IMG/VR virus record: IMGVR_UViG_3300042292_000345 | Coordinates: 1 to 64,000 of that record | Direction: 5' to 3' (one strand) | Origin: a virus | Length of the DNA stretch: 64,000 nucleotides | Part shown: positions 1 to 64,000 of the stretch, piece by piece | Layout of the letters: each line of letters begins with the position of its first letter | How positions within the stretch are numbered: the stretch's first letter is position 1 | Program-made: the position numbers and the translations under genes | Notes under the pieces: generated by a model | What the model saw: only the letters and a program-made list of their open reading frames with translations | Databases searched by the model: none | Told to the model about the DNA's origin: nothing

Positions 1-1
1 T

Positions 2-265
2 GTAGGTATAAATAGAATTAATACTTATGCAGGTACTTTCGGCACAGTGGATAGTCCAGCTATAAGTATCCCTGCAAGTATACCTAGTCTATCTATTAGT
101 AGACCTATTTATACTACTATAACAGATGCTTATGTAGGTATAAATAAAGTCAATACTTATGCAGGTACTTTCGGCACAGTGGATAGTCCAGCTATAAGTA
201 TCCCTGCAAGTATACCTAGCCTATCTATTAGTAGACCTATTTATACTACTATAACAGATGCTTAT
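2..265 (+). repeat. 132-bp in-frame tandem repeat, two copies
   Basis: Copies at 2-133 and 134-265 are in frame (44 codons each). I count four mismatches between them, three clustered near the 5' end of the unit and one at base 98 of the unit, so they are about 97% identical. A short degenerate third start (GCTGGTCTATC) follows at 266. Further copies may exist upstream of the window. Confidence 0.9.
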
Positions 266-325
266 GCTGGTCTATCAGGTGGTGGTGGATCTAAAGGCTC
301 TACATTAACTCTTTCATGGTCTTAA
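2..325 (+). CDS. 3' end of a repeat-containing (probable structural) protein
   Basis: The frame is open from the first bases of the window, so only the C-terminal 107 residues are visible and the true start lies upstream. They consist of two copies of a 44-residue unit rich in Ser, Ile, Pro and Thr, followed by a tail with a GGGGS run ending in LTLSWS. A GTG at 47 lies inside the repeat and is not the start. The low-complexity beta-prone repeat suits an extracellular or virion appendage protein, but no family is recognised. The stop is followed one base later by the next ATG, so the gene heads or continues an operon with the small genes downstream. Confidence 0.7.
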   Translation, partial: VGINRINTYAGTFGTVDSPAISIPASIPSLSISRPIYTTITDAYVGINKVNTYAGTFGTVDSPAISIPASIPSLSISRPIYTTITDAYAGLSGGGGSKGSTLTLSWS

Positions 326-326
326 T

Positions 327-599
327 ATGAATTATACAAAATTAAAAGAATTTCTTTCAGACTCTAATTTTATCTATGCAGATGTAACAGAAAAGGAATT
401 AGAAACAGTTCCTTGCGCTATTTACTTTACTGAATTTGATGGTGTTAAATATATAGGAGCTAGTATTGAAGTAGAAGCACTATCAGAAAAGCTAATGGAA
501 CCTACACAAGAAGAAGAGCTAGCAGAACCTATAAATATTGATATGCTAGAAGAATCTGTACAAGAAGAAGCTGTACAAGAAGACGTAATCCAGCCGTAG
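327..599 (+). CDS. small acidic hypothetical protein
   Basis: A 90-residue protein of unknown function. The first ~50 residues look globular (it begins MNYTKLKEFL) and the C-terminal 40 are strongly acidic, with repeated QEE/VQEE runs. The start lies one base after the upstream stop, implying translational coupling. The N-terminus weakly resembles the gene at 1198 (MN-aromatic-x-x-LK near the start, Asn then Tyr before an acidic VxE), so the two may be distant paralogues. Nothing shows a catalytic role. Confidence 0.7.
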   Translation: MNYTKLKEFLSDSNFIYADVTEKELETVPCAIYFTEFDGVKYIGASIEVEALSEKLMEPTQEEELAEPINIDMLEESVQEEAVQEDVIQP

Positions 600-656
600 G
601 ATTAAATACGGCAAGTCGAGTAAAGTAGTATTATTTAACAAAAACTGGAGGTTTAA

Positions 657-847
657 ATGGCTGAAATGACAACACCAAATATCTTTACAATGCCACAGAC
701 TAGTGGCAACAACAAATGCAAGGTATTCTTGGGGTATTGAACGGTTTAGTAGGTGAGTTACAGCGTAATACACAACAGACAATTGCTATTGGAAGTACCT
801 TAACGGGAAACGCCCAAACATCGACGAACAATCGTGTGAACGGATAG
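657..847 (+). pseudogene. short gene interrupted by an apparent -1 frame change
   Basis: An ATG at 657 with a good site (ctggagg) opens a frame that stops at 738-740 after 27 residues. At the AAC-triplet run near 709-716 the -1 frame becomes open, with an ATG at 716, and runs to a stop at 845-847, giving QQQMQGILGVLNGL and a Gln/Asn/Thr-rich tail. Read through with one base re-read, the two halves give a plausible ~64-residue protein. The -1 frame is closed five codons upstream of 716 and has no strong ribosome site of its own. No canonical slippery heptamer is present, so an indel, an assembly error or re-initiation is more likely than programmed frameshifting. Function unknown. Confidence 0.5.
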
Positions 848-853
848 AAGAAG

Positions 854-1186
854 ATGGATCTGACTCAATCATTAGAGGACCAAATCCGACAACTCCAATC
901 TCAGATCCAACCTACGGTCTTAAAGAAAGTAGAAAACGTAGAAGAACAAATGAGAAGAGTGTTTCAGGAAGAGATGTCCAAACTAAACACGAGTCTTAAC
1001 CAAACAGCAGCTGCTAGTGTTAGTCCAATGCTAGCAGCTCTTGGTTCTGCATTATCGGAAGAAGAACAAGTGTGGATATCACAACCTGAAAATCAAGTTA
1101 AGGTCATAGATTTCTTCAAGACTCCTGAAGGCCAAGCAATCACTAGACGTTTCATGATGGCATATAAAGAATATAAATCAAAATAA
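854..1186 (+). CDS. coiled-coil hypothetical protein
   Basis: A 110-residue protein starting seven bases after the preceding short frame, with a purine-rich site (agaaga). Residues 1-50 are rich in Gln, Glu, Leu and Val in a heptad-like pattern and probably form a coiled coil. Residues 70-108 contain SEEEQVWISQPENQVKVIDF and a basic C-terminus ending KEYKSK. No family recognised. It sits in a run of small genes before the endolysin. Confidence 0.7.
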   Translation: MDLTQSLEDQIRQLQSQIQPTVLKKVENVEEQMRRVFQEEMSKLNTSLNQTAAASVSPMLAALGSALSEEEQVWISQPENQVKVIDFFKTPEGQAITRRFMMAYKEYKSK

Positions 1187-1197
1187 AAGAGGCTTAA

Positions 1198-1437
1198 ATG
1201 AATTTTGAAAATTTAAAAACAGCAGTACCGTCTTGTAATGCTTTCTACGGTTCAGTACCTGAAGAAAAAGCATACTTACTAGAGGGTAACTTACAAGCTA
1301 GTTTAGGCAATGGTACTGTAGTTTACTGTTTCCCAGAACCTGTAAAAGGTCTAGAAGCATTTTTATTAAATGAAAGTAATTTACAAACTGTAAGTGTTGT
1401 TATTGAACCTATTCCAGAATTAGTAATTGAAGAATAG
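1198..1437 (+). CDS. small hypothetical protein
   Basis: A 79-residue protein with a site agaggc before the ATG. It begins MNFENLKTAVPSCNAFYGSV and ends in an acidic IPELVIEE tail. It shows weak N-terminal likeness to the gene at 327, which shares the MN-aromatic start, the LK pair and the Asn-x-x-Tyr element. No catalytic motif is visible. It is followed by a tetraloop hairpin at 1446. Confidence 0.65.
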   Translation: MNFENLKTAVPSCNAFYGSVPEEKAYLLEGNLQASLGNGTVVYCFPEPVKGLEAFLLNESNLQTVSVVIEPIPELVIEE

Positions 1438-1445
1438 CAACTAGT

Positions 1446-1469
1446 ATATCCACTCGGAAGGGTGGATAT
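1446..1469 (+). terminator. intergenic hairpin with GGAA tetraloop (no U-tract)
   Basis: ATATCCAC (1446-1453) pairs with GTGGATAT (1462-1469). A further U-G and C-G pair close a GGAA loop, giving about 10 bp. The run after it is CTTTG, not a U-tract, so it may stabilise or process the mRNA rather than terminate. It lies just before the ribosome site (gagg) of the next gene. Confidence 0.55.
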
Positions 1470-1484
1470 CTTTGAGGATATAAA

Positions 1485-1721
1485 ATGAAAATAGTACACC
1501 GTATAGAATTTGAAACACATGAACTAGAAAAACAAACTGAAATGCTTAACAAAATTATTGAGATTTCTGCTAGTACAGCTTACACTGAAGTTGAAAAAGA
1601 AACAGCACTTAACTCAATTAGAGAACAAATAAGCTTAATGAACTCTAGCATGGCTTTTACTCTTGGCTACAATGCTGGTAGAGGCAATGCCAATGAGAAA
1701 GATCTTGAAATGTACAGCTAG
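1485..1721 (+). CDS. small hypothetical protein
   Basis: A 78-residue protein preceded by gaggatataaa. Residues 1-60 are predicted to be largely helical (HELEKQTEMLNKIIEI, then a second Glu/Lys-rich helix) and the C-terminus is Gly/Asn-rich. No family recognised. It sits between the hairpin at 1446 and the endolysin gene, so a role in lysis or virion assembly is possible but unsupported. Confidence 0.65.
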   Translation: MKIVHRIEFETHELEKQTEMLNKIIEISASTAYTEVEKETALNSIREQISLMNSSMAFTLGYNAGRGNANEKDLEMYS

Positions 1722-1732
1722 GACTATTAAAT

Positions 1733-2218
1733 ATGGAACAAGAAAATAAACTAAAAGATTTCTTTCCTCGTACTACTAGTACTGTTGGAAAAGAATTTAT
1801 TAAGAAAAGAGAATCTTTCAGATCTAAGCCATATTTAGATGGTAAGAAAGTTCCTACTATTGGTTTTGGCAATACTTACTATCCTGATGGTACTAAGGTA
1901 ACAATGAATGATGCTCCTATCTCTGCTGAGAAAGGTCTAGAATTGTTTGAAGTAACCTTAAAGACTTTTGAAAAAGGAGTGAATAGTGCTATTATTCGAC
2001 CTATTAGTCAAAATGAGTTTGATGCATTAGTTAGTTTAGCTTATAATATAGGTGTTCCTAGATTTAAAACATCTAGTGTAGTTAAGCGTATTAATGGTAA
2101 TACCCCAAGAAAAGAAGTCGCAGATGCTTTCAGAATGTGGAAGCTATTAGACGGCGAGGTCTCTCAAGGTCTAGTCAATAGACGTGAAGAGGAAATTAAA
2201 TTGTTTTTAGGAAAATAA
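1733..2218 (+). CDS. endolysin, T4-lysozyme-like (GH24)
   Basis: A 161-residue muramidase that would cleave the MurNAc-GlcNAc bond of peptidoglycan at the end of infection. The GH24 catalytic pattern Glu-x8-Asp-x5-Thr is exact: Glu27, Asp36 and Thr42, followed by IGFGNTYYPDG. The usual second conserved block is also present (NEFDALVSLAYNIG, then NRREEEIKLF near the C-terminus). The length is typical for T4-type lysozymes. There is no N-terminal signal or SAR anchor, so export needs a holin. The only holin-like gene recognised (43600) is 41 kb away. The endolysin lies directly upstream of the head genes and only two bases before the next CDS. Confidence 0.93.
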   Translation: MEQENKLKDFFPRTTSTVGKEFIKKRESFRSKPYLDGKKVPTIGFGNTYYPDGTKVTMNDAPISAEKGLELFEVTLKTFEKGVNSAIIRPISQNEFDALVSLAYNIGVPRFKTSSVVKRINGNTPRKEVADAFRMWKLLDGEVSQGLVNRREEEIKLFLGK

Positions 2219-2220
2219 AA

Positions 2221-2436
2221 ATGAGTGAACTAAAAGAAGAAGTAGTGGTGGCAGTTGCTCCACCTGCCGCAGTAGTTAAGAAATCAGCAGTAAAACCTTT
2301 TATTGAGAAAGTACCTGCACAGTGGTTTATTAGACAACATCCAGAAGATGAAGATCTTATTGCAGCTACTGCATATACCACTCAAGAACACTTTGAAGGC
2401 ACAATGGCAGATTTTAATGCCTGCATGAGAGGCTAA
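2221..2436 (+). CDS. small hypothetical protein before portal
   Basis: A 71-residue protein with an Ala/Val/Pro/Lys-rich N-terminal half (low complexity) and a more conserved-looking half containing PAQWFIRQHPEDEDLIAAT. It starts two bases after the endolysin stop and ends one base before the portal ATG, so it is translationally linked to both. Function unknown. A small accessory virion protein is the most neutral guess. Confidence 0.65.
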   Translation: MSELKEEVVVAVAPPAAVVKKSAVKPFIEKVPAQWFIRQHPEDEDLIAATAYTTQEHFEGTMADFNACMRG

Positions 2437-2437
2437 T

Positions 2438-3985
2438 ATGTATAAATCTGTTGCTAGTCCTAACGCATCTTATTTGCTTCATTCAAAGTTGTGGGCTAAA
2501 AATAGAGCTATGTGTGAGGGTGAAGCAGCAGTTAAGCGGCTTGATGAACAGGTTAATATAGATAATCTATTAATTCCTTTTTCACCTAGCATGTCTCTCG
2601 ATCAATATTTATTTTATAAAGCTGAAGCAGAACTTCCAGGAGTTACTTCAGAATTCGCTAAGATGCTAGTAGGTGGCTTACTAAGAAAACAGCCAGTACT
2701 TGAATTACCTGCTAGCGTTCCTGAAGAGGCTACTGAATGGCTCCTCAACAATTTTGGTAGAGATGATTCATCTTTAGTCAGCTTTATGGATGAAGTCTTA
2801 TGGGAGGAAATTCAAACTTCTAGAGCATGGATTATGGTAGATTACCCTTCTATATCTGAAGCTCAGTTTGAAAATCTATCACCTGAAGAACAAGCCAAGC
2901 TTAAACCATACCCTATCACGCATAAAGCAGAGTCTGTTATTAACTGGAAGACTGAAGTTACATGGGAAGGTAAAACTAAACTTACTATGGTAATTATTAG
3001 ATCTCTGGTAGAAAAAGTATCAGTTGATGATGAATTCCATCCTGTTCTGGTAGACACTGTATGGGTTCATGATCTTGCACCTAATTATAGAATACGTAAA
3101 TATGAATCTCAAATGCCTAGTAATGAGACACCAGACGTTCATAAAGATCGTATCAAGCCTGCCAAAGATGATGCGCCTAGATATACTTTAGTAGAAACTA
3201 TTGATTCTATTAAAGCATTTGGCATGCCTCTGGATAGTATTCCTGCATGGCCTCTTAATGGTTCTATACCTATTATGCCGCCTATGCTAACACCTATTGT
3301 AGATAAAGAAGTCTCTTTATACAATAAGATGAGTAGAAGAAATCATTTATTATATGGTGCAGCTACTTATACTCCTATTATTATGTCTGACATGACTGAT
3401 GAGGAATTTGAGAACATAGTAGATTCAGGATTAGGTTCTTGGATTAGGTTAAGACAGGGTGATACTGCAGATATCTTAAAGACACCTACAGAAGCTCTTG
3501 GTAATATGGATGTTACTATTAAAGCAACTATCGATGAGCTTGCCAGACTTGGAGTGCGGATGTTATCACCTGAGAATGAACAGTCAGGTGTTGCTTTAGA
3601 GATCCGTAACGCAGCTCAAACAGCTAAGCTAGGTACTCTTAATAATAAGATTAGCAGTACTATGAAAGCTGTATTTAGCTTTATGATATTCTGGCGATAT
3701 AATATACAAGTACCTCCTTGTGATATTCATTTCATTTTATCTGCTGATTTTGATCCTGTCCCATTAGGTGCTGACTGGTTACGTCTAGCTACTGAATGGT
3801 ATGAGAAAGGATTAATTCCAAGATCTATTTGGCTACAATTACTTAAATCAAATGACATGATTGATCCTTCGTACGATGATAAAGAAGGTCAATTAGAGAT
3901 TAATGCCGATCAGATGATTATTACACCTGTTCAGCAAAATGATCAATACCTTCAAGGTATGCAACAACAAGAACAAGGATTCTAA
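2438..3985 (+). CDS. portal protein (DUF4055-like)
   Basis: A 515-residue protein with features of the DUF4055 class of siphovirus portal proteins: an N-terminal VLLP-like region (VNIDNLLIPFSPSM), a helical YLFYKAEAELPGVTSEFAKMLVGGLLRKQP segment at about 65-90, a central DKEVSLYNKMSRRNHLLY block near 290-305, and a C-terminal helical stretch after RMLSPENEQSGVALEIRNAA. Portals form a dodecameric ring at the capsid vertex that carries DNA in and out and docks the terminase. It sits immediately upstream of the minor head gene, scaffold and major capsid, the usual order. The size is normal. The family assignment is from recognition of sequence style. Confidence 0.8.
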   Translation: MYKSVASPNASYLLHSKLWAKNRAMCEGEAAVKRLDEQVNIDNLLIPFSPSMSLDQYLFYKAEAELPGVTSEFAKMLVGGLLRKQPVLELPASVPEEATEWLLNNFGRDDSSLVSFMDEVLWEEIQTSRAWIMVDYPSISEAQFENLSPEEQAKLKPYPITHKAESVINWKTEVTWEGKTKLTMVIIRSLVEKVSVDDEFHPVLVDTVWVHDLAPNYRIRKYESQMPSNETPDVHKDRIKPAKDDAPRYTLVETIDSIKAFGMPLDSIPAWPLNGSIPIMPPMLTPIVDKEVSLYNKMSRRNHLLYGAATYTPIIMSDMTDEEFENIVDSGLGSWIRLRQGDTADILKTPTEALGNMDVTIKATIDELARLGVRMLSPENEQSGVALEIRNAAQTAKLGTLNNKISSTMKAVFSFMIFWRYNIQVPPCDIHFILSADFDPVPLGADWLRLATEWYEKGLIPRSIWLQLLKSNDMIDPSYDDKEGQLEINADQMIITPVQQNDQYLQGMQQQEQGF

Positions 3986-3986
3986 A

Positions 3987-4199
3987 ATGGCTAAGCGTGG
4001 CAATAAGAATGCTGCTGGTCCACATAAAAAGACTGCTTCATTTGTAGTTGGAGGATTTGTATCTGGAATGCTACATGCGCCTAAGCATAATCAAAGATCT
4101 ATGATAGCATACGCTAGTAAGTCCACAGCAGGGCTAAGAGCATACAAAGTTGGTGCTGCTGTAAGAAAAGCTTCAGGTGCTAATTTATTCTTAAAGTAA
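3987..4199 (+). CDS. small basic protein between portal and MuF genes
   Basis: A 70-residue, very basic protein (MAKRGNKNAAGPHKKTASF). An in-frame ATG exists at 3939, but it lies inside the portal gene. 3987 starts one base after the portal stop, and the lysine-rich start reads as a natural N-terminus, so 3987 was chosen. Its position between portal and minor head gene suggests a DNA-binding or head accessory protein. That is inference from charge and context only. Confidence 0.65.
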   Translation: MAKRGNKNAAGPHKKTASFVVGGFVSGMLHAPKHNQRSMIAYASKSTAGLRAYKVGAAVRKASGANLFLK

Positions 4200-4215
4200 C
4201 AAACAAGGTAGAGTT

Positions 4216-7200
4216 ATGAATTTAAATACAGAACTTTATGATAACCTCATTCATAGAGCAGCAATGCTAAGACTATTCGAAAGAAGAGTATCAGGCAAAG
4301 TAGATATAGTGCTAAATGATCATACAGATAGGTTGGACAAAATAATTCGTAACTCTGATCTTACTGTAGTAGGTCAAAGAAAGCTTAAAGAAAGGATTGA
4401 TATTGAGTCAACAGGCTCTTTTAGACAAGCATTTAATGTATCTAAAAGTAGTTTACTAGATCTGGTTGCAGATCAGCTTTCTTTTACCTATCAGAAAGTA
4501 GAAGCAAAAGTAGGAAAGATTTGGAGAACTGAAAGACCTGCTAAACGAGTATCAGAAGAAATTGTATTACAGAATCCTTTGTACAGTAATCAGACGTTAG
4601 CTCAAGGTTGGGCTGGAATATCTAAAAGTGAACGTATTAGGTTGGACTTAATTATACGTAAAGGTATTGCAGATGGCTTATCAATAGATGAAATAGCTGT
4701 ATTAGTACGGAAAGGACATCTACATGATATTACTAGAAACCAATCAAGAGCGCTGGTTACTACTGCTGCTACGTCTGTCGTTGCTCAAGCAGATCATCAG
4801 ATTTATAAAGCAAATGAAAAAGCTCTTCAAGGCTATCAGTATATTGCAGTATTAGATGCTAGAACAACTCCTTTATGTGCTCATCGAGATGGTCATGTGT
4901 ATCCTATTAGCGATACTGAGCATCTTCCTCCAGCTCATTGGAGATGTAGATCTACTACTGTTCCTGTCTTTAAGTCTTGGAGTGACATAGCCAGTCTAGA
5001 AAATATAGCTCAAGTCAGAAGAGAAAATATTAGTAATCTAACAGAAAAGCAGAAAGCTTACTATGATGGTATGACTCCTTTAAAAGAATCATATAACGAT
5101 TGGCTACTGCGACAACCTAAAGACATACAATTAGCTCATTTAGGTGACTACAATAAAGTAGAGTTGTTTAATAAGAATCAACTTACTGTTGATCAATTTA
5201 CAAATCCTGAAGGTAATACATTAGGTATAAGAGAATTACGTCAGCTAACTGATAGTACTTATGCGCTACCTAATGATACCCAGAAGTTTGCAAATGCTAA
5301 AGCAAAGTTAGATGCAATGCAATTATATGCATCAACTCCTGATAGTTTTATCAATGATAAGAAACTCACTCAGACTCTATTAGATTATTATCTATTGCAG
5401 AGTGGAGAGTTAGATGGTACTTTATCTCTTACAAATTATCGTGGAACTCTAATACATACTAAGAAAGCTACTAAAAATAGAGTGTTGAATACATTACCAA
5501 CAGAGGATCAAATGATATTTAATCCTATGACAGGTAGATATGAAGACTCTAGAATGTATCAGCCTAGTATTGGTGCATTAAGTAATAATCTTAGACTAGT
5601 AGAAGAATCTACAGATCTGAAAGATAAAGACAAACTATTCATTAATAGTTTTGAAAGATCACTCTCTGAAAAGATGAGTGTTAATGAGAGAGCTGTTGTT
5701 GTAGATAATCTACGTAATATATTCTCCAGATTTAGACGTAATGGAGAAGTATGGGGGAACTTTAAAGCTGTTAGTCAATCTCAGATTAAGTTTGATGTAA
5801 TGAATGTATCTGATACTATCGAAACACAGATTAGAAAAGATTCTGACCCGCTAAAAAAACTTCTTCAAGACAACTATATCGATCCAGTACTAGGTCCAGT
5901 GCAATTACAAAAACTCCACGATACCTTCCATGATAATATAAGATTCATGAATAAGTGGGAAGATAAGGTAGCACCTAAAATCGCTAGAGAGCTAAGAGGC
6001 TTCTTTGATCTTGCAATTCCCTTTAAGATTCGTGATAGGCTTACTGAAGTTAATATTCAAAAATTCTATCTGAAATTAGCAAAGAGACTTGCACTTGCTG
6101 ATACACCTGACAGAGATCAATTAGCTGTCACTATTGGCAGAGACCTCTATAATGCTGCTAATTTTAATGGTACTAGAAAAGATTGGTATAACGTTGGTTT
6201 AGAAATAATAAATGCTAATAATAGTATATTTAAAGTAGAGACATTTGGGGTTCAAAAGAGACGAATGAAATCTAGACTGTCAGGTCAATATTTTGGACCA
6301 TATTATGATACATTAGCATACAATATTCGCATAACAGATCCTAGAATTCAAGAGTATGCTCAAACAGTACGTAAGGTAGACCTTGGATTACGTGTTAGTG
6401 TAGTTAACGATGATAATAGACTTATATTCAAAGAAGGCTATAAGACATACTTTATGAAATCTAAATTTGGATTAGAAGATACTAGAATACCTATTACAAG
6501 TACTAGTAGTTTTTCTGATTTTCCAGAAGATTTTGTAGATGAGAATATGAAAGATGCACTCGAATGGGCATCAAAAGCTAGATATCGCATTGATGGCGAC
6601 TTCTACGATTTTACTCAGAAGTTATTATATTTTGTAGATGACAGAGGTAATGCTAAAAAGTATGATGCACTTAATGAATATAAACATTATATTAGTTCAC
6701 GTGGAGATGCTTATGAACGCTTTAAGGCGATGGAATGGCTACGTAAAAGCAATGACTCTTTTTCTAATCATCCTTTCATTGACCACAGGGCTCGTATTTA
6801 TGATAGGGGTCTTATTAGCCCTCAGTCTGGCGAATCCTTTAGACCTTACCTTAATACTGAAATAGAGAAACCATTAGGTGAGGATGGCTTTAAGAACTTC
6901 AAAGATCAGATAGGTGCCTTTATGGGTGGGCTAAATGACGTATTTGAAGGTAGATATAACTCACTATCCTTTACTGGTAGACAGAAGATTGCTGATAAAC
7001 TCTGGCCTGAGATGGTAGATATTGGTAATAAGATGCTAAGAGCAAAACCTGCTGATATTCGATTTATCTTAGAGTCTGAAATGGTCCAGTCAGTAGAAGG
7101 TGAGGAACTTGGTAAGTTTTTTAGATTTGCTATTGAAGCTGCTAAATTAGATAATCATATCAAATCTGGGGGTACACTTGACAAGTATATGACAGCACTT

Positions 7201-8940
7201 GCATTAGAGCAAGATGCATCATCATCGGGTGCTCAGATTATTGCCCTAACTACTAAAAATAAACAGCTAGCAGAACTCTCTAATGTAGTTCCTACTAATC
7301 AGAAAAGACGGCTATATGATGAGATTGCAGCATCTACTTATAATGATCCTAGATTCAAAGTAATGAATGAACGACTAGGATTATCTGAAAAAGATCTTAG
7401 AAAAGCTGCTAAAGCTCAGAACATGGTTACTTTCTATGGTGCTGGTGAACGTACTGGCATTCTTAATGTAGAAGGCAAATTAGCTAAGATTCTTGACAAA
7501 ACTGATAGTACGTTAGTAGTAAAAGCTTCTGATAGAGATAAAGTACTTAGTGAGATATCTGCTAGAGCTGCTAGGTATCAGAGATTTGATGAAGAAACTT
7601 ATAATGAATTAATGGTTCTCAGAGCTAATGTTAAAGATATCTTTAATAAAGGATTAGAACCAGGTGATGAAATCATGGAACAGCTTTATTTCTTAGAACC
7701 TAAAACAAAAGAATTAGTTGAAAAGATGACTGCTAGTTATGATATGGTAGTTACCCCAAAAGACTTTCAAGCTATTGCAAAAATTATGAGTGAGCATTTA
7801 GCTGAACAAGTACCTATTCTAAAAGACTTCACTAAGTATTTTGGTAGGCTAGCAGAGGATTTCTTAACTACAGCAAAACCTAGCGGTAGTGATTTAGATT
7901 GGAAGGTAATAGGTAAGATTCCTTTTCTGGGTACTAGACAAAAGACAATAGGTTCTGAACTTGTTGCTGGTAGTAGAGAAAGATCACCTACAATTGATTC
8001 ATTAGTTCTTGGCAATCTAGATAAGAAACTTAAAGCTAAATTTAATTCTAGACTAAGCGAGATATTAGGTATCAAGGCGGATGAGCCAATTACTGAAAAG
8101 ATTCTGAAAAGGTTTACTTGGTATAGACCTGATGGGATTCTATCTGATCTATTATATGGCGTACACACGCCTGATGACAGAACTATTGGCAAGAATGTAA
8201 TACGATTTAAATATACATTTATAAATGATAAATTTAGTATTACTCAACCGTTAAAGATCTATAGGGCAATAGATGTCAGTATACTATTTAATCCTAAGAT
8301 GCCTAAGAAGTGGACTAATGTTCCATGGGTTAACTTTGATGGTAAAACATTAGAACAAAACTTTACTCAATCATTTGAAGAAAGATTGAATTACAAAGAT
8401 AAAGATGGTAATTGGGTTACTAATATTTTACAAGTACCTCAAAAGACATCATCTACTGGATGGGAAGAATGGGCAAATGATCCAGGAAATATTAATGACA
8501 TTGCCGATGCAACTAAAGCTAGAACTGCCTATGCTGTTAATGGCAATCACTCTAATGATGCAACATTAGTTAAAAACTTTCATTTATGGGGCAGAGATAA
8601 TAACATTGCCACATCAACGATTCATGATGCTTTCTTTGCCAATGCTGCTGATATGCTTATAGCAAGAAAGGGTCTACGGGAGCTTTATGCAAATGCTCTC
8701 AATGCTGGTTCAGTAGTGAAAACGCTGGATGAGATGAAAGCAAGAGGTCTCCCTCAAGAGCTTTACGATGCTTATCTTAAAGAGGGCATTGAAAAGGGCA
8801 TTATCCCTGTTGCAGGGAAATCTGTCGTGGGTGGGAAAGTCCTGACAGAAAATGATATATTGAAAATAGATGACATATTAGCACCTATACCAGATCCTAG
8901 CAAATTCAGTAATGATGTTGGCTTCTATGGTGTAGGTTAA
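4216..8940 (+). CDS. MuF minor head protein fused to a T7/N4-type single-subunit RNA polymerase
   Basis: A 1574-residue two-part protein. Residues 1-~360 match the Mu gpF/SPP1 gp7 head morphogenesis family: VLD at 212, Cys221-x-HRDG, PPAHWRCRS with Cys244, then a YNDWLLRQP segment and an IRELRQLTD end. Residues ~370-1574 contain the landmarks of single-subunit RNA polymerases in order: FIDHRARIY (Asp856, Arg858, Arg860; T7 has DWRGR), SPQSG, PLGEDGF; motif A LEQDASSSGAQ (Asp1000); motif B Arg1062-x3-Lys1066-x7-Tyr1074-Gly, the same spacing as T7 R627/K631/Y639; NHSND (His1445); motif C STIHDAF (His1470, Asp1471). All catalytic residues are kept. The ~1200-residue size resembles the N4 mini-vRNAP. 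Because MuF proteins are head components near the portal, I infer that the polymerase is packaged and ejected with the DNA. The start at 4216 follows an aaggtag site. Confidence 0.85.
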   Translation: MNLNTELYDNLIHRAAMLRLFERRVSGKVDIVLNDHTDRLDKIIRNSDLTVVGQRKLKERIDIESTGSFRQAFNVSKSSLLDLVADQLSFTYQKVEAKVGKIWRTERPAKRVSEEIVLQNPLYSNQTLAQGWAGISKSERIRLDLIIRKGIADGLSIDEIAVLVRKGHLHDITRNQSRALVTTAATSVVAQADHQIYKANEKALQGYQYIAVLDARTTPLCAHRDGHVYPISDTEHLPPAHWRCRSTTVPVFKSWSDIASLENIAQVRRENISNLTEKQKAYYDGMTPLKESYNDWLLRQPKDIQLAHLGDYNKVELFNKNQLTVDQFTNPEGNTLGIRELRQLTDSTYALPNDTQKFANAKAKLDAMQLYASTPDSFINDKKLTQTLLDYYLLQSGELDGTLSLTNYRGTLIHTKKATKNRVLNTLPTEDQMIFNPMTGRYEDSRMYQPSIGALSNNLRLVEESTDLKDKDKLFINSFERSLSEKMSVNERAVVVDNLRNIFSRFRRNGEVWGNFKAVSQSQIKFDVMNVSDTIETQIRKDSDPLKKLLQDNYIDPVLGPVQLQKLHDTFHDNIRFMNKWEDKVAPKIARELRGFFDLAIPFKIRDRLTEVNIQKFYLKLAKRLALADTPDRDQLAVTIGRDLYNAANFNGTRKDWYNVGLEIINANNSIFKVETFGVQKRRMKSRLSGQYFGPYYDTLAYNIRITDPRIQEYAQTVRKVDLGLRVSVVNDDNRLIFKEGYKTYFMKSKFGLEDTRIPITSTSSFSDFPEDFVDENMKDALEWASKARYRIDGDFYDFTQKLLYFVDDRGNAKKYDALNEYKHYISSRGDAYERFKAMEWLRKSNDSFSNHPFIDHRARIYDRGLISPQSGESFRPYLNTEIEKPLGEDGFKNFKDQIGAFMGGLNDVFEGRYNSLSFTGRQKIADKLWPEMVDIGNKMLRAKPADIRFILESEMVQSVEGEELGKFFRFAIEAAKLDNHIKSGGTLDKYMTALALEQDASSSGAQIIALTTKNKQLAELSNVVPTNQKRRLYDEIAASTYNDPRFKVMNERLGLSEKDLRKAAKAQNMVTFYGAGERTGILNVEGKLAKILDKTDSTLVVKASDRDKVLSEISARAARYQRFDEETYNELMVLRANVKDIFNKGLEPGDEIMEQLYFLEPKTKELVEKMTASYDMVVTPKDFQAIAKIMSEHLAEQVPILKDFTKYFGRLAEDFLTTAKPSGSDLDWKVIGKIPFLGTRQKTIGSELVAGSRERSPTIDSLVLGNLDKKLKAKFNSRLSEILGIKADEPITEKILKRFTWYRPDGILSDLLYGVHTPDDRTIGKNVIRFKYTFINDKFSITQPLKIYRAIDVSILFNPKMPKKWTNVPWVNFDGKTLEQNFTQSFEERLNYKDKDGNWVTNILQVPQKTSSTGWEEWANDPGNINDIADATKARTAYAVNGNHSNDATLVKNFHLWGRDNNIATSTIHDAFFANAADMLIARKGLRELYANALNAGSVVKTLDEMKARGLPQELYDAYLKEGIEKGIIPVAGKSVVGGKVLTENDILKIDDILAPIPDPSKFSNDVGFYGVG

Positions 8941-8996
8941 TTTAATCAGTTAGATAGCTGTGCTACTAACATAGGCTGTGCCTAAAGGAATTTAAA

Positions 8997-9665
8997 ATGA
9001 GTACCGAAAATCCAAATCCAGATAATACTGATAACACTAATAATGTACCTCCTGCACCTGCGGGAACTACTAATGGTGTTAGCATGACTCCTGAACAATT
9101 GGAAAAGTTAATATCAGATAGACTTAATCCAATTAAAGAGAAGTTAGATAATGCATTTGTCGAGAGAGATGCAGCTAAGACCAAGTTAGCAGAATTAGAA
9201 AAAGAAAAGCAAGAACAGGAAATTAAACGTCTTCAAGAAGAGGGCAAACATAAAGAAGCTTATGAGATTCAGTTAGCTGAAGAAAGAGCTAAATTAGCTC
9301 GATTAGAAAAGCAAAACACTGAACTAGCACGTGATGCATCTTTAAGAACTCTGTTAGGTAAATTTACTTTCAGAAGTGATAGCGCATCTAACATGGCTTA
9401 TAACTCTATTATATCTGAATTAAGACAGAATGAGAAAGGTGAATGGGTTCATGCGTCTGGTACAACATTAGCAGACTATGTTAAAGTATTTTCTGAAAAT
9501 GAAGAAAATTCATTCTTGTTTAAACCTAAAGTATCTTCTGGTGGAGGTCTTGACGGAAACAATAATCCACCTCCTGTTGGCGAATATAAAAGCATCTACG
9601 AGATGAGTCAAGAGGAAGTATTAAAAAGAATCACTGAAGGCAAAGCGTTGCCTAAAAGGAAATAA
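8997..9665 (+). CDS. capsid scaffolding protein
   Basis: A 222-residue protein directly upstream of the major capsid gene, the canonical place for scaffold. The first 40 residues are Asn/Pro/Thr-rich and disordered. Residues ~40-115 are a long charged coiled coil (KTKLAELEKEKQEQEIKRLQ, then further heptads). A C-terminal domain follows, ending in a basic ITEGKALPKRK tail that could bind capsid protein. This layout (disordered start, coiled coil, basic tail) is typical of phage scaffolds, including the DUF4355 class. It should drive procapsid assembly and then leave or be degraded. No protease gene is visible nearby. The site aaaggaa precedes the ATG. Confidence 0.8.
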   Translation: MSTENPNPDNTDNTNNVPPAPAGTTNGVSMTPEQLEKLISDRLNPIKEKLDNAFVERDAAKTKLAELEKEKQEQEIKRLQEEGKHKEAYEIQLAEERAKLARLEKQNTELARDASLRTLLGKFTFRSDSASNMAYNSIISELRQNEKGEWVHASGTTLADYVKVFSENEENSFLFKPKVSSGGGLDGNNNPPPVGEYKSIYEMSQEEVLKRITEGKALPKRK

Positions 9666-9668
9666 CAA

Positions 9669-10889
9669 ATGACTGTAAAAACAAATCTAGCCGGTGCTAC
9701 TAACTTCGTATTACAAGAAGCAATCAGTGCTTACTCTGACGAAGCTTATACTACTGCTCGTAAATTATCAAGCACTGGCATCGTAGGAACTAACCCACAA
9801 ATTGACACTAGCACAGAAACCTTTATTGGTCAAATGCGTTGGTTCAAACCATTAAATCCAGTAGTTAACGTTGCATCACTAACAGATGCTGCTGACGGTA
9901 ACAAAACTAGCTATGCATCTGACTACTTGACATATATTAAAACTGTTCGTACTCACGGTGCTAACAAAGTTAATATGCAATCAGTAGTTACTCAACAAGA
10001 TGGCTTAGCTAAAATCGGTCGTGACTTTGGTGAAACTCGTGCTAAAGACGAACATGATGCTATCCTTGCAGTACTAAAAGGTGTTGCAGTATCTGAATTA
10101 TTGAATGGTGCAGCAGCTGGTAGTGGTGCAGCAGGTTGGGGTGGTCAAACATTTGATAGCGATCCTGAAGAAAAACGTTACGGTTTCTATGTAGACCTAG
10201 GTGCTAACAAACCAGTATTACCATCAGGCGGCTCATCAGGTACTAACTATGCTATTCAAGGTGCTGCTCGTGCAGAAGGCTTCTTAAATGCATTTGGTAT
10301 GGCATTCAAAGATTATGAACCAGCTTGGGCTTACTTAGTAATCTCACCTGAAACATTAGCATCTTTCCGTTCTGCTAACTTTGTAGATGAAACTACTGTA
10401 ACAGATGGTATGGTAGAATTCAATACTATTTTTAGTGGTAAATTCAGATTAGTTGTAACTCGTGCTAACCAATCATTAGCAACTGCTGACTTGACTAAAA
10501 TCAATACAGGTGCTGGTACAGTTGGTGGCGGTGCAGTTGCAGCTGACGTTGCAGGTACTAAAACATCATTTATTGTATTGCCAGGTGCATTAGCAATGGA
10601 AGGTTTGTCAGTTCCTGATGAAACTGAAATTTACCGTGATGCTAATAAATATAAAGGTGGTGGTACAACTGACATTTGGTATCGTTGGGGTTATGTATTA
10701 GCACCTGCAGGCTACAACTGGGCTGGTCCAGTAGATGCATTCCCATCTAACACTGATTACACTTCAGTAATGGATGGAAGTACATTGAAAACTCTTTCAG
10801 CTGCTACTATTGCAACTTCAAAAGGTGTTTGGGAACGTAAAGCTCATTCAGCACTTTCATTAGGTATCTTACCTGTATTCCACGCTTAA
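9669..10889 (+). CDS. major capsid protein
   Basis: A 406-residue protein at the expected position after the scaffold, spaced three bases from it. The sequence has the feel of HK97-fold capsid proteins that lack a cleaved N-terminal arm: it begins MTVKTNLAGATNFVLQEAIS, with a long helix-rich middle (RTHGANKVNMQSVVTQQDGL) and a C-terminal KGGGTTDIWYRWGYVLAPAGYN block. Codon use differs sharply from neighbours: arginine is almost always CGT rather than AGA, as expected for the most abundant virion protein. Together with position, this makes the assignment strong even without a database match. Confidence 0.88.
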   Translation: MTVKTNLAGATNFVLQEAISAYSDEAYTTARKLSSTGIVGTNPQIDTSTETFIGQMRWFKPLNPVVNVASLTDAADGNKTSYASDYLTYIKTVRTHGANKVNMQSVVTQQDGLAKIGRDFGETRAKDEHDAILAVLKGVAVSELLNGAAAGSGAAGWGGQTFDSDPEEKRYGFYVDLGANKPVLPSGGSSGTNYAIQGAARAEGFLNAFGMAFKDYEPAWAYLVISPETLASFRSANFVDETTVTDGMVEFNTIFSGKFRLVVTRANQSLATADLTKINTGAGTVGGGAVAADVAGTKTSFIVLPGALAMEGLSVPDETEIYRDANKYKGGGTTDIWYRWGYVLAPAGYNWAGPVDAFPSNTDYTSVMDGSTLKTLSAATIATSKGVWERKAHSALSLGILPVFHA

Positions 10890-10898
10890 GGAATTGTT

Positions 10899-11378
10899 AT
10901 GGCTTTAGTTGTAGGTGTTAATTCATATGCATCAGTAGCTGACGCCAATACATATTTCGAAGATAGACTAGATGTTGCAGCATGGTCTGATGCTACAGAT
11001 ACTAATAAAAGTATGGCATTGGTCACTGCAACGTCTATTTTAGATAATCTCGATTGGATTGGAAGCGTTACAGATAGTGCTCAACCTCTTGCACATCCTA
11101 GAATAGGTATGTACAATGATCCTAGACTAGGTATTACAGTTGATCTTGCAGACGTCCTTATTGATAGAAGAGTGATAACCGCTTGTTATGAGCTAGCCTA
11201 TCACCTGCTTAACAATGAAGGTCTATTAGATGATACTGGATTAGTCAAATCTGTTTCATTAGGTGAAATCGGTCTACAAACAATTATTCCTGCCAATAAA
11301 ATGTCAGGTACTGTTAGAAGATTAATTAAACCTTTATTACTCAGAGGTGGTTCTAGATCTTGGTGGAGAGCAAACTAA
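10899..11378 (+). CDS. head-tail connector (adaptor) protein, DnaT-like family
   Basis: A 159-residue protein that follows the capsid gene. It contains the SYASVADANTYFEDRLDVAAW opening and the later ACYELAYHLL helix found in phage neck proteins often labelled DnaT-like; the class is known to bind the portal as an adaptor ring. The C-terminus is basic (LRGGSRSWWRAN). Its stop codon overlaps the ATG of the next gene (TAATG), implying coupled translation of the connector set. Confidence 0.7.
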   Translation: MALVVGVNSYASVADANTYFEDRLDVAAWSDATDTNKSMALVTATSILDNLDWIGSVTDSAQPLAHPRIGMYNDPRLGITVDLADVLIDRRVITACYELAYHLLNNEGLLDDTGLVKSVSLGEIGLQTIIPANKMSGTVRRLIKPLLLRGGSRSWWRAN

Positions 11379-11716
11379 TGGGACTTAAAGCTACTATAGC
11401 AAAGGCTGTTAATTCTGCTTTTGATAAAGCGTCAGATCTTGCTATTGTCAGTACTTTTAGTAGAACACAGTCTAACTCTTTTGATTTCAGTACTGCTTCG
11501 GCTACTGAAACTACTTTGGCAGATGTAACTGCTAAACTACTTATAATTAAAGATTATAAAACAAAAGATGGTCTTAAAAGACTAAAGATTCTAGTGAAAG
11601 CCGTAGATGTCAATCTCTATGATACTGTAAGTATCAATAATGAGATTTGGAAAATCGGTAATGTCATAGAGTCTAATAGATATACTACATTATTAGAGGT
11701 TTATAGAAATGGGTAA
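11378..11716 (+). CDS. head-tail joining / head closure protein
   Basis: A 112-residue protein starting at the ATG that overlaps the upstream stop. An in-frame start 18 bases earlier was rejected because it lies inside the connector gene. It is rich in beta-prone sequence (TLADVTAKLLIIKDYK, then INNEIWKIGNVI), in line with small head-closure or stopper proteins of siphoviruses. The role is assigned mainly by its place between adaptor and tail terminator. It overlaps the next gene by eight bases. Confidence 0.6.
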   Translation: MGLKATIAKAVNSAFDKASDLAIVSTFSRTQSNSFDFSTASATETTLADVTAKLLIIKDYKTKDGLKRLKILVKAVDVNLYDTVSINNEIWKIGNVIESNRYTTLLEVYRNG

Positions 11717-12095
11717 ATTCACTGAAGTTGAAGATAGTATCTTTGCTATATTTGCAGGTGAAGAGTGGGATGCTGAAGGTATTCCTACATTCCCTAATAA
11801 CTATAATCCTACTAGTAATCTCGAAGAATTTATTAGAGTTGATGTAATACCTTCAGGAATGGGAATTAATATTAATTCACTTTCAGGCTTGATTATTATA
11901 GAAATATTTACTCCAGCAGGAAAGGGTCCAAGAAGAGCTACTGAAATAGCTGATATATTAGATAAATATTTTGCAGGTAAGAGTAGCGCATCTACTCAAT
12001 TCATGCAAAGCAATTTTAGATCTGTCGGAAATGAGACAGCATACTATCATTGCTCTTACTCAATTCAATTTAACTTTTATAAAAGTTTTAATTAA
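11709..12095 (+). CDS. tail terminator protein (gpU/DUF4128-like)
   Basis: A 128-residue protein with a fold pattern typical of tail terminators: an N-terminal helix (VEDSIFAIFAGEEW), a central beta region (GLIIIEIFTPAGKGPRRATEIADIL with a helix) and a final beta strand (AYYHCSYSIQFNFYK). Tail terminators cap the tail tube and join it to the head. It sits directly before the tail tube genes. The assignment rests on sequence style and order. Confidence 0.7.
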   Translation: MGKFTEVEDSIFAIFAGEEWDAEGIPTFPNNYNPTSNLEEFIRVDVIPSGMGININSLSGLIIIEIFTPAGKGPRRATEIADILDKYFAGKSSASTQFMQSNFRSVGNETAYYHCSYSIQFNFYKSFN

Positions 12096-12105
12096 GGAAA
12101 ACAAA

Positions 12106-12765
12106 ATGGCTCATATTACATCTATTGGGGCAGCAATGTTCACTAGCTTAGCTGTTACTAAAGCAGCTGCTACTCTTGCTGATGTCCCTAAAACAGCTGC
12201 TGCAGCTACTAAGTTACATGGCGCTACTGGCGCTGCTGCTGGTTTCTTCTCTACTGACGGCACTAGTGGCGCAGCTGGTGGTACATTCTTCCGCATTCCT
12301 AATGTTAAAGAATTCCCTGCAATGGGTATTCCAGCTAACATTACTAACGTTCCTGAATACGGTTCTGCGCTAGCACTGCAAGTGCAATCACAAGCTGACG
12401 CACCTACTTTAGAAATTACCCTAAACTATGTACCATCTCAGTGGGATAATAACACTTTGTTCAGTAATGCTGGTAATCCTACAGTTGGTGGTGATATCCA
12501 CTTATTCAGATTTACAGTTTTAGCTGAAGATGTGAAAAGCTGGAATAGTGGCTTCCACAGAACCGCTACTAATGCTGCAGCATCTGGTAATACTTCAGTT
12601 ACATCGCTTGTTGAAAATTCAAGCTATTACTTCTTGGGTAAACTAGAAGCGTTAGAAGTGACCCCTAACTTGACTGATGCATTAACTGCTAAGCTAACAA
12701 TTTCTGTTAGATCTAGTATCTATGGTGCATTCACTCAAGAAACTGCAACTTACACAGTATCCTAA
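12106..12765 (+). CDS. major tail tube protein, copy A
   Basis: A 219-residue tail tube protein beginning MAHITSIGAAMF. The ATG at 12106 has an aaggaaa site. A longer in-frame start at 11971 lies inside the tail terminator gene and was rejected. The conserved core contains VKEFPAMGIPANITNVPEYG, a QSQADAPTLEITLNYV strand pair and NSSYYFLGKLEALEVTPNL near the C-terminus. The same blocks recur in the next gene, so the two are tandem paralogues. Hexameric rings of this protein would stack around the tape measure to form the tube. Codon choice is biased toward an abundant product. Confidence 0.85.
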   Translation: MAHITSIGAAMFTSLAVTKAAATLADVPKTAAAATKLHGATGAAAGFFSTDGTSGAAGGTFFRIPNVKEFPAMGIPANITNVPEYGSALALQVQSQADAPTLEITLNYVPSQWDNNTLFSNAGNPTVGGDIHLFRFTVLAEDVKSWNSGFHRTATNAAASGNTSVTSLVENSSYYFLGKLEALEVTPNLTDALTAKLTISVRSSIYGAFTQETATYTVS

Positions 12766-12777
12766 CAGGAGCATACA

Positions 12778-13596
12778 ATGGCACATATTAATCAGTTAGG
12801 TTCTGCTATTTTCTCAGACCTTTCAATTTCATTATTTTCTACCAAAACTATGCTTGGTTCTAGCGCTGCTACTTATGACCAACTTCTAGATGTATTGTCA
12901 AAAATAAAAGATGGTGCATTAGCTGTTGGCGGGACAGGAGCAGAAAATTTACCCACTAGTATTACAAGTCTTGTAGGCTGGGGTGGCTTGTTTCAAAACA
13001 ATTTAAGTACTATTACCTCTACTGCTATCACTGGTGGTACACTTATTGCTGACGCAAAAGCATATGTACGTCTAACACATGTTAAAGAATTCCCTGCAAT
13101 GGGAACACCTGCTAATATTGTTAATGTACCTATTTACGGTCGTAAAAATTCTTTACAAATCCAAGGCCAGGCTGACTCTCCAACAATGGAGATTACAGTC
13201 AACTATGTACCTACTATGTGGGCAGGTGGAGAATTAAAAGGTGGGATTGATACTTCGCCTGTTTCTACAAGTATCAAAATAGGCGATGGAAAAGTTTATT
13301 TAATGAGATTCACTCTCTTAAATAAAGAGCCAAAAGGTTACAATGCAAGTTTAAGAGCTACTTCAACTTCAGTATCTAATGTTAATGATGAAGATTCTAT
13401 TGGTGAAGCAGTAACCAATCTTAAAGCTGGCAATGCAGAAGTTCAAAACTCAAGCTTTTACTTCTTGGGTAAAATTGAAACTATTGAAGTAACACCATCT
13501 CTAAGTGATGCAACTACTGCTAAAATTACGATTGCTATGCAATCAGATTTAGTAGGTGCATATACTATTAACTACGGAACGGATCTTCAAGCTTAA
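12778..13596 (+). CDS. major tail tube protein, copy B (longer paralogue)
   Basis: A 272-residue paralogue of the preceding gene. It shares the MAHI start, VKEFPAMGTPANIVNVP-YG, the QGQADSPTMEITVNYVP block and NSSFYFLGKIETIEVTPSL. It has an insertion of about 45 residues near residues 20-75 and a longer loop before the final block. It may form part of the tube, decorate it, or make a distal ring. Both genes appear intact and well translated (aggagc site), so this is a functional duplication, not a remnant. An 11-bp hairpin follows. Confidence 0.82.
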   Translation: MAHINQLGSAIFSDLSISLFSTKTMLGSSAATYDQLLDVLSKIKDGALAVGGTGAENLPTSITSLVGWGGLFQNNLSTITSTAITGGTLIADAKAYVRLTHVKEFPAMGTPANIVNVPIYGRKNSLQIQGQADSPTMEITVNYVPTMWAGGELKGGIDTSPVSTSIKIGDGKVYLMRFTLLNKEPKGYNASLRATSTSVSNVNDEDSIGEAVTNLKAGNAEVQNSSFYFLGKIETIEVTPSLSDATTAKITIAMQSDLVGAYTINYGTDLQA

Positions 13597-13603
13597 GTAT
13601 CCA

Positions 13604-13629
13604 AAGGGAGAGGTTTAGACCTCTCCCTT
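13604..13629 (+). terminator. strong hairpin after tail tube genes (no U-tract)
   Basis: AAGGGAGAGG (13604-13613) pairs exactly with CCTCTCCCTT (13620-13629), and T14-A19 extends the stem to 11 bp around a TTAG loop. Only CTTCCTT follows, so it may be a weak terminator, or a 3' stabilising or processing element that keeps tube mRNA abundant relative to downstream genes. Confidence 0.6.
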
Positions 13630-13644
13630 CCTTATAGGACTATC

Positions 13645-13893
13645 ATGGAAAATGAGAATAGACCTTTTGACTTCGATTATGTGATTTGTGTTACTAAACA
13701 TGAAATACTAAAATGTATTGATCGAAGCATTAATAAAACATTTGAGAGAACGAAAGAATTCCAAAAGGATTCTGTCAAAACGACTGAAGCGTTCTCTACA
13801 TTATCATATCTTCATCAACTGCGAGTGCAAATAGATGAATCAATTAAATATAAACCCAAAGGTGGCAAAAATGTCAGAAGTAAAAGGAATTAA
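13645..13893 (+). CDS. small protein upstream of tail assembly chaperone
   Basis: An 82-residue charged protein (MENENRPFDFDYVICVTKHE, with a basic end GGKNVRSKRN). The ATG follows ataggac. It overlaps the start of the chaperone gene by 23 bases. No family recognised. Its place between tail tube and G-like chaperone suggests a role in tail assembly, but nothing in the sequence proves this. Confidence 0.6.
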   Translation: MENENRPFDFDYVICVTKHEILKCIDRSINKTFERTKEFQKDSVKTTEAFSTLSYLHQLRVQIDESIKYKPKGGKNVRSKRN

Positions 13894-14197
13894 AAGCTTA
13901 GTTGGTCGTAAAATGACTAAAAGTGTTAAATTTTTAGATGATTCAGTAATCATCAGTAAATTATCAGTAGATGATGTTATGGAAGTCCAAGCATTAGCTA
14001 AGGAAGTTGAAGAAGCTAAAAATGAAAACGCAGGAATTGATATTCTTAAATTGGTAATTAGCAAAGCTGTTGAAGGTGGTGGTGAGCTTACCGAAGAAGA
14101 TTTTAATTCCTTTCCGATGGATGAACTTTCAAAATTAGCAAATGATATTATGAAGTTCTCTGGCATGACCACTGAAAGTGCGGGAAAGTCGAACTAA
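13871..14197 (+). CDS. tail assembly chaperone, G-like
   Basis: A 108-residue protein starting MSEVKGIKSLVGRKM. The ATG at 13871 (aaaggtggc site) was preferred to one at 13835 that lies deep in the preceding gene. It is a small alpha/beta and helical acidic protein placed just before the tape measure, like lambda gpG. Near its 3' end the heptamer GGGAAAG (14182-14188) lies in the correct phase (G GGA AAG) for -1 slippage, and the -1 frame is open from 14176 to 14571. Most ribosomes would end at 14197; a minority would make the GT form. These chaperones bind the tape measure and recruit tube subunits, and are normally absent from virions. Confidence 0.85.
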   Translation: MSEVKGIKSLVGRKMTKSVKFLDDSVIISKLSVDDVMEVQALAKEVEEAKNENAGIDILKLVISKAVEGGGELTEEDFNSFPMDELSKLANDIMKFSGMTTESAGKSN

Positions 14198-14571
14198 GTA
14201 ATGATGACTTAGCTGTATTTGAAATAGCATATCAGCTACGTATGCCTATATATCAAATGACAAGAGAAATGCCATATGATGAATTTTTAGGTTGGTTATC
14301 TTACTTTGATGCTCGTCCTATTGAATGGAGGGCAGATGATAGAGCAGCTAAAATGATTCAATCGCAAGGTGTAAAAGCCAAGCCTCATGAATTGTTCCAT
14401 TCTCTCGATGCAATATATAACAGAAGACCTGGTGGTCCTCTAAAAGAAGGGCAAGTAGACACTAATAACCTAAAAGGTTCTGCACTATTTAATAAACTAT
14501 TTAGTGCTCAAGGTGGCGAACAATTGGAGTTCTTACATGGTAGCAATCAATCCGTTCAAGAAAGCATTTGA
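13871..14571 (+). CDS. tail assembly chaperone, GT-like fusion made by -1 frameshift
   Basis: The product expected when ribosomes slip at 14182-14188. After GGA AAG is re-read as GGG AAA, the frame continues VELSNDDLAVFEIAYQLRMP and runs to 14569-14571, adding about 128 residues to the ~106 before the slip. The T-like part contains MPYDEFLGWLSYFDARPIEW and a C-terminal FSAQGGEQLEFLHGSNQ. An ATG at 14242 could start a separate protein but has no good ribosome site, which supports the fusion model. The order G/GT, small gene, tape measure matches lambda-type siphoviruses. The ratio of G to GT is known to matter for tail assembly in lambda. Confidence 0.82.
14182..14188 (+). promoter_or_regulatory. 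programmed -1 ribosomal frameshift site GGGAAAG
   Basis: The heptamer fits X XXY YYZ with zero-frame codons GGA AAG and -1 codons GGG AAA. It is the same heptamer used in lambda G/GT. The zero-frame stop follows within three codons (TAA at 14195), and the -1 frame is then open for about 380 bases. Confidence 0.88.
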
Positions 14572-14818
14572 TGCAGAAGTCAAGAAACAAGTAGATTTAA
14601 AAGCTAGAGATCTCACAGAGAAACTTAGAGAGTCTACCCTCACCCCTGATGCTTCTGCTCGATGGAATTATGAAAATGGGAAAATTGTGAATGATGCAAA
14701 ATATATTGTTGATTTAAATAATGGCAATAGCGCTACTCATCCCTCTCATTTTATAGAAAGGACTTTACTATCAGACGAAGATGTAAAGCCTAATGGAGCT
14801 ATTATAGCTCTAAACTAA
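14537..14818 (+). CDS. small protein between GT chaperone and tape measure
   Basis: A 93-residue protein starting MVAINPFKKAFDAEVKKQ, with ggag 11 bases upstream; a start at 14504 was rejected for lack of a site. It overlaps the end of the GT frame by 35 bases in another frame. The N-terminal half is a charged amphipathic helix and the C-terminal half is more globular (SHFIERTLLSDEDVK). Possible tail completion or chaperone partner. A terminator begins six bases after the stop. Confidence 0.6.
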   Translation: MVAINPFKKAFDAEVKKQVDLKARDLTEKLRESTLTPDASARWNYENGKIVNDAKYIVDLNNGNSATHPSHFIERTLLSDEDVKPNGAIIALN

Positions 14819-14823
14819 AACTT

Positions 14824-14853
14824 ACCCCTTCATGAATTTGAAGGGGTTTTTTA
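14824..14853 (+). terminator. rho-independent terminator before tape measure
   Basis: CCCCTTCA (14825-14832) pairs with TGAAGGGG (14839-14846) around TGAATT, followed by six T. The ribosome site of the tape measure (GGAGA, 14856) begins three bases after the T-run, so any read-through transcript carries the hairpin in its leader. Confidence 0.85.
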
Positions 14854-14865
14854 TTGGAGACAAAT

Positions 14866-17800
14866 ATGTCAGGAATAGCTATAGCAGTAGAAGCTAAGGT
14901 AGACAAAGCGCAAAGAGACCTTCAACTATTAAATCATACAGTTTCAAATATATCTACTGAAGTTAAAAAGGCTACCTCTAGTTTCTCTTTGATGTCTAAG
15001 TCTATTGTAGGTTTAGGTGGTATTGCTTTAATTTTACCCACGATCAAAAGCATTGATGCTACTTTTACAAATATTGAAAACAAAATAAAAACCATAACAG
15101 GTGCAACTGAAAGATTTAATACCGCATTTTCTGGGGTTTCATCAATCGCAAGAGACACTCGTTCTACACTAGCAGATACTACTGATTCTTTCTTTAGGAT
15201 CTCATCAGCTATTTCAGAAACTAGTCTAGATATGGATAAGGTTCTGGTAGCGACAAGAGCAATACAATCAGGTGCTATTCTTGCTGGCGGTAATCTTGAT
15301 GGATATCGTGCAGCCGTTATGCAACTAGGGCAAGGACTAGGTAGTGGTGCTTTAAGAGGTGAGGAGTTCAACTCTGTTATCGAGCAAGCTTTACCTATTG
15401 CAAAAGCTATTGGAGATTCTTTAGGGGTGTCTGTAGGAACTTTAAGAAGAATGGCAAATGCAGGCAAGCTTACATCAGATCTTGTATTTAACGCACTAAT
15501 AATGCAAGCCGGTGCTTTACAAAAGAAAGTAAGCTCTATGGATATTACTATAGAGCAGAGTATGCAAAGTTTAAAAGAGACATTAAAATATGTATTTAAC
15601 TCTTTTGATAAAGCAGTAAATATGTCTGGCTTTCTTAGTAGAGGGATAGTAGCACTTTCAGGTAAGCTAAGTTTACTAGCAGATTCTGCATTTAATATGG
15701 GGACTGATATAAGCTCCGTATTAAATAGTTTATTTGCTTCAAAAGATCTTAAAAGAATTGCAGATATAGCAACAACTATGCTATACCCTTTCTATTTTGC
15801 TGCTAAGCAATTTGGAAAACAATTTATGTTATTTTTGAATGCTAGAGGTATAATCTCATTCATGAATAAAATATTTGTTGAGACTACATCAGCAGCAATG
15901 ATGAGTATAACAAAACTTGGAACAAAGCTATATACTCTTGGTGTTATTTTACGTGCAATAGACCAGCAAGGCTTTCTACAAGGGAAATTAGCCGTATTTG
16001 ATGCATTTGGATACGCTGTAAAATCTTTCTTTGTAATGTTTCATTTTTATGTACAACGTGTAGTAAATCCTATTAATCAAGATATTTATGCAATAGGCAA
16101 TTCTATAGATCAAACATTTAATGTTATACCTGGTAAGGTAATTAAATTATTTGCAAATTTCACAGCACATATTTCTCATTTTATACAAGGTTTTATCGGA
16201 TTATATGATACTTCTATAGGTCGTCTTTTTAAAAATCTAGCAGAAGCTTATGAGGATTTTGTAGCCGACTTTAATAATAGTGTATTTGGTTTTAGTCCCT
16301 TAAGTAAGAAACTTGAAAAATATAAAGAAATATTAGCAAGAGTTGTTCTTAAAAGTATCCCAGAAGTATTGATAAGAGCTGCAGGAGCTATCAAAGCTGC
16401 CCTTATAGGTTTTATTAAGCCTTTTAAATCTGTTGAAGAAAGAATTTCAGCAAGCAGTAGAGTACTTCCTAAAGTATCTTTAAGCTTTGAAGAAATGGCA
16501 ACAGGAGTTAATAAGGCTGGCAAAATATTAGTAACTGGTGCAGAGAATGTAAAAGACTTTTTTATGATGCTAGTATCAACTGATTTTAGCAAACTAAGTA
16601 GTTCTTTTAGCTTTGATGGATTAAAGAAAAATATTTCTAATTTTGTAAAGTATATTTCTAACACTAGCCTACTATCATCAGTTAAGTCTTTTGTAAAAGA
16701 TCTATTACCATCTGATATACTATCTAAAAGTGCTAGTGTATTCTCAAATACACTTCAAAAAATTATTGTAAAAATCAGAGACGTTCTTGGTTCTTTATTT
16801 TCTATGGATAAGATTAAAGGGCAATTGACAACATTTTTGCCAGTAATACAGAGCGGTCTGTCTTCTCTTTTATCTACTCTTACAGATGCTGCAAGTATTG
16901 TTTATAGTAAAGTCAGTAGCTTTATTGACTCGTTTAAACAGTTAGAAATGGTATCTGCAGTAACTGATAAAGTTGAAAAAGTATTTAATTTTATTAAAAA
17001 GAAACTAGAAGGCACATCTCTGGATGTTGATTTCAGTGCTATAAAAGATAAAGTAAAATCTTTATTTAAAGATAGCATTAGTAGTGATATTACATCATCT
17101 ATGGCATCATCATCTTTTAAATTTTCAGATTTTAAACATATTGCTGTAAAAGCACTAGATAGCATCGTAGACGGCTTCCATAATATTGTGGCTGTAAGTA
17201 AGAAACTTTTATTTACAAAACCAAAAGAAGCACTCGATTATATATTAGAAAAACTATCTATTGTAAAACAGAAAATAGGCGAATTTGCTACTAGTATAGG
17301 TATCCCTAGTATCGATCTTAGTGTAAATTTAGAACCTATTAAAAAAGCTATAGGCGTTGCTAAAGAATTTATTGGTAGTATGGTTGCCGATCTTAGTGAT
17401 GTTTTTGGCACTAATTTTACAAATCTTAATCTTGATACATCTAGTTTTTCTAGTTTTAAAGCAAGTATTCTAAAAGCCTTTGATGAAGTCTCATCAATAT
17501 TTAATAAAAATCTTGCAGTGCTATTTGCAAAACCAATGACATTCCATGTGTCTGCAATAGCACTTGGGGAGATGTTCCCTGAAAATAAAGTGACTGAATT
17601 TTTATCTAAACAGTTACGTGCAGTAGCGGTAAGAGGCTGGAAAGACTTTATTATTGCTTGGTCAAATACTGCAAATGCTGGAGACTTATCTGAAAGAGTT
17701 GGTGAATTTGCTAGTACAACGATTGTCAATGCAATAAAGAATTATACATACGCCCTACCACAATTGGCAGGCGCATTAATGAGCATTGGTTCGAGTATAT

Positions 17801-20800
17801 TTAGAGGCTTTGTGGAAGGTCTTCCAATTGTTGGAAAAGTTTCTGAAGTTGTATTTAATTTAGCTGAAATGCTTGGTGTAGCAGGTCCATTAGGAGTGAT
17901 AGGTGCCTTTTTATTTGGCAGTAGCATTCTTACTACTCTGGCTGAAATAGGTCTATTACCAGCAACCTTAACAAAAGTAGCAGGCGCAATGCATACTGTT
18001 AAGTCATTCTTTATGGGAAGCTATGGCACAAGAACAGCTACTGGTGCTTTTACTAGTGTTCTTGGCACTATGTCGCATGAGATGTTTAACTCTGCTAGAA
18101 GATCTTTCAGTATTGGAGCAGCGCTCTTAGGGGCAGATATGCTGGGAACCTTTGATACAATGTTTAAGGACTCTCCAATTGCCCATAGCGTAGCTAGGGG
18201 TCTTGCTGTAGGCTTTATGTTGTTTGGTCATGATGTACCTAAATTAATTGCTGAACATGTACTAAAGCCAATAGCAACAGGCCTTTTAATGGGCGGACCG
18301 GCGCCTTTTAGTAATTTTCTTGTTAACTATCTAAGAGGTGGAGACCAAGGCCCATTATCTGCAAGAGTTGCAAAAACAATATTTGAAAAAGTAGATCAAA
18401 TAAGAGATATGTTTGTAAGTCGGATGGAGGGTATTGTAACTGGTAAAGGAATATTTGAATCTCTAATCTATGGTAGAACAGGTGCTATTACTCAGCCACA
18501 ACAATCTTCTCGTATTTTTGTAAAATATGAAGCAATGATGCGAAGCCTACAAGGACATGCTGGCTCTTTTGCTGCTACTATAAGGGCACAAGTACCTGTG
18601 CTTGCTACACTGATGTCAAAATGGACAGCTTTCGATACTGCATTAGCAGCGTCTGGAGGATCTGGTGGTAGGCTCTTATATGCATTGTTTGGAAAAGGCG
18701 GATTGATTTTAAGAATTGCACCTACTATTCTATTAATCACAGGTTTACTAGCAGCATTCTCTACATTTGCAAGTGAAGCTGAACAAATCCCTGACTATAT
18801 AAAAGGAAAAGAAGGCTTTGCAGCTGTACCTAGAATGGAAGTTCCACAACCTGAAATAGTAGTAAATAAACCTACTATTGCTAGTCAAGTAAAAGAGTGG
18901 ATGTCAGCTGCAGGAGATGAATTCAAAGCGACTTTTCCAGCTTTTGCAAAAATAATGAAAGATCTTTCATTATTGCCTTATAAGATTTTTAATTTTACAA
19001 GTCTAAGATCTTTATTTGCAGAAATAGGTAACTTATTTACAGATATATATGATGCTTCTATACCTTATATAGTTGCTCTTGGATCTATTGTAGGTAAGGT
19101 ATTATTAGATCAGTTCAGTATGATTATGAAGCTGGTTCAAAGTTTTGGCTCACTTATAAATGCTTATTTTACAGGAATAGTAAATCTAGGACAACTTGTA
19201 GGCGATACTCTTGCAACGTATACCGATGTACTTGTTGCAGTAATAGGTGTAGGTCTGGTAGTCTTTGATTATTTTATACAGCGTTCTAAAAATGCAACAC
19301 TAGCATTATCGCAGTTTCTTAAAGTATTTGCTAAATCTAGATTTCTACCAATAGCGCTTGCTATTGGTGGTGTTGGTGTAGTATTTGAAAAATATTTTAT
19401 AGAAGGAGTAGATGTCGCAATTGATAGAACTACGGTTTTTGGACAGGTTCTTTCAGCCCTCTTAACTGTAGCTACACTTGTCTTTAAGGTATTTAAAATA
19501 TTAAAACCTATTCTTCTTGCCTTACCTTTTATTGAGCCTTTGCTTGCTAAATTAGGACCTCTAAGAGAGGGGTTTAGAAAATTAGGAGAGACTTTTAAAA
19601 CGAGTTTTACTGGTTTTAGATGGACAGATATTTTTACATCACCATTAGAGACAATTAAAAAGCTAGGTTCAACAGCTGTAGAAGGTCTTAAAGGCTTATA
19701 TACAACTATTACAACAGCTACAGTAAGTGCAGCAAGCAGTGCAGGCGCAAGAGCTGGAGGTGCGTTTAGCAGAGCAATAGCAGCTGCATTATCAACTAAT
19801 GGTTTCTTAATAGTAGCAGCGCTTACAGGGGTGCTTGTAGCTGCTGCCAAAGATATTGATGGTAGAAAATTCTCTGATATTTCTGGTATTTCTAGTTTTA
19901 TTAACTTCTTTTTCGATCTTGCTGCTGGTGCTGCCGTAATTGCAATAGGCTCTTTCTTATTGCTAGGTAAGTCTACTTGGGATTTTAGAAATAAGGTATT
20001 AGCTGCTACAGCTGCTCTAAGAGCACAGCAAGGTGCTATGTTTGTAAATGAAGCAACACTAGCTGCCCATGCTGCAATGATGTGGAAAACTTATGAGGCA
20101 CCACTACTGGCAATGCCTGCTATGATTGCATCCAGAATGACAAGTTTGTTTGTATTTGCCGGTTCAATAGCTGCAGGTGCTTTTGCAGGTGCTTTTGTTA
20201 CTAATGCATTAATGCACCAGTCCGAGTATACTGAAATTGGCATAATGATAGGCACTTATCTTGGTTTTATGATAGGCAGATCGCTTATAAAGTATCTCGG
20301 TACTATAATGGTAGAAGCTTTTACTGCAGCAATGATAGGAAGTATAGCAGCTTTAGCAACTGCTGTGGGCTATGTAGGAATGGGATTAGCAGGTTGGTTT
20401 AACTGGTCGGATGACTTCTTAACTCAACTATCTTCAATCTATGATAAGCTAAAAGATATTGCAGGAATTGTATCAGAAAAACCTGATACAAAAACAGGCC
20501 TTTCAAAAAGAGCTTTAGATTTCGCTAAATATAAAGGTATTGAGATAGCTTATAATATTGGAAATATTAAGGAATCTATATTATCTGAAAATACTAAGAA
20601 ATCTTATAAAGAAAGTATTTCAAAGTTAAATGAAAGTCTATTGAAAGGGAGTGAAAATGAGCTGACAGGTGTTGAAGTAGATCTTCACGAAATTCAAAAT
20701 AATGTAAAAGCTTCTTCTAGACAGGTTTCAAGAGCTACTAACGAAAGTATGATTAGTATTTCAAAAGACTATGATAAGTTTGCTACACTATTAACTAGAA

Positions 20801-23800
20801 TAGGCAAAATAAACCCTGCAGATGAGCTTTTTAAACTTAGTAAACCAGAAAAAGTAAACTATGATGATTATTTGAATGGAATATTAATGGGTTCTGAAAA
20901 TAATAATGTGCTCAAAGATGGGGGCATTAAAGGTCGGATCCAAAAAGCAATGGAAACTTCAATAGAAAAAATGTCGACTGGTGGGGATTTTAGCCCACAA
21001 TTGACAGCTAAGATAAATCAACTATATTCTTCTCTATTTGATACGCTTAATACATACTATGGTGCCATATATGAGAACAATAGTGATAAGTCCAAGACCA
21101 CAGCCTCAGCGGCTGAGGGCTATATTGTTAATATTCTTTCAGATATTGAAAGATTAAATGTATGGAAAGGTGCAGTAGACGAAGCAGCTTCTGCAGCTAA
21201 TAAATATACAACTAGTATAGCCAATATTTCAACAAATTTAAGTAAGTATAAGATAGACTTTAAGACTGAAGATTTAAATGTTGATACAAGTCTTACTGAT
21301 TACTTAGATAATACTTATAATTATCTACTAGAGATTGATAATCAATTAAGTAAAGCCTATGATAAGAATAATAGAATACGTCTAACTCAGATAAAAGACT
21401 CTGCTATTGAAGAAGCTAAAGCACGTGTAGACGCAGCTAAGAAAGTTCAAAAAGATTATCAATATCAATTATCTACATTCACAGATGTAGGTATTGAAAT
21501 CCCTGATGTTGCTAAATTTATGAGTCCTGAAAAAGCTCAAGGTATTGTAGAAAACTTTAAACAATTAAAGCAGTTACAGGAAGATATCCAAAAACCTGCT
21601 GTAGAACCTGTAATGCCTGAGATTAATCAACTCTGGTCTATGCGTAGTAAAGAAGAAACTGCAAGAGCATTTGAGGCATATGTTAGCCAATTACAAGACT
21701 ATAATAGAATTGTATCAGCTAAAATAATGGGTGAAGCTGGTTTAGATAACTTCCGTAATGCAATATCTAGACAAATATTTGAAGGTATTAAGGGCGATAA
21801 AGCAGGTTATGCTAAGTATATCTATGGTATTGTAGAATCTATTGGCTCTCCTGTAATTGATATGGTAGATCAATTTGGTTTAGACACCATTGATGGTATA
21901 GCTAATCAAATAGCAGAGCTATCAATAAAAGCAGAGATGTTTAAAAGATCTGGCGACTACTCAAAAGAAGCACCTTTGAGACAGCAGATAGAAGATTTAA
22001 AGATGTCTATAAAGACACTTGATATTCAACCTTTACAATCTGTTATTGATTTGTTAGATCAAGGTATTACAGGTAGAGATCTTCTTTCAATTTCTGATAA
22101 TGATCTTGCTAAGCTTGCAGCACTTGGAAAAGCTATTGCAAAATATAATAAAGATCTTTCAGAAGCTAGACGTACTAATTCACCTGTAGATACTAAGAGA
22201 ATTCAAGGTCAGATTCAAGATACTAAGAAACAAGCTAAACAAATAGCTGATGTTTATCGCAGCGCTTTGCCTAGTTCATTCTCAAATATTTATGGTAGAA
22301 TGGGACTAGAAGGAAAAGCAAGCAGTGTCACAGCTGGTCTATTCATGAAACTTGCTAATGCTTCTAAGAATATTGAAAATTTAGAATTAGATAGAGCCCT
22401 TAAAAGTGATACTTTATCTGATTGGAAAGATTTTACTGATCAAATTGAAAAAGCTAATATTGAACTTGAACGTACTAAGCTACTTGGTCCTTTTGTAGGA
22501 GAAGCCTTAACTTCTGCATTTAGTGATGTCGGAGTTAGTGACTTTAATGAGATGGTGGCTTATGGCGCTGGGCAGCTTACTGAATTACTTGGTCTTGCTA
22601 GAAAGAAACAAAGTATTAATTTAGATATTAAAGCAGGGGCTAGTGAAAGTGAAATTCAGAACTATATCAATAGTGTTAGACAACTTGCAGAAATTGCAGA
22701 TGAAGTTGCTAAGAAACGTATTAACACTATTACAACTGGTACTGATATTACTCAAGCATTTTCAGATGCAGGTGCAAGTACTAATAAAGCTGCTTTAGCA
22801 AACTATCAGTATGGTGCTTCTCTATTAGCACTTAGCAAAAAGTCTGCATTACTGAAATTAGATCAAGCTAAACCATTAACACTTCAAGCAGCTAAAGAAA
22901 ATCTTAAAGCACTAGCAGATATTGACAGACAGTTAGCAATTTATAAGAAAATTGTCATGAACACAAAAGAGAACTTTGATAGCTTTAAATCTATCTTTGA
23001 TTTCTCTGTTGATGATACTTTATATGCTAGACTATCTAATGGTATTCTTGGATTGATGGGTAATGTAGCTGCTAGAATTGATTTATTGATGAAGAATGCA
23101 TCTGATAAAGATGGTCTTTCAGCATCTACTAGGTCTCTATATGAAGCTCTTGCATTAGTTAAGAGAGATGCTAAAACATACTCTTCTTTACTAACTAGTG
23201 TGTACGAAGCTCAGCAATCTAGGTTTGATAGTAATAAGACTAAGTATGATAAGATTTCTACTGCATTTCCTAATTTAGGAATGGATAAGAATCTTTATGG
23301 TACTTTAGATAGAGCTGTCAGATCTGGATTTGAGAAAAGTGCTAACTTTAGTGATTTGTTTAGTAAGATATCAGATCTAGGCGCATTGCCAGTCAAACTA
23401 GCAGATGAGCTAGATAGATTAGGTAATCTGTATGCTAGTGGTAAAAATGTAGACATCGATATGATTGCTGCTGCCGTAACTCAATATGGTGAAGGAAATC
23501 TAAAAGCAAGACTTGAAGCTATCATGTCAAGTACTAAAGATCCTTTTACTAACTTGAAGACATCTACAGATGATCTAAAAGGTGCTATTGAATTACTTAG
23601 TGAAAATGTTGCTGCAAATACAGCTACACTTAGAGGTGAAGCACCTAAAGCAAAAACTAGCATGAATATGTCTAGTAATGTAGAGAGTCTGTTAGCTGCT
23701 TCTACTGCCAAGTATGGTGTCCCATTAGATCTTGCTAGAATTGTTACTCATATCGAATCAAGAGGTAAGAATAATCTTACTTCTGAAACGGGTAATAAAG

Positions 23801-26736
23801 GCTTAATGCAGATTAGTAATGACTTAGTTAAAAAGTATAATGTATCTAATGTATGGGATCCTGCTCAAAATATAGATGCAGGTGTCCAATACCTTAAAGA
23901 GTTACTTGGGAAGTTTGGTGGTGATTCTAGAAAAGCTGCTTTAGGTTATTTTGAAGGAGAAGGAGGCGCTAGAAAAGCCTTAGCAAATCCTGCAGGTTAT
24001 ACTAAAGGTATGGATTACTTAAACAAGTATGATGCTAGATTATCTGGCAAGACTCCTATGAAGTTTCCTGATGCAACTATTACTATACCAACAGGTGCTA
24101 TAATAGATGTTAGTGGTACCAGTAATGTAACTGCCAATGGAGAGTCTGTAAATGCAGGCAGTGCTGCTACTAGAAATGTAAGTGCATTTGTAGAATCTAG
24201 AATAGCAACTGCAAATGCAAATAAGATTGTTGTCAATAGTTGGAGACAAGCAATAGAAGGTATTAAAGGCACTAATCTAGGTATGTCATTGTCTAGCGCA
24301 ATTCGTAAAGGTCTTTCTACTGTTGGTCAAGATACTATGAATGCATCTGTAGCTAACACTATATCTCCAAAAGATGTTCTTGTAGCTGATGAGTATAAGC
24401 AAACTATGACTGCTTTAAATGATCAGTTGAATACCGCTACTGATGAGATCACTAAAGCTAACCTGCAAGGTACTCTAAACAAAGTTAGTGCTGAGTTTGC
24501 ATTGTTTAAAACAAGATTAGAAGATCTTGCAACTGCTGCTATTAAAGCTGGTCAGGATTTTAGTAGTGCTGTTAAATCTACTCTAGGTGATGCTATCAAA
24601 GGATTGATGAAGGGAGAAACTTCAGATGTGTCTACTCTTTTTAGTACTGCTCTTAAGAAACTAAGAGATGGGGTTATAGATGCTACTATTGATTCAATGA
24701 CTAAAGGGATAATGAATAAATTACCATTTAGTTTTGATAAGATTATGGCAAATGCTGGTGAAGCTATCTATAAAGTTCCAGGTGCTATTTGGGATTCTAT
24801 GAGTGGTAAAGGCTTTGGAGGATTCACAGATATCTGGGGAACTCTAACAGGTGGTAGTGCTACTGGTGGTACTCCTGAACAAGTGCAACTTCAAGCTGCT
24901 AAGATTCAACTTCAAGCTGCTCAAATGCAACTTGCAGGTGGTGGGGGTGGAAGTGGTGCAGCAGCTAGTGCTGGTATTGGTAGTTGGCTTGCAAGTAATG
25001 CTGGCTGGCTAGCAGGTGGAGCAGGTGCCATAGGTCTTGGCTCATTGCTATACGGAGGTAAAGATACTAAAGGCTCATGGTCTGAAGGTATATCATCTCT
25101 TGGTAAATCATTCATGTCACCATTTGGTGGAGATACAACTAGTAGTGGAAATCCATTAAGTAGTATTAATCCTGTATCTGGAAAATCTGATTCTTGGAGT
25201 AGCGACTTCTTAGGTATTGGTAGTTTATTTGCTAAACAATCAGGTACTACAGATGCTGTAAAAGGAATCAAAGATAGCTTAATGCCTTCAGGAAAAGGAT
25301 GGTGGGACAGCACTCCAGCAGTTGGTGAAATCTCTAAATCAGCTAATACATCTTGGCTTGATGATATATTTACTAAAATGAAGACAGGTCTATCAGATAC
25401 TTTAGGCACTGATGGCTTCTTTGGCTCAATACTGAAAGGTATTGTAGCTGCTTGGGATTGGTTTACTGGTCTGTTTGGTAGTAATGAACCAACTAAAGCT
25501 GCCACTGGAGGTCGTATCAGTGGCCCAGGTACTGGTATATCTGATAGTATCCCTGCTATGTTATCTAATGGCGAATTTGTAGTCAATGCTAAAGCTGCTG
25601 GCAAGCATGGTAGACTATTAGAGTCTATCAACTCAGGCAATGTCTCTAAATTTGCTGAAGGCGGTTTTGTAGGTGGTAAAGGATTACCATTAGTTGGTGC
25701 TTTGATGGGCGTAGCAGGTCTATTCTTTGGTGGAAATAAAAGTACTCCTAAAGACCAAAGTCCTGAACAAGCATTACTTGCAGCTTCTGAAAATCTAAAT
25801 TCTGCTGCTGATAAGCTATCTCGTGGTGGATTTGGCGGAGGTAATAATAGTATCTTTGCAACTGGTAATGGTCTTGGAAAAGGTATTGGCGGCTTTGCAG
25901 ATTCTATGCTAGGTCTTGGCGGCTATGGTAGTGCTGCTGGGGGAGTTCTTGATGCACTATTCGGTGTTAAAAAGAAAGAGAATGATATTTGTTCTTGCTT
26001 TACTGGCAAAGGTAGTCCAGCTACAAGCTTATTCCAAGATATATTTGGTTTAGGTGGTGATAAGAAGCCTTTAAGTGGTCTTACAGATAGCTTTGGTGTA
26101 CTTCAAAGTGATGCTAATAATGGCTCATTTGGGGTAATGCAAAGTGATAAGAATGGCTTGATGGATAGTTTTACTGGTATGTTTAAAGACATGGATTTCG
26201 GAGGCATGTTTGATGTACTGAAAGAAGGCTTCATGGGTATATTTGGAGACTTAGGTACTTCAATTACAAGCTTACTAGGCGGAGGTGCTTCAGGCGGTGC
26301 TGGCGGAATTTTAGAAAGTCTTATGAGTTTCGGCAGTATGTTTGCATTTGCCAGTGGTGGTCATGTAAATGGACCAGGTACTAGTACTTCTGACAGTATT
26401 CCAGCAATGCTATCTAATGGTGAATTTATCATTAATGCAAAAGCTACAGCAGCTACCAGACCACTACTAGAAGCTATTAACTCAGGTAAGACTCCTAAGT
26501 TTGCATTAGGTGGTAGTGTCGGAGATGCATCAGGTAATCTAATGACACTTCCAAGTGCGAGATCAGGTGAGGTAATAAATACTTCACGAGTAAATAATAA
26601 TAGTAATCAGAGTGTAATCAATATGAATATTACAGGTGATATTTCACGTCAGACACGTTCTGAAGTATTCAAAATGATTCCTACAATTGCTAATGGTGTT
26701 AACGTTCATAATAAAGAACAAAACTATAGAGGTTAA
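14866..26736 (+). CDS. tape measure protein with lytic transglycosylase domain
   Basis: A giant 3956-residue protein. The ATG at 14866 with GGAGA was chosen over a TTG at 14854. Residues ~50-240 match the N-terminal tape-measure domain (DMDKVLVATRAIQSG, GGNLDGYRAAVMQLGQGLGS, RGEEFNSVIEQALPIAKAIG). Residues ~1000-1900 hold many hydrophobic, membrane-like segments. Residues ~1950-2900 are repetitive helices and coiled coils. Near 2946-3060 lies an SLT-type lytic transglycosylase domain (ARIVTHIESRGKN with Glu2964, GLMQIS, AALGYFEGEGGARK). The Gly-rich C-terminus has two copies of the GPGTG-x-SDSIPAMLSNGEF element common at tape-measure ends. It should set tail length, enter the cell envelope and open a hole in the wall for DNA. 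At ~1.5 angstrom per residue a fully helical protein would give a tail near 0.6 micrometre. Confidence 0.93.
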   Translation: MSGIAIAVEAKVDKAQRDLQLLNHTVSNISTEVKKATSSFSLMSKSIVGLGGIALILPTIKSIDATFTNIENKIKTITGATERFNTAFSGVSSIARDTRSTLADTTDSFFRISSAISETSLDMDKVLVATRAIQSGAILAGGNLDGYRAAVMQLGQGLGSGALRGEEFNSVIEQALPIAKAIGDSLGVSVGTLRRMANAGKLTSDLVFNALIMQAGALQKKVSSMDITIEQSMQSLKETLKYVFNSFDKAVNMSGFLSRGIVALSGKLSLLADSAFNMGTDISSVLNSLFASKDLKRIADIATTMLYPFYFAAKQFGKQFMLFLNARGIISFMNKIFVETTSAAMMSITKLGTKLYTLGVILRAIDQQGFLQGKLAVFDAFGYAVKSFFVMFHFYVQRVVNPINQDIYAIGNSIDQTFNVIPGKVIKLFANFTAHISHFIQGFIGLYDTSIGRLFKNLAEAYEDFVADFNNSVFGFSPLSKKLEKYKEILARVVLKSIPEVLIRAAGAIKAALIGFIKPFKSVEERISASSRVLPKVSLSFEEMATGVNKAGKILVTGAENVKDFFMMLVSTDFSKLSSSFSFDGLKKNISNFVKYISNTSLLSSVKSFVKDLLPSDILSKSASVFSNTLQKIIVKIRDVLGSLFSMDKIKGQLTTFLPVIQSGLSSLLSTLTDAASIVYSKVSSFIDSFKQLEMVSAVTDKVEKVFNFIKKKLEGTSLDVDFSAIKDKVKSLFKDSISSDITSSMASSSFKFSDFKHIAVKALDSIVDGFHNIVAVSKKLLFTKPKEALDYILEKLSIVKQKIGEFATSIGIPSIDLSVNLEPIKKAIGVAKEFIGSMVADLSDVFGTNFTNLNLDTSSFSSFKASILKAFDEVSSIFNKNLAVLFAKPMTFHVSAIALGEMFPENKVTEFLSKQLRAVAVRGWKDFIIAWSNTANAGDLSERVGEFASTTIVNAIKNYTYALPQLAGALMSIGSSIFRGFVEGLPIVGKVSEVVFNLAEMLGVAGPLGVIGAFLFGSSILTTLAEIGLLPATLTKVAGAMHTVKSFFMGSYGTRTATGAFTSVLGTMSHEMFNSARRSFSIGAALLGADMLGTFDTMFKDSPIAHSVARGLAVGFMLFGHDVPKLIAEHVLKPIATGLLMGGPAPFSNFLVNYLRGGDQGPLSARVAKTIFEKVDQIRDMFVSRMEGIVTGKGIFESLIYGRTGAITQPQQSSRIFVKYEAMMRSLQGHAGSFAATIRAQVPVLATLMSKWTAFDTALAASGGSGGRLLYALFGKGGLILRIAPTILLITGLLAAFSTFASEAEQIPDYIKGKEGFAAVPRMEVPQPEIVVNKPTIASQVKEWMSAAGDEFKATFPAFAKIMKDLSLLPYKIFNFTSLRSLFAEIGNLFTDIYDASIPYIVALGSIVGKVLLDQFSMIMKLVQSFGSLINAYFTGIVNLGQLVGDTLATYTDVLVAVIGVGLVVFDYFIQRSKNATLALSQFLKVFAKSRFLPIALAIGGVGVVFEKYFIEGVDVAIDRTTVFGQVLSALLTVATLVFKVFKILKPILLALPFIEPLLAKLGPLREGFRKLGETFKTSFTGFRWTDIFTSPLETIKKLGSTAVEGLKGLYTTITTATVSAASSAGARAGGAFSRAIAAALSTNGFLIVAALTGVLVAAAKDIDGRKFSDISGISSFINFFFDLAAGAAVIAIGSFLLLGKSTWDFRNKVLAATAALRAQQGAMFVNEATLAAHAAMMWKTYEAPLLAMPAMIASRMTSLFVFAGSIAAGAFAGAFVTNALMHQSEYTEIGIMIGTYLGFMIGRSLIKYLGTIMVEAFTAAMIGSIAALATAVGYVGMGLAGWFNWSDDFLTQLSSIYDKLKDIAGIVSEKPDTKTGLSKRALDFAKYKGIEIAYNIGNIKESILSENTKKSYKESISKLNESLLKGSENELTGVEVDLHEIQNNVKASSRQVSRATNESMISISKDYDKFATLLTRIGKINPADELFKLSKPEKVNYDDYLNGILMGSENNNVLKDGGIKGRIQKAMETSIEKMSTGGDFSPQLTAKINQLYSSLFDTLNTYYGAIYENNSDKSKTTASAAEGYIVNILSDIERLNVWKGAVDEAASAANKYTTSIANISTNLSKYKIDFKTEDLNVDTSLTDYLDNTYNYLLEIDNQLSKAYDKNNRIRLTQIKDSAIEEAKARVDAAKKVQKDYQYQLSTFTDVGIEIPDVAKFMSPEKAQGIVENFKQLKQLQEDIQKPAVEPVMPEINQLWSMRSKEETARAFEAYVSQLQDYNRIVSAKIMGEAGLDNFRNAISRQIFEGIKGDKAGYAKYIYGIVESIGSPVIDMVDQFGLDTIDGIANQIAELSIKAEMFKRSGDYSKEAPLRQQIEDLKMSIKTLDIQPLQSVIDLLDQGITGRDLLSISDNDLAKLAALGKAIAKYNKDLSEARRTNSPVDTKRIQGQIQDTKKQAKQIADVYRSALPSSFSNIYGRMGLEGKASSVTAGLFMKLANASKNIENLELDRALKSDTLSDWKDFTDQIEKANIELERTKLLGPFVGEALTSAFSDVGVSDFNEMVAYGAGQLTELLGLARKKQSINLDIKAGASESEIQNYINSVRQLAEIADEVAKKRINTITTGTDITQAFSDAGASTNKAALANYQYGASLLALSKKSALLKLDQAKPLTLQAAKENLKALADIDRQLAIYKKIVMNTKENFDSFKSIFDFSVDDTLYARLSNGILGLMGNVAARIDLLMKNASDKDGLSASTRSLYEALALVKRDAKTYSSLLTSVYEAQQSRFDSNKTKYDKISTAFPNLGMDKNLYGTLDRAVRSGFEKSANFSDLFSKISDLGALPVKLADELDRLGNLYASGKNVDIDMIAAAVTQYGEGNLKARLEAIMSSTKDPFTNLKTSTDDLKGAIELLSENVAANTATLRGEAPKAKTSMNMSSNVESLLAASTAKYGVPLDLARIVTHIESRGKNNLTSETGNKGLMQISNDLVKKYNVSNVWDPAQNIDAGVQYLKELLGKFGGDSRKAALGYFEGEGGARKALANPAGYTKGMDYLNKYDARLSGKTPMKFPDATITIPTGAIIDVSGTSNVTANGESVNAGSAATRNVSAFVESRIATANANKIVVNSWRQAIEGIKGTNLGMSLSSAIRKGLSTVGQDTMNASVANTISPKDVLVADEYKQTMTALNDQLNTATDEITKANLQGTLNKVSAEFALFKTRLEDLATAAIKAGQDFSSAVKSTLGDAIKGLMKGETSDVSTLFSTALKKLRDGVIDATIDSMTKGIMNKLPFSFDKIMANAGEAIYKVPGAIWDSMSGKGFGGFTDIWGTLTGGSATGGTPEQVQLQAAKIQLQAAQMQLAGGGGGSGAAASAGIGSWLASNAGWLAGGAGAIGLGSLLYGGKDTKGSWSEGISSLGKSFMSPFGGDTTSSGNPLSSINPVSGKSDSWSSDFLGIGSLFAKQSGTTDAVKGIKDSLMPSGKGWWDSTPAVGEISKSANTSWLDDIFTKMKTGLSDTLGTDGFFGSILKGIVAAWDWFTGLFGSNEPTKAATGGRISGPGTGISDSIPAMLSNGEFVVNAKAAGKHGRLLESINSGNVSKFAEGGFVGGKGLPLVGALMGVAGLFFGGNKSTPKDQSPEQALLAASENLNSAADKLSRGGFGGGNNSIFATGNGLGKGIGGFADSMLGLGGYGSAAGGVLDALFGVKKKENDICSCFTGKGSPATSLFQDIFGLGGDKKPLSGLTDSFGVLQSDANNGSFGVMQSDKNGLMDSFTGMFKDMDFGGMFDVLKEGFMGIFGDLGTSITSLLGGGASGGAGGILESLMSFGSMFAFASGGHVNGPGTSTSDSIPAMLSNGEFIINAKATAATRPLLEAINSGKTPKFALGGSVGDASGNLMTLPSARSGEVINTSRVNNNSNQSVINMNITGDISRQTRSEVFKMIPTIANGVNVHNKEQNYRG

Positions 26737-26739
26737 TCT

Positions 26740-27411
26740 ATGAAATTCGGTATCTGTGATGACAATTGGAATGTACTTGCTAGATTTGCTGTGCCTATGA
26801 CAGTGAATAGCAACCAACCAGTATTCTCTACAGATACCCTTTCACTACATAGAAGAACTACAGTAAGAGGTGCTCAACGTTGGGAGATCAGTTCCAACGT
26901 TGAAATCTTAAGAGAAACTGCTGCAGGACTCTTCGCTCATTTAGTAGAGAAAGGGCATCATACACCTATAAATGTATTAATACCACAAAATATAGGTGTT
27001 ATAGAGAATATGAGAGAAGCCTATGAGGATCCAATTCCAAGATATATTGGTATCTCTCAAAGACAAAATTCAGCTGATGGCAAAGCTACTATATCTTTAC
27101 AGAACCATACTGTAGCATTACTTGCAGGTACTTTTGTACAATTCATAACTTACAACGCAAACGGTGTAATAGATCCTGTACAAGATACTAAAGTATATAT
27201 GCTAACCAGACCAGTAACAGCAAATAATAATATTGCATATGTATATCCTCAGCTTAGAAAAACAGGCACGGTTGGTAGCCAGTCTAAGATGTATTATACA
27301 GGCGTTAAAATGCCTTGCTATTATGATATGGACACTATTCAGGGAATGGTATATCAAGATGGTCTATTAATGGATATGGGGACTGTGAAACTAGTAGAGG
27401 CTTTAGCATGA
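26740..27411 (+). CDS. distal tail / minor tail protein
   Basis: A 223-residue protein immediately after the tape measure and overlapping the next start by four bases (ATGA). It begins MKFGICDDNWNVLARFAVPM and contains TLSLHRRTTVRGAQRWEI, typical of small siphovirus tail-tip proteins located between tape measure and the J-like protein. It probably forms the ring at the tail end to which the hub attaches. Assigned by order and general likeness; no enzymatic motif is present. Confidence 0.65.
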   Translation: MKFGICDDNWNVLARFAVPMTVNSNQPVFSTDTLSLHRRTTVRGAQRWEISSNVEILRETAAGLFAHLVEKGHHTPINVLIPQNIGVIENMREAYEDPIPRYIGISQRQNSADGKATISLQNHTVALLAGTFVQFITYNANGVIDPVQDTKVYMLTRPVTANNNIAYVYPQLRKTGTVGSQSKMYYTGVKMPCYYDMDTIQGMVYQDGLLMDMGTVKLVEALA

Positions 27412-28043
27412 TAGTTCTATCAGAGCATAATAGAAATATATTAGCTGGTTCAAATGCGTTCTCCATATTGATGGTTTGTATTTTAAAAAATGATGATTCA
27501 TTATTATATGCATCAACTACACACTATCAGGATCTTTTAACAGTACCTGCAAACGTAGTATTTCCAGGGGTTAATGTTAAAAATGAATTTGGAGAAACCC
27601 TAACATTTATACCATATCTTGCAGATGGTACTTTAGTTAGTTTAGCGCCACCTACATTATCTACATCAGTAGATAGAGAGCAATACTCTATGATGATGAC
27701 GGATCAAGCATTACTGTCATTTGCAGCAAATACTTGGGGTATGATTGGGTTAAGATTTAGAGTAACCGCAGTATTTTCTGATGGCACTACTCCTAGCTTT
27801 ACTAAAGAAAATATGCTTACAGTATATGCAGGTCGTATCAGTGGTGTTACTCATAATCAATCAATGGGAACGGCAGGTGAATCACTAGTAAAGATAACTG
27901 CAGGATCTCCTATGTACGGTCTAGATCAAAAGAATGGTATATTCTTTTCAGACCCTAAAATAAAAGAAAGAAATAAAACAGATACGTGTGCTGAACATGT
28001 ATACGTCACTTCACGCAATTATGCACTTCATTGGGGAAAATAA
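27408..28043 (+). CDS. tail-tip assembly protein
   Basis: A 211-residue protein translationally coupled at both ends: it overlaps the upstream stop by four bases, and its own TAA overlaps the ATG of the J-like gene. Its C-terminal region, GLDQKNGIFFSDPKIKERNK followed by DTCAEHVYVTSRNYALHWGK, resembles the Cys-containing end of minor tail proteins that precede gpJ in lambda-like tips. Likely part of the baseplate hub. The exact family is uncertain. Confidence 0.6.
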   Translation: MIVLSEHNRNILAGSNAFSILMVCILKNDDSLLYASTTHYQDLLTVPANVVFPGVNVKNEFGETLTFIPYLADGTLVSLAPPTLSTSVDREQYSMMMTDQALLSFAANTWGMIGLRFRVTAVFSDGTTPSFTKENMLTVYAGRISGVTHNQSMGTAGESLVKITAGSPMYGLDQKNGIFFSDPKIKERNKTDTCAEHVYVTSRNYALHWGK

Positions 28044-31000
28044 TGACAGATCCCTTTTCAATTATTATGTTTGTTGTGGCTATTGGTTTAACAGTTTATC
28101 GTATGGTATCTGCACCTAAGCCTAAAGCCCCTCAAGGACCAGGTAGAACACAAGTCTCAGGTGTAGATGTTATAGCTGATGGTCAACCAGAGTATCTACC
28201 TGTGGTGTACGGTAGATCACGGGTAGCAGGGGTCAGAGCTTATACCACTATCTCACCATCATTTGTGTATATAGACATACCTGATAATTTTCAAAGATTT
28301 AATCCAACGGCTAACCCTTCACTTACAGCTATTCTTGATAAGAGTGGTGCAGCAACTAAAAATTCTGTATTAACAACACAGATTGCAATTGCCCATGGAC
28401 CTATTAATAGAGTAGTAGAAGTATTAATAGAGGATACTACTTCCGATAATCCTAGTTTTGCTTATAGAAGCAATAATACAACTCACAAAGATGCTGAAGT
28501 TGCTAATAGACTTCCTGAAGCATCTTGGCAGATTGATATATGCACTAATGGTGTAGCGCCTAATACTGCAACAAATGTCAAAGGGTTTACACATCCAAGA
28601 GGTTCTTCTACAGCATACTTTGCAGACATTGCCTATGCTACTTGTACTTTTAAAATTGATGAATTTGAATTACAATGGAACGGCATCCCTGATACAGCAT
28701 TTCTAGTAGAGGGAATGAAAGTTCAGAAATGGATGCTATCAGGTACTACGCCAGTAGTTGATGGACCAAAAGTATATTCTGCTAATCCTTCTTGGTGCCT
28801 CCTAGATTATCTAACTAATACTATCTATGGTAAAGGTATAGATGTTGGAACTGAAGTAAATATTGAAAGTTTTATAAAAGCAGCAATAGTATGTGATCAG
28901 AGATTTAAAGAGTCTAACGCAGCAAATGCTTTAGATAAAGGCTATAAGATTGGCGGTGCTATTAACAAAGCCATTCCTACAGAGCAGTATAGAGCTATTT
29001 TTGAATGTAATATTACATTAGATACTGGTAAGCCAATGCGAGATAATATCGAAACATTACTTACTACAATGAATGGCGCAGTACTTACATGGTCTAACGG
29101 GAGATATAACTTACTAGTAATTCACCCTACTAGTATGACTGCATTAAATGCTTTAAGATACCTAGATGGTGTAGCACCACTGGCAGGTCAAGAAGATATA
29201 ACATTACTGACAGATAATGACCTAGTACTAGACCAACAGATTGACGTAGCTTGGCCAGATGCTTCTACTAAACTAAACCAAGTTACTATACACTTTAAGA
29301 ACGAAGCTAGAAACTTTAAAGATGATGCTATTACTTGGCCAGTACTCTATCAAGACGCTGAAATACCTGTAGCAGCTACTTCAGAGGTAATCACAGATCC
29401 TGTAGGTCGTTTTGTATGGACTGCTAATGCTAATGGCCATGACTACAGTAAATATGCTTTTGTAGGGATGTTTGCTAAATTTGGCGTTGCTAATAAAGGC
29501 GATAATGCAGGTGCTACAGATACTTTTAGAATTCACTGTGTAGGTGTTATAGGGAGCTATTCTATTGAAGCCGTCTGTACTGCTAGAATATCTTCTGTAA
29601 GAATTATTAGAGAGTATCCAACTTCGGGCTTGATTGAACAAGAGTTATTAAATTTAAGTACATGCGCTACACCTAGGTTTTATAATGATGAGACCAAAGT
29701 AGATGATCCATTAGGTGACAAATTTTATTATAATACTCTCTTAGGATCTACAACAAGACCTATTGGTTATAATGATACAATTATAGGTTCTGGTCCTACA
29801 CGCCTTACATCAGGGGGACAAGAAGCTAAATTAAATATTTTAACTAATGAGGACATGTATTTAAGAATTGAAGTCACTTATTCTAGAACTGTTGGTATGT
29901 ATTTTAATCAAAAAGATAGTACTGATAAGAAAAAGAAAAGACAATTCGAAGATTACAGCCCTAACGCTGGGGTTTCTTATGGCCTTTGTTTTATTGATTA
30001 TTCAGCAGGGCACAATATTCTCTGGCAGACAGGTCAGCAATACTACACTGAATTTAAGATAGCTTCACCAAATGAAAAAGCTACTCTAGATGCTGCTAAG
30101 GCATTACATGATTCTTTAAAAGCTGAAGATGGAAATGTTATATTAGAGCGAGACTATACTATTCCAGGTATTAGCACTATCTATCACGCGTGGTTTAGAG
30201 CTGAAGAGTTAGTAAGAGCTAGTAGATTTAGCTTTAAGGTAACATTTAAGTATCTAGTAAAGAATCTCTATTTAGAACCAGGAGATGTATTTGCCATTCA
30301 ATCAGTGGCAATGGGATGGGATACTCCTATAACTTTACGAGTCACTTCTAGTAGTCTTAATGAAGAGAACGTATGTTCAGTACAGGCAGATTATATCAGT
30401 ACTGACTTGTATATTAAAGGAGTCAACTTACCTAATTTTTCATCTGATATAATACCACCCATTTATATTGGTACTTCTTATGACATGAGATCATTTGAAT
30501 TTATCTCGGAGGCAAATGAGACTGTTGGTAGTCCAGGCACTTTAATATATGCGGCCCAGTTTCCTAATCTAGTAAAAGGCTTTGAAATCTCTGCTTGTTA
30601 TAATTCAACTAAAGCAAGTAATGGTGCTTTAAGCTTTTCAGTAATTGTCCCTGAGACGTATGCCAGAGAGGTTGAATTACCAGCTACAACTGCCACTACT
30701 GCGATATATAGCATTAGAGCAATCTCGTATAATGACATCAAGGGTACTCCAGCGTATAGTATACTTACAGGTGCTCATACACTTTCTAGATTTGGTAATA
30801 TGCTTATTTTAAGCTGTGATCAAGACGCACTTATCTACTCTAATGATAAACCAGTAGTTTCAACAATAACTCTTAAAGCAATTCTAGATGTTGTAGATTT
30901 ACATGGAAAGGTATATACTTGGAAAGTAGGTGGAGTAGTTATACCTACACTAGTTGGCAATGAAGTTACCTATACACTACCTACAACCAAGCCTTTAAAA

Positions 31001-34000
31001 GCTTTAGAAATCTCTGTATCAGTAACAGATACAGATATCCCAGACTTGGCATTTTCTTTTACAGATACTATCAAACTTCCAATTCTAACAGGTGCAGATT
31101 CACCGCCTTTATTAGAATTTGCAGATAGCCTTCTAGTACTTGAAAGAGACAATATGCAATTGCCTAAAACAGTTGCATTGAACTATTACCTAAAAGGAGT
31201 GATAGCTCCACTGCCTGAATATACGATTGCAGCAGTAGGCTGTACTGCTGAGATAGTGGCGACTGGAATTAAAATTACTGAAGTAACTTCAGGCGCGGCT
31301 AGTACATATGTGATTGCAACAGCGGGAAGCCTTTCTACAACTGTTAAAGTTGTTTCGGTAACTAACACTACTTTTAATATTTCAGTAAACTTAATTAGTG
31401 AAGATAAATTAGTAGCTAAGTATAAATCTGACAATACATTAGACCCTCCTTCGTACACTATTGCATTTACTGCACAACTTAATGTACAAGATATTTCAGC
31501 GTATACTTTTGAATTCTATGTAAATGACACATTGAACCCTAACTCAGTTGACAATACTTTCATCTACTACCCTACTGAGCAATATGCAAATATGCCTGAG
31601 ACTATTAAGGTATTAGTAAAAAGAGTAGTAGGTACTACTGAAACTCTGGTAGCAGCTGATTATGTAACTATCTTAGGGCTGCTAGACACTAGTGGAGCTG
31701 AGCCTAAAATGCAGTTAGCAAACGCATTTAAAGTACTGTCAGTAAACTTAGATAGCACTACTAGTATGGCGGATTCTGGTACTTATGGTGATGTGTATAT
31801 TGGCACTACAGCGTTAACCTACTCAACAACAGATGTCAACGCAGTAAACGCACCGTTGGGTATTTATAATGTAACTGCTACACAGGTAGGTCTTTCAGGT
31901 GAACCTGAAATAGCTGTATCTATGAATAGTACAAGTGATGTTGGCTTTCATACAAATGACTACGCTGAAATGCTACCTACAACAAACCAAGCCACTATTA
32001 CTTTTAATGCTAAAGTCAAAGATTTGAAAGGAGCAATTTTAGAACTATTACCTTTAGAGCAGAAATTAATTAGACAGACTTCTTTTGCTGTAACTAAACA
32101 GGTACTAGATGCTGCTTCATTGCATGTGTTAAGTACGAGTGCGGATATTTCGGTTATTCCAGTACCTACTGATATTGCTATTACTTATGTAGCAGACGCA
32201 GATGATGATGGGACTACTTCAGGCACTATATCATGGACTTACCCAACAGCCTATACGAGTATAGACGGCTTTGTTGTGTGTTATACAAGTACTAAATTAA
32301 ATGCTCAACTTGATTTGAATCATCTAGATGTTGCGTCTTCAGCGGTATCTGTCAAAGTTAGTAAAGATATTAGAAGTTGTCAAATAAATGGGCTAGGTAC
32401 TACTAAGTATATTTGTGCATTTATTTTTGCTTATCGAAAAGCAGACATAGCATCTTACAATACATTTGATGATGATACCTCGCATCGATATAAGACTTCT
32501 GACAATGATTTATGGATAGTCTCTCTTGTAGCTAGAAGTCATCTAACTGACGCTCTAAGCAGGTATACTAGTCGTCTAGTAGTTAATACCGATATCAAAG
32601 ATGAAAATGGTAATACATTAAGTGTAGCAGAGGTATATGCTAATCTTGAAGATTTCAATTCAAAAAATAATACATCTACTGCGCCACTCCCTGCTGTTAC
32701 ATTCAGAACTCCTGGTATTGTTTACGACAATTCTAAAGTAAACTCAGGTAATATTGACTTTGCAGTGCTATGCAAGATGCCTAAAACATCTGATCTTGTT
32801 ATGATAGACGGCATTGCAGTATTGTGCGAAGAGTACTTGACATCTAACTCGATTAACTTGTCTGGCGTAATACCAACTGAACAAGTTATTGCAACAAACT
32901 TAAGTACTGTATTTGTTCCAATAAGTTCCCCAAAGGTAGACTCAAATCCTCTCAACCCCACTCTAGGTGATTGGTGGTTTAATATACCATTTGATGAAAT
33001 GAAAGTAAATGTATTTAGAAATGTGTTTATATTTACTTACAGAGAAGTTGATATTACCACTTATAATTCTACAGCTTATACTAAGAGAAAATTTCAGAAA
33101 GGAAATAGAAATTTCTTTTGTTCTGATGCTTATCAATTAGTTCCTAAAGACGGTGACTATTCCATCTACAATGGCACATTAGCGACATCAGCTGAACTTA
33201 AACTGCCAGACGGTACAATAATCAAGACAGCAGACTTATATGCTAATTTGGTAAATACGTCACCTTTGAATGACGCATCTGTTGCTGCTATTTCAACTCC
33301 GATTATCAGTACTAGCAATGGCATAGTCTACTCTAACACATATACTAATTCAGGTAATATTGATTATATATTTAATTTTGGTACATTAAATATAATACCT
33401 AATGGTACTCCTGGGAACGATAAAGACTCTATAGATGGTTTTGCAATTTTAGAAGTCATAACAGCTGATAAAACAGATTTGATTATTGATATAACTCCTG
33501 AAAAAATAATGACAAATCCTAGTAATTTTGTAGTGTCAGCAAGTGTTGGGCAAGCTGCTACCGCTCAAAATCAAATGGGTCAAACAGTCTACGCTGCAGA
33601 AGTAAAAGAAGCCAAAGCTAAAGCTGCGAGAAGCTTATTTATAGTGGCTTATAGAGAGGTTAGTACTGCAACATTTGCAAAAGCAACTACTAACATTAAA
33701 GTAAGAGTAGGAAAGAGAATGTTTTTCTGTTCTGAAGTGGCTAGAAGCCATGCAAATGGTGAGTTAAGCTTATGTACCCTTCCATTGACAACAACAGCAG
33801 AGTTACAGACTATTGATGGTGTTGTATTGCAGACTACTAAGTTGTATGAAAATTATCTTGATTTTAATAGTGGAAATAATAATTCTTTTGCCACAATAGA
33901 TAATAACATAACTAATATACAGCTAAGCTATCTTAAAGACACTGATCCAACTACTGCATTAGTTACTAGTGTACATCCTTCAGGTAATGTAGATATCACT

Positions 34001-35545
34001 CTACAGTTTGAATTTGGAGGAAATGTCACAGGCGTCGATTCTATTGATGGCTTTTGTGTACTATTAGAGGGCATGAAAACAAATGGAACTATTCCAACTC
34101 CTACATTTGACAAGATGTTTAAGAATGCTAATAGTAAATTTATAGATGTTTCAGACCCTGTTTTAGCTGGAAAGTATGCAGTAATCTTTGAAGATGTATC
34201 TCCTGTGTTATTTAGAACTGCTTTTGTGTTTCCTTTCAGAAGAGTATCTAAACCTGCTTATGATAAATATGATACTCCATTAGTACGAGTGCTACCAGAT
34301 ACTGTAGCAAACAAACCACAGTATAAGAAGTTTGTAATAAAAGGCAAAGAGTATATTTGTGTCCCTAATATAGCGCCTGCAAGAAGTCATGCAAATACTG
34401 TATTATATCAAGCAATGACTGAACAGATTATGCAAGCTTTTGTTGCTACTGAATATGGTAACCTATCAATAGCTAATGGTATTGGTGATTTTAATCTATC
34501 ATCTGCTGACGGCTTAATGGGGAGTGTTAGTGTCTTGCCTGCAGTCGATACTACTAAAGTAACAGTAGTAATGGCAGGTAATAAAAGTGGCACAATTGAT
34601 ATTACAATTAATTGGGAATACCCTGCCGAGGATAGAGCAGGGCTAGATGGTTTCATTATTGATATTATCACCAATGATAAGAGCAGTACAATGACTAAAG
34701 CGACTATAACAAAGCTGAAAGGTTATGTCACTGTTGATGAGGCAGGTACAGACTCTGCAAACCCCGATAAGTCTTCTTATACATTTCTAAATCAGCCTAT
34801 TAAATCTTTTTATAATTTTACAATTATTCCTTACCATGTAATTTCAGAAGTTACTTTTAAGAAAGCTAAAAATGTTATCTTAGGCAAAGGAAGAGTTGCA
34901 AGAGTAGGTAAGGTACCTATATTATATGAAGCTACTTATGGCTTGGTATTGGCCGCAGGTATGAAATACAGTAAAAGGGATACACAAGGTGGTACCCAGC
35001 CTGTATTAGCCACCGCTGGTGATTACTGGTTAAATACATTTGCAGGTTTTACCGCAGGTATTCCTACATTACAAACTGCTAGATTTGATGGAACTTCTTG
35101 GGAGGCTTTAACTACTGCTGAGTATGCTGAAAAAGCCATAACGCAGACTGTTGAGTTAGCACAAGAACCTACTTGGCATACTGGTTTTTATTTTAAAAAT
35201 ATTAGTAGTAATACAATAGCGGGGATTGTGACTCAAGATACAGCTAAATGGGATGACAAATTAGATAAATGGATTAGTTTACAGACCAAACCGATGCTCT
35301 TTAATTACCCTATAGCTGATTTAAATTCGTATCCACCTAATACTAATTCTTACTTTTTAGCAAGTGTTGCTCCTTTTGTGCTATATAAAGGATTTAATGG
35401 AAAGTGGAATCTAATTAATACACTAGTAGCAGCTCAGATAGGTACTGCAAAACCTGCTAAAAACTCAACTCAACTTGCTTTCTTTGATAAGAAAGCTATC
35501 ATATACTATTATAGACCTAGCACGTCTAAGATATGGATTAACTAA
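28043..35545 (+). CDS. J-like tail tip / central fibre protein with FnIII-type repeats
   Basis: A 2500-residue tip protein. ATG 28043 overlaps the upstream stop; a TTG 12 bases earlier was rejected. A hydrophobic N-terminal segment (PFSIIMFVVAIGLTVYRMV) is followed by the typical gpJ opening GRTQVSGVDVIADGQPEYLP, PVVYGRSRVAGVRA. The first ~800 residues are the hub part (LYLEPGDVF near residue 750). Residues ~850-1380 are Ig-like or cadherin-like Ser/Thr-rich beta domains. Residues ~1370-2280 contain four related modules whose boundaries carry ARSH or a variant, TSAEL-x-DG, YANL-x-x-F and SGNIDF...IDGFAVL, likely fibronectin-III type. The C-terminus has an FDGTSWEAL-type carbohydrate-binding-like segment. 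It should bind the host receptor or position the fibres. Confidence 0.85.
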   Translation: MTDPFSIIMFVVAIGLTVYRMVSAPKPKAPQGPGRTQVSGVDVIADGQPEYLPVVYGRSRVAGVRAYTTISPSFVYIDIPDNFQRFNPTANPSLTAILDKSGAATKNSVLTTQIAIAHGPINRVVEVLIEDTTSDNPSFAYRSNNTTHKDAEVANRLPEASWQIDICTNGVAPNTATNVKGFTHPRGSSTAYFADIAYATCTFKIDEFELQWNGIPDTAFLVEGMKVQKWMLSGTTPVVDGPKVYSANPSWCLLDYLTNTIYGKGIDVGTEVNIESFIKAAIVCDQRFKESNAANALDKGYKIGGAINKAIPTEQYRAIFECNITLDTGKPMRDNIETLLTTMNGAVLTWSNGRYNLLVIHPTSMTALNALRYLDGVAPLAGQEDITLLTDNDLVLDQQIDVAWPDASTKLNQVTIHFKNEARNFKDDAITWPVLYQDAEIPVAATSEVITDPVGRFVWTANANGHDYSKYAFVGMFAKFGVANKGDNAGATDTFRIHCVGVIGSYSIEAVCTARISSVRIIREYPTSGLIEQELLNLSTCATPRFYNDETKVDDPLGDKFYYNTLLGSTTRPIGYNDTIIGSGPTRLTSGGQEAKLNILTNEDMYLRIEVTYSRTVGMYFNQKDSTDKKKKRQFEDYSPNAGVSYGLCFIDYSAGHNILWQTGQQYYTEFKIASPNEKATLDAAKALHDSLKAEDGNVILERDYTIPGISTIYHAWFRAEELVRASRFSFKVTFKYLVKNLYLEPGDVFAIQSVAMGWDTPITLRVTSSSLNEENVCSVQADYISTDLYIKGVNLPNFSSDIIPPIYIGTSYDMRSFEFISEANETVGSPGTLIYAAQFPNLVKGFEISACYNSTKASNGALSFSVIVPETYAREVELPATTATTAIYSIRAISYNDIKGTPAYSILTGAHTLSRFGNMLILSCDQDALIYSNDKPVVSTITLKAILDVVDLHGKVYTWKVGGVVIPTLVGNEVTYTLPTTKPLKALEISVSVTDTDIPDLAFSFTDTIKLPILTGADSPPLLEFADSLLVLERDNMQLPKTVALNYYLKGVIAPLPEYTIAAVGCTAEIVATGIKITEVTSGAASTYVIATAGSLSTTVKVVSVTNTTFNISVNLISEDKLVAKYKSDNTLDPPSYTIAFTAQLNVQDISAYTFEFYVNDTLNPNSVDNTFIYYPTEQYANMPETIKVLVKRVVGTTETLVAADYVTILGLLDTSGAEPKMQLANAFKVLSVNLDSTTSMADSGTYGDVYIGTTALTYSTTDVNAVNAPLGIYNVTATQVGLSGEPEIAVSMNSTSDVGFHTNDYAEMLPTTNQATITFNAKVKDLKGAILELLPLEQKLIRQTSFAVTKQVLDAASLHVLSTSADISVIPVPTDIAITYVADADDDGTTSGTISWTYPTAYTSIDGFVVCYTSTKLNAQLDLNHLDVASSAVSVKVSKDIRSCQINGLGTTKYICAFIFAYRKADIASYNTFDDDTSHRYKTSDNDLWIVSLVARSHLTDALSRYTSRLVVNTDIKDENGNTLSVAEVYANLEDFNSKNNTSTAPLPAVTFRTPGIVYDNSKVNSGNIDFAVLCKMPKTSDLVMIDGIAVLCEEYLTSNSINLSGVIPTEQVIATNLSTVFVPISSPKVDSNPLNPTLGDWWFNIPFDEMKVNVFRNVFIFTYREVDITTYNSTAYTKRKFQKGNRNFFCSDAYQLVPKDGDYSIYNGTLATSAELKLPDGTIIKTADLYANLVNTSPLNDASVAAISTPIISTSNGIVYSNTYTNSGNIDYIFNFGTLNIIPNGTPGNDKDSIDGFAILEVITADKTDLIIDITPEKIMTNPSNFVVSASVGQAATAQNQMGQTVYAAEVKEAKAKAARSLFIVAYREVSTATFAKATTNIKVRVGKRMFFCSEVARSHANGELSLCTLPLTTTAELQTIDGVVLQTTKLYENYLDFNSGNNNSFATIDNNITNIQLSYLKDTDPTTALVTSVHPSGNVDITLQFEFGGNVTGVDSIDGFCVLLEGMKTNGTIPTPTFDKMFKNANSKFIDVSDPVLAGKYAVIFEDVSPVLFRTAFVFPFRRVSKPAYDKYDTPLVRVLPDTVANKPQYKKFVIKGKEYICVPNIAPARSHANTVLYQAMTEQIMQAFVATEYGNLSIANGIGDFNLSSADGLMGSVSVLPAVDTTKVTVVMAGNKSGTIDITINWEYPAEDRAGLDGFIIDIITNDKSSTMTKATITKLKGYVTVDEAGTDSANPDKSSYTFLNQPIKSFYNFTIIPYHVISEVTFKKAKNVILGKGRVARVGKVPILYEATYGLVLAAGMKYSKRDTQGGTQPVLATAGDYWLNTFAGFTAGIPTLQTARFDGTSWEALTTAEYAEKAITQTVELAQEPTWHTGFYFKNISSNTIAGIVTQDTAKWDDKLDKWISLQTKPMLFNYPIADLNSYPPNTNSYFLASVAPFVLYKGFNGKWNLINTLVAAQIGTAKPAKNSTQLAFFDKKAIIYYYRPSTSKIWIN

Positions 35546-35556
35546 TAGGAGGAATA

Positions 35557-38500
35557 ATGTCATTTGGCGATTATAAAAATCCTGGCGTAACTGCCGTAAA
35601 CACAGATGACACCCCTTTTACAGACTCTTCTACAAGCGAGGTAGTACCAGCAGGTGCTACCGCCGTTTGGGATGGGGATAATTGGGATGTTATTATTTCA
35701 CCCGCTATAGAAAGTAATGTCGCGCCTGCTAATCCAATTGATAATCAAATATGGGTAGACTCTTCATTATCTCCAAAGCAAACAAAGATATGGCGAGACC
35801 ATATAGAAAATGGTACTTGGCTCGTTATTGGCATTCCAGAAGCTTCAAGGATAGCACCAAAAGGTTTATTCAACCTCGGTGATCCTTACATTGTAGGTGA
35901 TGTTGTAACTTTTAATGATGTTACATACTATTGCACAGCAAACACTAGTGTCGAGCCCGCTGCTTTATCAGCAGCATGGTCAGTATTAGTGCCTGCCAGT
36001 GATAGTTCACCAGATATTCAAGTAAATTTCACTAATGATAATTTTGTAATTTCAGCTAACTACGCAGCAGGGTACACTGCAAGTGATAGCTATGATACCA
36101 CTATTACAGTAACTAGAAATGGTGTGCAAGTATTACCTAGTGCTACAGCTGTAGCTAGTACTTTTGTTTGCACTATTGAAACTTCAGATCAGAATGAAAT
36201 AACCCCTGGAACTTTAACAAAGGGCGAAACCTCTTATACTCTGTCAGCGCCTACTGCTATATCTTTAACTGAGACATCTTACCTAGTGGTCAAGACAGTA
36301 GTAAGAGATAAGACAGGTACTGGAGTTGCTAAAACTGTGTATACCAGAGTTAACTATACTCTAGTAAGAACTGTAGAGGTCTCTGCCGCTGGAGGGACCC
36401 CTACTTTTTCAATAGGGACTGTTGAAGCTGCTACAACCGTACCAGAAGTTACTATGTCAGGTACTGCATTAAATCCTGTATTAAACTTCAAATTAATTAA
36501 AGGTGAGGCTAGCACTGTACCAGGACCTCCACCTTTAGTAACCGTAGGAACTGTTACAAGTGGATTAACTCCTAATGTTGTTGCGTCAGAAACAGAACCA
36601 GGTAAGGTAAAATTTGATTTTATACTTGCTAAAGGTGCTGATAGTACTGTACCAGGGCCTGCTTACCCTATTCATGTTATTGTTGCAGACTCACCTACCG
36701 TTAGAGGAAACTCCAAAGGTATCCTTAATGTTAGCTCTGTTGTATTTGATTTAACAGAATTGACTGGTTACTATGCTGGCGCAGAAAAAGGAACTGCTGA
36801 CGTAACTTGGACAATTTCTTTACAAACAGCTACTGAGCTTATTCTTGTTGACACTACAGCTAATAAAACATGGAAAGCCAGTGTAGCTATAAGTAACATT
36901 GTAAAAAGTATTATAGTAAAAGCAGCATTCAAAGTAGGGACTAAAGACACAGTATGTAATTATGTAGTGCCAGTTATAATGGATGGTAGAGACGGTAATG
37001 ACGGCATCCCTGTGACTTATGATATAATCGGAGGACCGGCTAGTCTTGAGTTTGATGATGTTACTAATAAAAATATACTGAAAAAGCTGATATTAGATGT
37101 TACTAAGACATATAATGGCATAACCACTTCGACAGGTCTGACTGGCTACTTTACAGCTTTTGCATTATCTTCAAGTGGTGCATATGATGCTACAGTAGCT
37201 GGTAGCCCTTTTACAGGTACGACAGCTACTATTGATGTCAGTGAAATTTACAATAGCATATTAGTTTCTTATTGGCTGACAACATCAGGTGAGAGTGTCA
37301 AAGTTGCATCTCGTACTTTTGCAAGAGTGCCTACAGGTCGTAAAGGCGATAAAGGCGAAAAAGGAGATAATGCTACATTTGAAGTAGACTCAACAATAAC
37401 ACTTGCAGCAGGCTCAATAGCAACGGTAGAGAATACAGGAACTTCGGCAGTAGCTAAACTCAAATTCAGCATTCCAAAAGGTGATAAGGGAATGCAAGGC
37501 GACGCGGCTACCGTAACTGTAAATAGTGTAACCGATGGTGATATTGCAGCAGTTACAAACTCTGGTACAGCTTATGCTGCTGAGTTAGATTTTGTATTAC
37601 CAAGAGGAGAAAATGGCACTAGAACAGGTGTAATGACGTTATTTAAATGGTCATTAGATAAACCTAGTAGCAAACCCTCAGGTAGCTCTACATATACATG
37701 GGCAGATGGGACATTCAGCGCTCCTGCCACTTTAAATAATTGGTCAGAAACGATTGGGCCTTCAGCTGGTGGGTTTACATTGTGGGCCTGCAGGCTTCAA
37801 GTTATTAATAAGACTGACAGTGCTACTACCGGGGTTGATTGGGGAAATAGTACAATACTTGCAGCTGGTTCATCGGGCCCTAATTCTTATGTTTGGGTAA
37901 GATACGCAGATGATGCTAGTGGTCTTAATATGACTGCTACACCTGGCAATAAGATGTTTATTGGGTTGGCTTTTAATAAGACAACAGCAACTTCAACTAA
38001 TGCTGTTGCAGACTATAGCTGGACACAGATAAGAGGTATAGATGGTATTTCTACTACGCTATACACTATTATCCCAGTTGAGGGCGCAATAACAATAACT
38101 GCAGCAGGTGTTATTACTCCAAATGTTATAACTTTCAATGCGTACAAGAGAATGGGTAATGGCGCATTAGTACCTGAAGACGATTATAGTAATTGGACGC
38201 TCTCTATAGATGCTGGCGGAGAGACAGATAATAATCTTACAGTAACTACTAGCGGTGGTGTCGGGGCAGTAGCAGGCGCTGTATGTAAAGCAAACCTGGT
38301 AGGTGCAACTATAACTTCAAGAGTTAAAGCTAGGATTTATAAAGAGCCTGCAAAGACCACACTGTTAGCTGAGTATACTATGCCTGTTGTATTTCAGGGT
38401 CCGAAAGGTGATACAGGCTCCTCAGCAGCAATTGAGTCTATAACAGCCGTAACAGGAGATCCTGGAAGTGCTGCAAGTGTTTCTTATGGAGGCACAGCAA

Positions 38501-39972
38501 CTGCTAGAACCATAACATTGACTGTTCCGCGTGGTAATGTCGGAGCTACCCCAAATATTACAATAGGTTCTGTAACTGCTAGTGCTTCTGGTGGGTCTCC
38601 TAGTGTTGCTTTAGCAGCTACTAGTACTAATACAGCTCCTAAATTTGATTTTGTATTACCGAGAGGTGATAAGGGTGACGCTGGTACTATTGATAGTGTT
38701 ACAATCAAGACTGGTCTTCCAAATACTTTAGCAGGGCTAGTACTAGGAGGGACAGCGTCTGCTAGAACTATGGAATTTACTATTCCTGAAGGAAAGATAG
38801 GTAAGACTCCTGTAATTAGTGTAGGTACTACTATCTCTGCTGCTGAAGCTAAAGTAATTAAATCAGCTGATAGCACAGATGCAAATGTTATATTTAATTT
38901 TGAATTACCCAAAGGTGATAAGGGTGATACAGGCACTATTACAGTCAGAAATGTAACAACAGGTGCAGCAGGCTCTTCTGTTACTATAGCGAATGCAGGT
39001 ACAGCATCTAGCGCATTGTTAGATATCTCAATACCTAAAGGTGATATTGGTATTACTCCTCAAATTGGTATAGGCACAGTTAGTGCCAGTGCTTCTGGTG
39101 GCACTCCTAAGGTTGAAATGGCAGCCAGCAGTACACTTACAAATCCTAAATTTGATTTTATATTACCTAAAGGTGATAAGGGTGATATTGGTCCTTCGTT
39201 ATATATTATTGCTGATAGACAATTAGTATTCTATTCTATGGATGGTCTTACTGAAAATCTTGCAGGTGGCCCAATAACACTTACAGCTATTTCATCAGGT
39301 CTGACAGGTGATATTTCATGGTCTTATACAGGTCTGGTCAGCTCGCCTACAGCTAGTACTAGCGCAACCTATACTATTACTCAAGCAAATTTTGGCAGTT
39401 CTTCTTGCGCTCAAATAACATGTACTATTGGTTCTTATAAGGCTAGTGTAACTATTTATAGATACGAAGCTAGTAGTGCAGCTCCACATGCTACAGTAGG
39501 TGCTAATTGGCTTACTAATGTAACAAATAAGCCTACTAAACTTGGAGATATAAATAGCACTGAAGGTACCTTGCTGAATTTATTTAGTTACAGTAATGGT
39601 TTAGTTAGTTTAAATGCTAACTTTAGTTCTAATGCAAATATTACAGCTTATGATACATCTGATAGAACTCTAAAAGAAGAAATTAAATGGCTAAAAGATC
39701 CACTAGAAAGATTAATGGAAATACCAGCAGTTAGCTTCAAATGGAATGAAGAGTACTATGACAGATACTTATCAAGAACTCACCCTTTGAGTGATATTGG
39801 TGTAATAGCTCAAGATGTTCAAAGAGTTCTACCAGAAGCTGTAAAGATAAGAGAAGACGGTATATTGGCTGTTAACTACATGAAGTTAATACCTCTCTTA
39901 ATAGGCGCAATAGCTGAGCAGCAAAAACAAATAGAGGAATTAAAAGATGCCATACTCTCTACTGGACGTTAA
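35557..39972 (+). CDS. tail fibre with collagen-like modules and C-terminal S74 peptidase/chaperone
   Basis: A 1471-residue fibre gene with a strong aggagga site. The N-terminal ~150 residues include GDPYIVGDVVTFNDVTYYCT, a small carbohydrate-binding-like fold. From ~residue 270 there are about nine modules of ~45 residues, each ending in an [I/L]P[K/R]G[D/E]KG-type collagen-like turn. The C-terminus is an intramolecular chaperone of the peptidase S74 family: TSDRTLKEEIKWL with catalytic Ser1368, HPLSDIGVIAQDVQRVLPEA, and a final helical IAEQQKQIEELKDAI. Such chaperones help the fibre trimerise and then cut themselves off before the Ser. The cut would release about 104 residues. The last 26 bases overlap the next gene. 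Confidence 0.88.
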   Translation: MSFGDYKNPGVTAVNTDDTPFTDSSTSEVVPAGATAVWDGDNWDVIISPAIESNVAPANPIDNQIWVDSSLSPKQTKIWRDHIENGTWLVIGIPEASRIAPKGLFNLGDPYIVGDVVTFNDVTYYCTANTSVEPAALSAAWSVLVPASDSSPDIQVNFTNDNFVISANYAAGYTASDSYDTTITVTRNGVQVLPSATAVASTFVCTIETSDQNEITPGTLTKGETSYTLSAPTAISLTETSYLVVKTVVRDKTGTGVAKTVYTRVNYTLVRTVEVSAAGGTPTFSIGTVEAATTVPEVTMSGTALNPVLNFKLIKGEASTVPGPPPLVTVGTVTSGLTPNVVASETEPGKVKFDFILAKGADSTVPGPAYPIHVIVADSPTVRGNSKGILNVSSVVFDLTELTGYYAGAEKGTADVTWTISLQTATELILVDTTANKTWKASVAISNIVKSIIVKAAFKVGTKDTVCNYVVPVIMDGRDGNDGIPVTYDIIGGPASLEFDDVTNKNILKKLILDVTKTYNGITTSTGLTGYFTAFALSSSGAYDATVAGSPFTGTTATIDVSEIYNSILVSYWLTTSGESVKVASRTFARVPTGRKGDKGEKGDNATFEVDSTITLAAGSIATVENTGTSAVAKLKFSIPKGDKGMQGDAATVTVNSVTDGDIAAVTNSGTAYAAELDFVLPRGENGTRTGVMTLFKWSLDKPSSKPSGSSTYTWADGTFSAPATLNNWSETIGPSAGGFTLWACRLQVINKTDSATTGVDWGNSTILAAGSSGPNSYVWVRYADDASGLNMTATPGNKMFIGLAFNKTTATSTNAVADYSWTQIRGIDGISTTLYTIIPVEGAITITAAGVITPNVITFNAYKRMGNGALVPEDDYSNWTLSIDAGGETDNNLTVTTSGGVGAVAGAVCKANLVGATITSRVKARIYKEPAKTTLLAEYTMPVVFQGPKGDTGSSAAIESITAVTGDPGSAASVSYGGTATARTITLTVPRGNVGATPNITIGSVTASASGGSPSVALAATSTNTAPKFDFVLPRGDKGDAGTIDSVTIKTGLPNTLAGLVLGGTASARTMEFTIPEGKIGKTPVISVGTTISAAEAKVIKSADSTDANVIFNFELPKGDKGDTGTITVRNVTTGAAGSSVTIANAGTASSALLDISIPKGDIGITPQIGIGTVSASASGGTPKVEMAASSTLTNPKFDFILPKGDKGDIGPSLYIIADRQLVFYSMDGLTENLAGGPITLTAISSGLTGDISWSYTGLVSSPTASTSATYTITQANFGSSSCAQITCTIGSYKASVTIYRYEASSAAPHATVGANWLTNVTNKPTKLGDINSTEGTLLNLFSYSNGLVSLNANFSSNANITAYDTSDRTLKEEIKWLKDPLERLMEIPAVSFKWNEEYYDRYLSRTHPLSDIGVIAQDVQRVLPEAVKIREDGILAVNYMKLIPLLIGAIAEQQKQIEELKDAILSTGR

Positions 39973-42900
39973 TGCAGAAATGGGAGGTAGTGGAAATGAG
40001 AAAATGTCAATGGATGCTGAGAATGTTAGACAGCATCTTTTGGCAGAACCTCATCCTGCACCTGTAAGATTATATCCAAATTTATCTCCTGGAGGCATGA
40101 ATGCAGTTGTACTTACTGTAACAGTTCTTTCAGATTCTCAAGTTAGATTTAACTGGACTGGAGGTCATAAATATGGCACATACCAGATAAGGGGCAGATT
40201 TAAAAATGTCGATGATACGTGGACAAATATTACAACATCTGAAAATATTCTTAATGGTAGTGTCTATACATTCAATCATGCTGCACATATCGGGAATACA
40301 ATGTATGGCATATTTGAATTGTTTATTGTACTCAGGTTTGCTACTCTAACAGGCGGTATGGCAGACTTTTTACCTTCTAACATTGTTACTGTTCAATTAA
40401 GTGATTGGGAATTTCCCGATACTTTTAGAGATCCCATCTTATATGGCATTGACAATGTACATGACTCTGATTATCCTAACTGGAAGAGTCCTGGATTTCG
40501 ATACGATATGCAGTGGCTTGTACTGGCGCTATGGGATAAGGGCGTTAAGACTTCTGAAATTGAAGGTTCTATTTTTAGGACAGACTGGGCATTCTGCAAT
40601 ATATACGTCAAAAGAAACATAACTATATATTGTAGTAAAACAATAGGTGCATCATCTTACCTTACTCAAACTACTGCTGTTACAGGAGATTACTACCCTC
40701 CTTCTCCAGGTCTAACAATTGGTCTTAAAATTCCTGATGTAGACTTTACTTTTATATTTAGTGGCTCAATAATAGCAAGTGAAACTGTTGCAGTAAAAGG
40801 ACAATTTAAGCAGAATACAAACTATGTGACAAACAATACTGTTGATGTCGATGGTACTTTATATACTTGTATTAAAGATTGTGTAAATATACTTCCAGGA
40901 AATCATGCTTCATGGGGCAAGTACTGGATGTATACTGAAAGAAATCCTGCAATCCCTTTATTAATACATGGCATACATAATGCTAGTAGTACTACTATTA
41001 TAAATAATGGTACTATTAGAGGTGGAGGAGGTGGCGGCGGGTGTGGCGGTAATACAGTAGTATGGGATACTTATTACTATCCTAGCTGGATCAATAAACC
41101 CTATCTAATAGGCGATTTTGTAAAACATCAAGGTATGCTGTATTGTTGTATAAATCCCCCGATTGCTGCTTACTTCAATGCCAGCTTTTCATATTCAGTT
41201 CCTGCAGCAAATGCAAGTACTATCTATTGGAAACTATATTCCCAAAATTTATATCCATTTAATAGAGGCTCAGATGGTATGCAAGGTGGTATTGCAATCA
41301 AAAATGATACTCTTAGTTATGTAATTCTTGAAAACAATGGAATAATACATGGTGGCGGTAATGGTGGCGCAGGTGGAAGACCAAATACTATATCACAACT
41401 GCTACCTAGAGATTTTGCTGTTGGTGTTGTAGGTACTAATGGAAGAGATTCAGCAGGCGGTGATGGGGGCAACGGTGCAGGATATTCTCTTACTGAAGTA
41501 GATCCTATTAATGACTTTAAGTATAAAGGTGATATTGGAGGACTTGGTTCTGATAATAGCCTGATAGCTGGAGGAGATGCTGCTGGTCCTGATAATGATT
41601 ATGCATTTGGGGGTAAAGGAGGTTTAGCATTTACTGGGCAACCTGCATGGGGTGTTGGTAGGTTTAGCATAGTAGGTAATCGTAAGCCATATCCACCTAT
41701 CCTAATATTAGAAGCTTATCCAAAGCAAGTTTATATTGATATAGTTCCACTAGATCCACTAGGCGGAAATACAGCGCTGGGTTATGACATATATAATTCA
41801 AATATATTAGTAGGCTCTGCTACTAGCGCACTTAGGGTCACAGGTCTTCTTCCAGACACTGTCTATTATTTTTCTGCAATAGCATATAATGGTGCACTAA
41901 GGTCTGCAGAGACTCAAAAATATTCTATAAGAACTAAATTAAATGAGCCTATCGTTAGTATTATAGATGATGGATTTACTTATAACTCATTTGCTGTAAA
42001 AATAACTGTAGAAGCCCCAGCAGATAGGTATGAGATCTATATAAATGAAGTATTGACTACTACTTTAATATATAATGGTGCTGATACTCTGATATATAAG
42101 ACAGGGCCAGTAATGGAGATGTCAACAACTTATTATGTTAGGGCAAAAGCTCTCTATTCTTCTGTAAATGAATCTTTCTTAAGTGGTAACTATGCAGTGA
42201 CAACTACGTATGCGGCAGTTCCACAAAAACCTTATGATCTAGTAGTTACTCAGACAGATAGGTCTAGTGCTGTATTAGAATGGAGTAGTTATGCTACTAG
42301 TTACGAAATAACCATTAGTGGAAGAGCAATAATTACTACTACTGTAACTAATCTTCCTCTTCGTGATTTGGTCTTTAATGCAAAGTATGATATAACTATT
42401 GTTGCAATTAATTCTGAAGGGCGATCTCCTATATTCTCAGCTAACCAAATAGTTCTAATTGATGTATATCTTCCAGAACTTTCAGTAACTTCAATAACAT
42501 CTACTACTTGTGTAATTAATGGAAATTTACCAGCAGAACGTGATCTAAAATGCTATCTAGCCTGGTATGATGCAGATGATTATCTCACAGAAGAAATACG
42601 AGTATACTACACGCCTGGAAGTGTCTATAATATACCAAAGACATCTCAAGGTCGCTACGAACTAAGGGTAAGAGGTTATAATCCTGTTACAGATCATGAG
42701 GTATGGACTGGTATCCTCTCTATAAAATTATTACCTTGGATAATAACGTCGTCAACATCAGCGCCTAGAAGTTTATCTGATGGTTACTATTTTGATGATC
42801 AATGGGCACGTATAGCTACTAATAATCTACTTGCAAGTAACTTAGAATCTAGATTAGGTAGGGATATACAATATACTACATCTTCTAATAACTATGGTAC

Positions 42901-43591
42901 TAGTTCTTTACCTAAGCCATATAAGGTAACAATTACTGGAAATACACTCCCTGTAAAATTTACTCTAATTACTAATGGTGTAATTAAGGGAACTACTGTA
43001 TCTGTTTGGTCATCTGTAGCGGATGTTGCAATGTATATTGAAAGCACTTGTACTGTTGTTGTCTACAACTATGGAACTATTTGCGGTAGAGGAGGTACTG
43101 GAGGACTAGGTGGTTCTTCTCTTCAAATAGGTGACTATAATGGAGAAGATGGTATAGCTGGTGGTGACGCTATAACAAATTTTAACGGTGATCCTACAAG
43201 TGATAACCCCTTAATAATCTATAATTATGGCATCCTAGCTTGCGGAGGAGGCGGGGGCGGAGGAGGTGGTGGAGGTGGGTCTGATTACTACGATAAGACT
43301 AAGAAAGTATATACTTACGCTGATGCTATCTATAAAAGAGCTACCTTCCATACGATTCCTAGTTCTTATATTGGCGGTTCTGGAACAGCTGGTAAAGCAC
43401 GTTCAGGTTCTGGCGGTCTTGGGGGCACAGGCACTGATGGTAAACCTGGTAGTGGTGGTTATGGTACTCTTGGATTTGCAGAGTCTGGAGACAATGCTAC
43501 AGAATCCACAGGCGGTGCAGAAGGAGTAAAAGGTGTTGCAATAGCTGGAAATGAAGCTATAATTTATAATTTTAATACTTATTATCCATAG
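39947..43591 (+). CDS. glycine-rich tail fibre / adhesin with FnIII domains
   Basis: A 1214-residue protein. The first visible ATG overlaps the S74 fibre gene by 26 bases and has a poor ribosome site; a start at 40004, after a ggaggtagtgga stretch, is also possible. The N-terminal half is beta-rich. Two blocks (near residues 360-560 and 1040-1190) hold runs of glycine, including one run of 11, mixed with GGNGG and GGTGG elements, like the polyglycine sandwich tips of adhesins. Between them are three fibronectin-III-like domains (VPQKPYDLVVTQTDRSSAVL, DTVYYFSAIAYNG). It is the last large structural gene, so a receptor-binding tip is likely. Confidence 0.75.
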   Translation: MPYSLLDVNAEMGGSGNEKMSMDAENVRQHLLAEPHPAPVRLYPNLSPGGMNAVVLTVTVLSDSQVRFNWTGGHKYGTYQIRGRFKNVDDTWTNITTSENILNGSVYTFNHAAHIGNTMYGIFELFIVLRFATLTGGMADFLPSNIVTVQLSDWEFPDTFRDPILYGIDNVHDSDYPNWKSPGFRYDMQWLVLALWDKGVKTSEIEGSIFRTDWAFCNIYVKRNITIYCSKTIGASSYLTQTTAVTGDYYPPSPGLTIGLKIPDVDFTFIFSGSIIASETVAVKGQFKQNTNYVTNNTVDVDGTLYTCIKDCVNILPGNHASWGKYWMYTERNPAIPLLIHGIHNASSTTIINNGTIRGGGGGGGCGGNTVVWDTYYYPSWINKPYLIGDFVKHQGMLYCCINPPIAAYFNASFSYSVPAANASTIYWKLYSQNLYPFNRGSDGMQGGIAIKNDTLSYVILENNGIIHGGGNGGAGGRPNTISQLLPRDFAVGVVGTNGRDSAGGDGGNGAGYSLTEVDPINDFKYKGDIGGLGSDNSLIAGGDAAGPDNDYAFGGKGGLAFTGQPAWGVGRFSIVGNRKPYPPILILEAYPKQVYIDIVPLDPLGGNTALGYDIYNSNILVGSATSALRVTGLLPDTVYYFSAIAYNGALRSAETQKYSIRTKLNEPIVSIIDDGFTYNSFAVKITVEAPADRYEIYINEVLTTTLIYNGADTLIYKTGPVMEMSTTYYVRAKALYSSVNESFLSGNYAVTTTYAAVPQKPYDLVVTQTDRSSAVLEWSSYATSYEITISGRAIITTTVTNLPLRDLVFNAKYDITIVAINSEGRSPIFSANQIVLIDVYLPELSVTSITSTTCVINGNLPAERDLKCYLAWYDADDYLTEEIRVYYTPGSVYNIPKTSQGRYELRVRGYNPVTDHEVWTGILSIKLLPWIITSSTSAPRSLSDGYYFDDQWARIATNNLLASNLESRLGRDIQYTTSSNNYGTSSLPKPYKVTITGNTLPVKFTLITNGVIKGTTVSVWSSVADVAMYIESTCTVVVYNYGTICGRGGTGGLGGSSLQIGDYNGEDGIAGGDAITNFNGDPTSDNPLIIYNYGILACGGGGGGGGGGGGSDYYDKTKKVYTYADAIYKRATFHTIPSSYIGGSGTAGKARSGSGGLGGTGTDGKPGSGGYGTLGFAESGDNATESTGGAEGVKGVAIAGNEAIIYNFNTYYP

Positions 43592-43599
43592 GAGATAGT

Positions 43600-43770
43600 A
43601 TGCTACAGAGATTCAAAGAACCTTCAACATGGTTAGGGATTATAACAGGAACAATTGCAGTACTCTTGCAATTTCACCTTATAGAACTTACACCAGAACA
43701 AAGAGATGCCATTCAAGAACTTTTAATTATAGTTCTAGGTAATGGATTAGTGATGACTAAAGACAGTTAA
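43600..43770 (+). CDS. holin-like small membrane protein
   Basis: A 56-residue protein with an aggag site eight bases upstream. It starts MLQRFKEPSTWLGIITGTIA; the (K)EPSTWxG opening followed by one or two hydrophobic segments (IITGTIAVLLQF and ELLIIVLGNGLVM) is typical of short phage holins. It would form inner-membrane lesions that let the endolysin reach the wall. It closes the late operon, just before a strong terminator. No endolysin lies next to it; the SleB-type hydrolase is at 46512 and the GH24 enzyme at 1733. Confidence 0.65.
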   Translation: MLQRFKEPSTWLGIITGTIAVLLQFHLIELTPEQRDAIQELLIIVLGNGLVMTKDS

Positions 43771-43775
43771 AGGAA

Positions 43776-43805
43776 GCCCTGATAGAAAATATCAGGGCAT
43801 TTTTT
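43776..43805 (+). terminator. rho-independent terminator at end of virion operon
   Basis: GCCCTGATA (43776-43784) pairs perfectly with TATCAGGGC (43790-43798) around GAAAA, then A and six T. It ends two bases before the ATG of the next gene, which therefore has no room for a normal ribosome site. Confidence 0.9.
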
Positions 43806-43807
43806 CG

Positions 43808-44308
43808 ATGATTATAAGAAAGCCTAAAGTAAATGAAATTCATATGTATTATGAAATAGCCTTGCAGTGTTCATTAGAGAGCCGTATAAAAGAATTTGAT
43901 ATTAATAAGGACTACGTAATGAATAATATTAATGCAATGATGAGAGGAGAATATTTTTATGTAGTAGAAAATGAAGGAGTACCAGTAGGGTGGATGGCAG
44001 CATCTAAAAGAAGTGCTTCACTTTATTGTGATAGATTAGTACTAGCAGTAGATAGTTATCAATGTAATTTAAAAGGTAGAAAAGCTGTTACAGCTATGCT
44101 AGATATTCATGAGCACTTATATGATTATGCAAATACTATCAATGTAGAAATGGTTCTGACAGGTTCTGTTCTGAATTCAAAAAAGACTTATAATAAAATA
44201 TTAAAGCACGAGGGCTGGGCTGATTATGAATTTATGTTATTGAAAATGACAGATAAATATCAAAATAATAAAATACGTAGAAGGGTTCTGACTATAGCCG
44301 AAAAATAA
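43808..44308 (+). CDS. GNAT-family N-acetyltransferase-like protein
   Basis: A 166-residue protein. The opening MIIRKPKVNEIHMYYEIA is the usual first strand and helix of GNAT enzymes. YFYVVENEGVPVGWMAAS gives the central strands, and CNLKGRKAVTAML sits where the acetyl-CoA pyrophosphate loop (Q/RxxGxG/A) is expected. The later SVLNSKKTYNKILKHEGW matches the final helix-strand. Substrate unknown; phage GNAT proteins can acetylate host targets or tail proteins. The start is unusual: the ATG lies two bases after a terminator T-run with no Shine-Dalgarno. A start at 43844 would remove the GNAT N-terminus. Confidence 0.65.
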   Translation: MIIRKPKVNEIHMYYEIALQCSLESRIKEFDINKDYVMNNINAMMRGEYFYVVENEGVPVGWMAASKRSASLYCDRLVLAVDSYQCNLKGRKAVTAMLDIHEHLYDYANTINVEMVLTGSVLNSKKTYNKILKHEGWADYEFMLLKMTDKYQNNKIRRRVLTIAEK

Positions 44309-44322
44309 AGAAAGCGAGGTCA

Positions 44323-44484
44323 ATGCAAAAACGTCGCCTGTGGCACGCGAGTTCGGGGCATGGCAACCGTATCGCCCGCGAAAATTCGGGGAGCGTACCC
44401 CCGCTAGCCGTCGCAGAAACGGGTGGCGTGTGGCAACTACTGCAAAACCGCAGGAAGGTTAACCCGTCAGGTCTCCCAGTATAA
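44323..44484 (+). CDS. GC-rich orphan mini-gene (53 aa, basic)
   Basis: An intact frame with a good site (agcgaggtca, then ATG) encoding a basic 53-residue protein starting MQKRRLWHASSGHGNRIARE and ending NRRKVNPSGLPV. By my count 96 of its 162 bases are G or C (59%), while neighbouring genes are roughly one-third GC. Its codons (CGC, CGT, CTG, GCC, CCC, GGG) are unlike those of the phage. The first codons align without gaps to a segment at 63144-63167, where the start codon is ATA. The DNA also folds well (CGGGG at 44387 pairs with CCCCG at 44399). It looks like a recently acquired element. It could instead be a structured RNA whose open frame is incidental. Confidence 0.5.
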   Translation: MQKRRLWHASSGHGNRIARENSGSVPPLAVAETGGVWQLLQNRRKVNPSGLPV

Positions 44485-44492
44485 GGAAAATT

Positions 44493-44750
44493 ATGTTAAT
44501 CAATGAATTAAAACTAGCTAATAAATCTGAAAGATGTTCTTTAGTAATATCTTTATTAGATAAGAACAATACCCCTTGGAGATCCTCTAACAGAGGAATC
44601 CATATCACAGTAGAACGTGAACATTATAAATTAGATATATGGCCTACTACTCTCAAATTTAGGATAACAGAATATCCGTTAGGTGAAGGAAATACTTTCA
44701 GTGGTGCTGAAGAATTCTTAGAAAATCTGGAAAAGTATTTGCGCAAATAA
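44493..44750 (+). CDS. small hypothetical protein
   Basis: An 85-residue protein beginning MLINELKLANKSERCSLVIS, with an aaggaaaatt site. It has alternating strands (GIHITVEREHYKLDIWPT) and a C-terminal helix (GAEEFLENLEKYLRK). The fold pattern of strand, strand, helix is common in small phage early proteins, but no family is recognised. Its last codons overlap the leader element that begins at 44741, and the terminal Arg-Lys codons lie within the shared GCGCAAA. Confidence 0.65.
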   Translation: MLINELKLANKSERCSLVISLLDKNNTPWRSSNRGIHITVEREHYKLDIWPTTLKFRITEYPLGEGNTFSGAEEFLENLEKYLRK

Positions 44751-44783
44751 TGGTATCTTATATGAATACCATAAGGTATATCA
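44741..44783 (+). promoter_or_regulatory. repeated leader element, copy A
   Basis: GCGCAAA followed by a 27-nt sequence (44753-44779) that recurs exactly at 45889-45915. It contains GGTAT, ATACC and GGTAT in order, so two exclusive hairpins are possible: GGTAT(44752)/ATACC(44766) and ATACC(44766)/GGTAT(44775) with an ATAA loop. No U-tract follows. It lies 22-25 bases upstream of the next ATG. It could be a phage polymerase promoter, an operator or an RNA switch. Confidence 0.6.
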
Positions 44784-44804
44784 TAACCCATTAGGAGTAG
44801 TATC

Positions 44805-45245
44805 ATGTTAGTAGAATTAAATAATGCAGCAGGCAATTGTGCAACTTTAGCATTTGGATTAAATGTAGCACTAGAAACAAGATTGTATAAAAGCGGATGG
44901 AGACAATTCTCGTCTGATATAGACTTTAAGACGAAAGGAGAAGCATTGTATAACGCCCTTTTAAGTCCAAGAATTTATCTTGATTTAGAAGATGGCGAAA
45001 GTTGGGATAAATGCAGCTTATCTATTTCAAAATTAAAAATAAAGAGGGGAAGTTCAGATGTTAGAGCTGAAATTGTTGAGCTTAAGGATGGATCTTTTGA
45101 TATAGTAATTGTGTATTCAGTTTTTGATGATGATCTTGGTGATTATAACCTTGATCTTGAAATGAGAGGTGTACACTCTAATCATGAGGATTTATCAGCA
45201 GTTATTAATTGGGCGGCAAGCCTTGGCATTAAATTTGTAAAGTAG
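44805..45245 (+). CDS. hypothetical protein downstream of leader element A
   Basis: A 146-residue protein with a ttaggag site. It begins MLVELNNAAGNCATLAFGLN and contains an acidic middle (YLDLEDGESWDKCSL, VFDDDLGDYNLDLEMRG). No catalytic motif recognised. It is the first gene behind one of the duplicated leader elements, so it is likely controlled together with the gene at 45951. Confidence 0.65.
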   Translation: MLVELNNAAGNCATLAFGLNVALETRLYKSGWRQFSSDIDFKTKGEALYNALLSPRIYLDLEDGESWDKCSLSISKLKIKRGSSDVRAEIVELKDGSFDIVIVYSVFDDDLGDYNLDLEMRGVHSNHEDLSAVINWAASLGIKFVK

Positions 45246-45254
45246 GAGAATAGT

Positions 45255-45368
45255 ATGTTAGATTTAATAATAATCAGCGCAGGTTTTGCGGTATGTGTAA
45301 TATGGTTAAGATGTTTTAAAGAACCTACATATGTATTAGGTAAGAACCACATCAGTTTTAAAAAATAA
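45255..45368 (+). CDS. tiny single-pass membrane protein
   Basis: A 37-residue protein, MLDLIIISAGFAVCVIWLRC followed by a basic tail (NHISFKK). The first ~18 residues form one hydrophobic helix. It has a good site (taggag, then ATG at 45255) and lies nine bases after the previous stop. Function unknown; tiny membrane proteins of phages often affect host envelope functions or superinfection. Confidence 0.55.
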   Translation: MLDLIIISAGFAVCVIWLRCFKEPTYVLGKNHISFKK

Positions 45369-45384
45369 TTTATTGGAGTAAGTT

Positions 45385-45873
45385 ATGAGAGTTATTAAGA
45401 CACATTTTAAAGATATCATTTTCAATAGTAAAGACAAAGTAGTAGCCGTAAAGAAGTATGCCACACATGCCACTAAGTCCCATAAAAGTATAAAATTAGA
45501 ACCCCCCTATATTTATATGGTTGGAGATAACTATATTGGATATCATAAACTTAGTAATAGGTATGAGGTTGTGACTATTAGAAGAAACAAAGGAGCTGGT
45601 AAATGCCATTTAGCAAACTTTGCTAGTAGGAGTGGTGCTGAAGGTTTTTTAAAGTATCTTTTATTTTCACACTACACTTATAGCGAGTTATTAGAAATGG
45701 CAGGTCTTCCACAAGATCCACGTTATACAGATCGGCCATCCTTCTTTCAATTTGAAAATTCTAATTTTGAATATCCATATAATGATATGTATGCGATTTT
45801 AGATTCAGACATACCTTTGAAACAGCTAAAAATGTTGCAAAAGAGAATTTCAGACTTTTTAAGTGAAAAATAA
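45385..45873 (+). CDS. hypothetical protein
   Basis: A 162-residue basic protein with site ttggag. It begins MRVIKTHFKDIIFNSKDKVV. The central segment (IRRNKGAGKCHLANFASRSG) has a glycine-lysine-rich loop reminiscent of nucleotide or nucleic acid binding, but it is not a Walker motif. The C-terminal helix (PLKQLKMLQKRISDFL) is amphipathic. No family recognised. The stop is followed within six bases by leader element B. Confidence 0.65.
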   Translation: MRVIKTHFKDIIFNSKDKVVAVKKYATHATKSHKSIKLEPPYIYMVGDNYIGYHKLSNRYEVVTIRRNKGAGKCHLANFASRSGAEGFLKYLLFSHYTYSELLEMAGLPQDPRYTDRPSFFQFENSNFEYPYNDMYAILDSDIPLKQLKMLQKRISDFLSEK

Positions 45874-45878
45874 AACAC

Positions 45879-45918
45879 GCAAAAACAAGTATCTTATATG
45901 AATACCATAAGGTATCTC
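45879..45918 (+). promoter_or_regulatory. repeated leader element, copy B
   Basis: GCAAAAA followed by the same 27-nt sequence as copy A, at 45889-45915. The ATACC-ATAA-GGTAT hairpin is present; the first GGTAT is shortened because an A replaces G before GTAT. A CTCAATAACTATAATTAAC spacer separates it from ttggag and the ATG at 45951. Confidence 0.6.
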
Positions 45919-45950
45919 AATAACTATAATTAACTTTTTGGAGTATTATC

Positions 45951-46121
45951 ATGTTTACAGTTGAAATCAACAGAAAAGCACTTGAATCACAATTAGAGCT
46001 AGCGCAAGCAGCTCTAGATGGCTTAAGAGCAGATGACGTCTTTAAAATGCTGCCAGGTTATTCAGTAATGGTAGCACGTAAAGAACGTGAAATTGAAGAA
46101 TTAAAAATTCGTTTAGCTTAA
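45951..46121 (+). CDS. small helical hypothetical protein
   Basis: A 56-residue protein (MFTVEINRKALESQLELAQA) composed almost wholly of charged helix, with a KERE-IEELKIRLA coiled-coil-like end. The site ttggag precedes the ATG. It stands first behind leader element B. Resembles small phage early proteins only in general character. Confidence 0.55.
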   Translation: MFTVEINRKALESQLELAQAALDGLRADDVFKMLPGYSVMVARKEREIEELKIRLA

Positions 46122-46138
46122 TTATTTGGAGAGCAGTC

Positions 46139-46426
46139 ATGAGAAGAATCGACCACGCACAAAGAAACATTGCAAGATTATTTAAAACAAGAACAGCAGT
46201 AAATGCTAAATCAGTTAAGAAAGAGTTAGTAAATCCTCTAGTAGCAGGGACTACTGGTGCAGTAGTAGGCGCAACAAGCTTTGCTAGAAATACTAGCTTA
46301 GCACTATCAGTTACCTCTGAGGTAGTTGGTGGTACGGCTGTTGGTATTCTATCAGTAGGTACGTTAGCAACAGCAGGAATCTTAGGGTATGTAGCTTATA
46401 AAGCTGCAAGAAAAATCCTAAGATAA
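46139..46426 (+). CDS. small membrane protein
   Basis: A 95-residue protein: a basic N-terminal third (MRRIDHAQRNIARLFKTRTA), then two hydrophobic Gly/Ala/Val-rich segments at about 39-57 and 63-88 (VGGTAVGILSVGTLATAG), and a basic end (KAARKILR). Two membrane helices with basic ends would suit a holin or host-membrane effector. It stands before a terminator and the SleB-like hydrolase. Holin function is a guess from topology and neighbourhood. Confidence 0.55.
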   Translation: MRRIDHAQRNIARLFKTRTAVNAKSVKKELVNPLVAGTTGAVVGATSFARNTSLALSVTSEVVGGTAVGILSVGTLATAGILGYVAYKAARKILR

Positions 46427-46433
46427 ACACAAC

Positions 46434-46489
46434 CCAACCTATTAGAGGCCCTTAGGCTCCTAATAGGTTGGTATTTAATTTTTTTTTTT
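46434..46489 (+). terminator. strong rho-independent terminator
   Basis: CCAACCTATTAG (46434-46445) pairs perfectly with CTAATAGGTTGG (46460-46471), an internal GCC/GGC pair set shortens the loop, and a run of about 12 T follows at 46478-46489. Confidence 0.92.
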
Positions 46490-46511
46490 CTCCACAACTA
46501 AAGGAGGTAAC

Positions 46512-46880
46512 ATGTTAGCATTAGGTTTAAAATGTATGACATTAGCCTTGTATCTCGAAGGCCGAAATCAATCTGAAATGGTTCAGACAAAGCTGGCTGA
46601 AGTAGTAATGGAGAGAGCTGATTGGCAACCTGCTCTCGTTTGTAAAGTATTGAAAGAACCAGCGCAATTCACTGGTTATCCACACAGGGTAAAGCTTCCA
46701 ATACCTAAAAATAAACCCGACAGGGTTGCACTAGTGACTGTAAATAAAGTCGCAAGGAAGGTGATGTTTGGCAGCAGTCGCCCTAAGCATCGTTGTAAGT
46801 TCTTTAATCATAAAAGATTAGGAAAGCGTTTTAATACTAGCAATAATGCAGTCATTGCTGGTGATTTTATATTTTATTAG
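46512..46880 (+). CDS. SleB-like cell wall hydrolase
   Basis: A 122-residue protein starting MLALGLKCMTLALYLEGRNQ with an aaggaggt site. The pattern AxxLYxEGRNQ (Glu16), then VVMERADW, LVCKVLKEPAQFTGY fits the Hydrolase_2/SleB family of peptidoglycan-cleaving enzymes. Family members usually act as muramidases or lytic transglycosylases; Glu16 is the candidate catalytic acid. The C-terminus KRFNTSNNAVIAGDFIFY matches the last strand of the fold. It has no clear signal peptide. It could aid lysis beside the GH24 endolysin, or act when superinfecting or ejecting. Confidence 0.78.
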   Translation: MLALGLKCMTLALYLEGRNQSEMVQTKLAEVVMERADWQPALVCKVLKEPAQFTGYPHRVKLPIPKNKPDRVALVTVNKVARKVMFGSSRPKHRCKFFNHKRLGKRFNTSNNAVIAGDFIFY

Positions 46881-46888
46881 GAGGATAT

Positions 46889-47023
46889 ATGGAGTACGCA
46901 GTATTAGGTCTATTAGTAGTAAATACGCTGTTACTATTAGCAGTATTTGGGGGAATCAGAATGGTAATAAGTTTACAAGACTCTATAAGCCAAGTTCTTA
47001 TCAAAGGCAATAGTATTCATTAA
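46889..47023 (+). CDS. tiny membrane protein
   Basis: A 44-residue protein, MEYAVLGLLVVNTLLLLAVF then GGIRMVISLQDSISQVLIKG. One clear N-terminal membrane helix and a short polar tail. The site aggagg lies directly before the ATG, eight bases after the hydrolase stop. A topology like a spanin or antiholin component is possible, but no lipobox or proline-rich region is seen. Confidence 0.55.
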   Translation: MEYAVLGLLVVNTLLLLAVFGGIRMVISLQDSISQVLIKGNSIH

Positions 47024-47063
47024 CACTAACAAAGACAGAGGACTGTCTATTTTGGAGGCATTT

Positions 47064-47399
47064 ATGCTACCGTTTATATTGGGAGTTGTAATTGGCGCAG
47101 CCTTTACTAGCTCTAAGCGATACGATCGAGAGATCAATAAAATATTAAAAACACGAAAAACAAGGCTACAAAATCTTAGACAACAACCACAAATAACGCT
47201 TGAGGGTATGGAATACGATTCAAAAGCAAAAGAGTACTTTGTGTCTATGATAACTGTTGATAGAAATACTTTTACACTTAGTACAATTCCTATTATGCTG
47301 AATGAGGTAAAATACTATTCAGTAATAATAAAGAATCAAGTAAGACCATTTTTAATTGACAAACTTGAACGCCTAAAGTTGCAAGACTTTATGGGCTAG
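47064..47399 (+). CDS. membrane-anchored hypothetical protein
   Basis: A 111-residue protein. The ATG at 47064 with ggaggc was chosen over an upstream TTG. Residues 1-17 (MLPFILGVVIGAAFTSSK) form an N-terminal anchor, followed by a strongly basic helix (KTRKTRLQNLRQQ) and a beta-rich domain of about 70 residues. Function unknown. Located directly upstream of the double hairpin preceding the RNA polymerase region. Confidence 0.6.
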   Translation: MLPFILGVVIGAAFTSSKRYDREINKILKTRKTRLQNLRQQPQITLEGMEYDSKAKEYFVSMITVDRNTFTLSTIPIMLNEVKYYSVIIKNQVRPFLIDKLERLKLQDFMG

Positions 47400-47406
47400 A
47401 CTAACT

Positions 47407-47429
47407 CTATGAGGCGGTGCAGCTCATAG
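47407..47429 (+). terminator. first hairpin of a tandem pair
   Basis: CTATGAG (47407-47413) pairs with CTCATAG (47423-47429) around a 9-nt GC-rich loop. It lies 20 bases before the second, stronger hairpin. The only nearby T-run (ATTTTTC, from 47441) is off the stem, so this element alone is a weak terminator or an RNA-processing site. Confidence 0.5.
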
Positions 47430-47449
47430 GGTCTTGCAGTATTTTTCAT

Positions 47450-47488
47450 GACCTCCCTTCGGGGAGGTCTCCTTATTTTTTTTTTTAG
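47450..47488 (+). terminator. terminator with UUCG tetraloop before RNA polymerase region
   Basis: GACCTCCC (47450-47457), TTCG loop, GGGAGGTC (47462-47469), then TCCTTA and a long T-run. The perfect 8-bp stem with a UUCG loop is very stable. The ATG of the next small gene follows the T-run within about ten bases. Confidence 0.92.
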
Positions 47489-47495
47489 GAATTAT

Positions 47496-47612
47496 ATGAA
47501 ATACTGTATGACACTAACTGCATCACTCATGATACTAGGGCCAACACACCAAGCGTTATTTATGGGTACTTTAATTTATCTTTATTGCGTAGGTAAGAAA
47601 TATGTTGGTTAG
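47496..47612 (+). CDS. tiny membrane protein
   Basis: A 38-residue hydrophobic protein, MKYCMTLTASLMILGPTHQA then LFMGTLIYLYCVGKKYVG. It would span the membrane once or twice. The site is tagga directly after the terminator T-run. It leads into the RNA polymerase gene 35 bases downstream. Function unknown; existence is supported only by start site and spacing. Confidence 0.45.
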   Translation: MKYCMTLTASLMILGPTHQALFMGTLIYLYCVGKKYVG

Positions 47613-47647
47613 ATTAATATTATTACTATTGATATCGGAGGCAATTA

Positions 47648-49714
47648 ATGGAAGTAGCAACGATAGAAACGCTGTATCTGTATACAAGACCAAAAAGAAG
47701 CGGTGATCCAATTCTATTTGCAGAGCTTATTACAGCTATGGGTAGGGCACTTTCAGATTCTAGATGTTCGACTGAAAGAGCCAGAATTGGTGCTAACTTT
47801 ATTTACAATCTAGAAGAGCAGTGTATTCTAGAACTTCAACTGAATCAAGATAATCAATATATAATTAAGATTATCAATGATGCATGGATCTTAGATATAA
47901 TGAGGAAGTGTGTAAAGATCCATCACAGTACTTTTCCTTCTCTACTACCATATGATGACTGGGATAAATTTTATCATAGTACAGGTGCTAAACTAATAAA
48001 AAGTAAAGCACCAGAATTGAAAAAGATAAGCCCTAATACTCATCCTATTGTATTTGATAGTATTAACAGGTCTCAAAGTGTTGGTTGGAATATCAATAAA
48101 AGAATTCTACCAATAGCTGAGTGGTGTCTGAAAAGACAAGAAGCGGCTTTTAGTGATATCTGGAATCAAGTAAAGAAAGAAGCTAAAGCAACAAAGTCTA
48201 GAGAGTCTAAGACAATCATTCAGATTGCTAAAGAGTTTATTAATTCAACTTTTTATCATCTGTATTATCTTGACTTCCGTGGCAGGTGTTATCCAACTAC
48301 TGCATACCTTCACGAGCAAGGTTCAGATCTAGCAAAGGGTTTATTACTCAGAGCTGATAAGAAAAGAATCGGTGAAGGTGGTTATAGATGGTTATGTATC
48401 AGTATAGCATCTAACTGGGCAGGTGCAAGTGGTCGTCCAGATGGTGCAAAGACTGATAAGATTCCTATGTTAGAAAGGTATCAATGGACTCAAGCAAATC
48501 TAGATGTGTTGCTTAGCTATGCCAGAGATCCTCAGAAGAACAAAGGATGGATGGATGCTGATAAGTGTTGGCAGTTTCTAGCAGCTTGTATAGAGCTAAA
48601 GAAAATACATGATACTGTATTATATCATGGAGCAAATATTTATGATTATGAAAGTCATCTAGAATGTTTTATAGATGGCTCAACTAATGGCTCACAGCAT
48701 CTGGCAGCACTTACTAGAGATGAAGTAACAGCACCATATGTTAACTTAGTACCTAGTAGACTGCCTGGTGATTTATATACGTATGTTGCAAACTCTATAT
48801 GGAAATTTGTCAGTGTTACGTTAGCTGATCTAGATCCCAATCTAGTAGCTGCAGCAGAAGTATTTGTAGATACTATAATTGAAATGAAAGCACAAGTTAG
48901 AAACACTGAACCTAGAAGTGAACTAAGAAAAGCGCATTCAGAGAAATTACAGTATTATAGGAATCAATATCACTATCTAGAAGAGACAGCAGCTTTTGTC
49001 TTCTGGAATAGAGTTAAAGATTTAAAAGAACGAAGAAAGATCGTTAAACGTGGTGTAATGACTTTACCATATGGCGGGACTTCTTACGGTCTTGGAGAGC
49101 AGGTTCTAGAAGACTCTAAAAAGCATGGAATAGATCTCTTAAAAGATCTTGATATGAAATGGGGCACTTTCATGGGTAGACTTATCTTTATGAACTGTAA
49201 AGATTCATTAAAGAATCCTATGAAACTTCTAGATATATTTAGTAAAGCAGGAGTGAAGGCTGAAAAAAGAGATGAGTATCTTTCTTGGACAGTACCTGTA
49301 ACTAAGTTTCCTGTAATCCAGCATTACGATGAAGGTACAATAAAGAAAGTGTTAATTATGTATGGGGGTAGAGAATTAAAGATATCTATCTATCACTCTG
49401 AGTTTCCTACTAAAGCTAAAAGGAAGCAAGGGCAAGGAGCAGCACCTAATATTGTTCATTCACTTGATGCAGCACATCTAATGCTTACTAAAGTAACTTG
49501 TCCATTTACAGTAACAACTATTCACGATTCTTATGGATGTTTGTTAGCTGATATGGATGATTTATTTAGAATAGTTAGAGAGACATTTGTAGATCTTTAT
49601 AGAGTAAATCCATTAGATTATTTGATGGAAGAAATTCAAGGAGATATGAGTGGTTTAGAAATCGGTGCGCTAGATATCAATAGTGTACTAAAATCAGAAT
49701 ATTGCTTTAGTTAA
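47648..49714 (+). CDS. single-subunit DNA-dependent RNA polymerase, compact (T7/N4 RNAPII-like)
   Basis: A 688-residue polymerase with all T7-family landmarks: YLDFRGRCY (Asp209, Arg211, Arg213), GSDLAKGLLLRADKKRIGEG, motif A FIDGSTNGSQH (Asp343), motif B Arg463-x3-Lys467-RGVMTLPYGG (Tyr475), APNIVHSLDAAH, and motif C TTIHDSYG (Asp627). It would transcribe phage genes from its own promoters once made in the cell. T7 RNAP has 883 residues with DWRGR at 421. Here the same motif begins at 209, so about 210 residues of the N-terminal promoter-melting domain are missing. Its size is close to the summed N4 RNAPII subunits, which need a partner for promoter opening. A good ggagg site lies upstream. 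Confidence 0.95.
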   Translation: MEVATIETLYLYTRPKRSGDPILFAELITAMGRALSDSRCSTERARIGANFIYNLEEQCILELQLNQDNQYIIKIINDAWILDIMRKCVKIHHSTFPSLLPYDDWDKFYHSTGAKLIKSKAPELKKISPNTHPIVFDSINRSQSVGWNINKRILPIAEWCLKRQEAAFSDIWNQVKKEAKATKSRESKTIIQIAKEFINSTFYHLYYLDFRGRCYPTTAYLHEQGSDLAKGLLLRADKKRIGEGGYRWLCISIASNWAGASGRPDGAKTDKIPMLERYQWTQANLDVLLSYARDPQKNKGWMDADKCWQFLAACIELKKIHDTVLYHGANIYDYESHLECFIDGSTNGSQHLAALTRDEVTAPYVNLVPSRLPGDLYTYVANSIWKFVSVTLADLDPNLVAAAEVFVDTIIEMKAQVRNTEPRSELRKAHSEKLQYYRNQYHYLEETAAFVFWNRVKDLKERRKIVKRGVMTLPYGGTSYGLGEQVLEDSKKHGIDLLKDLDMKWGTFMGRLIFMNCKDSLKNPMKLLDIFSKAGVKAEKRDEYLSWTVPVTKFPVIQHYDEGTIKKVLIMYGGRELKISIYHSEFPTKAKRKQGQGAAPNIVHSLDAAHLMLTKVTCPFTVTTIHDSYGCLLADMDDLFRIVRETFVDLYRVNPLDYLMEEIQGDMSGLEIGALDINSVLKSEYCFS

Positions 49715-49723
49715 GGAGAGCAA

Positions 49724-50113
49724 ATGAAAGAATTTAAAGATATTAAAGATTTAGAAAATTTACCACACGTAGACAATCTTATTGACGTTATTACAGATAG
49801 TCTTGATATTGATACAGCTTTAGATTTTATTGCTGGATTTTCTTTCATGTCTATTTTTGGGGGTAATCTATTCCTGATTGAGACTAAAGAGGACTTGAAA
49901 AGTGTCTGTCCTGATTTAGAATCAGATGAAGGTTATATAACGCCTTTTGATACATACGACTATGTTACTGACCTACCTACTAGTGATAAAAAGCTGTACC
50001 ATTTGCTCACTATTATTAATAACAACTCTGGTGGACCGACTTACATTGTCCCTTCAGAGCTTGTAGACCAAGATGTAGAATTTCTTATTGCAGCAGTATT
50101 AGCGCAAAATTGA
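49724..50113 (+). CDS. acidic hypothetical protein after RNA polymerase
   Basis: A 129-residue acidic protein (MKEFKDIKDLENLPHVDNLI, with many Asp/Glu throughout). It is expressed right behind the RNA polymerase, nine bases from its stop. An acidic protein beside a truncated polymerase could be a regulator or partner, but no motif shows that. No family recognised. Confidence 0.6.
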   Translation: MKEFKDIKDLENLPHVDNLIDVITDSLDIDTALDFIAGFSFMSIFGGNLFLIETKEDLKSVCPDLESDEGYITPFDTYDYVTDLPTSDKKLYHLLTIINNNSGGPTYIVPSELVDQDVEFLIAAVLAQN

Positions 50114-50122
50114 GAGGATATT

Positions 50123-50398
50123 ATGAAAGTATTAAAACAAGTTGAAGCATTTAACACTACAGCTGAAGATATAGAAGAGCTATTTCGCATTATGTATCAT
50201 TGTGAAAAATTCACCTTCAATGGGCATCAGATAGTAGGTTTGACATTTGATCAAAACGGTCTTAAAATTACTGTATTAATTAACGCTGTTAAATTTACTG
50301 TTAATCTTAATCCAGAAACAATATTAGTACTTGACGGACATAGATTATCTATGGTTACTAGAAAGGTTTTCAATAAGGAGTACATTAAATGGGCATGA
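50123..50398 (+). CDS. hypothetical protein
   Basis: A 91-residue protein beginning MKVLKQVEAFNTTAEDIEEL with a gagga site. A beta-rich middle (IVGLTFDQNGLKITVLINAV) follows an N-terminal helix. Its last ten bases overlap the next start. No family recognised; it is part of a chain of small genes between RNA polymerase and SSB. Confidence 0.6.
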   Translation: MKVLKQVEAFNTTAEDIEELFRIMYHCEKFTFNGHQIVGLTFDQNGLKITVLINAVKFTVNLNPETILVLDGHRLSMVTRKVFNKEYIKWA

Positions 50399-50580
50399 TG
50401 ACAGCTAATATAGTGTCACACAGTATTACAAATGATTCTGATGAGTTGCTGATAGAGTTGTTTGTAGAAGAGAAAGATGTGTTTAACATCTATATTGCTA
50501 AAGATGATATGTCTATTGAAGACATTAAATGTATTTTTGGCGCACTTAACTCTGTTTACAATAAGTTAAACGGAAAATAA
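50389..50580 (+). CDS. hypothetical protein
   Basis: A 63-residue protein overlapping the previous gene by ten bases, with aaggag nearby. It begins MGMMTANIVSHSITNDSDEL; strands near 14-36 and a C-terminal helix IEDIKCIFGALNSVYNKL suggest a small compact domain. Function unknown. Confidence 0.6.
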   Translation: MGMMTANIVSHSITNDSDELLIELFVEEKDVFNIYIAKDDMSIEDIKCIFGALNSVYNKLNGK

Positions 50581-50603
50581 TCTAATCTCTAAGGAGAACT
50601 AAA

Positions 50604-51152
50604 ATGGCATTACCAGTACCTGAATTGAAAACAAAAGTTGTAATCCGTGACGTAGTATTGAAATACGCCCATCTAGGTCGTCCAAGCGGAAAGTTCACTC
50701 CTGAGAATCCTACATACGAGGTTAATATTACTACGTATGATATGGATGTAAAGAAATTGCTACAAGCAATGGGTGCAAAAGTAGAGACCGATGTTGAAGA
50801 AGAAAGCGGAAAAGCCTGCCATTCTACTACACTTCGGAGTAAATCTTTGAATGTAAAAACAGGTGAGAAGATGATACCACCAACAGTAGTAGGTATGAAT
50901 AAGCTTCCAATAGATCCTAATATTATTGGTAATGGTTCTATTGGTGATGTTGTTATTTCTTCTTACGCATACACTTTCAAAGAAAAGAAAGGTACTGCAG
51001 TAAATCTACATGCAGTTAGAGTTAAAGTTCTTCACAAGTATGAAAGAGCAGAGTCTAATAGCCTTGACTTATTTGAAGATGATGATTCAGAAACTGTAGT
51101 AATTGAATCTGAAGAAGCATCTGCAGATGATTTTGATGATATGCCTTACTAG
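50604..51152 (+). CDS. single-stranded DNA-binding protein, T7 gp2.5-like
   Basis: A 182-residue protein next to the replication genes. It opens MALPVPELKTKVVIRDVVLK and has an OB-fold-like beta pattern over residues 8-145. The C-terminus is a long acidic tail (about 30 residues rich in Asp/Glu, ending DDFDDMPY); the aromatic-ended acidic tail is a hallmark of phage SSBs that contact polymerase and helicase. It would coat exposed single strands during replication and recombination. In N4 the SSB is also a transcription cofactor. CGT is preferred for arginine, unlike most neighbours, as expected for an abundant protein. Confidence 0.78.
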   Translation: MALPVPELKTKVVIRDVVLKYAHLGRPSGKFTPENPTYEVNITTYDMDVKKLLQAMGAKVETDVEEESGKACHSTTLRSKSLNVKTGEKMIPPTVVGMNKLPIDPNIIGNGSIGDVVISSYAYTFKEKKGTAVNLHAVRVKVLHKYERAESNSLDLFEDDDSETVVIESEEASADDFDDMPY

Positions 51153-51160
51153 GAGCTGAT

Positions 51161-51460
51161 ATGGTTAATGAAGAGATCAAGAAAGAAGGTAGTCCATATA
51201 AGGGCAGTGAAGCATATCACTACCAGAGTTATATAGACGACTACCAGTGGATTGAAGCCATTGGAAGAATGCCTAATTTTAGAGAACTATCTAATGGTAA
51301 ATTCTTTGGAGTAGTCGAAGTATTGGCTAGAAAATATCTAGATAGATTAGGTAAGAAAGACGACCCTGTTCAGGAATTAGATAAAGCTATTTGGTATTTA
51401 AGATATCTTAGAGCTTGTATTAAAACTAACAGTGTTGCAGATCCTAAAAATATGGAGTAA
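51161..51460 (+). CDS. DUF3310-like protein (T7 gp1.7-related)
   Basis: A 99-residue protein with the DUF3310 pattern: a His-Tyr pair (EAYHYQSYIDDYQWIEAIGR), a helix leading to LARKYLDRLGKKDDPVQELD, and the KAIWYLRYL block. In T7, gp1.7 with this domain is a nucleoside monophosphate kinase acting on dTMP. A role in nucleotide supply would fit the adjacent SSB and DNA polymerase. It ends two bases before the next small gene. Confidence 0.72.
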   Translation: MVNEEIKKEGSPYKGSEAYHYQSYIDDYQWIEAIGRMPNFRELSNGKFFGVVEVLARKYLDRLGKKDDPVQELDKAIWYLRYLRACIKTNSVADPKNME

Positions 51461-51462
51461 GT

Positions 51463-51627
51463 ATGTTTTATAATAGAGACATCGACGTAGATAGAGAGAA
51501 CTGTGATTATCCTGAAAGTACTGATAATTGGGATGAAGATGATGGTGTTATTGTAGGTGCACATTCTTACAATAAAAACTGCTCTTGCTATCTATGTGAT
51601 CCACCAGGATTTATGCCAGGTGATTAA
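51463..51627 (+). CDS. small acidic cysteine-containing protein
   Basis: A 54-residue protein, MFYNRDIDVDRENCDYPEST..., with a CSCYLC element near residue 44 that could bind a metal with Cys14 or act in redox. The site ggagt lies in the end of the previous gene. It ends just before a terminator. No family recognised. Confidence 0.5.
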   Translation: MFYNRDIDVDRENCDYPESTDNWDEDDGVIVGAHSYNKNCSCYLCDPPGFMPGD

Positions 51628-51637
51628 GTAATTAGAG

Positions 51638-51664
51638 CGCCCTAGTGACAGTAGGGCGTTTTTA
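51638..51664 (+). terminator. rho-independent terminator before DNA polymerase
   Basis: CGCCCTA (51638-51644) pairs with TAGGGCG (51652-51658) around GTGACAG, followed by five T. The ribosome site of the DNA polymerase (TTGGAG) starts immediately after. Confidence 0.88.
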
Positions 51665-51677
51665 TTTGGAGATATTT

Positions 51678-53561
51678 ATGAAGTTGGTATACGACATAGA
51701 GACTGATGGTCTACTGCATGATTGTACTAGAATGTGGATTCTACGTGCAGAAGATGTAACAACAAAAGAGAAGTATAGGTTCCTTGAAGGTGACTTTGGC
51801 TGGAAAGAGCTATTCAATAACGCTGAAATGCTAATAGGTCATAATATAATTTCCTATGATAACATGGTATTAAAGAAATTATTTAATTATGATATTTCAC
51901 CTGATGTAAAAGTAGTAGATACTTTATTACTATCTATGATATTAGACTATATGAGATTTAAAGGTCTAGGTCATAGTTTAGAAAGATGGGGCGAAGCACT
52001 AGGCTACCCTAAGATAGACTACCATGATTGGTCGCAGTATTCTGAAGAGATGGATATCTATTGTGAACGAGACGTTTCATTAAATGTCAGAGTTCTAGCA
52101 AATCTTAACAGAGAATTTCAGCTAGCTCCTAACAGAGAGTTGCTTTCAAAATATATAAGATGCGAACATATTGCTGCTACTTTTGTAGCTAAAGCAAATC
52201 TGAAAGGTTGGCGTATTAATATGGAGAAGGCTATCACTCTGAGAGATAAGCTAGAAGCTGAAAAAGCAGCTATTGTAGAAGCTCTAGAAGCTGATCTAGG
52301 TATCCGCGCAGTTGCTACTGATCTTAAACTAGGAGATGTAAAAGTACATGAACCTAAATTTACTAAGTATGGTACATATGTAAAATATCAGGCTGATTGG
52401 TTTGGTATTCAACCTGAAGATGCTTATCAAGAAGATGAAAGTAAAGATATTCTTGGAGGCGCTTATTGTAGAGTAGAGTTCAGACCTCTAAAGCTGAATA
52501 GTGTAGCTGATGTAAAAGTTTATTTGTTCAGACTAGGTTGGGTACCTACTCAATTTAATGTGAAAATACTTGAAGATAATAGTAGAGTAAATACTACTCC
52601 TAAAATAACTGAGGATTCAATAGAGTTCTTAGGAGAAAAAGGAAGAATGTATCTAGATTATTTAACTATTAGTTCAAGACTGTCGATTGTAAAAACTTGG
52701 GTAGAGGAGGAGAAAAATGGAAGAGTGCATGGAGATTGTTTCACTATTGGTACTCCTAGCATGCGGGCTAGGCACAGTATCATTGTCAATGTTCCCGCTG
52801 TCAAGTCTAAGTATGGTGGTGAGATGCGCGATCTTTTCATTGCTGATGAAGGAAAGAAAATCATTGGAGCTGACTCTGCTGGTAATCAGGCTAGGGGTTT
52901 AGCGCACTTTATTAATGATGAAAGCTTTACTAAGCTTTTATTAGAAGAAGATATTCATCAATTCAATGCTAATGCACTTACAGAAGTGCTTAGAGATTCC
53001 CTTCAAATGGATCACGAGGTATCGAGAGATCGTGCTAAAAGAATTTTATATGCTTTTCTCTTTGGTGCTTCAGGTGCTAAACTCTGGAGTTATGTATTTG
53101 ATTATTTTGATCCTGATAAGGGAAATATTCTAAAAGATGGCTTTACAGCTAAAGTACCAGGATTTAAAGCACTTGTTGATAGTCTTAACAAAGAGTTTAA
53201 GAACAGTAAGGTAATCAAAGATGGCAAGCGTGATAAAAACGGCTATATACGTAGCCTTGCTGGTAATAAGTTATGGATTGGCGGTAGGCATAAGTTGCTT
53301 GTATATCTGCTACAGTCAGCTGAAAAAATCACTTGTTGCTCGGCTATAAAGTGGTTCAGTGAAAAGATGGAAGAAGAAGGAATTCCTTATGAACCTTTGA
53401 TATTCTATCATGATGAAATACAATTTCAAGTAGATGAAATATATGCTAAAAGATCTGCTGAAATTGCTGCAATGGCCTTTAAAGAAGGTCCAAAAGAGTT
53501 TGGAGTCACTATCATGGATGGTGAAGCCAAGATTGGTAATAGTTGGTATGAAACACATTAA
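51678..53561 (+). CDS. DNA polymerase, T7 gp5-like family A with 3'-5' exonuclease
   Basis: A 627-residue replicative polymerase. ATG 51678 with ggag was chosen; an upstream frame start lies inside the terminator. Proofreading domain: VYDIETDG (Asp6, Glu8), LIGHNIISYDN, then the YCERDV motif near 130. Polymerase domain: motif A IIGADSAGNQAR (Asp399), motif B RDRAKRILYAFLFGA (Arg450, Lys454, Tyr458), motif C FYHDEIQF (His578, Asp579). It is shorter than T7 gp5 (704). Two positions are unusual: the steric-gate Glu of motif A (T7 Glu480, E. coli Pol I Glu710) is Gln404 here, and T7 Tyr530 is Phe462. Tyr at 458 matches T7 Tyr526. Confidence 0.96.
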   Translation: MKLVYDIETDGLLHDCTRMWILRAEDVTTKEKYRFLEGDFGWKELFNNAEMLIGHNIISYDNMVLKKLFNYDISPDVKVVDTLLLSMILDYMRFKGLGHSLERWGEALGYPKIDYHDWSQYSEEMDIYCERDVSLNVRVLANLNREFQLAPNRELLSKYIRCEHIAATFVAKANLKGWRINMEKAITLRDKLEAEKAAIVEALEADLGIRAVATDLKLGDVKVHEPKFTKYGTYVKYQADWFGIQPEDAYQEDESKDILGGAYCRVEFRPLKLNSVADVKVYLFRLGWVPTQFNVKILEDNSRVNTTPKITEDSIEFLGEKGRMYLDYLTISSRLSIVKTWVEEEKNGRVHGDCFTIGTPSMRARHSIIVNVPAVKSKYGGEMRDLFIADEGKKIIGADSAGNQARGLAHFINDESFTKLLLEEDIHQFNANALTEVLRDSLQMDHEVSRDRAKRILYAFLFGASGAKLWSYVFDYFDPDKGNILKDGFTAKVPGFKALVDSLNKEFKNSKVIKDGKRDKNGYIRSLAGNKLWIGGRHKLLVYLLQSAEKITCCSAIKWFSEKMEEEGIPYEPLIFYHDEIQFQVDEIYAKRSAEIAAMAFKEGPKEFGVTIMDGEAKIGNSWYETH

Positions 53562-53569
53562 GGGGATTT

Positions 53570-53866
53570 ATGAACACACAAGAAGCATTACTAGTAATGG
53601 TTGCTGAGGAAGCAGCTGAAGTTGCACAAGCAGCATGTAAGTGCCTAAGATTTACTCCAAATCACGTTTATAGTGAGTATAAGAAAAGTAATATGGATAG
53701 GCTTTTAGAAGAACTAACAGATCTGACAGCAACTGTTGGATTACTTATGTCTAATATTAACAAAGAGGATATAGATATGGAGTTGATAAGTGAAAGTACT
53801 AGAATAGCAATGCAACGTAAAATTAAAAGCCTACAAGTATCTAAAATTGTAGGAGCAGTAAAATGA
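53570..53866 (+). CDS. MazG-like nucleotide pyrophosphohydrolase
   Basis: A 98-residue all-helical protein with the metal-binding EEAAEVAQAA (E-x-x-E-type) helix near residue 14 and EELTDLTATV near 48, as in MazG and dUTPase-like all-alpha NTP pyrophosphatases. It would hydrolyse (d)NTPs to NMPs, cleaning or adjusting nucleotide pools. It lies between DNA polymerase and exonuclease genes and overlaps the latter by four bases (ATGA). Confidence 0.72.
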   Translation: MNTQEALLVMVAEEAAEVAQAACKCLRFTPNHVYSEYKKSNMDRLLEELTDLTATVGLLMSNINKEDIDMELISESTRIAMQRKIKSLQVSKIVGAVK

Positions 53867-54654
53867 GTCTATATGCACTAGTAGATGGTGATGTAATTGT
53901 TCATTTAAGCTGTCCTAGTAGAAGAGCTTTCCATGATATTGATCCAGATCTTCCAGATGATGAAGTTGAGTACTCTTTGGAAGATGATGAAAAGTATTTA
54001 TCTGCTATCTTCTCAATCTACAAGAATAAGATAAATAATATTGTTCAGACTCTTTTTGTAGATAAAGTTCTAGTAGCTGTAAAATCTGAAAGTAATTTTA
54101 GATATAATGTCTCATCAGCCTATAAGAGCCACCGTATTAATAAACCAGGTGGTGAAATGGTTGCTGCATTACGTAGACGAGTACTGGAAGAAAATCTAGC
54201 AGTATGCCTTCCAGACTACGAGGCAGACGATCAACTTAGAATCTGGGCTGAAACACTTAGGGAAATGGGAGACGATTTCATAGTTGTAACTATTGATAAA
54301 GATCTCAAAATGATTGGAGGAAACTTCTATAATCCTAAGAGTTGTATCTCATTTGAAGTCCTACCTAGAGAAGCAGCTTTTAACTATTATCAGCAAATTC
54401 TAATGGGTGATGCTGTTGATAACATTAAGGGTATTCCTAAAATCGGTCCTAAAAAGTCTGAGAAAATACTAGATCATTGTAGAACTCATAAAGACTTTAA
54501 AGAGGCAGTAGACACTCAGTACATTATGGCATTTGGAGATAATTGGATGCAAGAACTAGAAGTAACAGGTAAGCTTATTCATTTAAGTAGATTTATTGGA
54601 GACCAATTCAACCTAGAGGAGTGGTTTGATGACCGTTCAACAGCCGTTATTTAA
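53863..54654 (+). CDS. 5'-3' exonuclease, T7 gp6-like (FEN family)
   Basis: A 263-residue flap-endonuclease-type enzyme. Acidic metal sites are seen in order: ALVDGDVIVH, LPDYEADDQLR, VTIDKDLKM and MGDAVDNIKGIPKIGPKKSE, the last being the helix-hairpin-helix region. The family removes RNA primers and degrades host DNA from 5' ends. Overlapping starts and stops link it to the MazG-like gene and to the GIY-YIG gene, so it is made with the replication set. Confidence 0.92.
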   Translation: MSLYALVDGDVIVHLSCPSRRAFHDIDPDLPDDEVEYSLEDDEKYLSAIFSIYKNKINNIVQTLFVDKVLVAVKSESNFRYNVSSAYKSHRINKPGGEMVAALRRRVLEENLAVCLPDYEADDQLRIWAETLREMGDDFIVVTIDKDLKMIGGNFYNPKSCISFEVLPREAAFNYYQQILMGDAVDNIKGIPKIGPKKSEKILDHCRTHKDFKEAVDTQYIMAFGDNWMQELEVTGKLIHLSRFIGDQFNLEEWFDDRSTAVI

Positions 54655-55081
54655 TGGTCACTGGAGTTTTGAAGAACCTATGGGCGGTGCTGGCTATGTT
54701 GGTTTTATTTATATTATCAAGATATGGCCAGAAGGTAAGTTATATCTAGGTAAGAAACATTACCAAGTATCTAGAGGTAAATCGAAAGGGGATGAATCTA
54801 ATTGGAGATTCTATTGTTCTAGTAGTGATGCTATGAAGAAAATCGTATCTATCTACGGAATGCAGGATTTAGAATTCATTTGCCTTGAGCAATACAAGAC
54901 TAAGTCAGGCCTAAGCTATGCTGAAACTAAGTCTTTAGTATTAGTAGACGCGCCTTTAACTGATATGTGGCTTAATAAGAGAATTGAAGAAGTCGCATGG
55001 AATGTAAAAGAGCCAATGTCTGATCGACACTACAACAAACTGATGGAGATGAATTTGTGGCGACAAAAGGCACATTCGTAA
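54629..55081 (+). CDS. GIY-YIG-type endonuclease
   Basis: A 150-residue protein. ATG 54629 with agagga was preferred to a TTG three bases earlier. GFIYIIKIWPEGKLYLGKKH matches the GIY-(x)-YIG core in the GxIY...GKxYxGKK form found in phage SegE-like and related nucleases. A C-terminal region WNVKEPMSDRHYNKLMEMNL follows. It takes the place in the cluster where T7 encodes its gp3 endonuclease, so it may resolve branched DNA or cut host DNA. A mobile homing role is also possible. It overlaps both neighbouring genes. Confidence 0.75.
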   Translation: MTVQQPLFNGHWSFEEPMGGAGYVGFIYIIKIWPEGKLYLGKKHYQVSRGKSKGDESNWRFYCSSSDAMKKIVSIYGMQDLEFICLEQYKTKSGLSYAETKSLVLVDAPLTDMWLNKRIEEVAWNVKEPMSDRHYNKLMEMNLWRQKAHS

Positions 55082-56709
55082 GACACACACACTGTGACAA
55101 ATGCGGTAGTAGTGATGCCAAAGCTTTATATAGTAATGGTAGCGCTTTCTGCTTTAAATGTGGTAAGTACTTTAAATCCGAGGAAGAAGAAGTGCAAGCA
55201 ACTAAGATAGTGGTAAATAAGAAAGATGATAGCGCAAGAATTGACGATATCCTGAAATTACCTTTTAAAGGGATGGCATCCAGAAAAATAACCAAGGAGA
55301 TATTTGAGTTCTTTGAAGTCAGGAGTGAAGTAAATGAAGACGGTAGTATTAAGAAGCATTTTTATCCTTACGGGGATGATGCCTTTAAAGTTAGAACGAT
55401 TGAAGATAAAAGATTTCAATGGATCAACAACTCTACCACCTTATTTGGAATGGATAAATTTCAGCAAGGTGGTAGAAGACTTATTATAACTGAAGGTGAG
55501 CTAGATGCTATGAGTGTAGCGCAAGCATGTTTACTTAAGTATGATAAGATCTTTCCTGTTATCTCTTTACAGAGTGCTACAGGTAAGAAGTCATTTGCTG
55601 CAAATCGTGATTGGATCATGAGCTTTGGAGAGATTATTCTTTTCTTTGATCAAGATGAAGCAGGTAAAGAAGCACTAGAATATGCAATTAAGGCTTTAGA
55701 TATTAGTAAGTTAAAGATTGTAGAAAGTCCTGAAAAGGATGCTAGTGATATGCTAGTCAAACATGGTGTTGAACCTTTATATAAATGTATCTGGGAGGCT
55801 CATAAATATGTGCCAGCTGGATTTATTAGTAAAGATGAGATCTGGAAAAGACTAGTAGAGTATAACGAAAAGCCGTCTATCAAGTATCCTCCATGTCTTG
55901 AAGGTATTAATACTAAGACTAAAGGCTATCGTGATGGTGAGATTGATTTGTTTATATCAGGTACTGGCAGTGGTAAGAGTACCTTAATTAGAGAAATCAT
56001 TTTATCAGCACTTGAGAATACAGATCGTATGGTAGGTGTCATGGCACTGGAAGAATCACCAGAAGAAACTGTTAGAAAACTAGTAGCCATGAAGCTATGT
56101 ACTAATCCTGTGTATCAACCATTAACACCTGATGAAATGCATGCACCATATCAGGAGCTGATGAAAGATGACAGATTGATGTTACTTGATCATCAAGGTG
56201 CTATTTCAGATATTGGTAGTATTGCTAGTAAATTAGAGTATATGGCTTTGATGGGTTGTAAAAGTATCTTTATTGACCATATAACTATGCTAGTGAGTGA
56301 AGGTACTGAAGAACTAACAGGTAATGAAGCTACTGATAAGATTATGAATATGCTGCTTAGGTTTAGTAAAAAGCATAATGTTCATGTTGGTGTTGTTTCA
56401 CATTTAAGAAAAGCACCAAATGGTTCTAAATCATTTGAAGAGGGTAAGATACCTTCTGTAGATGATATCAGAGGTTCTGGTAGTATTAAACAAGTTTCTC
56501 ATACAATTATTGCATTTGCTAGAAACCTAGTAGCAGATACAGCAGAGGAACAAAATGTAATTAAGATAAGTATACTTAAGTGCAGATTTACGGGTCTTAC
56601 AGGTGCTGTTAGAGGTTCTAGATATATACCAGATACTGGTAGGCTAGAAATGAATGACGAGTCATTGAATGAAATTAGTTCACTATTTGATTATAAGGAA
56701 GAAGGATGA
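55057..56709 (+). CDS. primase-helicase, T7 gp4-like
   Basis: A 550-residue bifunctional protein. The start is GTG at 55057 with tggagatg upstream; there is no ATG before the zinc finger. N-terminal Cys4-type zinc domain: HCDKCGSSD and FCFKCGKYF (residues ~12-40). TOPRIM primase: LIITEGELDAMS (Glu146) and FFDQDEAGKE (Asp198, Asp200). RecA-type helicase: Walker A SGTGSGKST (302-309), FIDHITMLV Walker B-like, VSHLRKAP and SVDDIRGSGSIKQ. It should unwind the fork 5'-3' and prime lagging strands. It overlaps the nrdB gene by four bases. Confidence 0.95.
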   Translation: MATKGTFVRHTHCDKCGSSDAKALYSNGSAFCFKCGKYFKSEEEEVQATKIVVNKKDDSARIDDILKLPFKGMASRKITKEIFEFFEVRSEVNEDGSIKKHFYPYGDDAFKVRTIEDKRFQWINNSTTLFGMDKFQQGGRRLIITEGELDAMSVAQACLLKYDKIFPVISLQSATGKKSFAANRDWIMSFGEIILFFDQDEAGKEALEYAIKALDISKLKIVESPEKDASDMLVKHGVEPLYKCIWEAHKYVPAGFISKDEIWKRLVEYNEKPSIKYPPCLEGINTKTKGYRDGEIDLFISGTGSGKSTLIREIILSALENTDRMVGVMALEESPEETVRKLVAMKLCTNPVYQPLTPDEMHAPYQELMKDDRLMLLDHQGAISDIGSIASKLEYMALMGCKSIFIDHITMLVSEGTEELTGNEATDKIMNMLLRFSKKHNVHVGVVSHLRKAPNGSKSFEEGKIPSVDDIRGSGSIKQVSHTIIAFARNLVADTAEEQNVIKISILKCRFTGLTGAVRGSRYIPDTGRLEMNDESLNEISSLFDYKEEG

Positions 56710-57737
56710 GTGTAAGTATATTATCACCTAATTATGTAGGTGCAAAACCAACAATGTTGATCCCTAAAGAAACGTACACGTACGATTATCCTCGGGCAAT
56801 TGAGTTTGCTAAAGAACAAGTTAAGATTCTTTGGCCACCTGATGAGATTGATGTAACAAAAGATATTCACGATATTAAGACAAGGCTTACAGAGGCTGAA
56901 TATCACGGAATGGTTACTGTGTTAAAGTTATTTACACTGTATGAACAAAAAGTCGGACAAGACTACTGGGCAGGTTATTTCTGTAAAGTATTCAAGAGAC
57001 CTGATTTAAGACGTATGGCTAATTGTTTTAGTTTCTTTGAAGATAATATTCATGCAGTATTCTACAATCGCATTAATGAACTACTAGGTCTTAATACAGA
57101 TGAATTTTATTCGTCTTATAAAGATATTGAAGTTCTTGCAGGGCGTATGAAGTTTATTGAGGAGCTTGTTGGAAAGAAACATGATATCAACGATATTTTA
57201 GTATCAGTTGGTACTATGAGTATGATTGAAGGTGCTATCTTGTTTGAGGGCTTCTCTTACATTAAACATTTCAATAGTACTGGTAAGAGTAAATTACTTA
57301 CATTAAACAGTGGTATTGACTTTTCTATTGATGATGAGAGTATTCATGCACTAGCAGGTGCTTGGTCTTTCAATCAGCTACTTCATGAAGCAGTAACAGT
57401 TGAGGTAGCAGAGTTAGATCTTGATTATGTACATGATACCTTAATTAAGAATGCTGAATGGCTATACGAGCATGAGTGTCTTATTAATGATAAGATTTAT
57501 GAGAAAGGGGAGCCTGATAATATCAGTAAAAAGGCTTCTAATATCTTCATTGGTCACAGATTGAACAGATGCTTAGAGAACATGAATCTTCCTACTATCT
57601 TTAGTGAAGAAGGTAATAGTATTGCTAAATGGTTCTATAGGGATCTTAAATCTAGTGTCCTACATGACACATTCATTACACAGGGCTCTGATTATTCAAG
57701 AGCATGGAACAGAGATAAATTTGGATGGAAAAAATAA
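56706..57737 (+). CDS. nrdB: class I ribonucleotide reductase, beta (radical) subunit
   Basis: A 343-residue R2 protein. Metal-ligand regions are visible: EQKVGQDYW, FSFFEDNIHAVFY, MSMIEGAILFEGF and DFSIDDESIHALAG (Glu-x-x-His). It would hold the diiron or related cofactor that starts dNTP synthesis together with the next gene. Starts at the ATGA overlap with the primase-helicase stop. Order beta-alpha is reversed from the common alpha-beta order. Confidence 0.93.
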   Translation: MSVSILSPNYVGAKPTMLIPKETYTYDYPRAIEFAKEQVKILWPPDEIDVTKDIHDIKTRLTEAEYHGMVTVLKLFTLYEQKVGQDYWAGYFCKVFKRPDLRRMANCFSFFEDNIHAVFYNRINELLGLNTDEFYSSYKDIEVLAGRMKFIEELVGKKHDINDILVSVGTMSMIEGAILFEGFSYIKHFNSTGKSKLLTLNSGIDFSIDDESIHALAGAWSFNQLLHEAVTVEVAELDLDYVHDTLIKNAEWLYEHECLINDKIYEKGEPDNISKKASNIFIGHRLNRCLENMNLPTIFSEEGNSIAKWFYRDLKSSVLHDTFITQGSDYSRAWNRDKFGWKK

Positions 57738-57738
57738 T

Positions 57739-59457
57739 ATGAGTACGATTTATGATAAATTAGATCTTGAAAGACATGCCCTTCAAAAAGAAGGTAAGTT
57801 ACCTTTATGGTTCAAAACAGCAGGCTGGCAGTTATTTAAAGAGAAAGTAGCAACAGAAGAGTACCCTGATTTTCTATCAGTAACTAAAAGAGTAGCAGAT
57901 GCTGCTGCTAAATTTACTGATGAACCTTCATTCTATAGTGAAAAGTTCTTTGAGATTATCTGGAATGGTTGGTTAGGTATGTCAACACCTGTAATGTGTA
58001 ATATGGGTGTTCCTAGTGGTAAGGCACAAGCAGTATCTTGCAGTGGTGGTACAGTTAAAGATTCAGTAGCAGCATTCTATGATTCATTGAAAGAGTGTGC
58101 TTTGCTATCTCAGCAAGCTTATGGTACTAGCTACTATTTAGGTGAGATTAGACCTAGAGGAGCAGCTATTAGTGGCGTAAAGGGCACGGCAAGTGGCCCA
58201 TTGAATGTATTTGAGGATATTATTAAAGTAGCTCAACATATTACGCAAGGGTATCAAAGACGTGGTGCAGTAGCCTCTTATATCGAGATAGATCATCCTG
58301 ATGCAAGAGAGATATTAACTTTCTGCAAGAACAACCCAGAGGATGCTAATTTGGGTTGGTGCATTAGTGATGCTTTTATTGATAAACTCAAAGCTGGTGA
58401 CAAAGAAGCAAATGAGATGTTAAAAGATGTTATTATGCTACGTATGTTTCCTGGTATCGGATATATGATGTTCCCTGATAAGATCAATCGTAAACCAGTA
58501 GCAGCTTATGAAAGAAGAGGAATTAAAGTAAGAGCATCTAATCTATGCACTGAAATTGCTCTTTTCTCTGGAACAGATCATACAACTGGAAAAGAGTATA
58601 CTTTTAGCTGTGTATTATCTTCTATGAATGCAGCAACCTTTGATGAATGGAAAGATACTAATGCAGTATTCTTTGCAACAGTATTCTTAGATTGTATCAA
58701 TCAAAGTCAAATTGAAGGTCTGAAAGGTAAGCCTACATTTGAAAAGATTGTAAACTTTGCTGAAGATACTAGAGCACTTGGCTTGGGTCTGATGGGTTTC
58801 CATACTTATCTTCAAGCTAATAACATGGAGTATGCTGAGCTACAGTCACAATTCAAACTAAGAGAAATTTTAGGTCATATGAATTCTGAAAGCTTAAGAG
58901 CATCTCAATGGATGGCTAAGAACTGGGGTGAGCCTGAATGGTGTAAAGGACTAGGTCTTAGAAATACGCATAGAATGTGTATTGCGCCTAACTTATCTTC
59001 TTCACTAATTCTTGGTGGTGTCTCTCAGGGTATTGGTCCGATCTATAAGAATGCTTACGTTCAGCTAACACCTGTAGGTAAAGTTGAGAGAGCTTCACCA
59101 GCGTTAATGAAGATCATGAAAGAACGTGGAATTGACTTCGAAAAGGCTTCTGAAAGAATTGTTAATAATGGAGGGTCAGTTCAATATGAGGACTATTTAA
59201 CTGATAAAGAAAAGCAAGTATTTCTAACAGCCTTTGAGATCAATCAATTTGATATTCTTAGAATGGCAAGTATTGCTCAAAGAGACTTAGATCAGATGCA
59301 AAGCATTAATCTATATTTTGCGGCTGAAGAAGATGAGGAATATATACGTGATGTTCATCAAGCTGCAATAGAAGATGAGTATATACATTCATTGTATTAT
59401 GTAAGAGGTACCAAAGGCGTTAGTACACATAAAGAATGTACTAGTTGTCACGGGTAG
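57739..59457 (+). CDS. nrdA: class I ribonucleotide reductase, alpha (catalytic) subunit
   Basis: A 572-residue R1 protein starting MSTIYDKLDLERHALQKEGK; a longer in-frame start lies inside nrdB and was rejected. Active-site segments are present: AVSCSGGTVKDS, ASNLCTEIALFSG (Cys and Glu), FSCVLSSMNAA and the C-terminal CTSCHG redox pair. It is about 200 residues shorter than E. coli NrdA (~760) and has no N-terminal ATP-cone, so the usual overall activity control by dATP is probably absent. A terminator follows directly. Confidence 0.94.
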   Translation: MSTIYDKLDLERHALQKEGKLPLWFKTAGWQLFKEKVATEEYPDFLSVTKRVADAAAKFTDEPSFYSEKFFEIIWNGWLGMSTPVMCNMGVPSGKAQAVSCSGGTVKDSVAAFYDSLKECALLSQQAYGTSYYLGEIRPRGAAISGVKGTASGPLNVFEDIIKVAQHITQGYQRRGAVASYIEIDHPDAREILTFCKNNPEDANLGWCISDAFIDKLKAGDKEANEMLKDVIMLRMFPGIGYMMFPDKINRKPVAAYERRGIKVRASNLCTEIALFSGTDHTTGKEYTFSCVLSSMNAATFDEWKDTNAVFFATVFLDCINQSQIEGLKGKPTFEKIVNFAEDTRALGLGLMGFHTYLQANNMEYAELQSQFKLREILGHMNSESLRASQWMAKNWGEPEWCKGLGLRNTHRMCIAPNLSSSLILGGVSQGIGPIYKNAYVQLTPVGKVERASPALMKIMKERGIDFEKASERIVNNGGSVQYEDYLTDKEKQVFLTAFEINQFDILRMASIAQRDLDQMQSINLYFAAEEDEEYIRDVHQAAIEDEYIHSLYYVRGTKGVSTHKECTSCHG

Positions 59458-59466
59458 TAAACATTG

Positions 59467-59490
59467 GGGGTGCTTTCGAGCGCCCCTTTT
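59467..59490 (+). terminator. rho-independent terminator after nrdA
   Basis: GGGGTGCT (59467-59474) pairs with AGCGCCCC (59479-59486), with one G-U pair, around a TTCG loop, followed by TTTT. The ribosome site (cggag) of the next gene follows four bases after the T-run. Confidence 0.88.
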
Positions 59491-59503
59491 ATTCGGAGAT
59501 TCT

Positions 59504-59707
59504 ATGAAACTTAAAAACAATCACACATATGTTACACGTAATGGCAAGATGAGAATTCAAGTAAAGAAAACTCATGACTTATTTGAAGAGTATTTTAAGG
59601 CTGATATGGAGGGTCTGCCAGGTCTTATATGGAGTGTTGAAGGTAAGTTTCTTAGTCCTTTTAGTGGCTATGAACATTTAGATTTAATCCAAGAATCAAG
59701 AAAATAA
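59504..59707 (+). CDS. small 'TRNG' domain protein, single copy
   Basis: A 67-residue protein, MKLKNNHTYVTRNGKMRIQV..., ending GYEHLDLIQESRK. It shares its pattern (x-x-x-Tyr-x-TRNG at the start, one Trp before a Gly-x-[Ile/Leu/Phe]-Ser, final -LDL-[Val/Ile]) with the proteins at 62456 and 62863. Similar one-domain proteins are common as unknowns in other phages. Function unknown. Confidence 0.65.
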   Translation: MKLKNNHTYVTRNGKMRIQVKKTHDLFEEYFKADMEGLPGLIWSVEGKFLSPFSGYEHLDLIQESRK

Positions 59708-59714
59708 AACGCGC

Positions 59715-59758
59715 AAAAGGGGGTATCTTATATGAAACAATAAAAGATATCCCTTTTT
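59715..59758 (+). terminator. hairpin terminator containing leader element, copy C
   Basis: After GCGCAAAA the sequence GTATCTTATATGAA (59723-59736) repeats the first 14 bases of the 27-nt element of copies A and B. Here the downstream part differs: AAGATATCCC (59744-59753) pairs back with GGGGTATCTT (59720-59729), allowing about 15 bp with A-T ends, then TTTTT. So the shared core is part of a terminator-like stem in this copy. Confidence 0.65.
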
Positions 59759-59773
59759 AATTTGGAGTATAAC

Positions 59774-59947
59774 ATGAATACATTTGATATATTGGCTTTA
59801 AGACAGTCTGAAATAATCTACGTGAAAAATCGTGGACCACAGTTACATTTCTCAAAGATTATAAATCTATTGGGAATGCAACGAGCAGCTAAAGGCACTG
59901 TCCGTAAGTATTACCATAACGGTAACACAATTACAATTTATAACTAG
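59774..59947 (+). CDS. small hypothetical protein
   Basis: A 57-residue protein, MNTFDILALRQSEIIYVKNR..., ATG with ttggag; a TTG 12 bases upstream was rejected. The C-terminal half is basic (RAAKGTVRKYYHNGNTI). It lies directly behind leader element C. Function unknown. Confidence 0.6.
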   Translation: MNTFDILALRQSEIIYVKNRGPQLHFSKIINLLGMQRAAKGTVRKYYHNGNTITIYN

Positions 59948-59956
59948 GAGAATAAC

Positions 59957-60187
59957 ATGAGAACAATTTATAGTTTTAACCTTTATCCATTAACAATCGC
60001 TCAGTTACATTCTTTGACTATCCAAGTGCATAGACTAAGAAATATTGGAGATTATAGAATTAATTTCGTAATGGATGAAGATGACAAGATCTACGCTGAA
60101 GTAGGGCTAGATAACGAAAAAGGTAGTACTATAGAAATATGGCTATTTTCGATAGACGAAATCGTAGCTACACTTAAATTGAAATAG
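59957..60187 (+). CDS. hypothetical protein
   Basis: A 76-residue protein beginning MRTIYSFNLYPLTIAQLHSL with taggag. A helix is followed by three likely strands (YRINFVMDEDDKIYAEVGLD, STIEIWLF). No family recognised; it belongs to a run of four small genes with the same aggagaataac leader. Confidence 0.6.
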   Translation: MRTIYSFNLYPLTIAQLHSLTIQVHRLRNIGDYRINFVMDEDDKIYAEVGLDNEKGSTIEIWLFSIDEIVATLKLK

Positions 60188-60196
60188 GAGAATAAC

Positions 60197-60397
60197 ATGA
60201 GAAGCAATAAATTCCTTGTCGGCACAACTTGGGAAGATGGTTATAAAAGTAAACTAACAGTAAAGTTTAACGACCATGATGTACTAGTAGTAAAGGTAGA
60301 AATGTTAAATGGTACTGTTCGTGATCGTATTCTAAACAAGGACGGGACAACAGATAAAGATACACGTCAATCAATTAAACAAGGCTGGAGAGGATAA
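60197..60397 (+). CDS. hypothetical protein
   Basis: A 66-residue beta-rich protein (MRSNKFLVGTTWEDGYKSKL, LTVKFNDHDVLVVKVEM) with a basic C-terminus. The same leader sequence as the gene before it (taggagaataacATG) suggests a duplicated intergenic unit. Function unknown. Confidence 0.6.
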   Translation: MRSNKFLVGTTWEDGYKSKLTVKFNDHDVLVVKVEMLNGTVRDRILNKDGTTDKDTRQSIKQGWRG

Positions 60398-60398
60398 C

Positions 60399-60608
60399 AT
60401 GAAAGAACAAGTACAAGTAATTTTAGGTAGATTCAGTTATGGATCATTCTTAATAGGTATGATTGTATCAGCAGCGATAGCAGCAGTAGTTATGAAAGAC
60501 TATCAGCTAGTACATAGTACTAAAATCGGAGGAGTAGTAATCGAAGGAGATAGGATCTTTGAACTGGTAGAACTAAGCGACCCTTCACAGGGCGTGGTAA
60601 GAAAATAA
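60399..60608 (+). CDS. small single-pass membrane protein
   Basis: A 69-residue protein with one clear hydrophobic segment at about 16-33 (YGSFLIGMIVSAAIAAVVM) and a polar, probably periplasmic or cytoplasmic, C-terminal half. Starts one base after the upstream stop. Function unknown. Confidence 0.6.
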   Translation: MKEQVQVILGRFSYGSFLIGMIVSAAIAAVVMKDYQLVHSTKIGGVVIEGDRIFELVELSDPSQGVVRK

Positions 60609-60632
60609 TATAATTATAATTTGGAGAACATC

Positions 60633-60791
60633 ATGAACGAAACAATGGTACAACAAGCGCAAGAAAAAATAGAAGTTAAACTCGAACAAATGAGACTAGA
60701 GCACGAACAAAGAATTCTTGAAATGCATCAAGAAGTAAATATTGAAGCTAGAATGTCAGATCTTTTAGCGCAGTATGGATTGAACGTTTAA
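60633..60791 (+). CDS. small coiled-coil protein
   Basis: A 52-residue charged protein, MNETMVQQAQEKIEVKLEQM followed by RLEHEQRILEM, nearly all helix with heptad spacing. The site ttggaga precedes the ATG. Function unknown. It ends before a large terminator. Confidence 0.55.
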   Translation: MNETMVQQAQEKIEVKLEQMRLEHEQRILEMHQEVNIEARMSDLLAQYGLNV

Positions 60792-60823
60792 CAATTTTAC
60801 ATGAGGCTCCTACCTCCCCACTC

Positions 60824-60885
60824 GACTTTGATAGATTCCCTTAACGGGGAGTCTATCAAAGTCACTTTTTATTTTTTTTTTTTCA
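60824..60885 (+). terminator. very strong terminator before DNA ligase
   Basis: GACTTTGATAGA (60824-60835) pairs perfectly with TCTATCAAAGTC (60852-60863), and the stem continues inward through U-G and TCCC/GGGA pairs to about 19 bp. ACTTTTTATTTTTTT follows. The ligase ATG is ten bases after the T-run. Confidence 0.93.
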
Positions 60886-60894
60886 GGTCATACA

Positions 60895-62235
60895 ATGGAT
60901 ATTTACAGTTTACTACACGCACTTTCAATTACATCTTCTATGAACTCTAAGGTAGAAATATTAGAAGAACACAAAGACCTTAAAGAAGTAAGACAAGTTC
61001 TAAAATGGGCTTATAACAACCATACATTTGGTTTAAGTATTGCAGGATTCCATGCTAGTAACTTAGCTTACCAATCACAAGACTTTGAGTTCTTTCCAGC
61101 TCTCTATCAGATTCTAAGTCGACTTGCAACACGTGATTTAACTGGCAATGCAGCTAAGAGAGTCTTGCAAGACTTTTTAAATTGCTCGGCTAACAAGCAA
61201 GGTGAATTAACGCTAGGTATTGTTAACAGAGATTTAAATATTGGAATGAATGCTAAGAGTATTAATAAAGCTATTCCAGGGCTTATCTTTGTTCCTCAGT
61301 ATATGAGAATGTCTTTACCAACTGAAGCATTTCCAGAAAAGTGGAATTACAGTCCAGGCATATACGTTCAAACTAAAATGGATGGTTGCTTTGCCAGTGT
61401 TGTTATTGATTACCATTCTAATCAAATTAATATTTTCACAAGAGAGGGCAGACCTATTCCTCTATGTAGATTGAATCCTACATTTGTAAGAGAGCTTAAA
61501 GATCTTCCTTATGGTATCTATCATGGTGAATTATTACTTATAGCAATAGCTACAGGTGATATATTAAAACGAAAAGAGTCAAACGGTATCTTTAATAAGA
61601 TTGCTAAATCAGATGTAGATCTACCTAAAGAGTATACAGTACTTTATGTAGCATGGGATATGTTATGTAATGAAGAAGATAGATCGCCATATAGATCTAG
61701 ATTTAATTTACTCAAAGTTAACTTACAGCGTAGTGATGCGAAATCTATTAGACTTTGTGATACTACTGTAGTAGCCTCATATGAAGAAGTTATTGCTATA
61801 TTTGATCAAAAGACGGCTGAAGGAGAAGAAGGGATCATCTTGAAGAAACCTGACAATATCTGGCAGCATGGTACTAGCAGATCTTGTGTAAAGCTTAAAC
61901 AACAGTATCACTGCGAACTTAGAATCATGGGCTACAATATGGGTAAGATTGGTAGTAAATTTGAATACACGCTAGGTAGTCTAGTATTGGCTACTGATGA
62001 AGGTGATTTGACAGTATCTGCTAGTGGCTTTACAGATTCTGAAAGAAGTAGTTTATATCGTAAGATAGATGAGATAATGTATACTATTGCTATGATTAAA
62101 TTTGAAGGAGTTATTAAAGACAAGAAAGGTGGTCATAGTCTTATCTCTCCTGTTTTTGAAGAACTCAGATCTGATAAATCTGAGCCAGACACACTAGATA
62201 AAATTCTAGATATTGCAGGTGGGCATATTAGATGA
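60895..62235 (+). CDS. ATP-dependent DNA ligase
   Basis: A 446-residue ligase. The AMP-accepting lysine is Lys161 in QTKMDG (Kx-DG motif). Other nucleotidyltransferase motifs follow: FTREGRP, YHGELL, AEGEEGIILKKP and RSCVKLK (motif V). The N-terminal ~130 residues are helical, and the C-terminal OB domain runs from about 350. It should seal nicks in replicated and recombined DNA. Preceded by a strong terminator, so it may be separately expressed; its weak-looking caggtcatac leader is the only ribosome site. Confidence 0.94.
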   Translation: MDIYSLLHALSITSSMNSKVEILEEHKDLKEVRQVLKWAYNNHTFGLSIAGFHASNLAYQSQDFEFFPALYQILSRLATRDLTGNAAKRVLQDFLNCSANKQGELTLGIVNRDLNIGMNAKSINKAIPGLIFVPQYMRMSLPTEAFPEKWNYSPGIYVQTKMDGCFASVVIDYHSNQINIFTREGRPIPLCRLNPTFVRELKDLPYGIYHGELLLIAIATGDILKRKESNGIFNKIAKSDVDLPKEYTVLYVAWDMLCNEEDRSPYRSRFNLLKVNLQRSDAKSIRLCDTTVVASYEEVIAIFDQKTAEGEEGIILKKPDNIWQHGTSRSCVKLKQQYHCELRIMGYNMGKIGSKFEYTLGSLVLATDEGDLTVSASGFTDSERSSLYRKIDEIMYTIAMIKFEGVIKDKKGGHSLISPVFEELRSDKSEPDTLDKILDIAGGHIR

Positions 62236-62459
62236 AAGTAATATTAGCAGTAGCAGGTTGGATGTTACTTCAACCACATCCAAAATTGCCTGACAGGGCT
62301 ATTAAATGCGATAATAAACTAATCGCAATAACAAATACCGTTAAGGTATCAAAGAAGAGGTTCTTTTGGGCACCCTATGAATTCTATGTAAGAGTAGACC
62401 GTAAGGTATCTAAGAAAACTTTTAATAAACTAGTGCAAAATAAGGAGTGCATTAAATGA
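62232..62459 (+). CDS. hypothetical protein with hydrophobic N-terminus
   Basis: A 75-residue basic protein overlapping the ligase stop (ATGA). MKVILAVAGWMLLQPHPKLP might be a short membrane or signal segment; the rest is Lys-rich with KKRFFWAPYEFYVRVDRKVS. Four bases overlap the next start. Function unknown. Confidence 0.6.
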   Translation: MKVILAVAGWMLLQPHPKLPDRAIKCDNKLIAITNTVKVSKKRFFWAPYEFYVRVDRKVSKKTFNKLVQNKECIK

Positions 62460-62866
62460 AAATAGAATCAGGCAAAAGCTACCGCACACGTAATGGTAGC
62501 ATGAACGTTGAAGTAACAGAGAATAGCAAAGAATCGTATTTCAGGTTTTCTGTAGCTAATGTACGTTCAGCAAATCATGTTAATCTTTATTGGGAAGAAA
62601 ATGGTAGAATAAGTTCTAGTGCAGAATCTGATCTTGATTTAGTAGAAGAAGTTGAACCACTCAGAAAGCTTCAGGTTGGTAGTAGCTACTTCACTAGAGA
62701 AAGAATTATTGTAACAATTATGGAAGTTAACCTTCTTAATACTAGATATAAAGGTAGGTATTTCTGTCCTCTGTATAAACAATTCTTTGAGGCTTGGTGG
62801 TATGCTAACGGCATGATAGAAACTAGAGTAACTGATGATTTTGATCTAATAGAGGAAATTCAATGA
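62456..62866 (+). CDS. two-domain 'TRNG' family protein
   Basis: A 136-residue protein made of two related halves. Half one: SGKSYRTRNGSMNVEV ... YWEENGRIS ... DLDLVEEV. Half two (from ~67): VGSSYFTRERIIVTIM ... WWYANGMIE ... DFDLIEEI. It resembles the single-domain proteins at 59504 and 62863, so it arose by internal duplication. It is coupled by four-base overlaps to both neighbours. Function unknown. Confidence 0.65.
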   Translation: MKIESGKSYRTRNGSMNVEVTENSKESYFRFSVANVRSANHVNLYWEENGRISSSAESDLDLVEEVEPLRKLQVGSSYFTRERIIVTIMEVNLLNTRYKGRYFCPLYKQFFEAWWYANGMIETRVTDDFDLIEEIQ

Positions 62867-63171
62867 GACTAGAAAATGGAAAATATTATATCACGCGAGA
62901 TAAATCTACAATCTTTCAAGTCACAGCTATTAGCTCTGATTCGTATGACTTTGCCAGTACTATAGGGTATGATGGAGTTCCTTTGCTGCTATTTAGATCA
63001 ACTGGCAGGATCTCTCAGTGGGAGGAAGATGCACTGGACTTAGTAGCTGAAGTAAGCTTTGTTGAACTGCCAGATACACCAACACCTTTGTTTAATATTG
63101 ATAGCGAACAGTTTGATCTTTTTACTTACGATTGGGATCAATACAAAAACGCGCCCTCTGCAACGCAATAA
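62863..63171 (+). CDS. 'TRNG' family protein whose 3' end lies in GC-rich insert
   Basis: A 102-residue protein: LENGKYYITRDKSTIFQV ... LFRSTGRIS ... DALDLVAEV, then an extension ending YKNAPSATQ. The last eight or so codons and the stop are made from the GC-rich element that begins near 63139, so the native C-terminus was probably replaced when the element inserted. Function unknown. Confidence 0.65.
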   Translation: MRLENGKYYITRDKSTIFQVTAISSDSYDFASTIGYDGVPLLLFRSTGRISQWEEDALDLVAEVSFVELPDTPTPLFNIDSEQFDLFTYDWDQYKNAPSATQ

Positions 63172-63273
63172 TTTCGGGCAGATTTCGGAGGGCAGGCACA
63201 CGGACGTGCCACAGCGCGTGAATGCGTCTAAAAATTCTGCAGGGCAATTGCATGTCGCATGTCACCCCAAGTT
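63139..63273 (+). other. GC-rich insert related to the mini-gene at 44323
   Basis: A stretch clearly richer in G+C than its AT-rich surroundings, running from the 3' end of the preceding gene into the gap before 63330. CAA AAA CGC GCC CTC TGC AAC GCA at 63144-63167 aligns codon for codon with codons 2-9 of the mini-gene at 44323; the preceding codon is ATA instead of ATG. Its frame stops at 63219-63221. Internal pairing is good (GCCCTC at 63153 with GAGGGC at 63189; GGCAC/GTGCC near 63196-63211). It looks like a decayed copy of the same element. No other gene is seen in 63172-63329. Confidence 0.5.
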
Positions 63274-63329
63274 TGTAAAAGAACATCTTACTTATTATTT
63301 ACTTTTATTTATTTTATTGGAGAATTACA

Positions 63330-63929
63330 ATGACTACATCTACAGAAACTTTAGTATTAGCTTTAACAATCAATGGCGCATCTGCTGGTACTTACACTTC
63401 TTATGCTGATTTGAAAAATGCTTTAAGTTCATTAGAAACAAGCCACACATATATGCCTAAAGTTCTTGAAATCGTTGGGGACAACAATGAGGAGCTAGCA
63501 ACTTGGATCTGTGCACATCGCACAGAAATTGCAGGTATTCGTAAAACTGACAAAGCTGCTATTCAGAAACAAGCTATTGAATTATTGAAAGCAGCTGGTA
63601 TTGATGCTAAGAACGTTCAGTTACCTGAACCAACAGCGGCTCAGATTGATGCGCAAGTTGTTGAAAGATTACAAGCATTATCTGTTGGCAACCCTGACTT
63701 GTATAATGTTCTTACATCAAATTTAGATGCTTTGATTAATATCTTTAAACGTCAAATCAGTGATGCGGCATTAGCAGGTATGGCTAAATTCAAAGCTGAT
63801 GTTGAAGAAGCTAGTAAAATCAGTGAAGCACACGGTAAAGTTTGCCGTAAAATGTACAAAGATTATGTTAGCATCCGCGACAATAGTGATGATGCGGCAT
63901 TATCTGCATTCGTAGAACGTAACATTTAG
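63330..63929 (+). CDS. probable abundant phage protein of unknown function
   Basis: A 199-residue, mostly helical protein (MTTSTETLVLALTINGASAG; QLPEPTAAQIDAQVVERLQAL; AMAKFKADVEEASKISEAHG-type helix). Strong ttggag site. Arginine is mainly CGT/CGC and many codons match those of the capsid gene, not those of nearby small genes, pointing to high expression. It has its own terminator. No enzyme motif is seen. It could be an abundant early host-interaction protein or a minor structural protein. Confidence 0.7.
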   Translation: MTTSTETLVLALTINGASAGTYTSYADLKNALSSLETSHTYMPKVLEIVGDNNEELATWICAHRTEIAGIRKTDKAAIQKQAIELLKAAGIDAKNVQLPEPTAAQIDAQVVERLQALSVGNPDLYNVLTSNLDALINIFKRQISDAALAGMAKFKADVEEASKISEAHGKVCRKMYKDYVSIRDNSDDAALSAFVERNI

Positions 63930-63936
63930 TAATCTT

Positions 63937-63969
63937 AAACCCCTACTAGAATCTAGTAGGGGTTTTTTA
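63937..63969 (+). terminator. rho-independent terminator
   Basis: CCCCTACTAG (63940-63949) pairs with CTAGTAGGGG (63953-63962) around a 3-nt loop, flanked by AAA and TTTTTT that extend the stem. Confidence 0.92.
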
Positions 63970-63982
63970 GTTGAGGAAAGTT

Positions 63983-64000
63983 ATGGAAGTATCATTAAGC
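63983..64000 (+). CDS. start of a gene cut by the window end
   Basis: An ATG with ttgaggaaag upstream begins MEVSLS and runs off the window. Nothing can be said about function. It stands directly behind the terminator at 63937. Confidence 0.45.

Follow-up and report, generated by a model that had tools for sequence, protein, structure and literature searches.

The MuF-polymerase locus

The 64,000-nucleotide stretch of viral DNA analysed here (referred to as the window) covers positions 1 to 64,000 of the 77,325-bp IMG/VR record IMGVR_UViG_3300042292_000345, and it contains an uninterrupted, ATG-started frame of 1574 codons between a portal gene and a scaffold gene. The product of this frame has an N-terminal MuF head domain and a C-terminal T7-type RNA polymerase. 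The features of the window that are relevant to this gene are as follows.

2438-3985, + strand: portal protein (PHROG 145, E=1e-51)
4216-8940, + strand: MuF-RNAP fusion gene, 1574 aa
4216-5373, + strand: MuF head-morphogenesis domain, residues 1-386, with C221, H241 and C244
5374-6765, + strand: residues 387-850, conserved N-terminal part of the polymerase module, inferred to be a likely promoter-binding domain
6766-8937, + strand: T7-type polymerase catalytic core, residues 851-1574
6781-6795, + strand: DxRxR motif, D856-R858-R860 (T7 D421-R423-R425 region)
7207-7236, + strand: motif A, EQDASSSGAQ, with D1000
7399-7440, + strand: motif B, RKAAKAQNMVTFYG, with K1066 and Y1074 (R1062 not conserved)
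8623-8628, + strand: motif C, H1470-D1471
8997-9665, + strand: head scaffold protein (PHROG 206, E=2.7e-12)
9669-10889, + strand: major head protein (PHROG 247, E=4.9e-18)
14854-26736, + strand: tape measure protein, 3960 aa, TTG start, with an internal transglycosylase domain at 2942-3058 (PHROG 17300, 3e-55; PHROG 12507, 7e-22)
44741-44765, + strand: class I promoter 1, proposed +1 at 44764
44764-44782, + strand: 5' mRNA hairpin of class I site 1 (-5.0 kcal/mol, z -2.2)
45877-45901, + strand: class I promoter 2, proposed +1 at 45900
45900-45918, + strand: 5' mRNA hairpin of class I site 2 (-5.0 kcal/mol, z -2.8)
47648-49714, + strand: second, free-standing T7-type RNA polymerase (RNAP2), 688 aa (PHROG 414, E=1.9e-118)
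59711-59735, + strand: class I promoter 3, proposed +1 at 59734, where the promoter strand itself can pair with downstream AAGATATCCC instead

A preliminary description of this gene, made from the sequence alone, had proposed a MuF protein fused to a complete single-subunit RNA polymerase, and every residue that it named is in place (C221-A-H-R-D-G226, H241-W-R-C244, D856-x-R858-x-R860, D1000, R1062/K1066/Y1074 and H1470-D1471). Profile searches confirm both halves. Pfam Phage_Mu_F (PF04233) matches residues 147-248 with E=1.5e-11 (45.4 bits against a curated cut-off of 29.6) and RNA_pol (PF00940) matches residues 978-1098 with E=1.1e-9, also above the curated cut-off, while PHROG 241 (head morphogenesis) covers residues 1-386 with E=2e-54 and PHROG 414 (RNA polymerase) covers residues 852-1084 with E=1e-22. 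Only these two Pfam families score above cut-off, and no C-terminal toxin domain of the kind carried by MuF polymorphic toxins was detected; residues 387-850 have no Pfam hit. The tape-measure, distal-tail, tail-terminator and J-like genes of the tail module indicate a siphovirus. A 132-bp (44-codon) tandem repeat lies at both ends of the record (window 1-264 and record positions 76869-77325), so the genome was probably circular or permuted and opened inside a repeat.

Distribution and conservation of the fusion

The fusion is neither a chance event nor an assembly artefact. The same family was found in 76 loci and 530 relatives, that is, in more than 600 viral contigs, and it occurs as one full-length fused ORF in 76 sequences, of which 62 are distinct. 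A protein search of 50,697 phage records found full-length relatives only in EBPR siphovirus 1 (56% identity, with the frame interrupted by an HNH gene) and in the Ruegeria phages DSS3_PM1 and DSS3_VP1 (31%), where they are annotated as head or minor head proteins. The gene order portal-fusion-scaffold-major head protein is likewise present in DSS3_VP1 and DSS3_PM1. A scan of genome contigs gave only one gammaproteobacterial MAG, with a 74,179-bp contig of the same length as one of the viral records (G004), and this is probably binned phage DNA.

In the 62 distinct full-length proteins, residues C221, G226, H241, C244, D856, R858, R860, D1000, K1066, Y1074, G1075, H1445, H1470 and D1471 are conserved without exception, down to 30% identity. 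Both halves are thus under strong constraint and stay joined. The preliminary description had also listed Arg1062, the equivalent of T7 R627, among the motif B residues; it is present in the window protein but is not a family feature, being Arg in 7 and Ala in 52 of the 62 proteins, while the neighbouring K1063 is conserved in most members. The core around motifs A and B is the most conserved part of the protein, with 80-85% conservation at residues 1001-1100 compared to 42-70% in MuF, and residues 387-850 show 58-71% per-block conservation in 42 relatives.

Interestingly, both polymerase genes are repeatedly interrupted by insertions near active-site motifs (an HNH gene in EBPR siphovirus 1), like introns or inteins in other phage polymerases; with contigs and viral records numbered under the prefixes L and G, these are L001:23208-24126, L047, L055, L061 and L065, and G003, G011, G028, G033, G037 and G041. 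In-frame insertions of 150-170 aa also occur at a single position of the fusion protein, residue 982, in L052, L057, L066, L071 and L072. An intein explanation for the latter was not supported, since no Pfam intein domain and no splice-junction signature were seen; the insertion in L071 has a DGNHR stretch reminiscent of ParB/sulfiredoxin-like domains.

The polymerase module

A single-sequence phmmer search of the PDB gave no significant hit with the window protein, but a family profile found T7 RNAP sequences at E=1.2e-6, with motif C aligned, and no other sequence below E=0.1. The DxRxR motif also aligned with T7. A first AlphaFold model built with 28 similar sequences had a pLDDT of 71; a second, built with 42 diverse sequences for residues 380-1574, reached a pLDDT of 79.5 and a pTM of 0.75. 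In this model residues 387-850 are folded, motif A lies between a strand and a following helix, the motif B Lys and Tyr lie on or at the end of a long helix, and the motif C His-Asp sits at a beta-hairpin turn. The top Foldseek matches are T7 RNAP or mitochondrial single-subunit RNAPs such as POLRMT (E 1.8e-17 to 2.7e-14, probability 1.00, TM 0.41-0.57 on target length).

The relationship to other phage polymerases was examined by profile comparison. Against the family of the second phage polymerase hhalign gave E=1.8e-5, whereas against the Schitoviridae virion RNAPs it gave a probability of 0.4 and E=0.13, which is not significant; structural matches to the latter were also weaker than to T7-type phage RNAPs (5.5e-11). 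Outside its own family, the module alone matches free-standing T7-type phage RNAPs best (E=2e-7). The module is therefore a T7-type enzyme by motif and predicted fold, not a displaced N4 virion RNAP, and the comparison with N4 made in the preliminary description holds for the logic of the system but not for descent.

A second polymerase and two promoter classes

The free-standing RNAP2 accompanies the fusion in 14 of 17 relatives tested, with the three exceptions being fragments of 40-47 kb, and it is present in 25 of 25 further contigs.

A search for repeats in intergenic DNA uncovered two promoter-like classes. Class I in the window group is GCGsAAAA-n4-GTATCTTATAT followed by GA, with 23 sites in 11 genomes; the window has three (44741, 45877 and 59711), where 0.02 are expected by chance. 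An exact pattern scan of IMG/VR returned 86 stretches, and of the 25 contigs tested, mostly the largest, 22 encode the fusion, the three without being fragments of 41-54 kb. Of 76 unique sites, 73 are intergenic, with a median distance of 45 nt to a start codon. The first 30 nt fold better than shuffles (z -1.59, compared to +0.07 at +41 to +70; p=8e-10), and in 37 of the 76 sites the first base pair of the hairpin is the G that follows TATAT, although many sites come from related contigs and are not independent. The element is read here as a T7-like promoter with +1 at that G and a 5' mRNA hairpin. An N4-style hairpin promoter, suggested by the perfect stem that follows the motif, was rejected because the stem differs between copies and starts at the inferred +1. 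A second type of class I site, in which the promoter strand itself pairs with downstream AAGATAYCCC to give a longer hairpin, occurs at window 59711-59760 and at L181:3443 (G003). The DSS3 group has the corresponding element TGAGAAAA-n5-GCATCTATAAT followed by GA, with hairpins such as GATAC-AATA-GTATC.

Class II is CCCGTTAAnTTAACCC, found directly behind the fusion gene (before scaffold and major head protein) and elsewhere, though the class II motif was not found in the window's own genome. In DSS3_VP1 class II is TAATAGGGTGCGTTAAA followed by GAGGGGGA, with 12-13 sites, and looks like a canonical T7 promoter with 17 nt before a G start.

Class I sites lie 1.3-6.6 kb upstream of RNAP2 in eight genomes. 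In DSS3_VP1, class I is found at 35.8, 36.3 and 67.8 kb, while class II stands directly before the portal/MuF-RNAP operon (19.2-19.3 kb) and has a 16.5-kb gap (29.4-45.9 kb) over the early block that holds RNAP2 (42.4 kb). In the window, sigma-70-like matches in the early region are at the chance level (16 compared to 16.6 expected), and none on the + strand coincides with class I. Strong terminator-like hairpins followed by long T runs (46435-46475 and 47450-47469) lie between class I promoters and RNAP2, and the latter hairpin means that RNAP2 would need read-through. Just before the first class I promoter is a GC-rich noncoding stretch of about 190 nt (44305-44495) in a genome of 36% GC, with a 42-nt similarity in three other contigs (L231, L241 and L256); an Rfam scan of the window gave nothing, and the fold of this stretch is no better than shuffles (z -0.6).

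A model for early transcription

The simplest way to account for these findings is that the gene encodes a virion-carried early RNA polymerase, and this reading is considered probable, although in the absence of virion proteomics, transcript or enzyme data the packaging, the ejection through the tail and the catalytic activity are inferred. In this model, the MuF domain builds the protein into the new head next to the portal, and the T7-type polymerase behind it travels with the particle and enters the next cell with the DNA. There it would read class I promoters in front of the early genes, among them the gene for RNAP2, which would then read class II promoters that drive middle and late genes including the portal/MuF-RNAP operon, so that the fused polymerase is made only when heads are made. 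RNAP2 cannot start its own synthesis, so the early promoters need a pre-existing enzyme, and the virion enzyme is the economical answer. The assignment of promoters to polymerases is by elimination, since both polymerases occur in the same genomes and co-occurrence cannot assign them, and a protein of roughly 175 kDa would have to leave through a long narrow tail, probably unfolded. The preliminary description had arrived at a virion-packaged polymerase as a guess from context; this reading now has independent support from the second polymerase, the early promoter class and the position of the fusion gene in a class II (late) operon.

Other explanations are less likely. Class I promoters might be read by the host RNA polymerase, perhaps with an alternative sigma factor or an early phage factor, while the fusion protein acts as a late enzyme in the producing cell, for instance on late genes or in packaging, without being injected. 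T7-like phages in general start with host RNAP, the fusion gene is in the late module, and class I contains an A/T-rich core. However, class I is a rigid element of about 25 nt with a start at G and no -35/-10 spacing or coincident sigma-70-like + strand match, and it differs between the two phage groups as a whole element (GTATCTTATATGA compared to GCATCTATAATGA), as expected of a diverging phage enzyme; fusion to a head protein also has no evident use for a purely cytoplasmic late enzyme when RNAP2 already exists. It is similarly doubtful that the promoter assignment is swapped or shared, with the fusion protein reading class II and class I being read by RNAP2 or by both. Co-occurrence does not discriminate here, but RNAP2 lies behind class I and would have to start its own synthesis, and the T7-like appearance of class II in DSS3_VP1 fits the closely T7-like RNAP2.

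The fusion could also be only an expression arrangement, with the primary product cleaved so that MuF stays in the head and the freed polymerase works in the cytoplasm of the producing cell. Head proteins are often processed, and the reading frame of EBPR siphovirus 1 is split by an HNH gene, but this split and similar ones look like introns in that the coding parts resume in order, the fusion is kept in all 62 full-length relatives, and the polymerase module was not found as a separate gene in the phage records; this possibility is judged unlikely. Least likely is that the polymerase half is an inactive relic used as a structural plug: the variable motif B Arg could be taken in its favor, but all metal-binding and core residues are invariant in the 62 proteins and the motif A and B region is the most conserved part of the protein.

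Relationship to known systems

The N4 virion RNA polymerase (gp50, Schitoviridae) provides one functional precedent, with a single-subunit RNAP fold, a long fusion protein, a gene in the structural module, a second phage RNAP for middle genes and a small early promoter set (PMC4496689). N4 is a podovirus, and its enzyme is fused to its own N- and C-terminal domains, almost always with a metallopeptidase domain (PMC5512222), rather than to MuF; it uses ssDNA hairpin promoters with the hairpin upstream of +1, whereas here the hairpin starts at the inferred +1 and is not sequence-conserved. A second precedent is the Thermus siphovirus P23-45, in which gp96 is a polymerase fused to a structural protein, a free second polymerase is present, and there are two promoter motifs, with the virion enzyme reading pre-early genes that include the second polymerase (PMC10770324). 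The P23-45 enzymes are two-barrel RNAPs related to cellular RNAP and the carrier is the tail tape measure, while here both polymerases are T7-type and the carrier is the portal-side MuF protein. The T7-type RNAPs of Autographivirales share motifs A, B and C and the predicted fold, but are made in the host after early transcription by host RNAP and are not fused to head proteins.

MuF/SPP1 gp7 proteins and MuF polymorphic toxins likewise have an N-terminal MuF domain next to the portal with a C-terminal enzymatic cargo, the known cargo being toxins, RNases, phosphoesterases and RelA/SpoT domains (PMC5576092, PMC5512222); the function proposed here would be phage gene expression, not toxicity. 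Iyer et al. 2017 state that N4-like virion RNAPs occur only in N4-like phages, and the MuF fusions in the parts of that work consulted carry PBECR, 2H and RelA/SpoT domains and no polymerase (PMC5512222). The MuF toxin paper contains no mention of a polymerase (PMC5576092). The statement in the preliminary description that no MuF-RNAP fusion has been described agrees with the open-access literature that could be searched, although the sequences themselves were already deposited. The concept of a structural-protein-fused virion RNAP is known, while this pairing of carrier and enzyme, its promoters and its spread appear not to have been described.

Conclusions

Virion polymerases are known from a few lineages (N4-like, crAss-like, phiKZ-like and P23-45), and the findings here add a large environmental family, with at least 600 contigs plus the cultured DSS3_VP1 and DSS3_PM1, in which the inferred carrier is MuF, so far known for toxin cargo. 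Public annotations such as "minor head protein" and "head morphogenesis" hide the enzyme. The family gives a concrete two-polymerase, two-promoter programme, offers two candidate T7-type promoter/polymerase pairs as tools, and reopens the question of how a protein of roughly 175 kDa passes a siphovirus tail. DSS3_VP1 has deoxyuridine DNA (PMC12697855), and the phage's own early polymerase could be needed there for promoter recognition. More broadly, it is reasonably likely, though not demonstrated, that MuF is a general cargo carrier, which in a globally distributed phage group loads a complete T7-type polymerase into a siphovirus head and delivers it through a long tail, so that early transcription does not need host RNAP. 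This would be an origin of virion polymerases separate from N4 and P23-45, with its own dedicated early promoter.
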